From contig NZ_JAEVHM010000016.1 in assembly GCF_016802865.1 (NCBI RefSeq), forward strand, positions 1 through 59,066: 59,066 nucleotides of DNA. The letters are read 5' to 3'. Position 1 is the first letter of the stretch; each line of letters begins with the position of its first letter. Below are positions 1 through 59,066 of the stretch, one piece after another. Made by a program: the position numbers and the translations under genes. The notes under the pieces were generated by a model. The model did not search any database. It had not been told where the DNA came from and worked only from the letters and a program-made list of their open reading frames with translations. This DNA comes from Micromonospora parastrephiae. Lineage in GTDB: Bacteria > Actinomycetota > Actinomycetes > Mycobacteriales > Micromonosporaceae.

Positions 1-956
1 CACGGCACCGGGGCGATGGCGCGGGCGAACACGGCGGCGTTCGCCGTTCCGGCGAGAAGCGCCAGACAGGCCCCGGCCAGCGCGACGGCGAAGTCGGCGG
101 CCGGGCGGCGGACCAGCGCGTAACAGCCGGCGGCGATCGCGCCGAGGCCGGTCAGCAACGACCAGACCTGCCCGGACAGCAGCCCGACCAGTACGCCGCC
201 CACCCCCTGGGCGCCGGCGTCCAGCTCCCGCCCGACCGGGTACACCACGGCGACCGCGCCGCCGGCGATCAGCAGCGCCCCGAGCCCGGACAGCGCCCGG
301 ATGCCGGCGGGGGAGGCCGCGGCGAGCAGGCCGAGCGCGCCCACGGCGAGCGCCCCCACGATGGTCAACGCCCACCAGGTGTACGCGTCCGGCGGCGGCA
401 CCCAGTCCAACGTGCCGTCGATCCGCACCGGGTCGGCCCCGTCGCGCAGCGGGACCGTCCAGTCCCGGACCCGGTGTTCGCGCTCCGGCGCGGCGCGGAC
501 CGCCTGCGGCGGTGCCGACTCCTGCCACAGGGCGCGCTGGTCGTGCCAGCGCGCCGTGCTGCCGTCGGCGATCCGCCGCCAGGACGGAGGCGCCGCCGGG
601 TCCGCGTCGGCGGGGAGCGTGGTGTCCCCGGCGATGGTGCGGTTCAGGTAGGTGGCCGGGGACCGGGTGTTCTCGTACACGCCGTCCGGGCCGACCCGCA
701 GGTACGGCTCACCCGAGTAACCGATCACCTCGATCGGGTGGCCGGTGTCGTTGGTCAGCTCCAGGCGGGCACCCGCCTCGATGACGCGTACCTCCAGGCC
801 GGGCCGGGCCGGGGTGACGCCCGTGGCCCGGGTGCGGTAGTCGCTGCCGTTCGGGGCGTCCGCGCCGTGCGCGGCGGCGGGCGCCGCGGTGAGCAGGGTC
901 GCCGCGCAGACGGCGGTGGCGACCAGGCTGGCGCGGGCCAGCAGGGTACGGATCAC
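1..956 (-). CDS. Secreted/membrane protein, 3' end outside window
   Basis: The frame runs off the left edge, so the C-terminus is missing. It starts at GTG 956, which overlaps the stop of the DsbA-like gene upstream (GTGA overlap), so translation is probably coupled. The product begins with a signal peptide ending in an AAPAAAHG-like stretch. A long extracytoplasmic domain follows (about residues 30-190), and then at least four hydrophobic segments rich in Ala, Gly, Leu and Val. The extracytoplasmic part contains PYLRVGPDGVYENTRSPATY. I recognise the general type, an actinobacterial conserved membrane protein found beside CopC and YcnI genes, but not a function. Its position in a run with redox and copper genes suggests an envelope role. 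The function is unknown. Confidence 0.8.
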   Translation of the reverse strand, partial: MIRTLLARASLVATAVCAATLLTAAPAAAHGADAPNGSDYRTRATGVTPARPGLEVRVIEAGARLELTNDTGHPIEVIGYSGEPYLRVGPDGVYENTRSPATYLNRTIAGDTTLPADADPAAPPSWRRIADGSTARWHDQRALWQESAPPQAVRAAPEREHRVRDWTVPLRDGADPVRIDGTLDWVPPPDAYTWWALTIVGALAVGALGLLAAASPAGIRALSGLGALLIAGGAVAVVYPVGRELDAGAQGVGGVLVGLLSGQVWSLLTGLGAIAAGCYALVRRPAADFAVALAGACLALLAGTANAAVFARAIAPVP

Positions 957-1669
957 TTGTTGGCCGCCGCCACGGCTGCGGTGAGGCCCTGCGGGCTGCG
1001 GTCGGCGAGCGGCTGGCCGTTGACCAGGATGGTCGGCGTGCCGGTGACAGCGCTTCGGCTGGCCTCGTCGGTGACGTGCTCGGTCCACGTCCGGTAGGTG
1101 CCTTCCTTGACGCAGCCGCCGAACGAGCCCCGGTCGAGCCCCACCCCCGCGCCGATGTCGATCAGCTCGTCGTTGCTGAGCCCGGCGCTGCCCTCCGGCG
1201 GCTGCTTCTCGAAGAGCGCCTTGGCGTACTCCCGGAACTTGCCGCCCGCCGCGGCGCAGCCGGAGGCGGCGGAGGACCGGGTCGAGTACTCGGTGGTGGA
1301 GAAGCGGTTGAGGTACGCCACCGGGTGGTAGACCACCTTGGCCTTGTTCTCGGCCACCAACTGTTCCAGGGTGGCCCCGCTGGTCCGCTCGAACTGATTG
1401 CAGGCCGGGCAGAGGAAGTCCTCGTAGACGTCGACGGTGACCGGTCCGCCGCCGGTGACGATGCCGGTGCCGTCGGCGTTCGCGCCGGGCGGGGTGGTGA
1501 AGGTGTCCGAGCGTTGGCTGGACCAGACGGTCCAGCCGATCACACCGGCGATGACCAGCACGGCGACGGCGGCGGCGGAGACCCAGATCGTGCGGCGGCG
1601 GCGCCGTTCGCGGGCGAGCTGCTCACGGACCACCCGGGCCGCGTCCCGCTGCCCCTTGCGACTACTCAT
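953..1669 (-). CDS. DsbA-family thioredoxin-like protein, membrane anchored
   Basis: A 238-residue protein with a basic cytoplasmic N-terminus, one membrane segment (about residues 29-50) and a DsbA/thioredoxin-like domain outside the cell. The active-site motif is FLCPACNQFE, so CPAC replaces the CPHC of E. coli DsbA. The later TPTILVNGQPL stretch is the cis-Pro loop of this fold. Family knowledge: such proteins oxidise or isomerise disulfides of exported proteins. The start codon lies inside the end of the MauE-like gene (8-base overlap), and the stop overlaps the next gene, so the three form one coupled unit. The MauE-like partner fits as the membrane redox source. Confidence 0.9.
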   Translation of the reverse strand: MSSRKGQRDAARVVREQLARERRRRRTIWVSAAAVAVLVIAGVIGWTVWSSQRSDTFTTPPGANADGTGIVTGGGPVTVDVYEDFLCPACNQFERTSGATLEQLVAENKAKVVYHPVAYLNRFSTTEYSTRSSAASGCAAAGGKFREYAKALFEKQPPEGSAGLSNDELIDIGAGVGLDRGSFGGCVKEGTYRTWTEHVTDEASRSAVTGTPTILVNGQPLADRSPQGLTAAVAAANK

Positions 1670-2186
1670 CCTCGACCTCCACAGCGGGTTCGCCGGACAG
1701 CCACCCGTCCACCGATACGGGCGTACGTGGCCAGATCAGCAGAAATCCGGCCAGCACCAAGAATCCCAGGTCCCGCAGGATCTCCGGGAGGTAACTGGGT
1801 GCCTGCCCCTCGGCCAGCTGCCCGCCACTGCCGAAACAGCCGCAGTCGATGGACAGGCCCCGCGCCCAGGCCGAGGCGATCCCTGCGACGAAGACCACCA
1901 GCAGCGCGGCCGACACCCCCGCGCCGAGCCGGGTGGCCAGCCCGAGCAGCAGCAGCACGCCCAGCGCCAGCTCGACGAAGGGCAGCGCGGCGCCGACGGC
2001 GGTCGCCACGTCGTACGGCAGCACCTGATAGGCGTTGACGGCCCGCCCGGACGCGGCCAGGTCGCCGACCTTCGACGCGCCGGCGATCAGCCACACGGCG
2101 GCGAGGCCGAGCCGGGCCGCGATGCCGAGCCAGGGTCGGACGACAGGCCAACGGCCGGCCCGCGCGGGAGGTGCTGTCACGCTCAT
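1662..2186 (-). CDS. MauE/DoxX-family redox-associated membrane protein
   Basis: A 174-residue integral membrane protein with about four hydrophobic helices and a DCGCFG motif near residue 115, typical of the MauE/DoxX methylamine-utilisation-like family. Such proteins are thought to pass electrons to or from periplasmic thiol proteins. The next gene downstream encodes a DsbA-like protein and overlaps this one by eight bases, which supports a shared thiol-redox job. The start at 2186 is an ATG about 30 bases after the sigma-factor stop, so the sigma gene may head the same operon. The exact substrate cannot be read from the sequence. Confidence 0.88.
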   Translation of the reverse strand: MSVTAPPARAGRWPVVRPWLGIAARLGLAAVWLIAGASKVGDLAASGRAVNAYQVLPYDVATAVGAALPFVELALGVLLLLGLATRLGAGVSAALLVVFVAGIASAWARGLSIDCGCFGSGGQLAEGQAPSYLPEILRDLGFLVLAGFLLIWPRTPVSVDGWLSGEPAVEVEDE

Positions 2187-2218
2187 TTGTCGTCCCGTCT
2201 CCGCCGGAAGTTCCGCGT

Positions 2219-2808
2219 TCAGCCGGCCAGGGCGTCGCCGACCGCCTCGACCAGCTCGTCGCGGGCCCGGGCGACCCGGGATCGGATGGTGCCCACCGGC
2301 ACCCCCTCGACCGCGGCGGCCTCCGCGTACGACAGGCCGAGCAGTTGCGTGAGCACGAACGCGGCGCGCCGCTCGGCGCTCAACCGGCGGACCAGGTCGG
2401 CGGCGCCGAACTGCCGGCCGGATCCGGATGCGGTCGGTCGGTGTACGCGTTCGCCGCCAACCTCTCGTCGAGGCGGCGACGGCGGACCACGGTACGCAGA
2501 TGGTCGGCGCAGGCCCGCCGGGCGATGCCGAGCAGCCAGGTGCGGGCGCTGGAGCGGCCCTCGAACCCCGGCAGCGCCCGGAAGGCCCGCAGGTAGGTCT
2601 CCTGGGTCAGATCGTCGGCGCTGTCGATGTCCACCAGAGCCACGGCGAAGCGCCAGACCTCGGCCTGGGTCAGCCGGACGAACGCGGCCTGGGCGGCCGG
2701 ATCGCCGTCGCGGGCGGTCAGCGCCCACTCGGTGGCCGGATCCCGGCCGGCGTCACCGGTCGGCTCGGCTGGACCGGAGGCGCCGGCGTCACGCGGGACG
2801 GGGATCAC
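2219..2808 (-). pseudogene. ECF-type RNA polymerase sigma factor, frameshifted
   Basis: Two overlapping frames together make one sigma factor. The upstream frame (2808 down to about 2400) encodes the sigma-2 region, with [20 protein letters not shown] and the [18 protein letters not shown] helix. It stops at 2380. The downstream frame (to 2219) encodes the sigma-4 region, with [20 protein letters not shown] and a [15 protein letters not shown] recognition helix. The switch lies near 2400-2430 and equals one missing base. No slippery heptamer is visible, so I read it as a consensus error or a real deletion rather than programmed shifting. It precedes the redox genes on the same strand and diverges from copCD, so it may control either. 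No anti-sigma gene is visible. Confidence 0.8.
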
Positions 2809-3019
2809 GAGAAACCAGGTTACGCGGCGCCCGGCGCAGCGTCAGGGCCCTTCGGCCCTCGGATGGTCTGCGCCACGTCGGGAACTTTTCCCCGCACCGC
2901 GCCGACTACCTGCTCATGAGACGCGACCAGGTACGCGCGGCGCTGGTGGCTGGGTGCAGGTGAACCGTTCACCCGCCTCGGGTCGCCGAGAGCCGCGTCG
3001 GTCGGCGACCATGGCCGGC
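2809..3019. promoter_or_regulatory. Divergent promoter region, sigma factor / copCD
   Basis: About 200 bases separate the start of the sigma gene from the start of the copper gene. A 15-base inverted repeat, GGTGAAC-C-GTTCACC, lies at 2959-2973, some 45 bases before the copCD start, and could be an operator. A GGGAAC stretch at 2880-2885 looks like an ECF -35 element on the plus strand, but no convincing -10 follows. The regulator is not known. Confidence 0.4.
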
Positions 3020-4681
3020 ATGACTGTCGCCCCCCGCCGTTGGGTCGCCCGGCTGGCCGCAGCCGCCGGCCTCCTCGTCACCGTCGTCGCCCTGTTGATC
3101 GCGCCGGCCACCCCCGCCAGCGCCCACGCGGTGCTGTCGAGCAGCAGCCCGGCAGCTTCCGCGGTGGTGCCGAGCGGGCCGTCCGAGGTGGTCCTCACGT
3201 TCAGTGAGTCGGTCCGCAAGGTCCCCGACAAGGTCCGGGTGATCGCGCCGGACGGCTCCCGGGCCGACCGCGGTGAGCCGTCGTTCGACGGTGCCGTGGT
3301 GACCATCGGAGTGGACCCGTCCGCCGGGCGTGGCACCTACCTGGTCAGCTTCCGGGTGATCTCCGCCGACAGCCACCCCGTCTCCGGCGCGTTCACCTAC
3401 TCGGTGGGCGCGCCCTCGACCCCGCCGGTCGACTCCGGCAACGACAGCCGCGCCAACCCGGTCGTGGTCAACGCGGTGAAGGTGGCCCGTTTCCTCGGCT
3501 ACGCCGGCCTGGTGCTGCTGGTCGGTCCGGTGCTGGTGCTCGCCGTGCTGTGGCCGCGGCGGCTCTCCCGGCGGGGGCCGACCCGGCTGGCCTGGACCGG
3601 CCTCGGGTTGGTGGCCGTGGCCACCCTGGCCGATTTGTGGTTGCAGGTGCCCTACACCGCCGGTGGTGGCCTTTTCGAGGTGACCGGCGAGGGGCTCGGC
3701 AGCGTGTTCGGCAGCGCCTTCGGTGCCGCCCATCTGGTCCGGCTCGGCCTGCTGGCGGCTTCGGCGTTCCTGCTCCGGCCGATGCTGGCCCGCCCGTCCG
3801 GCCGCGCGGACGCGATCATCCTGGCCGTGCTCGGTGCGGCCGCGTTGCTGACCTGGCCGCTGGCCGGGCACCCGGCGGCGTCCCCGGCGCCGGCGGTGTC
3901 GGTGGTCGTCGACGCGGTCCACCTCGGCAGCATGGCGGTCTGGCTGGGCGGTCTGCTGATGCTCGGCGGCTTCCTGCTGCGCCAGGCCGACGAGCGGGAG
4001 TTGGGCGCGATCCTGCCGATCTGGTCCCGGTGGGCGGCGCTCGCCGTCTCGGCGTTGCTGCTGGCCGGCACCGTCCAGGCGTTGATCGAGGTGGCCACCC
4101 CCGACGCCCTGTTCAACACCACCTACGGACGACTGCTGCTGGCCAAGATCGGCCTGTTCGCGATCGTGATCGCCGTGGCCGCGTACTCCCGGCAGATGGT
4201 GCGTCGACGCACCGCGGCGCAGCGGCCGGCGCCGGTGCGCCGAGCGGTCTGGGTGGAGCTGGCCGTGACCGCGGTGGTGCTGGGCCTGTCCGCGACGTTG
4301 GTGCAGACGACACCGGCGCGGACCGCCGTGGCCGAGCCGTCCGGCACCCAGGCCGGCCTGTTCAGCACCACCCTGTCCAGCCCGCTCTACTCCCTGCGGG
4401 TCGAGTTGGACCCGGCCCAGCGGGGCAACAACTCGATCCACCTGTACGCGTACGCCCCGGACAACCAGTCGCAGCCGCTGCCGGTGGCGGAGTGGAAGGC
4501 CACCGCGGCGCTGCCGTCGGCCGGGATCGAGCCGATCGACGTGCCGTTGCTGCCATTGGTGGACAACCACGCGTACGGCGATGTCAGCCTGCCGGCCGCC
4601 GGTGACTGGCAACTGAAGATCACGGTCCGGACGACCGACATCGACCAGGCCACGGTGACCGCCACCGTGCCCATCCGTTAG
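3020..4681 (+). CDS. CopC-CopD fusion, copper resistance/uptake protein
   Basis: A protein of about 553 residues with a signal peptide, then a CopC domain starting at the mature HAVLSSSSPAAS sequence. The first His is the usual copper(II) ligand of CopC. The domain ends near residue 130 with DSHPVSGAFTYSVG, which holds a second conserved His. A CopD-like membrane domain of about eight helices follows, and then a C-terminal extracellular beta domain (about residues 440-553). Family knowledge: CopC binds copper outside the membrane and CopD takes part in its transport. An ATG at 3011 is an alternative start that adds three residues; neither has a clear ribosome site. YcnI, another copper protein, follows after 17 bases. 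Confidence 0.9.
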   Translation: MTVAPRRWVARLAAAAGLLVTVVALLIAPATPASAHAVLSSSSPAASAVVPSGPSEVVLTFSESVRKVPDKVRVIAPDGSRADRGEPSFDGAVVTIGVDPSAGRGTYLVSFRVISADSHPVSGAFTYSVGAPSTPPVDSGNDSRANPVVVNAVKVARFLGYAGLVLLVGPVLVLAVLWPRRLSRRGPTRLAWTGLGLVAVATLADLWLQVPYTAGGGLFEVTGEGLGSVFGSAFGAAHLVRLGLLAASAFLLRPMLARPSGRADAIILAVLGAAALLTWPLAGHPAASPAPAVSVVVDAVHLGSMAVWLGGLLMLGGFLLRQADERELGAILPIWSRWAALAVSALLLAGTVQALIEVATPDALFNTTYGRLLLAKIGLFAIVIAVAAYSRQMVRRRTAAQRPAPVRRAVWVELAVTAVVLGLSATLVQTTPARTAVAEPSGTQAGLFSTTLSSPLYSLRVELDPAQRGNNSIHLYAYAPDNQSQPLPVAEWKATAALPSAGIEPIDVPLLPLVDNHAYGDVSLPAAGDWQLKITVRTTDIDQATVTATVPIR

Positions 4682-4698
4682 AGAGGTTCGCGAAACCC

Positions 4699-5429
4699 AT
4701 GACCCGACTCCGGCGTACCGCAACCGCCGCTACCGCCCTGGCGTTCACCGCCGTCGCTGTCCTCGGCTTCGCCGGGCCCGCCTCCGCCCACGTGACCGTG
4801 AACCCGAAGGAGGCGACCCAGGGCGGCTACGCCCGGGTGGCGTTCCGGGTGCCCAACGAGAGTGACACCGCGTCGACCACCAAGCTGGAGGTGGTGCTGC
4901 CGGAGAACGCGCCGGTCGGCTCGGTGTCGACCATGCCGGTACCCGGCTGGACGGTGGCCGTGGAGAAGCGCAAGGTGGACCCGCCGATCGAGGTGCACGG
5001 CAGCCAGATCACCGAGGCGGTCGCCAAGATCACCTGGACGGCCACCGGTGACGCCGGGGTGAAGCCGGGCCAGTTCCAGGAGTTCCCGGTCTCGATGGGC
5101 CCGCTGCCGAAGGTCGAGTCGATGATCTTCAAGACCCTTCAGACGTACTCGGACGGAAACGTGGCGCGCTGGATCGACGAGCCGCAGCCGGGTGGCGCGG
5201 AGCCGGAGAAGCCGGCGCCGGTGCTCACCCTCACGGCCGCCGCGCCGTCGCGTCGGCCGCGCCGGCCGCCGCCGTGACGTCGACCGACGACGATGACGAC
5301 GACGAGGGCGAGGGCGACGGCCTCGCGGTCGGCCTCGCGGTGGCCGGTCTCGTCGCCGGTCTGGCCGGTCTGGCGCTGGGCGGGCTGGCGTTCGCCCGGA
5401 CGCGTCGGGAGCCGGTCGCCAAGTCCTGA
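4699..5429 (+). CDS. ycnI: YcnI-family copper-binding protein, C-terminus frameshifted
   Basis: A signal peptide ends in SAHV, so the mature protein starts with the copper-ligating His of the YcnI (DUF1775) domain. The domain continues through VNPKEATQGGYARVAFRVPN and PVPGWTV, both typical. As written the frame stops at 5277 after an Arg/Pro-rich tail that does not look like this family. Moving to the -1 frame near 5240 restores an acidic linker and a C-terminal membrane anchor (GLVAGLAGLALGGLAFARTR) ending at 5429, the normal architecture. I therefore give the restored gene; the strictly open frame is 4699-5277. It lies 17 bases after CopC-CopD, in the same operon, and a strong hairpin follows. 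Confidence 0.85.
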
Positions 5430-5445
5430 CCCACCGCACACCCAC

Positions 5446-5472
5446 TGGCCCGCCGGACCATCCGGCGGGCCA
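5446..5472 (+). terminator. Hairpin terminator after ycnI
   Basis: A perfect 12-bp inverted repeat (TGGCCCGCCGGA with its complement) around a three-base loop starts 17 bases after the restored ycnI stop. There is no T tract, which is common in actinomycetes. Confidence 0.75.
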
Positions 5473-5575
5473 AGCGCGCTTTCCGGCGGCCGGAACCGTC
5501 CGTGCTGTCGATATCCCCTGATCAGGCGGCGTACGTCGGTAAGGTCGGCCGGGTATCTGGCTACGGAGGGGGACG

Positions 5576-6625
5576 GTGCGAATGCGTTTCGTGCGGGCGA
5601 TCGCCGGAGTGCTGCTGTTGGTCATCGGGATTCCGGCGCTGTTCGCCGGCGGGGCGCTGTGGCTGGTGACCCGGCATGCCGATCCCGGTGGGGCCTTCGC
5701 CGCCCGCTTCGAGACGGTCCGCACACCCGGACACGCCGTCGTGGTCGGCGACCTCGACCGGCTGCTGCGGCAGGAGGCGCCGTTCGCGCGTACCGTGCCG
5801 ACCCGGCTGCGGGTGGACGCCCGCACGCCCGGCGGCCCGGCGTTCGTCGGCCTGGCGCCCACCGCCGAGGTGCGTCGCTGGCTGGAGCCGGTGCCGCACG
5901 CCACGGTCAGTCGGGTCGCGCTGGCCCGGGGTCCGCTGCCGGTCCGGCTGGACCCGGCCGGCCCGGCCGCTGCACCGGCCACCGACGGCGCGGTCAGCCC
6001 GCTGGGCCGCCCGTTCTGGGTACGCGAGGGGATCGGCTCGCTGGAGTGGAGCGCCGACGAGCTGGCCGACGAGCCGATGAGCCTGGTGGTGATGCGCCCG
6101 GATGGCGGCGCCGACCTGGCGCTGGATCTGCGCGCCGAGTTGCGGGCGGCCTGGATCGGCCCGGCGACCTGGGGTCTGCTGGCCGCCGGGGTGCTGCTGG
6201 TGGTGGGCGCGGTGCTGCTCCTGCTGCGGCCGCAGCGCCCGCGCGAGGTGGTCTTCGTGGTCGAGCCGGACCAGGTGCCGGTGCTCGCCGGCCGGCTCGG
6301 GGTCACCTCGCTCAGCGGCCTGGGCGCCCGGGTTCCCGGTTCGGCCCCGCCGGCGGTACGGCAGCTCGCTCCGGTCGGCTCGGTGGAGCGGCCCCGCTCG
6401 GCGATCGGTGCCGAGCCGGCGCGACCGGCCACCCTCGCCGACCTGGAGGCGGCGGCGGGACAATCCTGCCCGCCCGGGGTGACGTTGAGTCTGGCCTGGC
6501 CCCCCGCGGCGGCGGAGCCGACGGTCCGGCCGGTGGAGGTGGACGAAACGGCGGGCGGCCCTCCGCGCTGCCGACACGGAGGGCCGCCCTCACCGGGGGA
6601 TCGGTGCTACCCGAGCGACGCTTGA
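5576..6625 (+). CDS. Two-helix membrane protein of unknown function
   Basis: A 349-residue protein. GTG 5576 is preferred over ATG 5582 because a GGAGGGGG ribosome site ends about six bases before it. One hydrophobic helix lies near the N-terminus (about residues 7-28). An extracytoplasmic stretch of about 165 residues follows, then a second helix (about 200-222) and a Pro/Ala-rich cytoplasmic tail. I do not recognise the family. The last 25 residues (GGPPRCRHGGPPSPGDRCYP) are encoded across a strong hairpin at 6553-6589, so the true C-terminus may be shorter and the tail may be an artefact. It is separated from the copper genes by a terminator, so it is probably its own unit. Confidence 0.65.
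   Translation: MRMRFVRAIAGVLLLVIGIPALFAGGALWLVTRHADPGGAFAARFETVRTPGHAVVVGDLDRLLRQEAPFARTVPTRLRVDARTPGGPAFVGLAPTAEVRRWLEPVPHATVSRVALARGPLPVRLDPAGPAAAPATDGAVSPLGRPFWVREGIGSLEWSADELADEPMSLVVMRPDGGADLALDLRAELRAAWIGPATWGLLAAGVLLVVGAVLLLLRPQRPREVVFVVEPDQVPVLAGRLGVTSLSGLGARVPGSAPPAVRQLAPVGSVERPRSAIGAEPARPATLADLEAAAGQSCPPGVTLSLAWPPAAAEPTVRPVEVDETAGGPPRCRHGGPPSPGDRCYPSDA
6553..6589 (+). terminator. Hairpin inside the end of the membrane-protein ORF
   Basis: A 13-bp perfect stem (GGGCGGCCCTCCG and its complement) with an 11-base loop. It lies within the last 25 codons of the ORF that ends at 6625 and faces the end of the minus-strand GT87 gene (6658), so it may terminate transcription from both sides. 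Confidence 0.6.
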
Positions 6626-6657
6626 GGTAGATGAGACCAGGTTAGCCCCGATCGTGG

Positions 6658-7926
6658 CTACTGGGGAAGTCTGTCCATTTGGTGCGACTTTTCCGCGACT
6701 CGGGTCGAGTGGACCGGCAGGACCACCAGCAGCAGCAGGCTGAGCAGCACGTAACCGTTGCGCAGCACGAAGTCCACCGGGTCATCGGTGCGGACCGGCG
6801 CCACACCCCAGTCGTGGAACGACACCACGCCGTAGATGATCAGGGCGCCGGTGCCCACCGCCAGCCCGGCCAGCCACCGCCGCCTGCGTACCTCGTCCGG
6901 CCGGTCCGCGCTCAACGCCGCGTCGGCGAGCAGCACCACCGCCGGCACGAACCAGTAGATGTGGTGGGTCCAGGTGATCGGACTGACCAGGGCGCCGACC
7001 AGGCCGGTCAGGGTGAGGCCGGTCAGCGCGTCCCCGGCCCGCGCGGCGCGGACCGCCCGCCACAGCCCGTAGCCGGCGACCACGGCAACCACCAGCAACC
7101 AGAGCAGCCGGTCCGGCTTCTCCGGCGCGGTGAAGCGGCTGAGCAGGCCGAACAACGACTGGTTGCCGGTGTAGTCGGTGCGGCCCACCCGCTCGGTGGC
7201 CCACAGCTCGTGCGTCCAGAACCGCCACGAGTCACGCGGAGCGATCGCCGCCGCGAGCAGGGTCGCCGCCGCCGCGGTCGCACTCGCCACCGCGGCGGCC
7301 CGCCACCGACGGGTGGCCAGCAGATACACGATGAAGATGCCGGGGAAGAGCTTGAGCGCCGTCGCCAGCCCCACACCGACCCCGGCCCAGCGTCGCGCCT
7401 GCGGTACGGCGAACAGCAGATCGGCCAGGATCAGCACGACCAGCAGCATGTTGATCTGCCCGAAGGTGATCGTCTCGCGGGTGCTCTCCACCGCCAGCAC
7501 CAGCAGCACCGCGACGGTGAGCGTGAACGCCCGCGGCAGGTCGTGTCGCGCGATCACCGGCGTCACCAGCCAACGGGTGGTCAGCACCACGGCCAGCACG
7601 GTGAGCACCGTGAAGATCGTCACGGTGGCACCGAGCCTCAGCAGCCCGAACGGCCACAGCAGCAGCGCGCTGAACGGCGGGTAGGTGAAGTACAGCTCGC
7701 CCTGCACCCGGTCCGGCTGGACGTAGTCGTAGAGCGGATTGCCGGCCGTCCACCACTCCATCGCGGACATGTAGATCTTCAGGTCGAAGAAGTTGTGCAC
7801 CAGCCCCGGCAGGTACAGCGCCGGCAGCACGGCGATCAGAGCCACCACCGTGACCAACCGACGGACCGTACGGCCGCCGGGGTCGTCCTCGCTGACGGCG
7901 GGCGGTGCGACGGGTTCTGCTGGCAC
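6658..7926 (-). CDS. Glycosyltransferase family 87 (polyprenyl-linked mannosyltransferase type)
   Basis: A 422-residue integral membrane protein with about ten hydrophobic segments. After the first helix comes NFFDLKIYMSAMEWW and later YFTYPPFSALLLWPFGLL, the Asp-containing first loop and YPP motif of the GT87 (DUF2029, PimE-like) family. Family knowledge: these GT-C enzymes move mannose from polyprenyl-phosphate-mannose to phosphatidylinositol mannosides or related glycans outside the membrane. It faces away from the oligoribonuclease gene, with about 70 bases between the starts. The exact acceptor cannot be inferred. Confidence 0.88.
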   Translation of the reverse strand: MPAEPVAPPAVSEDDPGGRTVRRLVTVVALIAVLPALYLPGLVHNFFDLKIYMSAMEWWTAGNPLYDYVQPDRVQGELYFTYPPFSALLLWPFGLLRLGATVTIFTVLTVLAVVLTTRWLVTPVIARHDLPRAFTLTVAVLLVLAVESTRETITFGQINMLLVVLILADLLFAVPQARRWAGVGVGLATALKLFPGIFIVYLLATRRWRAAAVASATAAAATLLAAAIAPRDSWRFWTHELWATERVGRTDYTGNQSLFGLLSRFTAPEKPDRLLWLLVVAVVAGYGLWRAVRAARAGDALTGLTLTGLVGALVSPITWTHHIYWFVPAVVLLADAALSADRPDEVRRRRWLAGLAVGTGALIIYGVVSFHDWGVAPVRTDDPVDFVLRNGYVLLSLLLLVVLPVHSTRVAEKSHQMDRLPQ

Positions 7927-7998
7927 TCCGAAACCCTAGCGGTCTGCTCCACCCAGAGCGCGCAGCCGCGGGGTGTGGGCTGCGCGTAGGCTGTGCCG

Positions 7999-8589
7999 GT
8001 GGCTGAACTCCTCGTCTGGATCGACTGTGAGATGACCGGTTTGGACCTCGGCAGCGACAAGCTGATCGAGGTCGCCGCCCTCGTCACCGACCCCAATCTC
8101 AACGTGCTGGGTGAGGGGGTCGACGTGGTGATCCACGCCGACGAGGCCGCGCTGGAGGCGATGCCGGAGATCGTCCAGACGATGCACGCCAAGTCCGGCC
8201 TCACCGAGGAGGTGCGCCGCTCGGCGGTGACCCTGGCCGAGGCCGAGGACCTGGTGCTGGAGTACGTCCGCACCTTTGTCAAGGATCCGCGTACGGCGCC
8301 GCTGTGCGGCAACTCGATCGCCACCGACCGGGGCTTCATCGCCCGGGACATGCCCCGCCTCGACGCGCACCTGCACTACCGCATGATCGACGTCTCCTCG
8401 ATCAAGGAGCTGTGCCGCCGCTGGTACCCCCGGGTGTACTTCGGGCAGCCGCAGAAGGGCCTCGCGCACCGGGCGCTCGCCGACATCCGGGAGAGCATCC
8501 GGGAGCTGGAGTACTACCGGCGCACCATCTTCGTCCCGCTGCCCGGCCCCGATGTGGAGACCGCCAAGGGCATCGCCGCCGAACTCTGA
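7999..8589 (+). CDS. orn: Oligoribonuclease (3'-5' exoribonuclease)
   Basis: A DEDDh exonuclease of 196-198 residues that degrades two- to five-base RNAs, including pGpG from c-di-GMP turnover. Near the N-terminus is [14 protein letters not shown] with the first Asp and Glu. [28 protein letters not shown] follows in the middle, and [14 protein letters not shown] carries the late His and Asp. The length is normal for Orn. GTG 7999 is chosen because a TAGGCT -10 element (7987-7992) lies six bases before it, which suggests a leaderless transcript; GTG 7993 would abut the -10 element. tRNA-His follows after about 100 bases. Confidence 0.93.
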
Positions 8590-8642
8590 CCCCTCGGGCG
8601 CTGACCCGGGAACCCGCTGGACGTGTCCGGCGGCGGTGTGGC

Positions 8643-8648
8643 TATTAT
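8643..8648 (+). promoter_or_regulatory. -10 element of the tRNA-His promoter
   Basis: TATTAT lies about 46 bases before the tRNA and stands out in GC-rich surroundings. A weak TGGACG -35 candidate is at 8618-8623 (19-base spacer). Confidence 0.5.
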
Positions 8649-8694
8649 TGGTCCGCACCCCGCCCGGTGCTATCGACCGGGCGACGGCGGCATG

Positions 8695-8767
8695 GTGGCT
8701 GTAGCTCAGTTGGCAGAGCACCGGGTTGTGGTCCCGGTTGTCGTGGGTTCAATTCCCATCAGTCACC
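8695..8767 (+). tRNA. tRNA-His (GTG anticodon)
   Basis: The cloverleaf is complete. The acceptor arms are GTGGCTG/CAGTCAC, the anticodon stem CCGGG/CCCGG holds loop TTGTGGT with anticodon GTG, and the T arm contains GGTTCAATTCC. A G at 8694 could be the encoded extra G(-1) of tRNA-His, opposite C at 8767. The 3' CCA is not fully encoded. Confidence 0.96.
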
Positions 8768-8775
8768 CAGCAGGT

Positions 8776-8801
8776 CAGGCCCCCTCCTCGGAGGGGGCCT
8801 G
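8776..8801 (+). terminator. Terminator after tRNA-His
   Basis: A perfect 12-bp stem (CAGGCCCCCTCC and complement) with a two-base apex starts nine bases after the tRNA. Confidence 0.8.
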
Positions 8802-8841
8802 AGTCGTTCCGGAGCCATCTCGCCTCATCGAGGCGGACACG

Positions 8842-8873
8842 CGAGAGCCCCCTCCGAACGGAGGGGGCTCTCG
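8842..8873 (-). terminator. Terminator of the L,D-transpeptidase gene
   Basis: A perfect 15-bp stem (CGAGAGCCCCCTCCG and complement) with a two-base apex lies 14 bases beyond the stop of the minus-strand L,D-transpeptidase gene. It can act on both strands. Confidence 0.75.
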
Positions 8874-8886
8874 TCGTTCTGGTCGC

Positions 8887-10173
8887 TCAGGCGGTCGGCG
8901 TGGGGGTGGGCGTGACCGCCCCGTCCGGGGTCGGCGAGGTGTCCGGGTCGGCCGGCGGCTCGTACGGCACGGCGCTGCCCTTGACGTACTCGTCCCAGCT
9001 CATGTTCCAGTCGGTCCAGCCGTTGCCGTTCTGGAGCTTGCGCTCGGTGCCCTTGACCGTGATCGGGTCACCGATCTGCGTGTTCTTGAACAGCCAGTCA
9101 CCGTTGGCCATGGACACGTTGACGCAGCCGTGCGAGACGTTCACGCTGCCCTGCTGACCCTCGGACCAGGGTGCCGCGTGGATGAACTCCCCGCCCCAGG
9201 TGAGGCGCTGCGCGAAGTCAATCTTGGTGCGGTAGCCCTCCTCCGGGCCCAGCTCCTCCATCGTGTCGAAGACCGTCTTGCGCAGCTTCTCGATGACGAC
9301 CATGGTGCCGCTGGACGACGGGGTGCTCTTCTTGCCCAGGCTGACCGGGATGGTCTTGATCACGGAGCCGTTGCGGGTCACCGTCATCCGCTTGGTCCTG
9401 TTGTCCACCGTCATGACCACCGCGGCGCCGATCTTGATGTCCACCGAGAGGTCGGCACGGCCGTACCAGCCGTCACCCATCGGCAACCCGCCGGCCTGCA
9501 CGCGGTAGGAGACCTTGCTGCCGGTCTTCCAGAACTCCTTCGGCCGGTACCGCACCTCGGTGGGGCTGACCCAGTGCCAGATGCCCTCCTGGGCGGGCGT
9601 CGAGGTCACCGTCATCCGGCGCTGCACGTCGTCGCGGTAGTCCTCCGGAACGGACCGGTCGAACTTCACGATCAGTGGCATCCCGACGCCGACGACCTGG
9701 TTGTCGCCGAGGAAGCTGCTCACCCGGATCTGCTTGCCCGGCTCGGCCATGGTGGTGAAGGTGCTGGTCGCGGTGGCCGGACGACCGTCGTCTCCGGTCG
9801 CGGTCACGGTGGCGGTGTAGCTCGTGCCGTACGCCAACGCCCCGCCCGGAAGCCAGGTCTTGCCGTCGGCGGCGAGGGTGCCCTCGACCGCCTTGCCGGC
9901 CGCGTCCTTGAGCTCGACGGCGGTCTCCACGGCGTCCTTCGTGCTGAAGGTGATGCCGGTGGACGCCGGCACGTCCTTGGCGTCGGCCGCCGGTTCGCTG
10001 ATGGCCGCCGAGGCATTGGGCGCCGGGCTCTCGCCGCCGCCCTGCCACGAGGACGGTTTGCCGTCGCCGTCGGTGCAGGCGGAGGTGAAGGCCAGCGCCA
10101 CGGCGAGAAGCCCTGCCGCGAGTACGCGGCGTCGCCGACGCGGCCGGATCAGCTGGTCCTGGCTAGCTCGCAT
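8887..10173 (-). CDS. Lipoprotein L,D-transpeptidase (copy 1)
   Basis: A 428-residue secreted lipoprotein. The signal peptide ends in a FTSAC lipobox. Two Ig-like domains (about residues 50-220) precede a YkuD catalytic domain with IHAAPWSEGQQG and SHGCVNVS, which holds the catalytic Cys near residue 350. The tail is Pro/Thr rich. Family knowledge: these enzymes make 3-3 cross-links in peptidoglycan or attach proteins to it. The start at 10173 is chosen because a GAGGGA ribosome site lies just upstream and the signal peptide begins there; the frame is open for 92 more codons that look non-coding. The next gene upstream is a paralogue with the same layout. Confidence 0.92.
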   Translation of the reverse strand: MRASQDQLIRPRRRRRVLAAGLLAVALAFTSACTDGDGKPSSWQGGGESPAPNASAAISEPAADAKDVPASTGITFSTKDAVETAVELKDAAGKAVEGTLAADGKTWLPGGALAYGTSYTATVTATGDDGRPATATSTFTTMAEPGKQIRVSSFLGDNQVVGVGMPLIVKFDRSVPEDYRDDVQRRMTVTSTPAQEGIWHWVSPTEVRYRPKEFWKTGSKVSYRVQAGGLPMGDGWYGRADLSVDIKIGAAVVMTVDNRTKRMTVTRNGSVIKTIPVSLGKKSTPSSSGTMVVIEKLRKTVFDTMEELGPEEGYRTKIDFAQRLTWGGEFIHAAPWSEGQQGSVNVSHGCVNVSMANGDWLFKNTQIGDPITVKGTERKLQNGNGWTDWNMSWDEYVKGSAVPYEPPADPDTSPTPDGAVTPTPTPTA

Positions 10174-10379
10174 GATTCCCTCACAGTCCGTGGTCCCTGA
10201 CCCATCGTCTCTTACTGACGCGTGAGGGCTGGCCCTGGTTGCCGAGGGTGAACCGAAACACGCCGACCACTTTGCCGGAATTTTGCTACCATCCGGCGTT
10301 TCGTGAATCGGGTTCGTCTCCGTACCGGGTCCGAGGGGTTGCCGCCGCCGTCGTTGCGTCGCGGGCAGTGCAAGGGTAC

Positions 10380-10411
10380 GCGCCGGCCCCCGCTGTCGGC
10401 AGGGCCGGCGC
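10380..10411 (-). terminator. Hairpin after L,D-transpeptidase copy 2
   Basis: A 10-bp stem (GCGCCGGCCC and complement) with a 12-base loop lies about 16 bases after the stop of the minus-strand gene ending at 10427. It suggests that the two transpeptidase genes are transcribed separately. The remaining bases up to 10173 hold no gene that I can see. Confidence 0.6.
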
Positions 10412-10426
10412 GACAGCGCCCACGGC

Positions 10427-11695
10427 TCAGAGCGTCGGGCCGGACCCATCCTTGGGCACCGGCAGGGCGCTGCCCTTCACGAAGTCCGACCAGCTCAGAC
10501 TCCACGCCGTCCAGCCGTTGCCGGCGGTGATCCTGCGCTCGGTGCCCTTGATCGTGATCGGGTCGCCGATCCGTGTCTTGTCGAACAGCCACTTGGCGTT
10601 CGCCATCGACACGTTCACACAGCCGTGCGAGACGTTCTGCCGCCCCTGCACATGCTCCGACCAGGGCGCGGCGTGGATGTACTCGCCGCCCCAGGTGAGG
10701 CGCTGCGCGAAGTCGATGTCGGTGACGTAGCGGTTGGCCGGGTCCGGGTCGTCGCGGGTGTCGAAGACCGTGGACTCCTTCTTCTCCATCACCACCATCG
10801 TGCCGCTCGACGACGGCGTGCTCTTCTTGCCCAGGCTCACCGGGATGGTGCGCACCAACGCGCCGTTCTCGTACACCAACATCTTCTTGTTGGCGTTGTC
10901 GACCTTCATCTCGAACGAGCGGCCGATCTTGGCGGTGGCCTTGCGGTCGACGTCGCCGTACTTGCCGTTGCTCAGCGGCACCCCGGCCAACGCGATCCGC
11001 ACCGTGATGGTCGTGCCGGGCTTCCAGTACGCCGGTGCCCGGTAGTACGCCTGGGTGCCGTTGTCGACCCAGTGCCAGGCCCCCGGCTGCGGCGGGTCCG
11101 TGCGGACGAACATCCGCTTCTGCACCGCCGCCCGGTCCTTCTTCGGGATGCCCGGGTGGAACTCGGTGACCACCGGCATGGCCACCCCGTAGCTCTTGTC
11201 GTCGAACAGGTACAGGCCGGATCCGATGGTCGACTTCGGCTTGGCCATCGTCGTGAAGCTGCTGGTGCCCTGGCTGCTGGTGCCGTCGGGCGCGTTCGCC
11301 GTCACCGTGGCGGTGTACCGGGTCCCGTACTTCAGCGCGGCCGACGGCACCCAGGAGGAGCCGTCGGTGCGCAGCTTGCCCTCCACCGGGCTCCCGCCGT
11401 CGGCCGTCAGGGTGACCGCGGACACCTTCGCGCCGTCCGGGAGCTTGGCGCTGATCTCCGTGCTCACCGGTTTGTTCTTCGTGCCGTCGGCCGGGCTCAA
11501 TGTGAGCGGCGGCCCGCTCGGCGTCGCCGGCGTCGAGGGCGTGGCCGAGGGGTCGGCGCCCGCGCTCGCGTCGGACGACGTCCCTCCGCCCACGAATTCC
11601 GGCTTCTTCTGCTCGTCGCCGCACCCGGTCAGTGTCAGCGACGCCGCCAGGGTCAGAGCGCCCACCACCGCCCCGGCTCGCGTGAACCGTGCCAT
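10427..11695 (-). CDS. Lipoprotein L,D-transpeptidase (copy 2)
   Basis: A 422-residue lipoprotein with a TLTGC lipobox, a Ser/Pro-rich linker, two Ig-like domains and a YkuD domain. The catalytic motif is SHGCVNVS (Cys near residue 359), with the preceding IHAAPWSEHVQG stretch. The C-terminus ends soon after the catalytic domain, without the Pro/Thr tail of copy 1. ATG 11695 is preferred because AGGTGGGG lies directly upstream; the frame is open 11 codons further. The catalytic domains of the two copies are very alike while the N-terminal domains differ more, as expected for an old tandem duplication. tRNA-Lys lies upstream on the other strand. Confidence 0.92.
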   Translation of the reverse strand: MARFTRAGAVVGALTLAASLTLTGCGDEQKKPEFVGGGTSSDASAGADPSATPSTPATPSGPPLTLSPADGTKNKPVSTEISAKLPDGAKVSAVTLTADGGSPVEGKLRTDGSSWVPSAALKYGTRYTATVTANAPDGTSSQGTSSFTTMAKPKSTIGSGLYLFDDKSYGVAMPVVTEFHPGIPKKDRAAVQKRMFVRTDPPQPGAWHWVDNGTQAYYRAPAYWKPGTTITVRIALAGVPLSNGKYGDVDRKATAKIGRSFEMKVDNANKKMLVYENGALVRTIPVSLGKKSTPSSSGTMVVMEKKESTVFDTRDDPDPANRYVTDIDFAQRLTWGGEYIHAAPWSEHVQGRQNVSHGCVNVSMANAKWLFDKTRIGDPITIKGTERRITAGNGWTAWSLSWSDFVKGSALPVPKDGSGPTL

Positions 11696-11882
11696 CCCCA
11701 CCTCTGTTCTCGCGTACCTGGCGGACATCGTGCCGTATCAGTGCCGAGACCCACGCCCCTGTGTTCAGCGCACTGGCCGACTTATGGCTATTTGCCCGAT
11801 AAGCTCGACCGAAGGGGGGAGCCGGGTAACCGGATTGGAGCCCGGCTCAGCCGGGTGCTAATGTTCTCCCCGTTGCCGACGA

Positions 11883-11955
11883 GCGCCGCTAGCTCAACTG
11901 GCAGAGCAGCGGACTCTTAATCCGCGGGTTCGGGGTTCGAGTCCCTGGCGGCGCA
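11883..11955 (+). tRNA. tRNA-Lys (CTT anticodon), copy 1
   Basis: A complete cloverleaf with acceptor arms GCGCCGC/GCGGCGC and anticodon stem GCGGA/TCCGC with loop CTCTTAA. It is identical over all 73 bases to the copy at 22042. The 3' CCA is not encoded here. Confidence 0.96.
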
Positions 11956-11969
11956 CTTCTGATCAAGGT

Positions 11970-12006
11970 CCTGGGCTGGCGTGGTACGCCGGGCCAGGGC
12001 TTTTTT
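11970..12006 (+). terminator. Terminator after tRNA-Lys copy 1
   Basis: An imperfect hairpin (CCTGG/CCAGG outer stem, GGCGT/ACGCC inner stem) is followed by six T residues. The sequence from GATCAAGG to the T run resembles that after the second tRNA-Lys. Confidence 0.75.
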
Positions 12007-12114
12007 CGTGTCCCGCCCCGATGGCCGATCGCTGTCGTGCGGCAAGGTCCACGGCCGGCCCCTCGCCGGTCTAGATTCCTCCGCGGTTGACATCGGAGAC
12101 GGCGAGGGGCGCAG

Positions 12115-12672
12115 GTGGGCGACGAGAAGGTCAGCGAACGAGGCTTCCGGGACGGGTTCGACCTGCTCGTCACCCCCGACGCCCGGTTCACGCGGTTGCT
12201 GCGGCGAGACCTGCGGCGGACCAGTCATACCTTCGCCATCGCCGGCCTGCTGCTGTCGATCACGAGCCTCGGTACGTTCATGGCCGACGGCGCCTGGTTC
12301 CTCGCCGGGCTGTTCGGCCTCCCGTTCGGGGTGGTCTGGTGCTTCGCGGGGCTGCTCAACGGTTCGCTGTACCTGCGACGCAACCCCCAGATGCTGGCGC
12401 CGCTGCGGTACGCGTTCACCGCGGAGGCCATCGAGTGGCACACCGCCCACACGTCGCTGCGGTTGCCGTGGACGGCGGTCAAGCACGTCAGTCGTATGCG
12501 CGAGGCGTACCGCCTGGACTGTGCCGACCAGCACCCGCGGTACCTGTGCCGCACGACACTGACCCCGTCCCAGGACGCGCAGGTGGCGGCGTACCTCGAC
12601 GAGCGCCTGGCCGCGCGCCTGGCCGCCGGGACGTCCGTGCGGTCGATGCCACCCGACGGTGGTGGCCGTTAG
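12115..12672 (+). CDS. YcxB-like membrane protein
   Basis: A 185-residue protein starting at GTG 12115 after a GAGGGG ribosome site. Two hydrophobic helices (about residues 40-85) are followed by a soluble C-terminal half with EAIEWHTAHTSLRLPWTAVKHV, which resembles the YcxB-like domain. That domain occurs in small bacterial membrane proteins of unknown function. It stands alone, with about 270 bases of non-coding sequence before the next gene. No partner or function can be inferred. Confidence 0.7.
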   Translation: MGDEKVSERGFRDGFDLLVTPDARFTRLLRRDLRRTSHTFAIAGLLLSITSLGTFMADGAWFLAGLFGLPFGVVWCFAGLLNGSLYLRRNPQMLAPLRYAFTAEAIEWHTAHTSLRLPWTAVKHVSRMREAYRLDCADQHPRYLCRTTLTPSQDAQVAAYLDERLAARLAAGTSVRSMPPDGGGR

Positions 12673-12940
12673 CGCGACGACGTGGACGCTGATCCCGTCC
12701 CGAACACCGTCCACGGTGTCCCGCGCCTCAAGTAATGCTCAAATTCGGGTCGCCTGACCCGGTGCCGTGGCAAACGCACATACGCTCACCGAACTCGGCT
12801 CGCGCACAGCCCTTCGGACCCTTCTCGCAGCGACAACCATCGTTGTACGCAGGCACCACGTACGCGAGTTCCCACCGTCTGTTCTCAATGAAGGGGTTGC
12901 CTGCACCTCAAGCAGCTGTCCCAAGTGGAAGGAGGGGGAA

Positions 12941-15421
12941 ATGCGACGCAGACAACGGCGCATCGCGTTTGTGGCGCTGCCCGCCCTGGTGGCGGGCGTC
13001 CTCGTGGCGAGCGGGCCCGCGGGCGCAGATCCCACGGGGTCGACCGCCACGGGCGGCCCCGGACTGTCCCAGCCCGAGGATCGGGACCAGGCACGCCCCG
13101 TACACATCAAGCTGGCCGGCGCCGACATGCTGGACAGGGTGGTCGCCGCCGGCTTCGACCTGGAGCACGGCCTCAAACGCGTGCCGACCGGCATCGAAGG
13201 CGAGGCGGTGGTCACCGCCGAGCAGATCACCCAACTGAAGGCGATCGGCGTCGAGGTCCTCGGCGACGACGCGGGCTTCGCGTGGAGTGACCAGGCCGAC
13301 GGCGGCATCCAGGGAGCTGCCGCGCGGGCGGTCCAACCATCGACCCACGAGGCGACGGTACGCATCGCCCGCGCCGACTGGTTCACCACGAAGGGCCAGG
13401 GCTTCCTCTACGTCGAGGCGCGGACCACCGAGGGGCAGCAGGCCGAACCGGTCGTCGAGATGCAGCTCGAAAACGACTCGGGCAAGGGCACGCCGTTCGG
13501 CTTCGCCCGGACGATGAGCCGGTTCGTCGACTCCGGGCAGTACATGTTCCACCGGAACCTGTTCAAGCTCGACGCTCGCCCCAACAGGATCCAGGTGACG
13601 AGCTCCACCGGCGGCGTGGCAACCGGCGCCGTCTCCGACTGGCTGGAGGACGCCCCGCCGCCGCTGACGGCGAACCCGTCCTACAAGTCGGACTTCGTGG
13701 ACGGCTACCGGCACCCGCAGCAGCTCTACAGCCGCGCCAAGGAGATCGCCCGCCAGTACCCGGACATCGCCGAGATCATCTACCTGCCGAACCAGACCAA
13801 CGGCTACCAGCGCAAGGCCCAGGCCACGATCGGCGGTACGGGGCAGGAGGCGGTCGTCGTCAGCTCGGCCGCGTGGGGCCACGAGGGTGGCAACGACGTC
13901 ACGGTCGAGTTCGTGGACCGGCCGGGAGCGGACCTCCCGCTCGCGGTGGAGGTCGCGGGCAAGGCGGTCCGCGTCCTCCTCGCGAAGGACGCCTCCGGAG
14001 CGCTGGCGAGTACGGCCAACCACGTGGCGGAGGCGCTGCGGACCCAGTCCCAGGGCCTCATCGACCGGGCGCACCCGTATCGCACCAACGCGGGCACCGG
14101 CATCGTCGCGCCGACGGCCGGCCCGGTCGCGCTGACCGACTTCCTCGATCAGAAGCGCGCCGGCGCACCGGCGGGCGAGGTCCCGCGAGGCCCGGTCACG
14201 ATCCCCGTCCTGCGGATCGGCAAGCACCGTGACGGTAAGAAACCCGGTGTCCTGATCCAGGCGCAGGACCATGCCCGCGAGTGGGTGCCGGCGACGACCA
14301 GCCTGGAGTCGGCCGAGCGTCTGGTGCACAACTACCGGTCCGACCGGGAGACGAAGAAGATCGTCGAGAACACCGACGTCTTCTTCATCCTCTCCAACAA
14401 CCCCGACGGGGCGAACTACAGCTTCTACAACTTCGCCTCGCAGCGTAAGAACATGACGAACCACTGCCCGGACGCGACCGCCGATCCGGGGCAGCGGAAC
14501 TCCTGGGGCGTCGATTTGAACCGGAACTACCGGGTCGGGTCGGGCCACGACGGCTACGCGGGAGGGTCGACCAGCTGCGTCAGCGGCACCTACCAGGGGC
14601 CGGAGGAGCTGTCCGAGCCCGAGTCGAAGAACATCATCTGGCTGGTCGGGAAGTATTCGAACATCAAGTTCATGATGTCGGTGCACTCCAACGGCGGTCA
14701 GCTGTTCTGGCAGCCCGGCGCGTACATCGCGGACGGACGGATCACCACGCCGCGTCCGCCGCTGGGTGACGAGGCGTTCTACTGGCAGTCGGCCGCCAGG
14801 ATCCTGTCGCAGGTCAAGGCGCACCGGGAAACCGTCGTCACACCGGAGAACGTCGGCGGCTCGTCCGACGTCCTGTACTCCTCCGCGGGCAACGTGCGCG
14901 AGGATCTGTACTACACCTACGGGATCTACGCCTTCGGCTGGGAGGTCGGCGGCTCCGTCTACAACCCGGCCACCGGCGACTGGCAGGGCGGTTCGTTCCA
15001 GCCGGAATGGGCTGGGAACCCCGAGCTCGTCAGCGGCCACGCCGAGACGATGGAGTACGCCAACGGGATCATGGAGATGTTCCGGGTCGCGGCGGACTGG
15101 GGCCGGGACAGGAAGGACCCGACGTCCCGGCTCGTCCCGGGCGACGGGACATACCGCGGGCCCGTCGACGTGCGTTTCGAGACGAGTGAGCCGGCCACCA
15201 TCTACTACACGACGGACGGCAGTCGACCCACGCTCCAGTCGCCACGCTACGCGGCGACCGAGTTCCGTGAGCCGGGGCAGGTGTTCCACGTGACCGAGAC
15301 GACGACGTTCCGCTGGTTCTCGGTGGACAGCGCCGGCAACATCGAGAAGAACTACGACCCGACGAAGAACGACAAGCGCAACAACTACCGCACGGCGACG
15401 ATCAGGATCGTCAAGAGGTAG
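12941..15421 (+). CDS. Secreted M14 zinc carboxypeptidase
   Basis: An 826-residue secreted protein. ATG 12941 follows a strong GGAGGGGG site and opens a signal peptide; the frame is open further upstream but without coding character. The M14 catalytic domain covers about residues 250-700. Its zinc ligands are His444 and Glu447 in QDHAREW and His582 in MMSVHSNGG. Glu668 in FGWEVGG is the likely catalytic Glu. The C-terminal 90 residues (ATIYYTTDGSRPTLQSP) match the chitobiase-type C-terminal domain, which suggests binding to the substrate or cell wall. Family knowledge: it removes C-terminal residues from extracellular peptides. A hairpin follows the stop. Confidence 0.92.
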   Translation: MRRRQRRIAFVALPALVAGVLVASGPAGADPTGSTATGGPGLSQPEDRDQARPVHIKLAGADMLDRVVAAGFDLEHGLKRVPTGIEGEAVVTAEQITQLKAIGVEVLGDDAGFAWSDQADGGIQGAAARAVQPSTHEATVRIARADWFTTKGQGFLYVEARTTEGQQAEPVVEMQLENDSGKGTPFGFARTMSRFVDSGQYMFHRNLFKLDARPNRIQVTSSTGGVATGAVSDWLEDAPPPLTANPSYKSDFVDGYRHPQQLYSRAKEIARQYPDIAEIIYLPNQTNGYQRKAQATIGGTGQEAVVVSSAAWGHEGGNDVTVEFVDRPGADLPLAVEVAGKAVRVLLAKDASGALASTANHVAEALRTQSQGLIDRAHPYRTNAGTGIVAPTAGPVALTDFLDQKRAGAPAGEVPRGPVTIPVLRIGKHRDGKKPGVLIQAQDHAREWVPATTSLESAERLVHNYRSDRETKKIVENTDVFFILSNNPDGANYSFYNFASQRKNMTNHCPDATADPGQRNSWGVDLNRNYRVGSGHDGYAGGSTSCVSGTYQGPEELSEPESKNIIWLVGKYSNIKFMMSVHSNGGQLFWQPGAYIADGRITTPRPPLGDEAFYWQSAARILSQVKAHRETVVTPENVGGSSDVLYSSAGNVREDLYYTYGIYAFGWEVGGSVYNPATGDWQGGSFQPEWAGNPELVSGHAETMEYANGIMEMFRVAADWGRDRKDPTSRLVPGDGTYRGPVDVRFETSEPATIYYTTDGSRPTLQSPRYAATEFREPGQVFHVTETTTFRWFSVDSAGNIEKNYDPTKNDKRNNYRTATIRIVKR

Positions 15422-15435
15422 TGCCCGTCTCGTGA

Positions 15436-15481
15436 TCATTGCCTCGTCGGTCGGGGTTCACCCGCACTGGCGAGGCAATGA
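15436..15481 (+). terminator. Hairpin after the M14 gene
   Basis: An 11-bp stem (TCATTGCCTCG and complement) with a 24-base loop begins 14 bases after the stop. An outer GTGCCC/GGGCAC pair could extend it. Confidence 0.6.
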
Positions 15482-15599
15482 CCCGGGCACGCGGCACCCG
15501 GGGCGCAGGGAGTCGCCGGTCCACTGCCGGTGCTGCCATCAATCGTCGTACGTCTATAGTTGCGTCAATCACTAGATCATGGCCGTGGTTAGCGCGGCC

Positions 15600-15625
15600 G
15601 GATCGTCGAAGCGCTTCGACGATCC
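15600..15625 (+). promoter_or_regulatory. 26-bp perfect palindrome, LacI-type operator candidate
   Basis: A perfect 26-bp palindrome centred on GTCGAAGCGCTTCGAC, 89 bases before the GH3 start. The CGAA-N4-TTCG core with a central GCGC is typical of operators for LacI-family sugar regulators of actinomycete glycosidase genes. A TATAGT -10 candidate is at 15554-15559. No LacI gene is in the window. Confidence 0.65.
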
Positions 15626-15713
15626 GTCGTTCAGGCCCGTCAACCGGGTGTCGAGCCTGGCCACGCCGGTCTCGGCGCCCCTGGCGTCGGTCGTACGACA
15701 TGAGGAGAACCGC

Positions 15714-18697
15714 ATGCGGAACAGGCGCCTCCGGCGTGGAATCACCGCGCTCGCGCTCGCTTTGCTGGCCCTGCCGGCCGTTCCCGGCACCGCGCTCGCC
15801 GAACCCACCTACCCCTTCCGAGATCCACACCTGCCGGTGCACGCCCGGGTCGACGACCTGCTCGGGCGGCTCACCCAGGACGAGAAGATCTCGTGGCTGC
15901 ACCAGTACCAGCCAGCCATTCCCCGGCTGGGCATCGGCCTGTTCAAGACCGGCACCGAGGCCCTGCACGGGGTCGCCTGGTCGACCGACATCGACAACAA
16001 CGGCGCGGTCGTGAAGGCGCGCGGCACGTCCTTCCCCCAGCCGGTGGGCATGGCGAGCACCTGGGACCCCGACCTGATCCAGCGGGTCGGCTCGGCCGTC
16101 GGCGACGAGGCACGCGGCTACCACGCGCAGAACCCCCGAGTCTGGGGCCTCAACCTCTGGGCGCCGGTGGTCAACCTGCTCCGCGATCCCCGGTGGGGCC
16201 GCAACGAGGAGGGCTACTCCGAGGACCCGCTGCTCACCGCGGCCATCTCCACCGCGTACGGCTCGGGGATGACCGGCGGGGACCCGGACCACCTAAAGAG
16301 CGCCCCGACCCTCAAGCACTACCTGGCCTACAACAACGAGGTCCGGCGCGATGTCACCTCGTCGAACGTGCCCCCACGGGTGCTCAACGAGTACGACCGC
16401 GCCGCCTTCAAGCCGGCCATCGCCGCCGACGCGGCGACCGGCGTGATGGCCTCCTACAACCTGGTCAACGGCCGTCCCGCCACGGTGGATCCGGATCTTG
16501 CCACGGTGGTGCGCGGCTGGACCGACCAGCCGCTGATGAACGTCACGGACGCCTGGGCGCCGAACAACCTCGTCGCCTCCCAGGGGTACTACCCCACGCA
16601 GGCCGAGGCGAACGCCGCGATCATCAAGGCCGGCCTCAACAGCTTCATCACCGACGACACCAACGCGCAGCCGACCGTCACCGCCATCAAACAGGCGCTG
16701 GCGACCGGCCTGCTCACCGAGCAGGACATCGACGCCCGGATCCGGGAGATTCTCAACGTCCGGTTCCGGTTGGGTGAGTTCGACCCGGGCGGCGGCCGGT
16801 ACGGCGGCATCACCCCGGACGTCATCAACAGTCCCGAACACCAGCGACTCGCCCGGCAAGCCGCCGGCGAGGCGATGGTGCTGCTGAAGAACTCCCGGCA
16901 GGCCCTCCCGCTGGACCCGACCCGCACCCGCAAGGTCGCCGTCCTGGGCCCGCTGGCCGACACCCTCTACTCCGACTGGTACGGCGGCGACCTGCCGTAC
17001 GAGGTGACCGCACTCGACGGCATCCGGGAACGACTGGGCGGCTCGGCCACCGTCAGCGGGCTCGACGGGGCGGACCGGATCGCGCTGAAGGTCCCCGCGA
17101 CCGGCCGGTACGTGACGGCCACCGGCACCACCGACGCCGACCCGGTCGCCGCCACCGGCGCCACCGCCGAACTCGCCGCCCAGTTCGACGTGGTGGACTG
17201 GGGGCAGGACGTGGTGACACTGCGCAACGCCGCCAACGGCCGCTATCTCGGCTACAACTGGGGGCCGTTCCTCACCCGGGACGCGCAGCCGAACGGCTGG
17301 TACGTCCAGCAGCAGTTCAAGCTGGAGCCGCAGGCCGACGGTACGGTCGCGCTGCGCTACGCCGGCTACGAGACCACGGAGAGCTGGTTCGGCGCCGACA
17401 CGTACGTCACGGTCGCGCCGACGGCGCCCTCAAGCTCGGCGCGTCCACGGCGGCCGACGCGACCCACTTCAGTCGCGAGGTGCTCAGCAGCGGGATCGAC
17501 CGGGCCGTCGCGGCCGCCAAGGCGGCCGACACCGCCGTCCTGGTCGTCGGTAGTAACCCGTTCATCAACGGGCGCGAGGCGCACGACCGCACCTCCACCG
17601 CCCTGAGTGCCGGCCAGGAGGCGCTGGTCAAGGCCGTGACCAAGGCCAACCCGCGTACGGTGCTGGTGCTCCAGACCAGTTACCCGGTCACCATCGGATG
17701 GGAGCAGGAGCACGTTCCGGCCATCGTCTGGACCACCCATGCGGGCGCCGAGACCGGGCACGCCGTCGCCGACGTCCTGTTCGGCGACCGCAACCCGTCC
17801 GGCAAGCTCACCCAGACCTGGTACCGCTCGGACGGGCAACTGCCACCGGACCTGCTGGAGTACGACATCATCACGTCCGGGCAGACCTACCTGTACAGCA
17901 CCGCGAAGCCGCTCTACCCGTTCGGCCACGGGCTGTCGTACACCCGGTTCCGGTACGGCCAGCCGCGCACCGGCGCCACCTCGGTCGCGGCCGACGGCAC
18001 CATCACGGTCAGCGTCGACGTGACCAACACCGGCACTCGGGCCGGGTCCGAGGTCGTCCAGCTCTACACCCACCAGCGCACCTCGCGCGTCAAGACCCCG
18101 ATCCGCCAGCTCAAGGCGTTCCAGCGGGTGGAACTCGCGCCGGGGCAGACCCGGACCGTGACGGTGCGACTGCCCGCCGCCGACCTGGCGCACTGGGACG
18201 TCACCCGCAGCCGGTGGGTGGTCGAGTCGTCCGTGCACGACCTGATGGTGGGCGCGTCCGCCGAGGACTTCCGGGCGCGGACCGCGATTCGGGTACGGGG
18301 TGAGGTGATCCCCGCCCGTGACCTGTCCCGGCCCACCCGGGCGGAGAACTTCGACAGGTACTCCGGGGTTCGGCTGGTCGACGAGACGAAGGCCCGCGGC
18401 ACGGCCGTCGGTGCCACCGCGGCCGGCCAGTGGATCGCCTTCGCCGGTTCCGCGCTGCGTCCCGGCGCCCACACCCTCACCGCGAGGGTCGCCAGGGCGG
18501 ACGCGGGCGCCGGCACGATCCAGGTCCGGCTGGGCTCACCCACCGGCCGGCTGCTCGGCACGGCCACCGTGCCCAGCACCGGGGACGACTACCGGTACGT
18601 CAGCGTCAACGCTGAGTTGGCCCGCGCCGCCGGCACCCACGACGTGTACCTGGTGTTCGACTCCGCGCTGCGGCTGGCGGACTTCTCCATCAGGTGA
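15714..18697 (+). pseudogene. Secreted GH3 glycosidase (beta-xylosidase/glucosidase type), frameshifted
   Basis: Two frames join into one GH3 enzyme of about 994 residues. The first frame starts at ATG 15714 after GAGGAG, with a signal peptide and the (beta/alpha)8 domain (GTSFPQPVGMASTWD, DPRWGRNEEGYSEDP, LKHYLAYNNE). NVTDAWAPNN holds the probable nucleophile Asp. A beta-trefoil, fascin-like insert (about residues 455-560) splits the second domain. Near 17418 the frame must move by one missing base. The second frame then continues with the rest of the alpha/beta domain (GSNPFINGREAHDR), a fibronectin-III-like domain and a C-terminal carbohydrate-binding module (about 18350-18697). Left unrepaired, the first frame stops at 17606. 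A LacI-type operator lies upstream. Confidence 0.85.
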
Positions 18698-18702
18698 CCT
18701 GA

Positions 18703-18739
18703 GCCCGGGGCCGGGTCGATCGTCGGCCCGGCCCCGGGC
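18703..18739 (+). terminator. Terminator after the GH3 gene
   Basis: A perfect GC-rich stem of at least 12 bp (CCCGGGGCCGGG and complement) with an 11-base loop, starting six bases after the GH3 stop. Confidence 0.75.
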
Positions 18740-18749
18740 CTTCGGTTCG

Positions 18750-18980
18750 TCAGCTCGCCGTGCAGGGCAGTGTGGGCGTGCTGGGCGTACCGGTGGACGA
18801 GCCGAGAAACCCGAACGTGGTGTTGGCGCCAGCGCCGAGGTCCCCGCGGTGACCCGTAGCGGGCGCGACATCGCCGTCGGTCTGCGGCTCGGCGAACCAC
18901 ACCTGAGCGGGACGCGACGTGGCGGCGAAGGCTTCCGCCAGGTACGTCCGCCGATGACGCCACCGCGCGAACGCGGATTC
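18750..18980 (-). pseudogene. Remnant of a CBM2-containing secreted enzyme
   Basis: The minus-strand frame ends in GAGANTTFGFLGSSTGTPST, then PTLPCTAS and a stop at 18750. This is the ending of a family 2 cellulose-binding module, whose last strands usually read like ANTTFGFLG...PTLTC. Further upstream the frame (SRPAQVWFAEPQTDG) loses similarity and has no signal peptide or ribosome site, so only a decayed 3' end seems to remain. The rest of the 550-base gap before the next gene (18981-19244) shows no gene. The boundary at 18980 is approximate. Confidence 0.45.
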
Positions 18981-19077
18981 GTCGGATGACGGCAGCGGGG
19001 TCTGGGAGTCAGGCGGGGCGCTCCGCCCGATCCGAACGCATTTGCGCATAGACCGCCTCCAATCGATGGTTGCATTC

Positions 19078-19091
19078 GTCACACGTGTGAC
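19078..19091 (+). promoter_or_regulatory. 14-bp palindrome upstream of the beta-helix gene
   Basis: GTCACACGTGTGAC is a perfect palindrome 154 bases before the start of the beta-helix/lectin gene. It could be an operator; the regulator is unknown. Confidence 0.4.
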
Positions 19092-19232
19092 CTACGCTTC
19101 GGGCAAGACTTTCGTAGCGATTGGCAAAAGAGTGCGGTCGGGCGACAGAAGTCCCCCGCCGGCCCTTAGTGGCGTCGCTGTTTCCGTACTCGTCGCTCGA
19201 TAAGCACGTGGGCCCGTGTCGACGGCAAGTGA

Positions 19233-21944
<2,712 letters not shown>

Positions 21945-21957
21945 CCGGCCACGCCTG

Positions 21958-21984
21958 GGGCCGGGCCGACCCGGCCCGGCCCCG
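21958..21984 (+). terminator. Terminator after the beta-helix/lectin gene
   Basis: A 12-bp perfect stem (GGGGCCGGGCCG and complement) with a three-base loop. Confidence 0.7.
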
Positions 21985-22041
21985 GGGACGGGTCCGATGC
22001 CCCGGTCGGAGACGTGTTAGCGTGCTCGTCGTTGTCAGCGA

Positions 22042-22114
22042 GCGCCGCTAGCTCAACTGGCAGAGCAGCGGACTCTTAATCCGCGGGTTCGGGGTTCGAG
22101 TCCCTGGCGGCGCA
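22042..22114 (+). tRNA. tRNA-Lys (CTT anticodon), copy 2; integration site
   Basis: A complete cloverleaf, identical to the copy at 11883, with CCA encoded at the 3' end (22115-22117). Its last 42 bases belong to the direct repeat shared with 45760-45804, so its 3' half was probably supplied by the integrated element. Confidence 0.96.
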
Positions 22115-22117
22115 CCA
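22073..22117 (+). repeat. attL: 45-bp direct repeat in tRNA-Lys
   Basis: From the anticodon loop to the encoded CCA, this stretch is identical base for base to 45760-45804. It is the left end of the integrated element. Confidence 0.85.
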
Positions 22118-22123
22118 ACGATC

Positions 22124-22165
22124 AAGGCCCTGACCTAGTGATTCACACTGGGGCGGGGCCTTTTT
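22124..22165 (+). terminator. Rho-independent terminator after tRNA-Lys copy 2
   Basis: A 7-bp stem (AAGGCCC/GGGCCTT) with extra imperfect pairing, ending in five T residues. Confidence 0.7.
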
Positions 22166-22384
22166 CGTGTACGCGGGTGGTGGGTGGTCGCTCGGCGGGT
22201 GCTCGGGAGCCGTTGGACCAGGGCTGGCGATGCTGGGACATGTCGGTGTTCCGTGGACGCCTGCGCTCATCGTCATTTCTGAAGTGGCCATCCCACGCCG
22301 AGCGTCAGGGCATTGGCGCATCCGACCGCTGAGGCGTCGCCGCGCGTCTTCGAGCATCCGGTCGTTGGCGATTACGCTGGTGGC

Positions 22385-22681
22385 GTGGGGGGACAGCTGC
22401 GGGTTCGCGTGCAGGGGGACCTGTATCACCCGGTGGTGCCGCCTGGCGCCGTGTACGTGGGGCGGCAGGGGTTCGGGTTGCGGCGCTCTCCCTGGGCCAA
22501 TCCGTTCAGCCTGCGAAAGGATGATCGGGCGGAGGCGTTACGCCTCTATCGGCAGTGGCTTGCGGGGCAGCCAGCCCTTGTTGACCGGGCGCGGCGGGAG
22601 CTCACGGGGAAACAGTTGGCGTGTTGGTGCCGCGTCGAGGATGCGTGCCATGCCGACGTGCTGGCCGACATCATCGGTTGA
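22385..22681 (+). CDS. DUF4326-domain protein
   Basis: A protein of about 98 residues. GTG 22385 is preferred because a TACGCT -10 element (22373-22378) lies six bases upstream, which suggests a leaderless transcript; the frame is open from 22313. It contains VYVGRQGFGLRRSPWANPFS, then an Ala/Arg-rich helix and KQLACWCRVEDACHADVLAD, all typical of DUF4326, a small domain common in phages and mobile elements. The conserved Cys/His residues suggest metal binding. No function is established. It is the first gene inside the element, and its 3' end overlaps the oppositely directed gene ending at 22671 by 11 bases. Confidence 0.75.
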   Translation: MGGQLRVRVQGDLYHPVVPPGAVYVGRQGFGLRRSPWANPFSLRKDDRAEALRLYRQWLAGQPALVDRARRELTGKQLACWCRVEDACHADVLADIIG

Positions 22682-23585
22682 GGTGCGATCCGTATCTCGC
22701 GGCGGGCCGTCTCGGTGCGTACACACCGCCGATGCTGAAGGACTGCGGTCTTGCCGCTTGGTTCCCTACGTAGAAGGCGACGTCGCGGTCGGCGGCGCAG
22801 AGCTGGGTGAGGAACTTGTTTCTCAGCTGTTCCGCGGCCTCGGCGTCGGTGAGCTGGTCTAGACGACGTTGTAGGGCGACGAACTCCCAGTCCCAGAGTG
22901 TCTGTTGGTGCCCGCGGCAATGACGGTCTGCGCAGCGATAGCGGTAGGCACCAGTGAAGCGTGGTGCTTGAAGCGGGCTGCGCTTGGCCGGTTCCAGTAG
23001 GTCGAGCTGGTTGAGGTAGCCAGCGATCTTCTTGCGATCCTCCGCCGACCAGCCGGGATGGCGCTTGACCTGAAGAGACGAGATGTCGGCCACGCGAATC
23101 AGCGCGATCGATCGTGCGCTCCGGTCGTCGCGGGCCTGTTTGTTGAGCCAGCACATGGAGTCTTCGACGAGCGGATCGAGGAGGTTTCGACGCGACTGTC
23201 GGCTGGCGATGTGCCGCTCGGTGGTCATGGTGTCCACGATCGGCTTCCAGCTCTCGCGCCGCTGGTCCTGACTGGCTGGCAGTGCGTCGACGTGGATGAT
23301 GTCGTACTTGTGGAACTTGCCGTCGTCGTCGAGGTCTCGATAGTGGACCGGGTAGAGGCGAATCCAACCCGTCCAGGGCGGGTCCATGCCCAGTGCCCCG
23401 ACGCAGACCGTCTCGCCGTACCGCGCGGAGGGGTTGGGTGCCGCCTTCACTGTGATCAAGAGGCGGAGTGTCGCTGGTCGTGCCAGGACTGGCTTCGGTC
23501 TCGAATCTTCGTCGGTGCTCGGTCCCCACAACGGAAGCTGTTCCAACGGAACCACCCACATTGCTAAATGAAGCTGCCCAGGCAC
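22671..23585 (-). CDS. Element-borne protein of unknown function with a Cys/His motif
   Basis: A 304-residue soluble protein. GTG 23585 is chosen because TATGTA sits seven bases upstream on this strand (leaderless); ATG 23561 is an alternative. The middle holds YPVHYRDLDDDGKFHKYDII and a Cys/His cluster, CADRHCRGHQQTLWDWEF (about residues 222-240), which could bind zinc. The end has AFYVGNQAARPQSFSIGGVY, a YxGNQ pattern I recall from uncharacterised actinobacterial proteins. I cannot assign a family. Its place beside attL and its lone promoter suggest an accessory, possibly defence-related, cargo gene; that is inference. Confidence 0.6.
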   Translation of the reverse strand: MPGQLHLAMWVVPLEQLPLWGPSTDEDSRPKPVLARPATLRLLITVKAAPNPSARYGETVCVGALGMDPPWTGWIRLYPVHYRDLDDDGKFHKYDIIHVDALPASQDQRRESWKPIVDTMTTERHIASRQSRRNLLDPLVEDSMCWLNKQARDDRSARSIALIRVADISSLQVKRHPGWSAEDRKKIAGYLNQLDLLEPAKRSPLQAPRFTGAYRYRCADRHCRGHQQTLWDWEFVALQRRLDQLTDAEAAEQLRNKFLTQLCAADRDVAFYVGNQAARPQSFSIGGVYAPRRPAARYGSHLNR

Positions 23586-24083
23586 GTTTAGTTACATAGA
23601 CGGTCTCACATTAAATGGATCCGGCACTAGCCGGCAGGGGTGAGGGTTGGACTCTCAGTCAAACGCCAGCGCGCAGAACCCATCTTTCCCATTACTGTTA
23701 GTAACCGCTGTCTCGGCCCGTGGTGCGCCATTGCTGGGCCGGAAAGGCGCGTGTCAGGCGCTCCTGGAGATTGGTGCCGCGGTGCAGCGCTCTCTGTGGA
23801 GATCAACTACTGAGGGTTTGGTTTGACCGCTTCGCCTCCTCTGTCCTCAGCTCTTCGGCTGATTCGGTGAACAGTGATCTCGAAAATCGGCCCCAAAACC
23901 ACGGTTTGGATATGTGGGTGCTCGCACGGCCCTTCACGCCTCGTTCAACGGCCTCCGGCGTGCGCTGTCTCCGGTCACGGGGGTCCCGGTTCCCAATCTT
24001 GCGATCAGGGCATCGACCACTCTCTGTTACAGCCTTCGCGAACAGGATGTCGGGCCGCCGGGGCTCGGAGGGATCATCAGGGA
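23586..24083. other. Low-GC intergenic region without a recognised gene
   Basis: About 500 bases, clearly richer in A and T than the surroundings (for example TTACATAGACGGTC and CATTACTGTTAGTAAC). The open frames here lack ribosome sites and normal codon bias. It contains the leaderless promoter of the minus-strand gene (TATGTA, near 23593-23598). I see nothing else assignable. Confidence 0.5.
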
Positions 24084-24877
24084 ATGGGTGACCAGGATGC
24101 CGTGCGGCTGCTATCCCCGCGGCGGTGGCGGATCCTGTCGTACCTGGCACAGCATGGGTCCGCGTCGACGCTGGACGTGGCGCTCGTCTGTGCGGTGTCG
24201 CGGCTGACGGCCCACCGCGACCTGGTGTGGCTGCACGAGGCGGGCTGGTGCGCCGTGAACGCTCGCCGGAGGACCGGACCCACACCTGGTGGTACGAGGT
24301 TACGGCCGAGGGGACGGAGGTGCTCCGCCGCGCCCTGACGGCGTCGGGGCGGCCGGTTCCACTGCGGTTGGGTCAGCGGCCCTCCGGCAGGGCGGATGCC
24401 CTGCTGTTTCTGCCGTTGATCGAGGTGTCGCGGCGCAACCCGGGGCGGTGCGAGCTGTTCCAGTGGCTGGCGACGATGGAGACCTCGTCGTGGTTGCGCC
24501 AGCACGACCTGGCGCAGTTGCGGGCCGACGGCTACGGCGTCTGGCTGCAGGACGGACGGTGCCTGCGGTTCCTGGTCCACGTAGACCGTGGCCCGATCGG
24601 CGTATTCGCCGAGCACGAACGGGCGACGTCAGGTCTGGGTGCACTGCTGGTCGGCTACCGGCGTGCGGACCGGCCGGTGCCGGTCGGGGCGGTTCTGGTG
24701 ATCGCTCAGGACGCCGAGCGGGAGGAACGACTGCGGACCGACCTACTCCGTGGGCCGCTGCGGAACGTTGTCGCCACGACCACGCAGCAGTTGTTGTATC
24801 GCCACTGGCCGGACGAGCAGCTATGGCAGGTCCCGGGTGAAACTGGCAGACGTCGCCTCGTCGAGCTCGGATCCTGA
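24084..24877 (+). pseudogene. Replication-relaxation family protein, frameshifted
   Basis: The N-terminal winged-helix part (MGDQDAVRLLSPRRWRILSY, then SASTLDVALVCAVSRLTAHR) is in one frame from ATG 24084. The rest (LVRRERSPEDRTHTWWYEVT, then GRCELFQWLATMETSSWLRQ and VHVDRGPIGVFAEH) is in another frame, ending at 24877. The switch, near the GGG at 24242-24244, equals one missing G: repaired, it reads LHEAGLVRRE. The layout (winged helix, then a nuclease-like fold) fits the replication-relaxation proteins of actinomycete plasmids and integrative elements. Family knowledge: their role is thought to be in plasmid replication or DNA relaxation. A second member is at 31550-32437. Confidence 0.72.
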
Positions 24878-24991
24878 CCGCACCTCGTCACGATGCTTCT
24901 ACGACGATCAGCCTCCTGGTCGCGATGAGGCCGGCGGCGTGATGCTGGAGTCAGCGTCGTCGTGCTGCGCTGCTACCCCTACGCTGGCGGC

Positions 24992-25030
24992 ATGAGGGAG
25001 CGCAGCGCGGACCGAACTGGTAGGTGCTGA
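24992..25030 (+). CDS. Putative 12-residue leader peptide before the YdcF-like gene
   Basis: ATG 24992 lies six bases after TACGCT (24980-24985), the spacing of a leaderless promoter. It encodes MRERSADRTGRC and its stop shares one base with the ATG at 25030 of the YdcF-like gene. It may couple translation of the downstream gene. No amino-acid run points to a specific attenuation signal. Confidence 0.35.
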   Translation: MRERSADRTGRC

Positions 25031-25704
25031 TGAACCGGCATGCAGAGGCACCTGCGGAGGCGATCCCTGACGCGACCCGGGCTGATGTGGAGACGCTGTG
25101 GCGCTACCACGACATGCGTCACGAGTTGCGCCCGTGCGACGTGGGGATCGGATTGGGCAGTCATGACCTCGGGGTGGCTGTCATCGCGACGCGCTTGTTT
25201 CACGAGGGCCTGTTCCCCAGGATCGTGTTCACCGGCGCGAACGCCCCGACGACCGTCGAGCGTTTTCCGCGTGGAGAAGCAGTGCACTACCGCGAGTACG
25301 CCATCGAGCAGGGCGTATCCGCGGAAGCGATTCTCGTGGAGCCGCGTGCCACGAACACCGCCCAGAACCTGGAGTACTCGCGTCAGCTCCTGACCGAACA
25401 CCGGATCCCGGTGAAGTCGGTGCTGATCATGTCGCGGCCCTACCAACAGCGTCGGGCCTACGCCACCTGCAGGCTGATGTGGCCGGAGGTTGACGTGGTG
25501 TGCGCGTCGAACCCACTCGAACTCGACGACTACGTGGCCAATATCGGCGATCCGCGGCGGGTGGTGGACATGCTGGTAGGCGACACGCAGCGGATCGAGG
25601 TGTACGCGGAGCGCGGGTTCGCGATCCCGCAGGTGATTCCAGACGAGGTGCGGACGGCGTTCGAGCGCCTGGTGGCGGCTGGCTACACGAGCCGACTGAT
25701 CTGA
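25030..25704 (+). CDS. YdcF-family (DUF218) protein
   Basis: A 224-residue protein with the YdcF/DUF218 pattern: CDVGIGLGSHDLGVAVIATR, then RIVFTGANAPTTVERFPRGE, VEPRATNTAQNLEYSRQLL and LIMSRPYQQRRAYATC. It has no signal peptide or membrane segment, so it should be the soluble type. Family knowledge: the fold is Rossmann-like, some members bind S-adenosylmethionine, and the reaction is unknown. ATG 25030 is chosen; GTG 25024 is two codons earlier. A short leader peptide ends at the same ATG. The convergent XRE regulator ends six bases after the stop, leaving almost no room for a terminator. Confidence 0.85.
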   Translation: MNRHAEAPAEAIPDATRADVETLWRYHDMRHELRPCDVGIGLGSHDLGVAVIATRLFHEGLFPRIVFTGANAPTTVERFPRGEAVHYREYAIEQGVSAEAILVEPRATNTAQNLEYSRQLLTEHRIPVKSVLIMSRPYQQRRAYATCRLMWPEVDVVCASNPLELDDYVANIGDPRRVVDMLVGDTQRIEVYAERGFAIPQVIPDEVRTAFERLVAAGYTSRLI

Positions 25705-25710
25705 GCTTGG

Positions 25711-26946
25711 TTACCAGCGCGGCCCTCCCGACCGGACACCCATCCGATCGCTGAGTTCGACGGCCAGTCGGGGTGGCCGGGGGCGGGTGAGGATGTCCCG
25801 AACGAGGTCGCGGGAGAGCTGGTGGTAGCGCACCTGGTCAGCGCCGATAACCTCTGCGTTCAGGAGCGCGGCGAGCGCGTCGTCGATGCGGTTCCACCGG
25901 GCAAGGGCTCGGGCGGTTTCGATGGCATGCCGAACCTGGCGCTCGACGGGCACGGTGCTGGTGTCGAGTGTGGCGCCGATGGCGATGGCGCGTTGCACGT
26001 CGCCGAGTTCCATCGCCACGGTCGTCTTGTGGATCGACACGTTGGTCGGCCCGAACGCGGTCCAGACGTGGTTGCCATCAGCACCGAGCCGCTGTGCGGT
26101 GGCATCGGCCTCCGTGATGTGGGTGTCGGCCGAGGCGCGGTCGTCGTCCCGGGCGGCGGCCAGCGCGCAGACGAGGTGCAGGCTGCCGTAGACCGACAGC
26201 AGCTGCGGAGTGGGTTTGGCGAGCCGTGGTTCCAGGAACTGCGCCGCCGTGGCGGCGAGGCCACGAGCCTGCGCATATTCGCCGATGGACGCCAGCGAGT
26301 GCGCGGCGGAGCGGCTGAGCGAGCCGATGACGACGTGGTCGTGGCTGGCGTTGGCGGCGGCCAACCCTCGGCTGGCTGCGGTCCACGCGAGGTCACCTTC
26401 GCCGAGCTTGGTGAGGAACAACGCGGCGAGCTGGTGGGCGTAGGCGGTCATCGCGTGCGCTCGCTGGCCATCGTCTCCGTCGTACGCCTCGGTGGCGGTG
26501 AGGCAGTCGTGGATGAGGTAGGGCAGTCGGCGGGCGAGGGTGCCGTATCGCGAGTGCTGGTAGGCGGTCCAGATCTCGGCGACGTCGTTCTCGATCTCGC
26601 GCAGAGCGGGCGCTTCGACGTCTCCCGTGCTGGCCAGCGTCGGCGCGAGGTGACGATAGTCGTGAAGCGCGGCCCGCAAGGCCGGGATGGTCTCGCGCCC
26701 TGAGTCGTCCGACCACTCGAACAGGCTCGGTGCACCGATCAGGTCGCCGAGGGACACGTCGAGGGCTTTGGCGATCGCGCGTATGACCGACAGCCGGTCG
26801 AGGTCGGCCCGGTTCGTCTCGACCTTGCGTAACCACTCCTGGGTCTTGCCGACCAGACCGGCTAGCACCTCTTGGGAGAGGCCTCGTCGACGTCGGTAGA
26901 AGGCGACGCGCTGGCCGATGGTCATGTCTTCCGTCATCCCTCGCAC
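25711..26946 (-). CDS. XRE-family regulator with TPR-like C-terminal domain
   Basis: A 411-residue protein. The N-terminal helix-turn-helix (IGQRVAFYRRRRGLSQEVLA, about residues 10-70) is followed by a long alpha-helical region of repeated Ala/Leu-rich helices, as in TPR-containing XRE regulators of actinomycetes. Such regulators often bind a signal through the helical part and control an adjacent operon. It diverges from the small genes and the radical-SAM cluster starting at 27101, so it is the best candidate regulator of that system. GTG 26946, with AGGG six bases upstream, is given; ATG 26937 or 26925 is possible. The target site may be the palindrome near 27001. Confidence 0.85.
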   Translation of the reverse strand: MRGMTEDMTIGQRVAFYRRRRGLSQEVLAGLVGKTQEWLRKVETNRADLDRLSVIRAIAKALDVSLGDLIGAPSLFEWSDDSGRETIPALRAALHDYRHLAPTLASTGDVEAPALREIENDVAEIWTAYQHSRYGTLARRLPYLIHDCLTATEAYDGDDGQRAHAMTAYAHQLAALFLTKLGEGDLAWTAASRGLAAANASHDHVVIGSLSRSAAHSLASIGEYAQARGLAATAAQFLEPRLAKPTPQLLSVYGSLHLVCALAAARDDDRASADTHITEADATAQRLGADGNHVWTAFGPTNVSIHKTTVAMELGDVQRAIAIGATLDTSTVPVERQVRHAIETARALARWNRIDDALAALLNAEVIGADQVRYHQLSRDLVRDILTRPRPPRLAVELSDRMGVRSGGPRW

Positions 26947-26981
26947 ACCATCACCCTGCCCGCTGAAGGCCGCCGGACCCG

Positions 26982-27024
26982 GTACGGATTTTCCCGGTCC
27001 TCCGTACGGACCGCCCCTACGTTC
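26982..27024 (+). promoter_or_regulatory. Palindromic operator/promoter region of the RiPP operon
   Basis: TCCGTACGGA (27001-27010) is a perfect palindrome, and GTACGGA at 26982-26988 repeats its half. The palindrome also lies within a wider CGGTCC/GGACCG inverted pair. TACGTT at 27019-27024 is a possible -10 element for the plus-strand genes. Binding by the divergent XRE protein is inference. Confidence 0.5.
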
Positions 27025-27100
27025 AGTTCACCCCAGATCACCGGCGCGTGTCGATGCCGGTGTCGGGATGACTGACAGGGAGCTGTAGAGGGAGGGATCG

Positions 27101-27310
27101 ATGGGCGGCGCACCACACCACGGCTTGGGCCGCTGGCTCGGCCCGTCCGGGAGCGAACTGTCTCGGCGTCTTCCCCGCCTGCGTACCGCCATGAGGGCTG
27201 CGTGGGTGGGTGATCGGCGGTCTGCTCCCAGCCGCCGTGGTGCGGCGGCGGGGTCGCCATTCCCCCGGCGAGCCCGCCGCTCATCGTCCCTGGTGGGGGT
27301 GGCGGCATGA
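27101..27310 (+). CDS. Small Arg/Ser-rich ORF, doubtful
   Basis: A possible 69-residue protein starting at ATG 27101, six bases after a strong GGAGGG site. Its stop overlaps the next ATG (ATGA at 27307). The composition (many Arg, Ser, Gly) resembles no family I know and the coding signal is weak. The ribosome site and the coupled overlap are the only support. Confidence 0.35.
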   Translation: MGGAPHHGLGRWLGPSGSELSRRLPRLRTAMRAAWVGDRRSAPSRRGAAAGSPFPRRARRSSSLVGVAA

Positions 27311-27471
27311 CGGTGTACGTCTCGCGTAACGCCATGGCCGGCCAGTCCCGGCTTCCCGAGCCGAGGTGGACGGCCTCGCCGGGACGGGTGTGGCCGGCTG
27401 ATCCGCCGCTTCTCACCTTCGTGTGGCGTCGGCTGTTCGAGCAGCAAGCCCGCGAGGGCGGTCGCCGGTGA
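27307..27471 (+). CDS. 54-residue protein of the RiPP operon
   Basis: It starts at ATG 27307 after GGGGGTGG, overlaps the preceding stop by four bases, and its own stop overlaps the GTG of the next gene. It has the ordered sequence PEPRWTASPGRVWPADPPLL and ends in TFVWRRLFEQQAREGGRR. Short proteins of this type next to XRE regulators and CxxC proteins are familiar in actinomycete mobile DNA, but no function is known. It lacks the repeated aromatic triads of the precursor at 28945, so I do not take it as a second precursor. Confidence 0.6.
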   Translation: MTVYVSRNAMAGQSRLPEPRWTASPGRVWPADPPLLTFVWRRLFEQQAREGGRR

Positions 27472-27815
27472 CCGGGCCACAGCGCCGCCTCGCGGCGAAC
27501 CGGCTCGCGCCAGCCGAGGTGGAACATCTGCCGATGCGCCCGCTGTGGCGGTGCCGCCGATGCGGGCAGCCGTGGCCCTGCGGCGCAGCGAAGCTCGCGC
27601 TCCTAGCCGAGTACCGGGAAGTGCCAGTGAGCCTGTTCCTCTACCTGGCCGGCTGCCTGCACGACGCGATCGACGATTTGCACCGGCTGAACCCGAGCGT
27701 CACGGGCAGCGCCGCGGACATGTTCTACCGGTTCCTCGGCTGGCCAGCCCGGCATACCCACGCCTACCGTGTCAGTACCACCACGGCCGTCAGCATCGAG
27801 GAAGCCTCCTCGTGA
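27468..27815 (+). CDS. Small CxxC protein of unknown function
   Basis: A 115-residue protein starting at GTG 27468 after GAGGG; the frame is open from 27423. The motif WRCRRCGQPWPCGAAKLALL looks like a half zinc ribbon. SLFLYLAGCLHDAIDDLHRL and DMFYRFLGW follow. Homologues in actinomycetes are often labelled flavin reductase, but no such domain is visible and I would not use that name. It overlaps its neighbours by GTGA on both sides, so it is translated together with the radical SAM gene. It could act as a partner or recognition factor for the peptide system; that is inference. Confidence 0.7.
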   Translation: MTGPQRRLAANRLAPAEVEHLPMRPLWRCRRCGQPWPCGAAKLALLAEYREVPVSLFLYLAGCLHDAIDDLHRLNPSVTGSAADMFYRFLGWPARHTHAYRVSTTTAVSIEEASS

Positions 27816-28948
27816 TCGGCATCGGTCTCATCACCGCCACCGGCCAGCCGGCGATCGCCGGCAGTTTCCACACCCTGGTCGTGCAGCCGACGAGCTTCTG
27901 CAACCTCGACTGCACCTACTGCTACCTGCCCGACCGGAGATCCCTCCGCCTGATGAGCGGCGCGGTCGCGCGGGCCTGTGCCGAGTCGATCGCCCAGCAG
28001 AACAGCAGTCATCCGGTGAGTGTCGTGTGGCACGGGGGCGAACCCACCGCCACACCCATCGGGCTGTTCCGGGAGCTGCTGGCCCCGTTCGAGGAGTTGC
28101 GGCGCGCGGGGCTGGTGCGTCATGAGATCCAGACGAACGCGACGCTGATCAACCGCCGGTGGTGCGAGTTGTTCACGGCTTACGGTTTCGAGGTTGGGGT
28201 CAGCATCGACGGACCGGGCGCGTTGAACCGTAACCGTCTCGACCGGGCTGGCAACCCCACGGGCGCCCGGACCCTGCGCGGCATGCAGACCCTGGCCGAC
28301 GCAGGGCTGAGGTACTCGGTGATCTGTGTGGTCACCCCGGAAACCATCGACCACGCGGGCGCCCTCGTCGACTTCTTCACCGGCCTGCCCGGCTGCGAGT
28401 CGGTGGGCTTCAACATCGAAGAGCAGGAGGGCGCCGACCGGGAACCGGTGTTGGAGGATGCCGCGTACCGGTTCTGGCAGCGACTCATCGCACGTCGCGT
28501 CGGCGGCAGCCCGCTGCGGATCCGCGACGTGGACCGGCTGGCCGACTACCTTGCCGCCACCCGTGCCGGGCTCGTCGACCACGCCCCCTACGAGCCGATC
28601 CCGACCGTTTCTTGGGATGGGAAGGTGGTGCTGCTGTCACCGGAGCTGCTCGGCATCAGCGAGCCGCGATACGGCGACTTCGTCGCCGGCAGCGTCCTCC
28701 AGCAATCCATCACCGCCATGCTCGCTCGCGCTGGCGACCTGGGCTACGTCGCCGAGTTCGTCGCAGCCCTCAACGACTGCGCCGACCTCTGCGCCTTCTA
28801 CGACTTCTGCCGTGGCGCCCAGGCGGGCAACCGCTACTTCGAGCACGCGACGTTCACCGCCCGAGAAACGGCCTACTGCCGGACCACCCGACAGGCCCTC
28901 GTTCGCGCTGCTGCGGATCACCTCACCCCTCAAGGAGGAGCACCATGA
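27812..28948 (+). CDS. amcB: Radical SAM/SPASM peptide maturase (cyclophane-forming type)
   Basis: A 378-residue enzyme. The radical SAM cluster motif is SFCNLDCTYCYLPDR (CX3CX2C, about residues 27-42). VVWHGGEPT follows, then EIQTNATLIN and GVSIDGPGALN, all typical of peptide maturases. The C-terminus has a SPASM-like Cys set (CADLCAFYDFCRGAQ and a later ETAYCRTT). Family knowledge: enzymes of this group join an aromatic side chain to the beta carbon of the residue two places on, forming three-residue cyclophanes. GTG 27812 overlaps the previous stop, and its stop overlaps the precursor ATG. The amcB name is from memory of the multiple-cyclophane family and is tentative. Confidence 0.85.
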   Translation: MIGIGLITATGQPAIAGSFHTLVVQPTSFCNLDCTYCYLPDRRSLRLMSGAVARACAESIAQQNSSHPVSVVWHGGEPTATPIGLFRELLAPFEELRRAGLVRHEIQTNATLINRRWCELFTAYGFEVGVSIDGPGALNRNRLDRAGNPTGARTLRGMQTLADAGLRYSVICVVTPETIDHAGALVDFFTGLPGCESVGFNIEEQEGADREPVLEDAAYRFWQRLIARRVGGSPLRIRDVDRLADYLAATRAGLVDHAPYEPIPTVSWDGKVVLLSPELLGISEPRYGDFVAGSVLQQSITAMLARAGDLGYVAEFVAALNDCADLCAFYDFCRGAQAGNRYFEHATFTARETAYCRTTRQALVRAAADHLTPQGGAP

Positions 28949-29127
28949 CCAACGCTCTCGCGACTCTCGTCAACGCCGCACCTGAGCTACTCGCTCGCCT
29001 CGGCGTCGACCAGGAGCGGTCGGTAGCGTCGATCGACGCGGCGAAGTTCGACAACCGCCCCAGCTGGGGAAACAAGGGCAAGTTCGACAGTCGACCCGGC
29101 TGGGACAACTGGAACAAGAAGAAGTAG
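28945..29127 (+). CDS. amcA: RiPP precursor peptide with five aromatic triads
   Basis: A 60-residue peptide starting at ATG 28945 after AAGGAGGAG, one of the strongest ribosome sites in the window, as suits an abundant precursor. Residues 1-33 form a helical leader (LATLVNAAPELLARLGVDQE). Residues 34-60 are the core, two 12-residue repeats KFDNRPSWGNKG and KFDSRPGWDNWN followed by a KKK tail. Aromatic-X-X triads F35-D-N37, W41-G-N43, F47-D-S49, W53-D-N55 and W56-N-K58 are likely cyclophane sites. No Gly-Gly cleavage motif or dedicated protease is visible nearby. The name amcA is tentative. Confidence 0.85.
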   Translation: MTNALATLVNAAPELLARLGVDQERSVASIDAAKFDNRPSWGNKGKFDSRPGWDNWNKKK

Positions 29128-29143
29128 CCCCCGCCACGGGGAC

Positions 29144-29170
29144 GCGCGGGGTGGCGTGCCCACCCCGCGC
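29144..29170 (+). terminator. Hairpin between precursor and pentapeptide-repeat gene
   Basis: A perfect 11-bp stem (GCGCGGGGTGG and complement) with a five-base loop starts 17 bases after the precursor stop. It could partly terminate the transcript or protect its 3' end, giving more precursor than downstream message. Confidence 0.65.
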
Positions 29171-29189
29171 CCACACAGGTTGAGGACAC

Positions 29190-29852
29190 ATGCGCACCAC
29201 CACGATCGGCGACGTGAAGGTTCTGCTGCCGGACCTCGAACCGGACGACCTCGACACCACGACGGACCTCGACGGCGGCCTCACCGAGGCCCTCGTCGAG
29301 GGCGCAGGGTGGCGCGGCTCGCACCTTGAGGACGCCAGCATCCGCAGCAGCTTGATCGCCGGCGTGGACCTGAGCGAGAGCACCTGGGAAGCCGGCAGCC
29401 TCTACGGCTGCGAGATCACCCGCACCGACTTCTCCGGAGCGACCCTGACCGGCATCACCATCGAACGCTGCGCGATCACCGGCTCCCGGTTCACCGGCAC
29501 CAAACTCACCGACGTACGGCTCAAAGACGTCCTGTTCGACGGCTGCCGCTTCGACTACGCCACCCTCCACCGCGTCACCGCAGCCGGCTCGGTCGCCTTC
29601 ACCGACTGCACCCTCACCAACGGCGCGTGGTCTTCCTGCCGACTACCGCGCATCGCGCTGCGGTCATGTGACCTCGCCGGACTGGAATTGGACTCCTGCC
29701 ACCTCGACGGCACCGACCTGCGGGGCAGCCGACTCGACGGGTTCAAGGCGCCGCTGGACAACCTGCGCGGCGTCACCCTTGGCGAGGACCAGCTTCCTGA
29801 CCTCACCCAGATGACCGTCGCCGCCCTCGCCCTCACCGTCCGCAACGACTGA
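29190..29852 (+). CDS. Pentapeptide-repeat protein
   Basis: A 220-residue protein starting at ATG 29190 after TTGAGGA. From about residue 45 it shows A(D/N)LXX-like five-residue repeats, for example SRFTGTKLTDVRLKDVLFDG and DLAGLELDSCHLDGTDLRGS, which form a right-handed quadrilateral beta-helix. Family knowledge: some members (Qnr, MfpA, McbG, AlbG) mimic DNA and protect gyrase from inhibitors, and McbG and AlbG are immunity proteins for gyrase-targeting natural products. Directly after a RiPP precursor, an immunity role is plausible but unproven. Many pentapeptide-repeat proteins have no link to gyrase. Confidence 0.88.
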   Translation: MRTTTIGDVKVLLPDLEPDDLDTTTDLDGGLTEALVEGAGWRGSHLEDASIRSSLIAGVDLSESTWEAGSLYGCEITRTDFSGATLTGITIERCAITGSRFTGTKLTDVRLKDVLFDGCRFDYATLHRVTAAGSVAFTDCTLTNGAWSSCRLPRIALRSCDLAGLELDSCHLDGTDLRGSRLDGFKAPLDNLRGVTLGEDQLPDLTQMTVAALALTVRND

Positions 29853-29867
29853 AGCAGAGGAGGCGTC

Positions 29868-30437
29868 GTGCTCGCTGAACCCACGGGCAGCCCGGACACG
29901 ATCCTCGTCTGCATCCGGGGCAACTCTGGCTCGGGCAAGAGCAGCATCGCCCGCGAGCTACGACGCCGGCACGGCCGGGGCTGCGCCCTGGTCGAGCAGG
30001 ACTGCCTGCGCCGCATCCTGCTGCGCGAGCGGGACAAGCCCGGCGGCGCGGCACCGGCGTTGATCGGGCAGACCGTTCGGTTCGCGCTGGACCACGGGTA
30101 CCACGTGGTGCTGGAGGGCATCCTGCACAGCAGCCGCTATCGGGCGATGCTGACGGCTCTGCGGGATGGCCACCGGGGGCAATCGCTGTTCTGCTACCTC
30201 GACGTGTCCCTAGCCGAGACCCTGCGCCGGCACCTCACGCGCCCGCAGGTCAGTGAGTTCACGGCCGAGGACATGAGCGGCTGGTACGCCGCGCATGACG
30301 TCCTGGGCTGGTCTGACGAGCTCGTCCTTCCCGAGACGACAAGACTGGACGAGGCCGTCGAGGCCATCGCCGCTGTGGCTGGGCTACCCCAGACCGGACG
30401 CGACGACGACCGACTGCCGAACGTTCCGGCCCCGTAG
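29868..30437 (+). CDS. P-loop kinase/AAA_33-type ATPase, element copy
   Basis: A 189-residue protein starting at GTG 29868 after AGAGGAGG, 15 bases past the pentapeptide-repeat stop. The Walker A motif is RGNSGSGKSS (about residues 15-24). The later pattern (CALVEQDCLRRILLRERD, FALDHGYHVVLEGILHSSRY) fits the zeta-toxin/AAA_33-like small-molecule kinases. The substrate is unknown. A paralogue lies outside the element at 47169-47738; by eye they differ at about 26 of 180 residues, and their DNA is also highly similar. It may be part of the peptide operon or a captured chromosomal gene. Confidence 0.82.
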   Translation: MLAEPTGSPDTILVCIRGNSGSGKSSIARELRRRHGRGCALVEQDCLRRILLRERDKPGGAAPALIGQTVRFALDHGYHVVLEGILHSSRYRAMLTALRDGHRGQSLFCYLDVSLAETLRRHLTRPQVSEFTAEDMSGWYAAHDVLGWSDELVLPETTRLDEAVEAIAAVAGLPQTGRDDDRLPNVPAP

Positions 30438-30547
30438 AGCAGCTCAGCCGGCTACCGGTGCCGTTCCGGCGCACCGTTCGCCACCGTCGGTCCCGAGTGG
30501 CCAGACAGCCCGCTAAGCACGGCGACTGCGACGGCATGGAGCTCGCC

Positions 30548-31060
30548 CTACCGCGCCCGCCTGAGCCAGCTCTCGATGACAGTGAAGTCGTGCTCGGTCA
30601 ACCCGCGACGGGGATCGACCCGATGCAGCAGGGCCGGGCCGTGGTGATGAGTCGACACCCACTGCTGATCGGCGTGGGAGATCTCGTCGTCGACCCAGAC
30701 GAAGGGGCGTCCCTGCGCCCACTCGACCAGCCCACGGGTCTTCCAGTGCAGGACGCCCACCTCGTCGGAGTCAGGCCAGTCCACCACGGGCAGTGGCGGT
30801 AGCCCGAGCAGCGGCGCGAGCACGTCGTTCGCGTCGCTCATCCAGGTCGTCGCCCACACCAGATCACACGGCAGAGCCTCCAGCCGGCGGCCGTGTTCCG
30901 GATCGACCTTGTGCAGCAGGGGATGGGTATCGGCCGTCAGAACCGGTGCCTCGCGGTGGCCATCCGGAGTGCCCGGCTGAGCCGCCGTGGGTGTGCCAAG
31001 CGGGATGAGGGTGCCGTCCACGTCGAGGAACAGCAACGGACGCTGCGCAGGGTCGGACAT
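30548..31060 (-). CDS. HAD-superfamily hydrolase
   Basis: A 170-residue protein with the HAD motif I LLFLDVDGTLIPLG right after the start, LVWATTWMSDAN (motif II region) and RPFVWVDDEISHADQQW (motif IV-like acidic pair). It is short and has only a small cap, so it probably acts as a phosphatase or nucleotidase on a small molecule; the substrate is unknown. ATG 31060 is chosen because TAGCCT lies seven bases upstream, consistent with a leaderless message. It faces the kinase gene, with about 110 bases between the two stops. Confidence 0.8.
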   Translation of the reverse strand: MSDPAQRPLLFLDVDGTLIPLGTPTAAQPGTPDGHREAPVLTADTHPLLHKVDPEHGRRLEALPCDLVWATTWMSDANDVLAPLLGLPPLPVVDWPDSDEVGVLHWKTRGLVEWAQGRPFVWVDDEISHADQQWVSTHHHGPALLHRVDPRRGLTEHDFTVIESWLRRAR

Positions 31061-31288
31061 GACCCAGAGGCTAGCCCTCACCCCGCCAACGGCTACCTAC
31101 GTCCGCTTGCCCCAAAGCCATTCGTCGCGCCGGTGCTCCCGGCGGTCGGCACTCACGCACCGCTGGCGGCGACCACGACAGGGGCGGCGCCGGGAAGCAT
31201 CTCACCGGGCACTGTCCGCTCCGGCGGGGCTGTCGTGCCGGACCAGGCCACCAGCACCACATTCCACATCCTCAACCAAGGAGTTCTC

Positions 31289-31546
31289 GTGCTTCCGCCG
31301 ACACCTTCAACAACTGCCGTGGGCATCGGCAGTAATGAGTTCCGGCTTGATCCCCGTTCGGGGGTCGGGCTTGGCGTCAGCGTTGACGTCAGTCTTCAGC
31401 CGGACCCCCGAACCGACCCCCTGTTTCCTCTCACACCGCAGGTCAGCTCGTCTGTCAGTGTCGTCGGCTTGTCCTGCGACAGACCCTGCCTGGTCTCGGG
31501 TCTCTCCCCCTGGGGCTGGCATCCCTACTGGGGAAGGAGGTGGTAG
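31289..31546 (+). CDS. 85-residue protein of unknown function
   Basis: GTG 31289 follows AAGGAG with ideal spacing, and the stop is three bases before the next start, whose ribosome site AAGGAGGTGG lies inside this frame's end. The sequence has a Val/Ser-rich middle (GVGLGVSVDVSLQPDP), a CDRPC pair and an aromatic tail, SPWGWHPYWGRRW. I know no family. The strong ribosome site argues for a real small gene. Confidence 0.5.
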   Translation: MLPPTPSTTAVGIGSNEFRLDPRSGVGLGVSVDVSLQPDPRTDPLFPLTPQVSSSVSVVGLSCDRPCLVSGLSPWGWHPYWGRRW

Positions 31547-31549
31547 CCG

Positions 31550-32437
31550 GTGGATGATCCAGTCCTCCGGGTCCAGTCCCAGCTGACCGGCCGTGACCGT
31601 GTGCTGCTCGGCTGGTTGTACGACCACGGCGTGTTGACGTCGTTCCAGCTCGCGACCGCCTTGTTCCCGTCGTTGGACTTCTGTCAGCGGCGTCTGCGGA
31701 CCCTGTACCGGCTGCGGTTGGTGGCCCGGGTCCGACCGCAGCGTGCCGATGGCGGCTCGTACCCGTACCACTACGTGATAGATCAGCTCGGCGCTGAGGT
31801 CGTCGCGGCCAGCCGGGACGAACGCCCACCGCGGCGTGACCACGCCCGGGTGGAGCGGCGGCGCTGGACCTCGACCCGCAGCCTCGCGCACCGGCTCGGG
31901 GTGAACGGGTTCTTCACCGACCTGGCCGGGCACGCCCGCACCCGTGCGGGCACCGGCCTGGTGGAGTGGTTGCCGGAGGCGGTGTGCCAGCGCGCCGGTA
32001 CGTTCACCAGCCGGCAGGATCCGGGGCTGGTGCGGGCGTATCAGCCGCGGGTGCGCCCGGACGGCTACGGCCGGTGGGTCGACGGTGGCGCAGAGGTGCC
32101 GTTCTTCGTCGAGTACGACACCGGCGCCGAGCAGTTGTCGATCCTGGCCGGCAAGGTGGACGGCTATCAGGAGCTGTTCGGCACGCTCGGGCGGATGTGG
32201 CCGGTGCTGTTCTGGCTGCCCTCGGCCGCCCGGGAGCGCAACCTGCGCCGCGTGCTGGCCGACGTGCCGCTGATGGTGCCGGTGGCCACCGGGGCCCGCG
32301 ACCACGCCGCGACCGCCGGCCTGGGCCCAGCGGCGGCGGTGTGGGCCGTAGCCGGCGAGGAAGGGCAGCGGCTGCGGCTGGCTGATCTGGCCGGTTACGT
32401 CGTTGACGCCTCCAGCCGGGCGGGTGACGCCGCGTGA
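31550..32437 (+). CDS. Replication-relaxation family protein
   Basis: A 295-residue intact member of the family that is broken at 24084. The N-terminal winged helix (LTGRDRVLLGWLYDHGVLTS, then FQLATALFPSLDFCQRRLRT) is followed by a basic linker. A nuclease-like core follows with DGGAEVPFFVEYDTGAEQLS and LAGKVDGYQELFG, whose Glu, Asp and Lys fit a PD-(D/E)XK-like fold. Family knowledge: such proteins accompany replication or transfer genes of actinomycete elements. GTG 31550 follows AAGGAGGTGG closely. It starts the run that leads through DUF2637 and Xis to the integrase, with overlapping or close starts. Confidence 0.85.
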   Translation: MDDPVLRVQSQLTGRDRVLLGWLYDHGVLTSFQLATALFPSLDFCQRRLRTLYRLRLVARVRPQRADGGSYPYHYVIDQLGAEVVAASRDERPPRRDHARVERRRWTSTRSLAHRLGVNGFFTDLAGHARTRAGTGLVEWLPEAVCQRAGTFTSRQDPGLVRAYQPRVRPDGYGRWVDGGAEVPFFVEYDTGAEQLSILAGKVDGYQELFGTLGRMWPVLFWLPSAARERNLRRVLADVPLMVPVATGARDHAATAGLGPAAAVWAVAGEEGQRLRLADLAGYVVDASSRAGDAA

Positions 32438-32763
32438 TCGGCGACGGCACGACGGCGGCGGACAGTACCTCCGCTGCGGATCGGACAGCAACGGCCGGCG
32501 TCTGTCACGGATCTGTTCTGAGCAGTTCGGCCGGTGCTGACAGATCTGTGAGAGCACCGAACGTCCGCTCCCACAGCCGCGGGACCGCATCCCGGTCCCG
32601 CGTCTGCGGCGGACGGTCCACGGCCGACGTGCGATCCCCGTCCCGATGGTTGTCCGGTGCCAGGTCGGTCCGGCATCCGGTCCGGGCTCTTGTGACGGGC
32701 GGACGGGTCGTTGTTCCGGTCTGGGTCGAGGAGGTGATGGGCCACGACGGCACCGGCCACTGA
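32434..32763 (+). CDS. Small ORF between replication-relaxation and DUF2637 genes
   Basis: A 109-residue frame whose GTG overlaps the preceding stop (GTGA) and which ends 13 bases before the DUF2637 start. The product is Ser/Arg/Ala rich with no recognisable domain. Coupling supports translation, the composition does not. Confidence 0.35.
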   Translation: MIGDGTTAADSTSAADRTATAGVCHGSVLSSSAGADRSVRAPNVRSHSRGTASRSRVCGGRSTADVRSPSRWLSGARSVRHPVRALVTGGRVVVPVWVEEVMGHDGTGH

Positions 32764-32776
32764 CCCGAGCGCGGGG

Positions 32777-33736
32777 GTGCGGGGTAGCCGCGTCGAGGGC
32801 GTCGTCCAGGTCGTCATCATGTTGGCCATTGGCGGGGCAGCCGGAGCGGCCAGCTTCACCCATGTGCACAACGTAGCCGCTGCGCACGGCCAACCCGGCT
32901 GGCTGGCTTGGGCCGACGCGATCGTTCTGGAGCTGATGTCCATCGCCTCCGGCCTGGAACTACGCCGCCGCAAACGCGCTCACACCTCGACCGTGTTCCC
33001 GGCCACCGTGCTGGCGTGTGCGGTCACTTTGTCCCTGGCGGCGCAGGTCGTCGAGGCCGAACCCTCGGTCATCGGGTGGATCACCGCCGCCGTACCCGCG
33101 CTCGGTTTCCTCGTCATGGTCAAGATCGCACTCGGCCGCACCAGCACCACCATGCCCGCCCCTGCCGTAACGGTGCTGGGATACCAGCCGGGTGAGTCAG
33201 GGCGGACCGTGGCGGACGGCGGACCAGGCGAGGCGACCCGGTCCGCCCTCACGGCGGGGGAGCGGTCCAGCATCAACCGGACCGTCCGCGCACCAGCTGC
33301 GGGCCGTAGGCGTGGCGGACGGGACCGGCAGCGGCGAGCGGACCGGGGACCGTCCGCGCAGCAGCCCGGCGACGTGGCCGAGCTGCTGCCGGCGGCGCGC
33401 AACATTCGGAACCGGCTCACCGCGGACGGGCAGGCACTGACCCGGGCGGCACTCGCCGAAGCGCTGCGCGCAGCCGGTCACACCGTGTCCAACACCCGAG
33501 TATCCGAACTCCTCAAAACCCTCAAGGTCGAATCGCAGGCACCACCCGAGCTGATCGCGAGCCCGACCGTGCCGACCAACCCGACGCCACCTCTGTCACC
33601 AGAGCGGCGCAACGGTGACGGAGCAGCCACCCCTGCGCCGGTCGACCCCGAAGGGGCTACCCCGCTCCTACCGCACAGCCATCCATCTCACAGCCAGGAG
33701 AACCCTGATCATGAACAGCCCAACGAACCCCGCTGA
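32777..33736 (+). CDS. DUF2637 (SpdB-like) membrane protein
   Basis: A 319-residue protein. Four hydrophobic helices (about residues 10-115) contain FTHVHNVAAAHGQPGWLAWA and DAIVLELMSIASGLELRRRK, the hallmark of DUF2637. A Pro/Arg-rich linker and a helix-turn-helix-like segment (LTRAALAEALRAAGHTVSNT) follow. Family knowledge: DUF2637 proteins resemble the Spd proteins that help actinomycete plasmids spread within the mycelium. The C-terminal DNA-binding-like part suggests that the protein links membrane and DNA. Its end overlaps the excisionase-like gene by 26 bases. No TraB partner is in the element. Confidence 0.83.
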   Translation: MRGSRVEGVVQVVIMLAIGGAAGAASFTHVHNVAAAHGQPGWLAWADAIVLELMSIASGLELRRRKRAHTSTVFPATVLACAVTLSLAAQVVEAEPSVIGWITAAVPALGFLVMVKIALGRTSTTMPAPAVTVLGYQPGESGRTVADGGPGEATRSALTAGERSSINRTVRAPAAGRRRGGRDRQRRADRGPSAQQPGDVAELLPAARNIRNRLTADGQALTRAALAEALRAAGHTVSNTRVSELLKTLKVESQAPPELIASPTVPTNPTPPLSPERRNGDGAATPAPVDPEGATPLLPHSHPSHSQENPDHEQPNEPR

Positions 33737-34121
33737 CCAGACAACCCGCACTACGACCGACAGCACTACCACCGTGTCCGGTGTCGGGGAGGTGTGGACG
33801 GTCGAGCGCATCCGTGCCCTCGGCGTCACCACCACCCTCGCCACCACCGCCTCGGTGCTCGGGATCAGCCGATCCCAGGCGTACCGGCTCGCCGCCGCCG
33901 ACCAGTTCCCCGTACCGCTGATCCGGGCCGGCAGCCGCATCATCGTCCCGGTTGCCGGCCTTCTTCAGCTCCTGCTGGTCGGGGACCCCGCTTCGACCGA
34001 CGACCACCGACGACTTGATGCCGACGCGAAGGTGAGCGTGGATGCGGTGACCCCGCCACCAGCGGATTCCACCCGGTACCGCTGGCGGCACCATACGAAG
34101 CATCCAGGAGACGATGAGTGA
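33711..34121 (+). CDS. xis: Excisionase-like HTH protein
   Basis: A 136-residue protein starting at ATG 33711 after AGGAGAA. The core GVTTTLATTASVLGISRSQA, then YRLAAADQFPVPLIRAGSRI, is a MerR-like winged helix of the HTH_17/excisionase type, here with a longer Thr-rich N-terminus and a charged tail. Family knowledge: Xis proteins bend attachment-site DNA and steer the integrase toward excision. The stop overlaps the integrase ATG (ATGA), the usual xis-int arrangement of actinomycete elements. The symbol reflects the role rather than a named orthologue. Confidence 0.8.
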   Translation: MNSPTNPADQTTRTTTDSTTTVSGVGEVWTVERIRALGVTTTLATTASVLGISRSQAYRLAAADQFPVPLIRAGSRIIVPVAGLLQLLLVGDPASTDDHRRLDADAKVSVDAVTPPPADSTRYRWRHHTKHPGDDE

Positions 34122-35593
34122 AGGGATCCACCTTCAAACGCTGCGGCTGCCGCGACAGCGTCACGGGCCGGCGATTGGGACGCTCCTGTCCCCAGCTGCG
34201 CCGGCCCGGCGGCGCCTGGTCCCGCACCCACGGCCACTGGCACTGGCAGATCGAAGTACCCGCCCGCGCCGACGGCACTCGCCGCCCGCTCCGCCACGGC
34301 CCCTACGCCACCCAGGCCGACGCCGACGCCGTTCTGGACCGCATCCGGGCCGTGCTCGCCGTCCCCGACCCCACCGACCCGCACACCACCGTCAAGACCG
34401 GCGACCTGATCGAGGCCGCCGTCAAGACCGGCGCGCCCGTTCCCACCTCGGACCAGGTCCGGCGGGCGCTGCACCTGGACATCACCCCGACCGAGCTGCC
34501 CACGATGGAGGCGTACCTGACCGACTGGCTCGCCGGGCGCAAGAACATCAAGACCGGCACGCTGCGCTCCTACGAAGGGCACATCCGGCTGTACCTGATC
34601 CCGCACCTCGGCCACCTGCGCATCGACCGGCTCCGCCCCGGCCACATCGACGCCATGTACAACGCCATCACCGAGCGCAACACCACCATCGCCACCCTGC
34701 GAGCCAGCCGCGACCCCGCCAAACGCGATGAGGTCAAGAACCAGCGCATCGTCGGCCTCAGAACCCTGCACGTCATCCACGCCACCCTGCGCAAGGCCCT
34801 CAACGACGCGATGGGCCGCCACCGCTACATCGACACCAACCCCGCCCTCATGATCGAACTACCCACCGCCCGACCACCCAAGCCCACCATCTGGACCGAC
34901 CAACGCGTCAAGACCTGGCGCGACACCGGCAAGGTCCCCAGCCCGGTCATGATCTGGACCCCCGAACACACCGGCCAGTTCCTCGACCACATCCACGACG
35001 CAGGCGACCGCCTCTACGCCCTTTACCACCTCATCACCTTCACCGGCCTCCGCCGAGGCGAAGCCTGCGGACTCCACTGGGACGATCTCGACCTCGACGC
35101 CCACACCCTCACCGTCCGCTGGCAACTCGTCCAACACGGCTGGGCCACCGCCATCGACACCCCGAAAACCACCGGCAGCGAAGGCGCGGTCGCTCTCGAC
35201 ACTGAGACCGTCGCGGTGCTGCGCGCCCACCGCACCCGGCAGCACCGCGAACGTCTCGCCGCCGGTGCTGCCTGGACCACTACCGGGCTCGTGTTCACCA
35301 CGCCCACTGGTGGTCGGCTCCACCCTGCTGACGTCACCGACCACTTCCATCACCTCGCCACGCAAGCCGGGCTACCACCCATCCGGCTTCACGACCTCCG
35401 GCATGGCGCCGCGACTATGGGACTCGCTGCTGGCGTCCAGATGAAGGTCATCTCCAACCGGCTCCGCCACTCCAGCCCACACTTCACCGCCAAGTTCTAC
35501 GGCGACGTCCTCCCAGAGCTGTCCCACGCCGCCGCCGAGGCCACTGCGGCCGTGGTACCACGACGGCGGGGCAATGGAGCGCAGACGGCATAG
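34118..35593 (+). CDS. int: Tyrosine recombinase (integrase)
   Basis: A 491-residue site-specific recombinase. After an N-terminal arm-binding domain and a SAM-like core-binding domain (about residues 125-250), the catalytic domain shows FTGLRRGEACGLHWDDLDL with the first Arg. IRLHDLRHGAATMGLAAG provides the HxxR pair, and FTAKFYGDVLPEL supplies the nucleophile Tyr. All catalytic positions are present. It should recombine the tRNA-Lys att sites at 22073 and 45760. It lies 10.2 kb from attR rather than beside it, with the restriction genes in between. The start is coupled to xis by an ATGA overlap. Confidence 0.92.
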   Translation: MKGSTFKRCGCRDSVTGRRLGRSCPQLRRPGGAWSRTHGHWHWQIEVPARADGTRRPLRHGPYATQADADAVLDRIRAVLAVPDPTDPHTTVKTGDLIEAAVKTGAPVPTSDQVRRALHLDITPTELPTMEAYLTDWLAGRKNIKTGTLRSYEGHIRLYLIPHLGHLRIDRLRPGHIDAMYNAITERNTTIATLRASRDPAKRDEVKNQRIVGLRTLHVIHATLRKALNDAMGRHRYIDTNPALMIELPTARPPKPTIWTDQRVKTWRDTGKVPSPVMIWTPEHTGQFLDHIHDAGDRLYALYHLITFTGLRRGEACGLHWDDLDLDAHTLTVRWQLVQHGWATAIDTPKTTGSEGAVALDTETVAVLRAHRTRQHRERLAAGAAWTTTGLVFTTPTGGRLHPADVTDHFHHLATQAGLPPIRLHDLRHGAATMGLAAGVQMKVISNRLRHSSPHFTAKFYGDVLPELSHAAAEATAAVVPRRRGNGAQTA

Positions 35594-35671
35594 GCTTCTG
35601 TGCTTTCAGCCGCCCACATCGGCGCTGGGGCCAGTGGTCAATTCTGGGATGACGTCACCGCGAGCCATCCC

Positions 35672-36322
35672 TTATCCGAGGATTCTGGCGATGGCTAGGG
35701 CGATGCGTTCAACCCAGTCGATGGCATCCGTAGCATCTGCGTCGGTAATGCCGCGGCGCTGCTTAAGATCACCGTCGAGGAGGTCCGCCTCGTGGGCGAT
35801 CTTGTTGCGACGTTCGGTAATCGCCGTGTACTGCTTCTTCAACGTCTGCTCGGTCATCGCCGTCCGGCCATGGTTCCACTCGTTGATCTGGGCGGCCGCC
35901 TTGGCCCAGATGTTCTCCTCCGTCACAAGCTTGAGCGCCTCGCTGATCTTGCGAGGGTTCTGCAAGGAGGCGTTCGCCCATTTCGCCCGTACGTGATCAG
36001 AGACGGCACCGGCGAGCGTGGTGGTGCCTTGACGTATCTCCTCCACCTTCTCGAGCGGCAGCTCAAACCTGGTGAGCTGGTACGGCATGTTGGGGCTGTT
36101 CTGGCCAGCCAGGTCAGCCACGCGCCGGTACAGCTCTTCATGGAACCAGTGATCTATCGCGCTGACAGCCTGCACCCACGCGGCGCGATAGAAGTCGCCG
36201 ACGTCGAGGATGGGGGACTGGAACGCCGCCAGACTCCGTCCGGCGATGACCATCTTTCTGGCATACTCGATATTCATCCTAAATGCTTGGAACTCGCGCG
36301 TTCCTGGATGTCGATCTGCCAT
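35672..36322 (-). CDS. HEPN-domain protein next to type I restriction genes
   Basis: A 216-residue helical protein. RRNKIAHEADLLDG near residue 170 holds the R-X4-H motif of HEPN RNases, and the whole pattern fits the RiboL-PSP-HEPN group. It is the last gene of the unit hsdR-hsdS-hsdM-HEPN, 76 bases after hsdM. Family knowledge: HEPN proteins cut RNA and often serve as toxins or abortive-infection effectors. Here it could be a backup triggered when restriction fails. No antitoxin-like partner (MNT type) is next to it. ATG 36322 follows GGGAG. Confidence 0.72.
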   Translation of the reverse strand: MADRHPGTREFQAFRMNIEYARKMVIAGRSLAAFQSPILDVGDFYRAAWVQAVSAIDHWFHEELYRRVADLAGQNSPNMPYQLTRFELPLEKVEEIRQGTTTLAGAVSDHVRAKWANASLQNPRKISEALKLVTEENIWAKAAAQINEWNHGRTAMTEQTLKKQYTAITERRNKIAHEADLLDGDLKQRRGITDADATDAIDWVERIALAIARILG

Positions 36323-36398
36323 GCGCCGCTCCCGTCACACCGATTCACCTCGATCGAGTCTGCCGGCGTTAACGAGAGCGGCGCAAGTGGACTGTCAC

Positions 36399-37958
36399 TT
36401 AGTCGATCTCCGTCGGCTGGGTCAGGTCGCTGTGAACCGGAACCTCTCCAGCGAGGGCCTCCGCGATGGCGGCAAACTCGGCCAGCGCAGCCTGCAGGTC
36501 GTCCACGATCTCTTGGGCGATCACCTCGGGCGGAAGCAGGCTGTCGGCATCGTCGAGTGCCGGATCCTTTAGCCAGGTGATGTCGAGGTTGACCTTGTCA
36601 CGCGCAATGAGTTCGTCGTAATCGAAAGACTTGAAGCGCTCCGACTCCACTCGCTCGCTGCGGGGCTTACCGGGCAGGTATGCCTCGACGAAGTCCTCTA
36701 AGTCTATCCGGCGCAGTGGGCGCTGCTTGAGGGTGAAGTGCTTGCCGGTGCGGAAGTCGTACACCCACAACGTTGAGGTGTTATGCCTGTCTCCGCTTCG
36801 TGGTGGCTTCTTTTCGAAGTACAGAACATTGGCCTTAACGCCGCCCGCGTAAAAGATGCCGGTTGGCAGACGCAGGATGGTGTGCAGGTCGAAGTCCTCG
36901 AGCAGGCGGCGGCGTACCTTCTCGCCCGCGCCGCCCTCGAACAGCACGTTGTCCGGCAACACCACCGCTGCCCGGCCGTTCATCGCCAGCAGCGACATAA
37001 TGTGCTGGAGGAAGTTGAGCTGCTTGTTTGTAGTGGTGGCGCCGAAGTCGTCCCGCTCGTAGGAGATGTCCTCCTTTTCGATCTTGCCATCCGTGCCCAC
37101 GACGGTGATGGCGGACTTCTTACCAAAGGGTGGATTGGCGAGCACGAGCGAGGCATGCCGCTTGGGCTTGTAGGCGAGGGCATCGCCCACCGTGATCAGA
37201 GAAGGGCCGTCGGCATCACCGATGCCGTGTAACAGCATGTTCATTGCCGCCAGCCGTGCCGTGCCGTTGACCAGCTCGGTGCCCCAGATCTTGCCGGCCC
37301 CTAAGGCGAGGCGCTGCTCGCGGGAAAGGTCCCGCATGTGGTTCTTACGGATGTAGTGGTGAGCGGCAATGAGGAATCCACCGGTCCCGCAGGCGGGGTC
37401 AGTGATGGTGTCTTCGGGTCCCGGCTGCATCACGTCGACCATCGCGTCGATGAGCGCCCGGGGCGTGAAGTACTGGCCGGCCCCGGTCTTGGTGTCCTCG
37501 GCACCCTTGGCCAGCAAACCCTCGTAAGCGTCGCCTTTGAGATCCGTCCCCTGGATCGTCCAGTCTTCCTTGCCGATCAGTTCAACGACGAGCTTTTCCA
37601 AGAGGGCGGGCTCGGTGATGCGGTTCTGCGCCTTAGCGAAGATGGTTCCAAGAGTGGTGCCGGGGTTCTTGGCTAGTGCAGCGAGGATCTCGCGGTAGTG
37701 GACTTCGAGGTCGAGGCCCTTGAGGCGGGCGAGTGACTTCCAGTCGTACTCGGCGGGTACGACAGTCCTTGCCTCCTGCTCGGTGAAAGGGTCCGAGGCA
37801 ATCTCGTCGGCCATCTTGAGGAAGAGTAGATACGAGAGCTGCTCGACGTACTCGATGGTGGACAGGCCGTTGTCCCGCAGGACGTTGCAGTAATTCCAGA
37901 GCTTGGCGACCAGGGCATTAGTCTGTGCGTGCATGTGGGCCGAGGATGTGATCGTCAC
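36399..37958 (-). CDS. hsdM: Type I restriction-modification methylase subunit
   Basis: A 519-residue N6-adenine methylase. An N-terminal helical HsdM_N domain (about residues 10-130) precedes GAGQYFTPRALIDAMVDVMQ. Motif I (DPACGTGGFL, about 190) and catalytic motif IV (NPPFG) are intact. It methylates the target sequence set by HsdS. GTG 37958 overlaps the hsdS stop by four bases, so M and S are made together. Order on this strand is R, S, M, HEPN, which is less usual than R-M-S. GC content is lower than that of the core genes, consistent with transfer. Confidence 0.93.
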   Translation of the reverse strand: MTITSSAHMHAQTNALVAKLWNYCNVLRDNGLSTIEYVEQLSYLLFLKMADEIASDPFTEQEARTVVPAEYDWKSLARLKGLDLEVHYREILAALAKNPGTTLGTIFAKAQNRITEPALLEKLVVELIGKEDWTIQGTDLKGDAYEGLLAKGAEDTKTGAGQYFTPRALIDAMVDVMQPGPEDTITDPACGTGGFLIAAHHYIRKNHMRDLSREQRLALGAGKIWGTELVNGTARLAAMNMLLHGIGDADGPSLITVGDALAYKPKRHASLVLANPPFGKKSAITVVGTDGKIEKEDISYERDDFGATTTNKQLNFLQHIMSLLAMNGRAAVVLPDNVLFEGGAGEKVRRRLLEDFDLHTILRLPTGIFYAGGVKANVLYFEKKPPRSGDRHNTSTLWVYDFRTGKHFTLKQRPLRRIDLEDFVEAYLPGKPRSERVESERFKSFDYDELIARDKVNLDITWLKDPALDDADSLLPPEVIAQEIVDDLQAALAEFAAIAEALAGEVPVHSDLTQPTEID

Positions 37959-39439
37959 AGCGGAAGCTCCTGCTGAACAGCGTTCGTGGGTGCGGGGATC
38001 GACGGCATGGAAGGCGGGGGTGACGCGGCCCTGACAGCTGCGGTCTTCCGGGGGTGGCGGGTGGAGCGCTTGGTCTTGCCGTCTCGGGCGCTGATCTGGT
38101 CGAGGAGGACGGAGGCCGGCTCGTCAGAGGGATTCTGCGGGACGAGCTTGCCAGCAAACGCCTGCCTCAAAATCGCCTGCCGGAGATGCCGAGATCGTAG
38201 GGAAATAAGCGCCAACTGCGAGGCAGAGCGCCTAGTCACTTCCAGCAGTTCGGCGGACCGTGCTACGAGGTCCAGTTGCTCATTCATCGGTGGAACGGGT
38301 AGGGGCAACTCGCGGCACGTTGAAAGCGCAATGTTGAACTGACCAGCAGTTGCCTTTGCTGTCTTTTGTAGCATGCCTAGGATGAATGGTGAACGAAGGG
38401 CGAGAGCTAGCCACTCAGGATGAACATCGGGACCTGCGCGGAAAGCAACAATTGCCTGGTTCATATTCCATTCTGGATGAAGATCTGGCACGACCGCCGT
38501 CTTGCCTAGTGGTGGGCCCACAATATTAGTAAGGACGTCCCCTGGTCGTACGCGCGATCGCTTCAGTGGGTGCTCGTGTGTCTCGCGATCGATATAGGTG
38601 GGCTTGTTAGTAAAGTCCACTCGTCCGTCCTGCGTGATGTTGTAAACTTTCAGGAAGGGAACGTCACCATTTCCTGGGTGCATCAAGTGAGCCGCAGGGG
38701 TGGAGCCACTGCAGATGAACTCACACACATCAGAGGAGCGGCGCCAGAACCATCCCACGGGCAGGGAAGGCAAGGCGGCGTAGTCGAAGCGCTTGCTTGC
38801 GAAACCGTCAAGCAAGTGGTGGCTGGCGTCGCTTGGGCTCGAGGCGGCGCTGATTGTGAATGTTCCGAGGACTGTCCTGTCCAACACAGAGGCACTGAAG
38901 GGCTTGAGGCGCCGTTTCGCGCCCGCAGCCGCTCTCATTGCTGCCTCTAGACGGGATAGGTGATGTTCGAGGGCCTCGACGATGCGATGTTGTTCTGCAA
39001 GCGGAGGGATGGCTGCCGGGAGCTCATCGAATCGCGAGCGCGTAATGTGGACCATTCCAGAACCGTGGGCAGCTGCCAGGATTTCTTGGATCTTGTAGTC
39101 TATGAGGTAACGGAGGAAGTCGCGATCGATGAACGGTTCGACTTTGAAGATGTGCTGATTCAAGGCAGCCTCGGGTCCGCGCCACAGGTAGGCACCCAGA
39201 GTGGCCGCCCATGAGACGAGGAGGTCGCCAGCGCGAACCGTGTGTCGTTCCTCAAGATTTCCGGCATAGTAGTTGAAGGATGCGGCTGAGCCGGTGAGAT
39301 TTTGGATGCGGATGATGGGGCGGCCGGTGTCCGACCATTCAGATTTTCTGAAACCTCGCCCATTGGTGTACTTGCCGAGGTCTCCCAGTCGCGCTCGAGC
39401 CCATCCAGCCGGAAGATCCACGTCACTCAAGCCGATCAC
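37955..39439 (-). CDS. hsdS: Type I restriction-modification specificity subunit
   Basis: A 494-residue HsdS with two target-recognition domains, each ending in a long helix. The first covers about residues 10-165 (PAGWARARLGDLGKYTNGRG, ending in PLAEQHRIVEALEHHLSRLE). The second covers about 210-420 (PVGWFWRRSSDVCEFICSGS, ending in PPMNEQLDLVARSAELLEVT). The tail is basic and Pro-rich. Two domains imply a bipartite DNA target, which cannot be predicted here. Its GTG overlaps the hsdR stop and its stop overlaps hsdM, so the three genes are tightly coupled. Confidence 0.9.
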   Translation of the reverse strand: MIGLSDVDLPAGWARARLGDLGKYTNGRGFRKSEWSDTGRPIIRIQNLTGSAASFNYYAGNLEERHTVRAGDLLVSWAATLGAYLWRGPEAALNQHIFKVEPFIDRDFLRYLIDYKIQEILAAAHGSGMVHITRSRFDELPAAIPPLAEQHRIVEALEHHLSRLEAAMRAAAGAKRRLKPFSASVLDRTVLGTFTISAASSPSDASHHLLDGFASKRFDYAALPSLPVGWFWRRSSDVCEFICSGSTPAAHLMHPGNGDVPFLKVYNITQDGRVDFTNKPTYIDRETHEHPLKRSRVRPGDVLTNIVGPPLGKTAVVPDLHPEWNMNQAIVAFRAGPDVHPEWLALALRSPFILGMLQKTAKATAGQFNIALSTCRELPLPVPPMNEQLDLVARSAELLEVTRRSASQLALISLRSRHLRQAILRQAFAGKLVPQNPSDEPASVLLDQISARDGKTKRSTRHPRKTAAVRAASPPPSMPSIPAPTNAVQQELPL

Positions 39440-42400
39440 GCCAATTCTCGATTCAACTCACTCAGCAAAGCCCTGACATCCCGCCCCGGAAATACGTGCG
39501 CGAATCCCCGCCCGCCGCCTCTGCCTTTGAAGGGCTCGGCGTTGAACTCGGCCGGGCTGATGCCGACATCGCTGGCCACCACGTCCCGGATGGACCGCAG
39601 CCACCACAGCTGTTCCTCGGTGAACTCCGTCCCTGCCTGTCGCTGCCTGAGCAGCCAGCCCTCGAAGCGTTCCTCCACCGTCTCCCGGTACGGTCGCAGT
39701 TCGTCGTCCACGCCCAGCTCGTACCGAATCAGTGAAATTAGGTCCGGCACGCCTGCTTCCCGGTCGGGCGAGTGCGTGGCCGCGCCCAAGTCCTCGTAGT
39801 AGGCCCAGAGCGCTTGTGGTGTCCACGCGTAGTCCGGACGGCGAATTTTTACCGCTAGTTCCTGAAGTGCGGTGTAGGTTTCCGCGGGCGACACGGACCT
39901 GGGGCTCGTCAGGGCGATACTAACGGCGGCGATGCGGTCGCGCTCCTTCTCCAGCAGTTGGCTCCACCGGCCGATCTGCTCGCGGGCCCGCTCCTCACGC
40001 GGGACCTCCTGGACATCGGTCACCTCTACGGCGGTGAACTCGTCGAACAGGTAGTCCTTGTCCCGGCGGATCTCGATGATGTGCCGTCGAAGCTCGGGAT
40101 GTTCGGTCAGAGGCGCGAGCGCGTCCTCGATCAGCTTTCGGGCTGCCGCATGGCCGCCTTCCTCCCGGGCCTGCTCCTGCCGATCGGGGTCAACTGCTGC
40201 GACGATGGCGCTAGCGATCTGGGATAGGGTCCGTCCGCCGGATGCTCGGGTCAGCAGTTCGCGCTCCTCGTCCGTCAGCTGCTGGTTGAGTCGAGCCAGT
40301 CGGCCGGCGAGGATTTCGGCCTCGCTAGCGCTGATTGACTTCGTACCAGCCTTGTCCAGCAGCTTCGCCAACGAGACCTGCCGTTCACCCGCCGGTACCA
40401 GCGGTTTGGCGTCGACCATCGGGGACTCCGTGACGCCCACCGCGTCGATCAGGACGAAGCGGTCCTTGCGCACCGAGGCGTCAGCGTCCGGCGTGACCTC
40501 CTGCAGCTCTGTTGGATCGATGGTCCGGGCACCGCGGCCCTTCATCTGCTCGAACAGTACGGCGCTGCGCACCTCGCGTAGGAAGATCACGCACTCCAGC
40601 GCCTTGACGTCTGTGCCCGTGGCGATCATGTCGACGGTGACGGCGACCCGTAGTCGGGGTGAGGTCCGCAGCGCACGGATCAACTCGTCTGGATTCTCAC
40701 CGGCCTGGCGGCTCTTGTACGTGATCTTCTTGGCGAAGTCGTCGCCCTGCCCGAAGACCTCCTTGACCAAGGCGAGGACGTCCTCGGCGTGGTCCTCGCC
40801 GACCGCGAAGATGAGGGTCTTTGGCAGCTCGCTGCGGCCCGGGAACCAGCGCCGCCAGTTGTCCCGATAGGCGGTGAGCACCGCCCTGATCTCGTCGACC
40901 GCGACAACAGACCGGCCGATCTGCCCGGTGGTATACGTGAAGTCGTCATCGAGTTCGTGATAGCGCTGGCGCCGAGTCTTGCGGTCCCGGACCCGTACCG
41001 TCGTGCCCGCGTCGATCGTCGCCGCGCCCTTCTCGCGCAGGTCGGTTCGCATGCGTACGACGTCGAAGTCCACGTTGACTCCGTCGGCGACCGCTTGGGG
41101 GTAGGTGTACTCCGAGACCAGGTTGCGGCCGAAGAAGCCGAGCGTTTGCAGCGTGGGGGTGGCAGTGAGGCCGACCAGGTGTGCGTCGAAGTACTCCAGA
41201 ACGCCCCGCCACAAGCCGTAGATGGATCGGTGGCACTCGTCCACGACGATCACGTCAAAGGACTCGATAGGTACTTGCGGGTTGTAGGTGACGTCGATGG
41301 GCTGGTCGGTGGCGTAGGGGTCCTCGTACGCCGTGCTGTCGCTGGCCTCGTCGGCCTGGGCATCGTCGGTGAGTGTCTCGCCGCGCAGCAGCGAGTACAT
41401 CTTCTGGATGGTGCAGATGACGACCGACGAGGTGTCCTGCAGGCCCGCCGCCCCGAGCCGGTCGACGTTGTAGATGTCGGACAGCTTCCGCCCGTCGTCC
41501 GGCGTGGTGAACTTGCGGAACTCGTCGTACGCCTGCTTGCCCAAGTTGTTGCGGTCGACTAGGAACAGGACACGACGCGCCTGGGTGTACTTGAGCAGCC
41601 GATACGTCTGCGCCACGGCCATGAAGGTCTTACCTGCACCCGTCGCCATCTGGATCAGTGCACGTGGTAAGTCCTCGGCCAGGGACTTCTCCAGACCGCT
41701 GATCGCGTCGATCTGGGCAAGCCGCAGCCCGTGCGGCTCCAGTACAGGCAACCGGCGTAGCGCGGCCCGGAACGTCGGGGCACTCGGCGTCTCGTCTGCG
41801 CGCTGCATCCACGCCACGATTGTCTCCGGGCGATGGAACCAGAAGACCTCGCGAGAACGGGCGTCAGGATCGAGGCGGTTAATGAAGTAGGTCTCGGTGC
41901 CGGTCGTGGCATAACGGAAGGCGAAGGGCTCGGCTTTGCGCCAGACGGCGAGGCTGTGCTCCTTGAGCACGCCGGCGGCGTACCGATCGTTCTGCTCCAC
42001 CGCACTAGAGAGGTGGTCACCCTCGCGCTTGGCCTCGACTACCCCGACGATCTTCCCGTCGATGTACAGCACGTAGTCGGCACGGCCGGTGGCTAGGGTG
42101 AATTCCCTGACCGCCACGCCCTGAGCCGCCATGGGGTTGACCTGGTTGCGGTCCTGGATGACCCAGCCAGACTTGCGCAGCATCTCATCGATGACCTCGC
42201 GCGCCTGCACCTCATTGAGGGGTGCCGGCCGCTGCGCGCGGTGGATAATCGCCTCGCGCCCCTTGGCGTCGACCGGCCGAGGTTGGCGCCGGGCGGCCTC
42301 GTACTTCGTATGCTGAGCGTTGCGCAGTTCCTCGATCTGCACGGTCAGCTGCTCGACGCGGGCGAGCAACTGCGTGCGGTTCGAGTCGGCGCTGGCAATC

Positions 42401-42996
42401 AAATTTTCGGCCTCGGCGCGAGCCTTCCGCTCGGCCTCCAACGCACTGGTGGACTCCGCCAGGCGCACACGGGCCTGAGTCAGAGCCTTGTGATGACCGC
42501 TGAGAGCCTCGCGCAGCTCGGCCAGCTCGGCCGTGTCTGTCACCTGAGCGTTGTCGCCGGGGTCAATGGGTGGGACGAACTCGGCGACCGTTCGGCGACC
42601 CTCGATCGCGTCGTGGAACCACAGGCCGAGCTTGTAGCAGACCCGTACAGCGGCCAGGGCGCGCGCGGTGTCGAACAAGTGCCGGTGAGCGGCTCGGTTG
42701 CGGTCGCGACGCAACTGCTCGAAGTCGTCGCGGATCTCGCGGACGAGGACACCAGCTCTGGTGAGTGCGTTCAGCCGGTCGACTTGGCGGTCACCCTCGA
42801 CGCGCATCCCGATCCGGGTGACTAGCTCCTCGGCCAGAACCTCGCCGAACTGGCCAGCCTGCACAAGCGAAGAGTTCGGGTTGCTAAAGATGGTGGCCTC
42901 GGCCAGGGCGCCGTAGACGGACAGCAGAGGCTGGTGCGGGTACAGCACCCCGAAGTTCGGTGACGCCTTCGCAAGGTCACGAAGTCGCTCGTCCAC
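39436..42996 (-). CDS. hsdR: Type I restriction endonuclease subunit R
   Basis: A 1186-residue protein. An N-terminal helical DUF4145-like region and coiled coil (about residues 100-230) precede the HsdR_N nuclease domain, with GRADYVLYIDGKIVGVVEAK as its PD-(D/E)XK core. The helicase part follows with Walker A QMATGAGKTF, DECHRS, and a second RecA-like domain (VTVDMIATGTDVKALECVIF). The C-terminal helical domain contacts the methylase. Family knowledge: it translocates DNA and cuts unmethylated targets. GTG 42996 follows GGGGAGGG. It is the first gene of the restriction operon and is intact, so the system is probably active. Confidence 0.93.
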   Translation of the reverse strand: MDERLRDLAKASPNFGVLYPHQPLLSVYGALAEATIFSNPNSSLVQAGQFGEVLAEELVTRIGMRVEGDRQVDRLNALTRAGVLVREIRDDFEQLRRDRNRAAHRHLFDTARALAAVRVCYKLGLWFHDAIEGRRTVAEFVPPIDPGDNAQVTDTAELAELREALSGHHKALTQARVRLAESTSALEAERKARAEAENLIASADSNRTQLLARVEQLTVQIEELRNAQHTKYEAARRQPRPVDAKGREAIIHRAQRPAPLNEVQAREVIDEMLRKSGWVIQDRNQVNPMAAQGVAVREFTLATGRADYVLYIDGKIVGVVEAKREGDHLSSAVEQNDRYAAGVLKEHSLAVWRKAEPFAFRYATTGTETYFINRLDPDARSREVFWFHRPETIVAWMQRADETPSAPTFRAALRRLPVLEPHGLRLAQIDAISGLEKSLAEDLPRALIQMATGAGKTFMAVAQTYRLLKYTQARRVLFLVDRNNLGKQAYDEFRKFTTPDDGRKLSDIYNVDRLGAAGLQDTSSVVICTIQKMYSLLRGETLTDDAQADEASDSTAYEDPYATDQPIDVTYNPQVPIESFDVIVVDECHRSIYGLWRGVLEYFDAHLVGLTATPTLQTLGFFGRNLVSEYTYPQAVADGVNVDFDVVRMRTDLREKGAATIDAGTTVRVRDRKTRRQRYHELDDDFTYTTGQIGRSVVAVDEIRAVLTAYRDNWRRWFPGRSELPKTLIFAVGEDHAEDVLALVKEVFGQGDDFAKKITYKSRQAGENPDELIRALRTSPRLRVAVTVDMIATGTDVKALECVIFLREVRSAVLFEQMKGRGARTIDPTELQEVTPDADASVRKDRFVLIDAVGVTESPMVDAKPLVPAGERQVSLAKLLDKAGTKSISASEAEILAGRLARLNQQLTDEERELLTRASGGRTLSQIASAIVAAVDPDRQEQAREEGGHAAARKLIEDALAPLTEHPELRRHIIEIRRDKDYLFDEFTAVEVTDVQEVPREERAREQIGRWSQLLEKERDRIAAVSIALTSPRSVSPAETYTALQELAVKIRRPDYAWTPQALWAYYEDLGAATHSPDREAGVPDLISLIRYELGVDDELRPYRETVEERFEGWLLRQRQAGTEFTEEQLWWLRSIRDVVASDVGISPAEFNAEPFKGRGGGRGFAHVFPGRDVRALLSELNRELA

Positions 42997-43201
42997 GCGC
43001 CCTCCCCGCTCTGTAGCAGAACCGGCTAAAGCTACCGGATTCGCCTATGTGATTCCTCCCCCGGAAGGGTGTAGATCCTAAGGCGCTCGACTCGATCTGT
43101 GCGAACCGTGCGGGCTTGGCCGCGTCCAATGATGCCGACGGTTGAGATCGTGCCGAAGGTGCCAGAGAGTACGGCTAGATGGATGCGCATGTTCCTGCGC
43201 G

Positions 43202-43231
43202 TTGACGCGCAGAAGCATACGCGCCTATAGT
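43202..43231 (+). promoter_or_regulatory. Promoter upstream of the second methylase/specificity pair
   Basis: TTGACG (43202-43207) and TATAGT (43226-43231) with an 18-base spacer form a near-consensus promoter facing the small membrane gene and the methylase. The surrounding 350 bases (43000-43349) contain no gene I can support. Confidence 0.6.
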
Positions 43232-43349
43232 TGAGTAACCTACTCGTGGAAGGGGATGTGCTCTTGGATGTGGTCAAGTCCGGGGCTGTAGGGCATGTGG
43301 TTGGGGCCGAGTCGAGCGGCCGTCGCCTCGGGCTGCCCGGCGGACTCCG

Positions 43350-43571
43350 ATGATCACTAAGCCGTCGCCTGGCATGTGGGCCAGCATGATGGCACCGGTC
43401 GGCACGGTGTTGGCCGATGCGCCGTGGTGGATGTTCGTCGGTACCGTCCTTCTCGCACTGACGCATCGGATACTGCCTCGAGAGTCGAAGGACCTACTTA
43501 ATCTCTGGCTGCGGATCATTTCGCGTCAGCAAGGCCCGAAGGACAAGCAGGGCAAGGGACGGGAGACATGA
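43350..43571 (+). CDS. Small one-helix membrane protein coupled to the orphan methylase
   Basis: A 73-residue protein with one hydrophobic helix (APWWMFVGTVLLALTHRIL) and a basic C-terminal tail. The stop overlaps the ATG of the methylase (ATGA). No clear ribosome site precedes ATG 43350. It is unusual in front of a type I methylase and could tether the modification complex or have a separate role. I know no family. Confidence 0.5.
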   Translation: MITKPSPGMWASMMAPVGTVLADAPWWMFVGTVLLALTHRILPRESKDLLNLWLRIISRQQGPKDKQGKGRET

Positions 43572-44968
43572 CCGACGTATCGGGCAAGCGCATGCGTTCG
43601 GCCGCTGCGGATGACGCGGCGGCCCGGCGTATCAATGAGGCGCTCTGGCGCAGCCTCGACCGATACCGGGGGAGGCTAAGCGTTGTCGAGTTCGGCGACG
43701 TGGTGCTCGTCCTGCTGTACCTGCGGGGCCGCTCCGCGTGGGAGGTGCTGTCCGACGGCGCTCCAGACGTCGAGCGGGCGATTCGCGCCGACTTGTCAGC
43801 GGACGGAGAGGATCCGGTGCTCCTCCGCCCTCTGCTGGAATCGGTGCGTAAGGCTGGCGAGGCGCGACAGTTGGCGCCGCTTGTCGAGCTGGTCGACCGG
43901 CTTGACCCCGACGGTGACGTCCCACTCCCGCAGGTCTTCAATGCGGTACTTGACCATGTGAGCGGGGCAGCCGTCCGCAAAGGCGCTGGGGAGTTCCACA
44001 CGCCCAAGGCGATCACCGACCTGGCCGCAGGGCTGCTCGCCCCGACACCAAGTGACCGGGTACTCGACCCCTGCTGCAAGGCGGGTGGATTTCCAGCCGC
44101 GATTGCCGATGGGCTGATTCGGCAGGGCGCCGCCGCCGATCGGTTGGCGGTGGCGGTTTCCGACTATTCGACGCGCTCGTGCGCGTTGGCGTACCTAAAC
44201 CTGCGCCTGAGGGGGATAACGCCGCAGGTGCTGCCAGGCGTCGCCGAAAGTCTGCCCACCGGGGCGCCGGAGAACCGGTACGACCTGGCAACGGCGAATC
44301 CGCCGTTCAACCTGTCGAGCTGGAACGACGATGGCCAGATCACTGGACGGTGGCGGTACGGCGTGCCACCGGCACACAACGGCAACTTCGCCTGGCTGCA
44401 GTACATCATCGCCTCGCTCAACCCTGGTGGCCGAGCAGCAGTGGTAATGCCGTACGGCGCTGGCCTCTCGGAGAACACGCAGGAGCGGAGCATCAGGACC
44501 GCGATCCTCGAAGACGGCGTGGTGTCGGCAGTCATCGCGCTGCCGGGTCAGATGTTCACCGCCACCGACATCCCGGTCACGCTTTGGCTGCTGCAGCGCT
44601 CGCCCGCCAGCCGGCCTGGCGAGGTGCTGTTCATCGACGCTACCGGGATGGGCAGCGTCTACCAGCGGGCCCGCCGCACCCTCGCCGACGCAGACATTGA
44701 CAAAATCGTGGAGACGTATCAGGACTGGCGCGAACACCGACATGACGCGGTGGCAGGGATCGCCGCCGGAGTATCGCTTGAGAAGATTCGTAGCGACGGG
44801 TACCGACTGAACCCCCGGGCGTACATCAGGCCAATTGACGAGGCGCCGGACTTGCGGACGCGAGCCCGGCAGGTAGGCGAACTCACCCAGCGCCTCGACT
44901 GGCTTGCCGAACAAGCTGCCCGCCTCGACCGGACCATTGAGGCGCAACTCAAGGAGCTTTCACTGTGA
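43568..44968 (+). CDS. N6-adenine DNA methylase, type I-like, without R subunit
   Basis: A 466-residue HsdM-like methylase. After an N-terminal helical domain comes EFHTPKAITDLAAGLLAPTP. A variant motif I, DPCCKAGGF, has Lys where the usual DPxCGxG has Gly, and catalytic motif IV NPPFNLS is intact. The changed motif I may weaken cofactor binding or simply mark the subfamily. It is followed by a half-length specificity gene with a GTGA overlap. No nuclease gene is near, apart from the divergent hsdR of the other system. The pair may only modify DNA, or serve in anti-restriction or epigenetic control. Confidence 0.82.
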   Translation: MTDVSGKRMRSAAADDAAARRINEALWRSLDRYRGRLSVVEFGDVVLVLLYLRGRSAWEVLSDGAPDVERAIRADLSADGEDPVLLRPLLESVRKAGEARQLAPLVELVDRLDPDGDVPLPQVFNAVLDHVSGAAVRKGAGEFHTPKAITDLAAGLLAPTPSDRVLDPCCKAGGFPAAIADGLIRQGAAADRLAVAVSDYSTRSCALAYLNLRLRGITPQVLPGVAESLPTGAPENRYDLATANPPFNLSSWNDDGQITGRWRYGVPPAHNGNFAWLQYIIASLNPGGRAAVVMPYGAGLSENTQERSIRTAILEDGVVSAVIALPGQMFTATDIPVTLWLLQRSPASRPGEVLFIDATGMGSVYQRARRTLADADIDKIVETYQDWREHRHDAVAGIAAGVSLEKIRSDGYRLNPRAYIRPIDEAPDLRTRARQVGELTQRLDWLAEQAARLDRTIEAQLKELSL

Positions 44969-45579
44969 GCTCGCTGATCGGTCCTGTGCCCGATGGCTGG
45001 CAGGAGATGCCTCTCGCCGACGTGTGTCACGTGCTGGCTGGCCCGTCGAATAGCATGATTCGCCCCGTCGAGACCGATGGCGTGCCGATCGAAGTCGTCG
45101 CGCCAAAGCACTTGCTGCACGGACGCATTGCGGATAGCAGCACTTTGCTGGTGACGGCTGAGGCATCCGCACGGCTGGATCGATATCGACTCGTCCCCGG
45201 TGACCTGATCTGCGTGCGTACTGGAGACCTCGGCAAGCAAGCCCTCGCCGGCCCGGAGCATCAGCGATGGGTAGTCGGCACCGCCTGCTTCCGGCTACGT
45301 CCCGAACCGACGGTTGAATCCCGGTATCTGCTGCAGTACCTGCGGCATCCGACGGTCCGCGACTGGATTGCCCGGCACGCCTCCACAGCCACCGTCCCAT
45401 CGCTGACCCTCAGCACACTGCGAACCTTGCCAGTACTGGTTCCGCCCAGCGCCGTGCAGACGACCATCGGCGACATCATGAGTGCTCTTGACGACAAGAT
45501 CGCACTACACCGGGAAATCGTCGAGGTCACGGAGCAGCTAAGCGACTCTCTATTGCCGCTGCTGCTGGCAAACCGGTGA
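44965..45579 (+). CDS. Half-length type I specificity subunit (single recognition domain)
   Basis: A 204-residue HsdS-like protein with one target-recognition domain (PVPDGWQEMPLADVCHVLAG to RTLPVLVPPSAVQTTIGDIM) and one C-terminal helix (ALDDKIALHREIVEVTEQLS). Full HsdS has two, so this one must act as a dimer or pair with another subunit; half-size HsdS proteins that dimerise and recognise palindromic bipartite targets are known. It is coupled to the methylase by a GTGA overlap and is the last gene before attR. Confidence 0.8.
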   Translation: MSSLIGPVPDGWQEMPLADVCHVLAGPSNSMIRPVETDGVPIEVVAPKHLLHGRIADSSTLLVTAEASARLDRYRLVPGDLICVRTGDLGKQALAGPEHQRWVVGTACFRLRPEPTVESRYLLQYLRHPTVRDWIARHASTATVPSLTLSTLRTLPVLVPPSAVQTTIGDIMSALDDKIALHREIVEVTEQLSDSLLPLLLANR

Positions 45580-45759
45580 GCGTCGAACTATGGACCTGAG
45601 ACCGTGTGATGCGGGTGCTCCGGGGGTGCTCGGCCGCCCACGGACAGGGTCAGCTCGGGTGGACCGTTGGGTGTGATCCATGACGCGTAACCAGGCAGAA
45701 TCCGGCAGAACGTGCACTGGTGTGACGTGCAGGGACAGGGGAGCATTGATCAGCGCTGG

Positions 45760-45804
45760 CTCTTAATCCGCGGGTTCGGGGTTCGAGTCCCTGGCGGCGC
45801 ACCA
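45760..45804 (+). repeat. attR: 45-bp copy of the tRNA-Lys 3' end
   Basis: Identical to 22073-22117, from the anticodon loop to CCA. The upstream sequence does not continue into a tRNA 5' half, so this is not a gene. It marks the right end of the integrated element. Confidence 0.88.
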
Positions 45805-45809
45805 GCAAC

Positions 45810-45845
45810 ATCTGGGCAGTCACCCGCACGGGTGGGTGCCCAGAT
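45810..45845 (+). terminator. Hairpin just outside attR (probably the original tRNA terminator)
   Basis: Nested stems ATCTGGGCA/TGCCCAGAT (outer) and CACCCG/CGGGTG (inner). It lies where a terminator of the undisturbed tRNA-Lys would be. The rest of 45846-46177 has no gene that I can see. Confidence 0.65.
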
Positions 45846-46028
45846 CTCGTTACGGGCCGTTTCGCGTTCGCACCGCTGCTGCGCCGACGATCCGCCGGTG
45901 CCCCGGGCAGGCTGTTGACCCAGCGGGCCTTTGGAGCTGATGTCGTAAGCGAATCGGGAGCGGGGCGGCCAGGTGATCGGCAGCCGCCGTACCCGCGTGC
46001 CGGTCTGCGGTGTGTCGATGCGCTGGCA

Positions 46029-46087
46029 CCGGACGGGACGACGCGCGTCATCGCAACGACCGGACGGGACCCGCGTCATCGCAACGA
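46029..46087 (+). repeat. Two-copy tandem repeat
   Basis: Two units of 31 and 28 bases share CCGGACGGGAC and CGCGTCATCGCAACGA and differ by a short deletion. They lie in non-coding sequence just outside the element. No function is apparent. Confidence 0.55.
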
Positions 46088-46177
46088 GTGGCGCCTTGAC
46101 GCGCGATGTCCCAAACGGTTCAGCTCCAAAGGAGCGTCACAACCACTGCCCGGCTGCGGGCGTCGGTGTGGCCGTCT

Positions 46178-46945
46178 CTAACGCGGTGGCGAGACGTACA
46201 GCCCGGTCCGGCACCCCGTCTCGCCCGGTTCCAGCCAGTTGGGGTCGTACCCGGGCGACTCGATGGCCCCGGCGGGAGTCCGGACCAGGAGGAGGCAGTC
46301 CAGCTCGGCGGGTACGCCCACCGCGGCGACGAGGGCACCCTCGTGGGTGACCGTGTCGACGGTGACGTGCTTCTCGGGAAACGCCGCCCGCACCGCGCCC
46401 GCGAGCGTGTCGGGTGTGGCGGTGCGCAGCGCCCCGGTGAGCCGGTCGCGCGCGTCGTCGGGCAGTGCCGGGATCGGCACGGCGGTGGGCACCGGGGGTG
46501 TGGCCACGGCCGGGCAGTCGATCTCCTGACGGGACGTGGCACGGTGGAGTGCGAGCCGGTAGCGGTAGCACCGCGTGGCCTGCCCGGCGGAGTGGCCGCG
46601 GTCGCCGAAGGAGGACCCGTAGTCCTCGGTCACCGTCACGGCGATCCGCACGTCGATGATGGCCTGCTCGTCGGGCGCGGTTCGGCCCGACCAGGCCAAC
46701 GCCTCGATCCGGACCGGCGAGCTGCCGCCCTGCGCCGCCTTGGGGATACCGGTCGCGGCGATGTACTCGGCGTCCCGGACCCGGTTGCGATGACCAAGGT
46801 CGTCGACGAGGCGCTCCGCTTCGGCCGCCGCGATGTCCCGCGCCATCGAGTCGCCGTCGCGGTACTCGGCGCATCCGCTCAGCAGCAGACAGCTCGCCAC
46901 CATCACCACGCTGAGTCGGCGAAGAAGAGCCATGGCGTCGAGCAT
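46178..46945 (-). CDS. Secreted lipoprotein of unknown function
   Basis: A 255-residue protein with signal peptide and lipobox LLSGC (Cys near residue 25). The mature part has a charged helix (DSMARDIAAAEAERLVDDLG), a beta-rich domain with one Cys pair (ATRCYRYRL, RQEIDCPAV) and a C-terminal domain ending in GETGCRTGLYVSPPR. No enzymatic motif is visible. Start choice is between ATG 46945 and ATG 46933; neither has a clear ribosome site. It stands alone, outside the element. The 220 bases between it and the next gene hold only a doubtful 42-codon frame at 47051-47179. Confidence 0.75.
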   Translation of the reverse strand: MLDAMALLRRLSVVMVASCLLLSGCAEYRDGDSMARDIAAAEAERLVDDLGHRNRVRDAEYIAATGIPKAAQGGSSPVRIEALAWSGRTAPDEQAIIDVRIAVTVTEDYGSSFGDRGHSAGQATRCYRYRLALHRATSRQEIDCPAVATPPVPTAVPIPALPDDARDRLTGALRTATPDTLAGAVRAAFPEKHVTVDTVTHEGALVAAVGVPAELDCLLLVRTPAGAIESPGYDPNWLEPGETGCRTGLYVSPPR

Positions 46946-47168
46946 GCCGGCCGGCGGGAGCAGCAGGATGAGTGCTCGTACTCATTCTGCTGCCCCCTGT
47001 GGCAGCATCGACGGTGCTGGCCGCGGGCGGACCGTTCTACGGGAGTACGCATGGCACTGGGACCTGTCCGGCAGCATGCTTCCGGCGCGGCGATAGCCTT
47101 CAACAACAGCCCCGAGGACACCGCCGACGCGGCACTCCGGTGGTTGCCCACCGAGGTGAAGGAAGGCC

Positions 47169-47738
47169 ATGGCCGCTGACGCCGGCCCTACCGGCAGCCC
47201 GGACACGGTCCTGGTCTGCGTCCGGGGTAACTCGGGCTCGGGCAAGAGCAGCATCGGCCGGGAGTTGCGGCGCCGGCACGGCCGGGGGTGCGCGCTGGTC
47301 GAACAGGACTACCTGCGTCGCATCGTGCTGCGCGAGCGGGACAGGCCCGGCGGCGCGGCGCCGGCGTTGATCGGGCAGACCGTCCGGTTCGCGCTGGACC
47401 ACGGCTACCACGTGGTGCTGGAGGGCATCCTGCACACCAGCCTCTACCGGACGCTGTTGACGGGCCTGCGGGACGACCATCGTGGGCGGTCGCTGTTCTG
47501 CTACCTCGACGTGTCCCTGCCCGAGACCCTGCGCCGGCACCTCACGCGCCCTCAGGTCAACGAGTTCACCGCCGAGTACATGAGTGGGATCTATTCGGCC
47601 CACGACGTCCTGGGCTGGCCCGACGAACTCGTCCTGCCGGAAAGCACCACGCTGGTGCAGGCCGTCGAGGCCATCGCCGCGGCCGCCGGACTACCCCAGA
47701 CCGGCCGCGTGGACGACGTCCTCCCGAACGTCCCCTGA
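47169..47738 (+). CDS. P-loop kinase/AAA_33-type ATPase, chromosomal copy
   Basis: A 189-residue protein with Walker A RGNSGSGKSS. It is about 85 percent identical by eye to the element protein at 29868-30437, with the same length and layout. Differences are scattered, so both copies are probably functional. The substrate is unknown. It is 1.4 kb outside attR and in the same orientation as the element copy, so homologous recombination between them could delete about 17 kb, including attR and the restriction genes. The aldo/keto reductase gene converges on it with a 12-base gap. Confidence 0.82.
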   Translation: MAADAGPTGSPDTVLVCVRGNSGSGKSSIGRELRRRHGRGCALVEQDYLRRIVLRERDRPGGAAPALIGQTVRFALDHGYHVVLEGILHTSLYRTLLTGLRDDHRGRSLFCYLDVSLPETLRRHLTRPQVNEFTAEYMSGIYSAHDVLGWPDELVLPESTTLVQAVEAIAAAAGLPQTGRVDDVLPNVP

Positions 47739-47750
47739 GTAGGCGGCGCC

Positions 47751-48770
47751 TCAGCGGCGTCGACGTGCCGGGTCGAGCAGGGCGGGCGGGGTGTCGAACT
47801 TCTCGTGGGCGGCGAGGTCGACGCCCGGAGCGACGATCGCGTCGATCGCGTCGAGCACGTCGGCGGAGAGCGCGGTGTCCGCTGCGTCAAGCTGGGAGCG
47901 CAGGTGGTCCGTGGTGCGGGGGCCGATGATCGCGCTGGTCACGGCGGGGTGCGCGGTGACGAAACCGAGCGCGAGCTGGATCATGGTCAGGCCGGCCTCC
48001 TCGGCGACCGCGGCCAGCTGCTCGACGGCGTCGAGCCGGGCCCGGTTGGCCGGGATGGTGGTGTCGAAGCGTTGCGGCAGGATCGCCGAGCGGCTGGTGG
48101 TGATCTCCCGGCCCGCACGGATCGCGCCCGACAGCCAACCCGAGGCCAGCGGGCTCCATGCCAGCACGCCGAGCCCGTACTGCTCGGTGACGGGCAGGAC
48201 GTGCGTCTCGACTCCGCGTTGCAGGATCGAGTAGCTGGGCTGCTCGGTGACGTAACGGCCGAGGTGGTGTTCCCGGGCGGCCCACTCGGCCTGCACGATG
48301 CGGTAGGCGGGGAACGTCGACGAGCCGAAGTAGCGGATCTTCCCCGCGCGCTGAAGGTCGGTCAGGGCCGACAGCGTCTCCTCGTCGCTGGTGCGCGGGT
48401 CCCACCGGTGGATCTGGTAGAGGTCGACGTGGTCGACGCCGAGGCGGCGGAGGCTGCTGTCCAGCTCGGTGACGAGCCAGCGCCGCGAGCTGCCCTGATG
48501 GTTGCGCTCGTCGCCCATCGGCATACCGGCCTTCGTGGCGAGCACGATGTCGTCGCGGCGGCCGGCGATGGCCTTGCCGACCATCTCCTCCGACTCGCCC
48601 TGGCTGTACATGTCGGCGGTGTCGATGAGGTTGATCCCGGCGTCCAGGGCGGCGCCCACGATGGCGGTGGCCTCGTCCTGGGTGGTGCGCCCCAGGCTGC
48701 CGAAGTTCATGGCGCCGAGCGCGAGGGTGCTGACCTGCACGCCGGTGCGGCCCAAGCTGCGGTACTGCAT
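47751..48770 (-). CDS. Aldo/keto reductase
   Basis: A 339-residue oxidoreductase of the AKR fold. It has the family pattern YRSLGRTGVQVSTLALGAMN, NLIDTADMYSQGESEEMVGK with the catalytic Asp and Tyr, KAGMPMGDERNHQGSSRRWL with Lys, and LGVDHVDLYQIHRWDPRTS with His. NADPH is the expected cofactor. The substrate is unknown. ATG 48770 follows GAGGA. It diverges from an AraC-type regulator across a region with inverted repeats, so that regulator may control it. Confidence 0.9.
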   Translation of the reverse strand: MQYRSLGRTGVQVSTLALGAMNFGSLGRTTQDEATAIVGAALDAGINLIDTADMYSQGESEEMVGKAIAGRRDDIVLATKAGMPMGDERNHQGSSRRWLVTELDSSLRRLGVDHVDLYQIHRWDPRTSDEETLSALTDLQRAGKIRYFGSSTFPAYRIVQAEWAAREHHLGRYVTEQPSYSILQRGVETHVLPVTEQYGLGVLAWSPLASGWLSGAIRAGREITTSRSAILPQRFDTTIPANRARLDAVEQLAAVAEEAGLTMIQLALGFVTAHPAVTSAIIGPRTTDHLRSQLDAADTALSADVLDAIDAIVAPGVDLAAHEKFDTPPALLDPARRRR

Positions 48771-48813
48771 GACGGTCCTCCAGAGCGGGGTACGTTTCAG
48801 GCAAGCGGATCGT

Positions 48814-48847
48814 CGTTCCGTTAACAACTATACGGAACGCTGTTCCG
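48814..48847 (+). promoter_or_regulatory. GTTCCG/CGGAAC repeats between AKR and AraC genes
   Basis: CGTTCCG (48814-48820), CGGAACG (48833-48839) and GTTCCG (48842-48847) form two overlapping inverted repeats, one with a 12-base and one with a 3-base gap. They lie between the divergent starts at 48770 and 48887, suiting a shared operator. Confidence 0.5.
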
Positions 48848-48886
48848 ATTGCCAATCGACACCCGCGATGTGGCACGATTTCGGCT

Positions 48887-49336
48887 GTGACCAGCACACC
48901 TGCCGAGGAGCAGCGCCTGCGCGATCTCGCTCGGCTGCGTCGCGTCCGGGATCGGATCGACCGGGAGTACGCGCAGCCGCTGGACGTGGAGGCGCTCGCC
49001 CACGGTGTGCACATGTCGTCCGGGCACCTCAGCCGGGCGTTCCGGCAGGCGTACGGAGAGTCCCCGTACAGCTACCTGATGACGCGACGCATCGAGCGCG
49101 CGATGGCCTTGCTGCGCCGAGGTGACCTCAGCGTCACCGACGTCTGTTTCGCGGTCGGCTGTTCGTCCCTGGGCACCTTCAGCACCCGCTTCACCGAGCT
49201 GGTGGGTGTTCCGCCCAGCGTCTACCGACGAGAGGCGGTGCGCGCGACGGCCGGGATGCCGTCCTGCGTGGCGAAGCAGGTGACCAGACCGATCAGGAAT
49301 CGAGAAGCCGCGCACCTCGGACCGCACCTAGCCTGA
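48887..49336 (+). CDS. AraC-family transcriptional regulator, short
   Basis: A 149-residue protein that is essentially only the AraC DNA-binding domain. Helix-turn-helix 1 is ALAHGVHMSSGHLSRAFRQA and helix-turn-helix 2 is SVTDVCFAVGCSSLGTFSTR, with FTELVGVPPSVYRR after it. No ligand domain is present. GTG 48887 starts the frame without a clear ribosome site. The VOC and UvrA-like genes follow on the same strand within a few bases, so it probably regulates this operon, the divergent reductase, or both. Confidence 0.88.
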   Translation: MTSTPAEEQRLRDLARLRRVRDRIDREYAQPLDVEALAHGVHMSSGHLSRAFRQAYGESPYSYLMTRRIERAMALLRRGDLSVTDVCFAVGCSSLGTFSTRFTELVGVPPSVYRREAVRATAGMPSCVAKQVTRPIRNREAAHLGPHLA

Positions 49337-49341
49337 CTGTC

Positions 49342-49752
49342 ATGGACATCAGCATTCACTCCAGCTTCCTCCCGCACACCGACCCGGACGCCTCCCTGGC
49401 CTTCTACCGCGACGTCCTCGGCTTCGAGATCCGCAACGACGTCGGATACCAGGGGATGCGCTGGATCACGGTCGGCCCCGCCGGTCAGCCCGACACGTCG
49501 ATCGTCCTGCACCCGCCGACCGCCAACCCCGGTCTCACCGACGACGAGCGCCGCACCATCGTGGAGATGATGGCCAAGGGCAGCTACTTCGGTGTCAACC
49601 TGGCCACCGCCGACCTGGACGAGACGTTCGGAAAGTTGGAGGGCAGCGGCGCCGAGGTCGTCCAGGAGCCGACCGACCAGCCGTACGGCGTCCGGGACTG
49701 CGCCTTCCGCGACCCCGCTGGCAACATGATCCGCATTCAGGAGAAGCATTGA
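49342..49752 (+). CDS. VOC-family (glyoxalase-like) protein
   Basis: A 136-residue protein of the vicinal-oxygen-chelate fold, with DASLAFYRDVLGFEIRNDVG in the first half and VRDCAFRDPAGNMIRIQEKH, including the C-terminal Glu, in the second. The N-terminal metal-type position lies in SSFLPHTDP. Members act as glyoxalases, dioxygenases, or antibiotic-binding proteins. It starts five bases after the AraC stop, and a UvrA-like gene follows, a combination that suggests drug or toxin resistance; that is inference. Confidence 0.88.
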   Translation: MDISIHSSFLPHTDPDASLAFYRDVLGFEIRNDVGYQGMRWITVGPAGQPDTSIVLHPPTANPGLTDDERRTIVEMMAKGSYFGVNLATADLDETFGKLEGSGAEVVQEPTDQPYGVRDCAFRDPAGNMIRIQEKH

Positions 49753-49787
49753 GCGGTCGGCGGGGCCGGGCGACAGGTGGAGGCACG

Positions 49788-52169
<2,382 letters not shown>

Positions 52170-52187
52170 CCCGGCCGCCCGGCGGCG

Positions 52188-53038
52188 TCAGAAGAGGGTC
52201 AGTGGCTCGACCGGAATCGGCTCGGGCAGCGCGTCGAGGCCGGGCACCCGCGCCCGTACCTCGTCGTGGAAGCGGCGGGCGAGCACCGGCGCGTCGGCGT
52301 TGTCCGGGGTGTGGACGAACACCGTCGGCGAGCGTCCCGCACGCAGCCAGTCGGCGGTGACCTCGATCCAGTGCTGCCATCCCTCGACGGTCCGGGCGGT
52401 GTCGTCGCGGCCGAGGTAGCGGACGATCGGCCGGTCGGTCAGCGCCACCGACCGCAGCGGTACGCGCGGCTTCTTGGTCCAGGCGTCCCGCTCCGCGTCG
52501 CTGCTCGGAGGGGTGGCGAAGAACGCGGTGGTGTCGAACGGGACCCACTCGGCGTCCACGCCGGCGAGGGTCTGTTCGAGAAGCCGGGTCGCGCGGGCGT
52601 CGGTGAAGAACGCCGGATGGCGGACCTCCACGGCGTACCGGTGGGAACGGGGGAGGTGGCCCAGGAAACGACCCAGGGTCGGCACGTCGGCGGGGGAGAA
52701 CGAGCCGGGCAACTGGATCCACAGAGCATGGGTACGCGGACCGAGCGGCTCGATCGCGTCCAGGAAGGCGCGCAGCGGCTCACCGGTGTCGGTGAGCCGG
52801 TGTTCGTGCGTGACGACCCTGGGAAGCTTGAGGACGAAGCGGAAACCCGGGTCGGTCTGCGCGGCCCACGACGCCACGGTCTCCCGGCTCGGCGTCGCGT
52901 AGAACGTCGTATTTCCCTCGACGGCGTCGCACCAGCCCGCGTAGTGCCGCAGACGCTCCTGCGCGCGAGCGGATGCGCCAGCAGCCGACCCTGCCACGCC
53001 CGGTGGGTCCACATCGCGCATCCCACGGAAAGCCGCAC
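52188..53038 (-). pseudogene. DUF72-family protein, frameshifted
   Basis: A DUF72 (YecE-like) protein of about 283 residues, split between two frames. GTG 53038, after GGAGGGAGGG, starts RLSVGCAMWTHRAWQGRLLA, the family N-terminus. The remaining family sequence (ERLRHYAGWCDAVEGNTTFY, FRFVLKLPRVVTHEHRL, RYLGRDDTARTVEGWQHWIE) is in another frame down to 52188. The switch near 52960-52968, in a CGCGCG run, equals one missing base. The fold is a TIM barrel; the function is unknown. The convergent UvrA-like gene ends 18 bases away. Confidence 0.78.
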
Positions 53039-53137
53039 GACCGCCCTCCCTCCGGTGAACCGCGACTGGCCGGAGCCCACGGTATACGCGCGTCGGGCGT
53101 GACCGGACCGACGGTGCGGCAGGTAGGGTCCGACGCC

Positions 53138-54154
53138 ATGCGTCTGCTGTTCGCCAGCCTTGCGTCCGTCGGGCACACCTACCCGCTGATCCCGCTGGCG
53201 GTCGCCGCCCGGGACGCCGGTCACGAGGTGCACTTCGCCGCGGGTACGGCGGTGCACCCGCCGCTGGCCGCGAACGGCCTGCGGCCGTTCCGCCCCGGCG
53301 ACGCCTTCTACGAGGTGTACGCCGAGGATCTCGAACCCGAGCTGGCGCGGCTGCGCCCCGACCTTGTGGTGCACGAATGGGGGCTGCCCGGCGCGGCCGT
53401 CGCCGCCGAGCGGGCCGGCATTCCCGGCATTTGGCACGGCTTCGGCCGGATGTACCCCGACGGCATCGGACTGGAACTGCCGACAGGGAATCCCGAGGTC
53501 GCTGGTCGCCGGCACGTCGACATCTGCCCGCCCTCGTTGCAGGACAGGGACTTCCTCGACACGGAACGGCGGATCGAGCTGCGGCCGGTGCCGTTCTCGC
53601 CGCCCGGCGCGCTGCCCGCCCTGCTCGGCCGCCGTACGTCACGGCCGCTGATCTACCTGACCCTCGGTACGGCGTTCGGCACGCCGGAGCTGTTGCGCAC
53701 GGCCATCGCAGGGCTGACGACGCTGGACGCGCGGGTGGTGGTTGCCGCCGGTCGGGTGCCGCCGCAGGAGCTTGGCGGGATCCCCGAGAACGTGACCGTG
53801 CAGCCCTGGGTGCCGCAGGCGGAACTGCTGCCGTACGTCGACGCCGTCGTGCATCACGGCGGCAGCGGCACCACCCTCGGCGCTCTCGCGGCCGGCGTAC
53901 CGCAGCTGTTGTTGCCGCAGGGCGCCGACCAGTTCGCCAATGCCGACGCGGTCAGCGTCGCGGGTGCCGCGCTGCGCCTTCTTCCCGGCGAGGTGAACGC
54001 GGACGCCATCGCCGAGCAGACCCGCAGGCTGCTGCCGCAGCACGGCACGGGCGAGCAGCGCGACGCCGCCCGTGCGCTCGCCGAGGAGATCGCCCGCATG
54101 CCCTCGCCGGCCACCGTCGTCCGCCGGCTACCGGAGTACGCCGAGACCGCTTGA
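53138..54154 (+). CDS. GT1-family glycosyltransferase
   Basis: A 338-residue GT-B enzyme resembling macrolide and antibiotic glycosyltransferases. The N-terminal domain starts with MRLLFASLASVGHTYPLIPL (acceptor side, with the conserved His). The C-terminal donor domain has VQPWVPQAELLPYVDAVVHH and GGSGTTLGALAAGVPQLLLP, then QGADQFANADAV. Donor and acceptor cannot be told. It is somewhat short for the family, which often has about 380-400 residues. ATG 53138 is chosen; the frame is open upstream without coding character. It diverges from the DUF72 gene with 99 bases between the starts. Confidence 0.87.
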   Translation: MRLLFASLASVGHTYPLIPLAVAARDAGHEVHFAAGTAVHPPLAANGLRPFRPGDAFYEVYAEDLEPELARLRPDLVVHEWGLPGAAVAAERAGIPGIWHGFGRMYPDGIGLELPTGNPEVAGRRHVDICPPSLQDRDFLDTERRIELRPVPFSPPGALPALLGRRTSRPLIYLTLGTAFGTPELLRTAIAGLTTLDARVVVAAGRVPPQELGGIPENVTVQPWVPQAELLPYVDAVVHHGGSGTTLGALAAGVPQLLLPQGADQFANADAVSVAGAALRLLPGEVNADAIAEQTRRLLPQHGTGEQRDAARALAEEIARMPSPATVVRRLPEYAETA

Positions 54155-54207
54155 ACCTCAGTCCTCGACAGCAGTGTCGGCGTCAAGTGATCAGTCAGCG
54201 AGCAATC

Positions 54208-54252
54208 GTCAACTTGAGGTTGACGCAGTGATGGCGTCAACTTATGGTTGAC
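54208..54252 (+). promoter_or_regulatory. Leaderless promoter with twin GTCAAC-N5-GTTGAC operators
   Basis: Two inverted repeats GTCAAC-N5-GTTGAC lie at 54208-54224 and 54236-54252. The first covers the -35 element TTGACG (54220-54225). The second covers the -10 element TATGGT (54243-54248) after a 17-base spacer. ATG 54255 is six bases further, so the message should be leaderless. A protein bound here would block the promoter, most likely the HTH protein encoded directly downstream. Confidence 0.75.
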
Positions 54253-54254
54253 GC

Positions 54255-54986
54255 ATGACCGAATCTGTCCCGGCAAGTAACGCACTGAAGCTCGACGACC
54301 TCATTCAGTCGATCAAGAAGCTGCACACCGACGCGCTCGACCAGCTCACCGACGCCGTCCTCGTCGCCGACCACCTCGGCGAGGTCGCGGACCACCTGAT
54401 CGGGCACTTCGTCGACCAGGCGCGGCGCTCGGGCGCCTCCTGGACCGACATCGGCCGCAGCATGGGGGTCAGCAAGCAGGCCGCGCAGAAGCGCTTCGTG
54501 GCGAAGGCGTCCACCGACGCCGGAGCGCTCGACCCGAGCGCCGGCTTCGGCCGGTTCACCCTCCGGGCCCGCAACGTGGTGATGGCCTCGCAGGAGGAGG
54601 CTCGCGCCACCGGTCACGCCGAGATCGGCCCGGAGCACCTGGTGCTGGGCCTGCTGGCCGAGCCGGAAGGGCTGGCCGCCAAGGTGATGGCCGGTCGCGG
54701 CGCAACGCCGGAGGCCGTGCGGGAGGCGGTCGGCGCGGCCCTCCCGCCGCCGGCCGACCAGGTCCCGGACCTCATCCCGTACGACGCCCGCGGCAAGAAG
54801 GCGCTGGAGCTGACCTTCCGGGAGGCGCTGCGCCTCGGGCACAACTACATCGGCACGGAGCACATCCTGCTCGCCCTGCTGGAGCAGGAGGACGGCACCG
54901 GCGTGCTGAACGACCTCGGTCTGGAGAAGGCGGCGGTCGAGGCCGACCTGAGTGCCGTCCTCGCCGCCGTCGTCGGGCAGAAGTGA
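54255..54986 (+). CDS. HTH protein with Clp N-terminal-type repeats
   Basis: A 243-residue protein. The N-terminal part is helical with a helix-turn-helix (RRSGASWTDIGRSMGVSKQA, about residues 55-75). Two Clp_N-like repeats follow, FTLRARNVVMASQEEARATG plus IGPEHLVLGLLAEPEGLAAK, and LEREA-like LELTFREALRLGHNYIGTEH plus ILLALLEQEDGTGVLNDLGL. It has no ATPase domain. The Clp_N fold could bind a ClpC-type chaperone or mimic its substrate-binding face, so the protein may be a repressor whose level or activity responds to proteolysis. The twin operators over its own promoter support autorepression. Confidence 0.85.
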   Translation: MTESVPASNALKLDDLIQSIKKLHTDALDQLTDAVLVADHLGEVADHLIGHFVDQARRSGASWTDIGRSMGVSKQAAQKRFVAKASTDAGALDPSAGFGRFTLRARNVVMASQEEARATGHAEIGPEHLVLGLLAEPEGLAAKVMAGRGATPEAVREAVGAALPPPADQVPDLIPYDARGKKALELTFREALRLGHNYIGTEHILLALLEQEDGTGVLNDLGLEKAAVEADLSAVLAAVVGQK

Positions 54987-54996
54987 CCGCCCGAGG

Positions 54997-55515
54997 TCAG
55001 GGCGCCTCGGGGAAGCCGTAGCGCAGGGCGTGCTCCGGATCGGCCGGGTCGATCTGGCGCACGCCCGCGTCGGCGAGGCGCTTGTTGACCTCGTCGAGCT
55101 GCTCGCGCACCAGTCGGGCCTCCTCCTCGGTGACCCGGCCCCGGTGCGGCTTGCCGGCGTGCTCCAGCGTGCCGTAGTCGATTTTCTCCGCGCTCTTGCG
55201 GGCCTTGGGCGGGCGGACCCGCTCGGCGGTCTTCAGCAACTGCGCCATCGGCACGTCGGTGGCCATCGCGTCGAACTCGCTGGCGGTCAGCACCACCCGC
55301 CGGGGCTCGCCGCCGCCGTGCCGGTCGTGGATCTCGACCACGGCGACGTCCAGGGCGGCGTCGTCGATGTTCTCCACCTCGGCCGGGGTGGCGTCCAACT
55401 GCACGGGCCCGGCGACCAGGTCCGGGTGCTCCAGGACGACGACGCGCACCGCCTCGTCGTCCTGCTGGAGAACGGTGCCGGTGAAGTCGGAGACGTGGAT
55501 CGTCTTCTTGCCCAT
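54997..55515 (-). CDS. Conserved actinobacterial protein of unknown function
   Basis: A 172-residue soluble protein starting at ATG 55515 after GGAGAAG; the frame extends upstream to 55557. The N-terminal half is a beta-rich domain (KKTIHVSDFTGTVLQQDDEA). The C-terminal half is charged and helical with KIDYGTLEHAGKPHRGRVTE and VREQLDEVNKRLADAGVRQI, ending in DPEHALRYGF. The last part looks well conserved, but I know no named family. It converges with the Clp_N/HTH gene with only 10 bases between the stops. Confidence 0.75.
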   Translation of the reverse strand: MGKKTIHVSDFTGTVLQQDDEAVRVVVLEHPDLVAGPVQLDATPAEVENIDDAALDVAVVEIHDRHGGGEPRRVVLTASEFDAMATDVPMAQLLKTAERVRPPKARKSAEKIDYGTLEHAGKPHRGRVTEEEARLVREQLDEVNKRLADAGVRQIDPADPEHALRYGFPEAP

Positions 55516-55629
55516 GCGCGGAGCTTCTCCTGTCGTAGGCCGGATGCGGGACCACAAGAAATTACCCGACAGGTGTGCGAAAGCCGCCGCTGGACCTCCT
55601 CCGGTGTGTCGTCCGGCGCGAACTCAGAG

Positions 55630-55857
55630 TCAGTGCGTGTTCAGGCCGTGCCGACTGGAGCTGCCGACGCGCAGTTTGTTCAGCGCGGCCCACGACATGC
55701 CGTTGGCATCGCCTGTCGCCCGCGGCCCCCGATGGCGTGGTTGGGCCGGGAGGCGTTCGACTGCCTCCGCTGCCGCCCAGAGGCGCTCGGGGTCCTGCTG
55801 GTGGCGGTCGTTCGGCTGAATCGGCATGACCATACCGTCCCAAACAAAGGTGTCCAT
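55630..55857 (-). CDS. Small protein of unknown function
   Basis: A 75-residue frame ending in AALNKLRVGSSSRHGLNTH. It may start at ATG 55857 or at ATG 55827 (MPIQPNDRHQQ). TAGGTA, nine bases before ATG 55857 on this strand, could be a -10 element. The ordered C-terminus and coding-like composition favour a real gene, but I know no family. Confidence 0.45.
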   Translation of the reverse strand: MDTFVWDGMVMPIQPNDRHQQDPERLWAAAEAVERLPAQPRHRGPRATGDANGMSWAALNKLRVGSSSRHGLNTH

Positions 55858-55866
55858 GTATGGAAA

Positions 55867-55901
55867 TACCTATGACGGTCGATAGGTGCACCTAGGTGCT
55901 C
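55867..55901. promoter_or_regulatory. Cluster of AGGT/ACCT inverted repeats
   Basis: ACCTAT (55868-55873) with ATAGGT (55882-55887), then the 12-base palindrome TAGGTGCACCTA (55883-55894) followed by another AGGTG. They lie between the small minus-strand gene and the GNAT gene, and could be a shared operator. The regulator is unknown. Confidence 0.4.
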
Positions 55902-55987
55902 GGTCCTCCGGCCCTGGGGATCGTCCGCCCGACCGGCCCGCCCGGCGTACGGTGATCCACGACGGGCCGGGTGACGGGGAGGTACGC

Positions 55988-56650
55988 ATGCTCGACCGAC
56001 GGCTCCAGCTGCACCTGGCCGCCTGGCTCGGGCAGTGGCCGGCCGGGCCGGGTCTGCACGTGGTCGGCTCGCACCGGCGGGCCAAGCCGGCCTGGGACGG
56101 TCGACTGCGTCCGGCGCTCGCCGTGGACACCGGTCGCAGCGCCGTGCTCTCCGTGGCGCCGGACCGGGTGGCCGCGGTCCGCGCGCTGGCCCGCGGCGTA
56201 CCGGGCCGGCTGGTTGCCGCGCTGCCGGAGGCGGTCGGTCTGCCCCAGTGGTGCGTGCACGACGGCCCGTTCCGGTGGAGCGTGGCTCCCGCGCCGCTAC
56301 CCGACGTGGGGGAGTGGACCGAGTCCACCGCCCCCGGGCTGCCACCCTGGTTGCGACTGTTCGACCGGCCGGTGCTGGTGGTCCGCGATGCTAACGGCAA
56401 CTACCTGGCCGGGGCCGGGATGAAGCGGCACGACGCGTACGGGCAGGAGTTGGCCGTCGGCACCGTGCCCGCCGCCCGGGGTCGCGGCCTCGCCCGTCGG
56501 CTGGTGGCGCAGGCGGCGCGGCGGGTGCTCGACGAGGGCGCGGTGCCCACCTATCTGCATGAGCGGGACAATCTCGCCTCCGCCCGGGTCGCCGACGCGG
56601 CGGGTTTTCCGGACCGGGGCTGGCGCGCGTACGGGGTCTATCCGCGCTGA
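55988..56650 (+). CDS. GNAT-family N-acetyltransferase
   Basis: A 220-residue protein. The GNAT part is in the C-terminal half: AVGTVPAARGRGLARRLVAQ is motif A with the Q/RxxGxG/A acetyl-CoA loop, and PTYLHERDNLASARVADAAG is motif B. The N-terminal half (LAAWLGQWPAGPGLHVVGSH) is a second, degenerate domain, as in two-domain GNAT proteins. The substrate is unknown. ATG 55988 follows GGGGAGGT; the frame is open from 55886 without coding character. A strong terminator follows. Confidence 0.85.
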   Translation: MLDRRLQLHLAAWLGQWPAGPGLHVVGSHRRAKPAWDGRLRPALAVDTGRSAVLSVAPDRVAAVRALARGVPGRLVAALPEAVGLPQWCVHDGPFRWSVAPAPLPDVGEWTESTAPGLPPWLRLFDRPVLVVRDANGNYLAGAGMKRHDAYGQELAVGTVPAARGRGLARRLVAQAARRVLDEGAVPTYLHERDNLASARVADAAGFPDRGWRAYGVYPR

Positions 56651-56667
56651 CGCTTGACCGCGTCGGG

Positions 56668-56705
56668 CGCGGACCGTGGATCCCGGGCCGGATCCACGGT
56701 CCGCG
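56668..56705 (+). terminator. Terminator after the GNAT gene
   Basis: A perfect 16-bp stem (CGCGGACCGTGGATCC and complement) with a six-base loop, 18 bases after the stop. Confidence 0.82.
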
Positions 56706-56873
56706 ACCTCCCCCCAGGTCCCGGTTTCGGGCGACCGTCCACGCGTGGGCGGGCCGGTTCGTGCCGATCACGCTACGTATCGAGCAAGCTCGGTGCAAGG
56801 TGCGAGCTGTCGGTTCGGAGTGTCGAATAGTGGACTTGACCTGCATGTCGGTCGGGCGGGGAGTGCAGACCCG

Positions 56874-57581
56874 TCAGTGACGTAGCGTGCGGATCAGGTC
56901 GAGCACCTGTCGGGTCACGGGGCGTAGGACCCGGAGCCGGGACAGCGCCGTGAGCCGGTCGATCAGCGGGACGACGCCGTCGATCAACTGCCGGGTCTTG
57001 GTCTGCCCGGGCGACCTGTCGTGCACCCAGTAGAGGACCACGCCCATGTACGCCAGCCAGAGCAGCTCGGGCAACTGCGGACGCAGGTCGGCGTCGACCT
57101 TGGCGGTCGAGCCCGTCAGCACCTCGGCGAAGAGGTCGATGGCCGCCTCCCGGGGCCCGGACGACTCCGCGGAGAAGGGGCTGAGTGGGGAGGTCGGCTC
57201 CGCAGCCGTCTTGAAGAAGGTGGCCGCGAACTCGTGCGACGGCGTCAGCACGTCGATCCCCGCGTGCAGCACCCCGGCCAGCCGGGCGCCGAACGACTCC
57301 TCCCGATCGAGCACGGGCTGGGCGGCGGCCCGGTGCTCGACCTGGGACTGGGCGTAGAACTCCTGGATCAGGTGGTCCTTGGAGCCGAAGTAGTAGTAGG
57401 CGTTGCCGACCGCCACGCCGGCCTCCTGCGCGATGGCCCGCATGGTGGTCTGGGCGTAACCGCGCTCGCGGAACAGCCGCATCGCGGTGTCCCGGATCAG
57501 CTGCCGGGTCTGCTCGCCCCGGGCGGTGGCAGGATCACCCGCAGTGGTCGTCGGCGCAGGCTGCTCGGTCATCGGGGTCAC
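56874..57581 (-). CDS. TetR-family transcriptional regulator
   Basis: A 235-residue regulator. The helix-turn-helix is TTMRAIAQEAGVAVGNAYYY, followed by FGSKDHLIQEFYAQ, as in TetR proteins. The C-terminal ligand domain (about residues 75-230) has LLWLAYMGVVLYWVHDRSPG, seen in TetR regulators of lipid or membrane genes. GTG 57581 or ATG 57572 is the start; the N-terminus overlaps the end of the DCC gene. It is the last gene of a three-gene unit whose promoter carries two TTGAAC palindromes, so it probably represses its own operon. Confidence 0.9.
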   Translation of the reverse strand: MTPMTEQPAPTTTAGDPATARGEQTRQLIRDTAMRLFRERGYAQTTMRAIAQEAGVAVGNAYYYFGSKDHLIQEFYAQSQVEHRAAAQPVLDREESFGARLAGVLHAGIDVLTPSHEFAATFFKTAAEPTSPLSPFSAESSGPREAAIDLFAEVLTGSTAKVDADLRPQLPELLWLAYMGVVLYWVHDRSPGQTKTRQLIDGVVPLIDRLTALSRLRVLRPVTRQVLDLIRTLRH

Positions 57582-58028
57582 CGTATCCCGCCGATTCGTC
57601 GGTCGGCTCGGCCCGTGGGTCGCGGACCCGCTCCCGTATCGCCGAGGCGGCGGCCACCACCTGCCGGGCCAGCGGCATCAGGTGGGGTCGGGCCAACCGC
57701 TCGGCGGTGGAGCGATGGTCGGCCAGCGCCCAGAGGCAGGCGAACCAGGCGCCGTCGCCCGCGTACACCTCGCCGGTGTCGGCGACCACGGTGAGGTCGC
57801 GCAGCGTCGCGTCGTGGTCCAGGCCGGGGAAACGCCGCCGGGCCTCGACGACCCGGCCGGCACGAAATCCAGGGGTACGAGTTGGGCGCGCGATGCCAGC
57901 CACCGGCGGGCCGCACGGCAGATCGGGCAGGTCGCGTCGAACAGGACCGTGAACCCCCGGATCCCACCGCCCCCGTGAGCGGTGGGATCCGGGAGCCGGC
58001 CGCCGCCGTCGGTCGGTGGCCGGGTCAT
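57535..58028 (-). pseudogene. DCC-family thiol-disulfide oxidoreductase (DUF393), frameshifted
   Basis: Two frames together give a DUF393 protein of about 164 residues. The first starts at ATG 58028, overlapping the preceding stop by ATGA, and has VLFDATCPICRAARRWLASR with the CPIC redox motif and LVPLDFVPAG. The second continues with VVEARRRFPGLDHDATLRDL and VVADTGEVYAGDGAWFACLW down to 57535. The switch, at the GGG run 57852-57854, equals one missing G. Family knowledge: the fold is thioredoxin-like and the role is unclear. It is co-transcribed with the membrane protein before it and the TetR gene after it. Confidence 0.8.
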
Positions 58029-58480
58029 CGGGGCGGCGGGGTGGTCGGTGGGTGTGCCCCGACCGGCTGCGCGCCGTGCGGGGCGGACGGCATGGGGAGT
58101 CGGCCGACCGGTGCGACGGGCGGGTGGGTGGCGAACTGGCGGAGCCGGTTGCGGCGGTAGCGGCCCAGCGCGAAGACGTTGAAGAAGTGCAGAGCGCCGA
58201 GCACCAGCAGCACGAGGCCGATCTTGAGGGACAGCTCCTCCATCGCCTGACTGGTCGAGAGCACCGGGTCGGGGTGCTTCATCGCCACCGTGACATAGCC
58301 GAGGTTGAGCAGGTAGAAGCCGACCACCAGGAGGCTGTTCACCGCCCGGGCCAGTCGTTCCTCGGCGAACACCTCCTCCAGGAAGACCTGCCCGTTGCGG
58401 GCCAGCGCCCGGGCCACCCAGATGGTCAGGCCGACGCTGACCGCGAGGTAGATCACGTACATCCAGACCTTGATGTCCAT
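58025..58480 (-). CDS. Four-helix membrane protein, first gene of the TetR-controlled unit
   Basis: A 151-residue protein starting at ATG 58480 (MDIKVWMYVIYLAVSVGLTI); the frame extends into the operator at 58507. It has hydrophobic stretches near residues 5-25, 45-70 and 80-105, and a Pro-rich tail. Pieces such as VFLEEVFAEERLARAVNSLL and VVGFYLLNLGYVTVAMKHPD are orderly, but I know no named family. It overlaps the DCC gene by four bases. Two palindromes upstream place it under the TetR protein of the same operon. Confidence 0.8.
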   Translation of the reverse strand: MDIKVWMYVIYLAVSVGLTIWVARALARNGQVFLEEVFAEERLARAVNSLLVVGFYLLNLGYVTVAMKHPDPVLSTSQAMEELSLKIGLVLLVLGALHFFNVFALGRYRRNRLRQFATHPPVAPVGRLPMPSAPHGAQPVGAHPPTTPPPR

Positions 58481-58493
58481 GCGGACGCCCTTC

Positions 58494-58552
58494 TTGAACG
58501 CGTTCAACTACCGTTGGCGTCAGCGTAGGGCAGGTCTTGAACATGTTCAAGA
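58494..58552 (-). promoter_or_regulatory. Twin TTGAAC-GTTCAA palindromes, TetR operators
   Basis: TTGAACGCGTTCAA (58494-58507) and an 18-base palindrome TCTTGAACATGTTCAAGA (58535-58552) share TTGAAC-N2-GTTCAA, and their centres are 43 bases apart. On the minus strand a TACGCT -10 candidate lies between them, so the far copy covers the -35 region and the near copy lies after the transcription start. The TetR protein of the operon is the natural ligand. Confidence 0.75.
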
Positions 58553-58569
58553 GCGGAACGGTGGGCGGT

Positions 58570-59066
58570 TCAGCCGGCGAGACCGAGCACCTCCGCCGCC
58601 GCCCGACCGTTGGCGTGGCTCGCGCCGTACGTGGTGACGAACGCGCGCACGCCGTCCGGGCGCCACTGCGCCGGCCACCCCATCTCCACCACGGTCACCG
58701 GATGCTCGGCGGCCAGGCCGGAGATCAGCTCCGGCCCGCCCGGCAGGCGGTGCAGGTGCCGCCCGACCAGCACGATCGGCCGATCACCGGCGAGCCCGCG
58801 CAGCGTCGCCCGATCGGTCTCGGCGGCGACCACCCGGATCTCCTGGGCCCCGTCCAGGTGCGGACCGAGGCCCCACGGCACCCGCCCCTCGGCGATGGTG
58901 GATTCGGTGTGCAGTTGCACCACGAGAGGGTCCTCCAGGCCGGTGAGCACCCCGTCCACCCGGACCGCCCGGCGCGCGGCCGCGTACCCCAGGTCGGTGT
59001 CTGTGGTGGCCGGTGCGGCGCCGGCGGTCCGGGTCCAGGCGGGCGAGCGCGGCGGCGCGGCCGGCG
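58570..59066 (-). CDS. GH3 beta-N-acetylhexosaminidase-like protein, C-terminal part
   Basis: The frame runs off the right edge. The visible 165 residues are the second (alpha/beta) domain of a GH3 enzyme of the NagZ type: TDLGYAAARRAVRVDGVLTG, RATLRGLAGDRPIVLVGRHL, VTVVEMGWPAQWRPDGVRAF and TTYGASHANGRAAAEVLGLA. Family knowledge: these enzymes remove N-acetylglucosamine from cell-wall fragments. The catalytic N-terminal barrel is outside the window, so activity cannot be judged. It diverges from nothing visible and shares its strand with the TetR unit, whose promoter lies just beyond its stop. Confidence 0.8.
   Translation of the reverse strand, partial: PAAPPRSPAWTRTAGAAPATTDTDLGYAAARRAVRVDGVLTGLEDPLVVQLHTESTIAEGRVPWGLGPHLDGAQEIRVVAAETDRATLRGLAGDRPIVLVGRHLHRLPGGPELISGLAAEHPVTVVEMGWPAQWRPDGVRAFVTTYGASHANGRAAAEVLGLAG

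Follow-up and report, generated by a model that had tools for sequence, protein, structure and literature searches.

What does a radical SAM maturase with a short, aromatic-rich precursor peptide make, and why does a pentapeptide-repeat protein (PRP) stand beside the pair? The window, that is, the whole stretch of 59,066 nucleotides from Micromonospora parastrephiae analysed here, contains the maturase gene amcB, the precursor gene amcA and, directly 3' of amcA, the PRP gene (Table 1). A preliminary description had read the first two genes as a cyclophane peptide locus, and had missed both the PRP and the mobile element around the locus.

Table 1. Features of the amc locus and of the element that contains it (window positions)
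Feature	Position	Strand	Evidence
tRNA-Lys (CTT)	22042..22117	+	ARAGORN; Rfam tRNA
Left attachment repeat (last 45 bases of tRNA-Lys)	22073-22117	+	exact repeat
XRE-type gene with NsdA-like TPR part, likely a regulator	25711..26946	-	PF13560, 41.5 bits, over cut-off; NsdA model NF053720, 43.9 bits, below cut-off 75
amcB, radical SAM maturase, 378 aa (start GTG, stop TGA)	27812..28948	+	NF041718 (rSAM_phane_AMC, curated equivalog), 554 bits, cut-off 425; PF04055, 64.4 bits; alignment
Ribosome-binding site AAGGAGG of amcA	28932..28938	+	read from sequence
amcA, 60-residue precursor (start ATG, stop TAG)	28945..29127	+	NF041721 (phane_AmcA_1, type 1, curated equivalog), 60.3 bits, cut-off 40
Predicted AmcA core, five aromatic-X-X triads	29047..29124	+	sequence; i+2 Asn enrichment
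PRP, 220 aa, predicted immunity (target-protection) protein	29190..29852	+	
P-loop kinase-like protein	29868..30437	+	NCBIfam PRK06762.1-3, 337 bits, cut-off 258
Replic_Relax protein	31550..32437	+	PF13814, 183 bits
Excisionase-like helix-turn-helix gene	33615..34121	+	HTH_17 and AlpA matches below cut-off
Tyrosine integrase	34118..35593	+	PF00589, 62 bits; PF14659, 30 bits
HEPN-like gene	35672-36322		below Pfam cut-off
Type I restriction-modification genes	36399-42996 and 43568-45579		
Right attachment repeat (exact 45-bp copy of tRNA-Lys 3' end)	45760..45804	+	exact repeat

The maturase, its precursor and related systems

Both AmcB and AmcA scored over the cut-offs of the curated NCBIfam equivalogs, which name the two genes as the preliminary description had proposed (Amc type); the first of the outcomes that it had listed as refuting, a maturase from an unrelated radical SAM family, did not arise. 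The window pair belongs to the NCBIfam AmcB/AmcA families, a name already carried by close relatives in NCBI records, and the reading as a probable Amc-type cyclophane locus is supported. The CX3CX2C motif reported for the enzyme (C30-X3-C34-X2-C37, 27899-27922) is invariant in an alignment of 11 sequences, and the radical SAM domain was the sole Pfam domain over its cut-off. The "SPASM-like end" ascribed to AmcB was a looser statement: a Pfam scan up to E 1 gave no SPASM match, but four cysteines of the C-terminus (C323, C327, C333 and C356; 28778-28879) are invariant in the same alignment.

The ATGA overlap of the two genes (28945-28948) and the strong ribosome site of the preliminary description hold as well, AAGGAGG lying six bases 5' of the amcA ATG. 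AmcA contains five aromatic-X-X sites (F35-D-N37, W41-G-N43, F47-D-S49, W53-D-N55 and W56-N-K58). Among 24 non-core precursors, hand-picked to limit redundancy, Asn stands at i+2 of 88 of the 125 Phe, Trp or Tyr residues, whereas 2000 shuffles gave 16.1 on average and never more than 29; in the peptides themselves the remaining i+2 residues are Lys (22), Ser (12), Asp (2) and Arg (1). Aromatic-X-Asn triads exceed chance. According to the excerpt of PMC11002830 cited here, known enzymes of this group join Trp or Phe to the beta carbon of an Asn, Asp, Arg or Ser at i+2, and the XncB, OscB and MscB triceptide systems (3-CyFE) resemble the amc pair in combining a radical SAM enzyme with a short precursor rich in aromatic-X-Asn/Ser. 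Trp-Asn, Phe-Asn and Phe-Ser links are known in triceptides from the same excerpt, whereas those of the AmcA triads are predicted, and W56-N-K58 has no counterpart among the links given there. AmcB differs from the 3-CyFE enzymes in staying below the GrrM/OscB, XyeB and FxsB cut-offs. Directly 5' of a distant maturase relative in Ruegeria (L040, 9693-9980, + strand) is a peptide with a long C-terminal run of W-X-N/W-X-D, likely, from its sequence, a many-ring cyclophane precursor.

AmcB matches over the cut-off were found in 160/160 Micromonospora genomes. Wherever the window type occurs (30 genomes), there is another match as well, in keeping with a core copy in the genus as a whole; nine core loci were read (L126, L127, L128, L192-L196 and L198). 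The window genome carries both systems. One core locus is at G000 C113:47639-48706 (L126 7613-8746, - strand). The core system resembles that of the window in its AmcB (517.7 bits in L126, over the cut-off) and in the F-X-N and W-X-N triads of its peptide, which ends in CAWNHFENIPTFYNWNNRPR; the precursors of L126 and L127 reach 118.2 and 120.9 bits against AmcA_3a (cut-off 65). It differs in a maturase only about 40% identical to the window AmcB by alignment, in the absence of a nearby PRP and, in L126 and L127, in adjoining purM- and purF-like genes (identified by eye). This vertical setting beside purine genes hints at a non-toxic role. Two further full-length divergent AmcB genes over the cut-off (in G399, 48%, and G535, 43%; loci L191, 5469-6563, and L216, 7408-6326) have neither a nearby PRP nor a recognisable AmcA, and may be lone maturases or act on precursors of another kind. 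Two tandem AmcB-like radical SAM genes that stay below the cut-off (290 and 288 bits) were also seen in G533 (C1:620924-623240).

The pentapeptide-repeat protein and its linkage to amcB

The PRP has pentapeptide repeats and a predicted quadrilateral beta helix with a C-terminal helix, the part that forms the dimer in gyrase-acting PRPs (PMC8145042, in excerpt). Its best PDB match, by profile and by VIA-align, was EfsQnr, and the next fits by sequence profile and structure were PENT, which has no confirmed function, and then AlbG. HetL fitted almost as well as QnrB1; because these two matches are nearly equal, the fold alone was not accepted as proof. Since the PRP also stays below the NCBIfam cut-offs for Qnr (41.8 bits against 240) and MfpA (31.6 against 360), it would work like a gyrase-acting PRP rather than be one of the named proteins: its aligned identity to EfsQnr, MfpA and AlbG, the gyrase-acting PRPs of PMC8145042, is 11-23%, and its action on gyrase is predicted.

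PRPs have precedents as immunity proteins in the excerpts cited: McbG protects its producer from the gyrase-acting microcin B17 (PMC6795089), AlbG does so for the gyrase-acting albicidin (PMC8145042), and the producer of speirobactin, which also acts on gyrase, is shielded by a PRP (PMC12406682). The topoisomerase inhibitors known as pyxidicyclines came from mining for PRPs (PMC9231227). The microcin B17 cluster is similar in design, with a modified ribosomal peptide and a PRP immunity protein together; it differs from amc in its peptide chemistry and in its export genes McbE/McbF (PMC6795089, in excerpt), of which none was found at amc.

Linkage of the PRP to AmcB was examined by comparing ORFs of at least 90 aa in 12 loci chosen for diversity, a length that amcA is too short to enter. 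amcB and the PRP gene were the two sole sense-strand families common to 12/12 loci, and antisense and shifted-frame ORFs of these two genes clustered too. The other neighbours were an XRE/NsdA-like regulator (7/12 loci), a gene of unknown family (6/12), the sole shared neighbour family submitted to a profile scan, where it had no match, and a gene that resembles Nudix hydrolases by eye (5/12). By eye, no exporter or peptidase was recognised among the families that at least three of the nine non-Micromonospora, non-Salinispora loci share. The earlier remark that no export gene or protease lies nearby agrees with a Pfam scan of 21 ORFs of the element, in which neither a transporter nor a peptidase was found. 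The kinase-like gene adjoins 43 of 80 full PRPs in Micromonospora and is therefore no constant part of the unit.

With Micromonospora, Salinispora and Verrucosispora set aside, a profile built from 40 PRPs found a PRP at all nine named AmcB loci (L023 and L025-L032, from Virgisporangium, Catellatospora, Streptomyces, Streptantibioticus and Kitasatospora) and at seven of the eight unnamed ones, L055 being the exception; all five of those eight that are over the AmcB cut-off have one. Across genera, the pairing with AmcB persists even where the PRPs share about 26% identity. It was found at none of nine core AmcB loci (eight genomes) and beside none of the distant radical SAM loci (0/8 with wide flanks, 0/19 with 1.5-kb flanks); the profile scan also found none at three partial Micromonospora loci (L024, L038 and L041) or at L191/L081, and one at L039. 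A PRP as a universal companion of AmcB was rejected, given its absence from the nine core loci, L191 and L216. Across the class, an AmcB search at E 0.001 gave matches in 192 of 394 genomes, 8 of them over the cut-off, and the PRP profile in 127 of 394; neither amcA nor amcB was found in 17 regions fetched around class-wide PRP matches. Plasmid records gave six matches, all GrrM-type, at 31-34% identity.

In the six Streptomyces-type loci L027-L032, a fourth gene of unknown family (230-259 aa) stands 3' of the PRP gene, about 2.0-2.9 kb after the amcB start, with an invariant HxDNWD and later invariant histidines. By eye it is perhaps a peptide-tailoring 2-oxoglutarate/iron oxygenase; Pfam and NCBIfam gave no match, and an AlphaFold model (pLDDT 42) was set aside.

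Mobile setting and loss of the maker in Micromonospora

The unit lies in a 23.7-kb stretch (22042-45804) with an integrase and tRNA-derived attachment repeats, the marks of an integrative element, and would travel with it; DUF2637 genes also lie between the repeats. The related loci L001, L010 and L016 share with the window an integrase of one family, about 5-9 kb after amcB. A further tRNA-Lys copy is found in the window at 11883-11956. FtsK-type DNA translocases are the transfer feature of actinomycete integrative and conjugative elements; none was found among the 21 Pfam-scanned ORFs of 22118-45804. tRNA was the only structured RNA over Rfam gathering cut-offs in 22000-46000. Elsewhere in the window, two overlapping ORFs (15579-18697) seemingly make up one split gene of glycoside hydrolase family 3: one has the N-terminal domain plus the first part of the C-terminal one, the other has the remainder and CBM_6. 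The split would be a frameshift or an assembly error.

PRP matches (E <= 1e-20) occur in 81 of 160 Micromonospora genomes, and window-type amcB of full length at 75% identity or more in 30, a patchy distribution. We classified 91 PRP loci, leaving out the short fragments G469 785509, G474 2608 and G545 4648311, and counted amcB as missing where no same-strand match lay within 2.5 kb (L159 had just 665 bases upstream). Of 80 full PRPs, 29 adjoin a full amcB, 15 adjoin a remnant and 36 have no amcB within 2.5 kb, 14 of the last group keeping a piece of amcA. Conversely, 29 of the 30 full-length amcB genes adjoin a full PRP. The 11 broken PRPs comprise one beside a full amcB (G415, a frameshift), three beside remnants and seven with no amcB; in L217, L218 and L219, window-type loci outside this classification, both genes are lost. 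The maker was thus lost and the PRP kept at 51 loci, and the reverse was seen at one. Some frameshifts (e.g., in G415, G497, G508 and G426) may be assembly errors, and L163 is broken by our strict rule although the matching locus L019 of another collection has an open 207-aa frame. Twelve orphans have a near-full amcA with no full amcB nearby (L139, L140, L146, L150, L151, L155, L156, L158, L162, L168, L169 and L175).

The 51 orphan PRPs do not form a single lineage. A quick tree built from the 80 PRP genes shows 23 switches of the orphan state, of which starred branches force at least 15; with shuffled labels the mean is 23.8, so orphans show no clustering on the tree. Footprints differ almost throughout, with 28 distinct ones among the 29 orphans that retain remnants. 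The other 22, which lack remnants, could have acquired the PRP by itself; left-hand neighbour genes are kept at only 14 of the 51. The median pairwise dN/dS, which also covers the time before maker loss, is 0.29 in each of the two orphan classes and 0.30 where the PRP is paired, and orphan PRPs show no sign of the drift expected of a useless gene. Continued constraint on the PRP where the maker is gone speaks against a purely toxin-antitoxin (addiction) role.

A predicted cyclophane peptide with a proposed shielding partner, and other readings

We favour, with a probability of roughly 55%, the reading that amcB, amcA and the PRP gene form a conserved three-gene unit for a predicted cyclophane peptide from which the PRP shields gyrase/topoisomerase IV. 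It rests on both genes passing their cut-offs, the PRP linkage, the loss of amcB with retention of a constrained PRP, and the best match to EfsQnr; immunity is the best reading of the PRP because PRPs protect the producers of microcin B17, albicidin and speirobactin. AmcB would bind the AmcA leader and, like known three-residue cyclophane enzymes, join each Phe or Trp to the beta carbon two residues on, which would give the product four or five such rings. An unlinked protease may remove the leader, and an unlinked exporter or lysis may release the product. A PRP dimer would then occupy the gyrase of the producer, as EfsQnr, MfpA and AlbG do.

The main rival keeps immunity and changes the target, which would be a regulator, a receptor or another enzyme, in the manner of HetL, a PRP that shields HetR from the PatS peptide (PMC7476756, in excerpt). 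We hold this to be unlikely, given that EfsQnr and, after PENT, AlbG are the closest fits and that the C-terminal helix is of the gyrase-type, dimer-forming kind. It is less probable still that the PRP gives general protection from topoisomerase poisons or other stress and merely rides beside amcA: PRPs that match the wider profile but lack amc genes are common in the class, and the 22 remnant-free orphans would suit such a role, but the adjacency to AmcB over so wide a range of PRP identity and of genera argues against it, as do the narrower spread of other conserved neighbours (at most 7/12 loci) and the core AmcB loci that lack a PRP. Those same core loci bear on a further reading, in which the product is a signal or housekeeping peptide with no antibiotic action and the PRP a partner in that role. 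AmcB over the cut-off occurs in all of the Micromonospora genomes searched and the nine core loci read have no PRP, so a toxin-immunity role is unlikely for some AmcB systems, and the two core precursors that match AmcA_3a point the same way. The window type, by contrast, is patchy, lies on an element here, decays often and carries a PRP, which makes this reading of it very improbable. Beyond the shielding of gyrase itself, type-1 AmcA peptides might form a new topoisomerase-poisoning class of ribosomal peptides, based on aromatic-X-Asn cyclophanes and carried on integrative elements with Qnr-fold immunity, the orphan-PRP genomes being resistant neighbours in an arms race; we put this forward tentatively, at somewhat under even odds.

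To the NCBIfam model names, the present analysis adds the PRP partner, its orphan copies and the element. In a literature search whose scope excluded the primary triceptide papers, we found no paper assigning a target to AmcA/AmcB pairs, though they are named in databases; "cyclophane" was not paired with "pentapeptide repeat", nor AmcB with radical SAM. The linkage of the PRP points to a possible site of action of a little-studied peptide class. A protein with a gyrase-inhibitor-like fold that is linked to the maker, and constrained after the maker is lost, raises the specific question of whether gyrase is the target of the peptide and whether the PRP blocks that action. The PRP-free core AmcA_3a system of the same genus offers a natural contrast. 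If the favoured reading is true, radical-SAM cyclophane peptides would offer gyrase inhibitors distinct from quinolones, with the PRP as a handle for spotting the active members.
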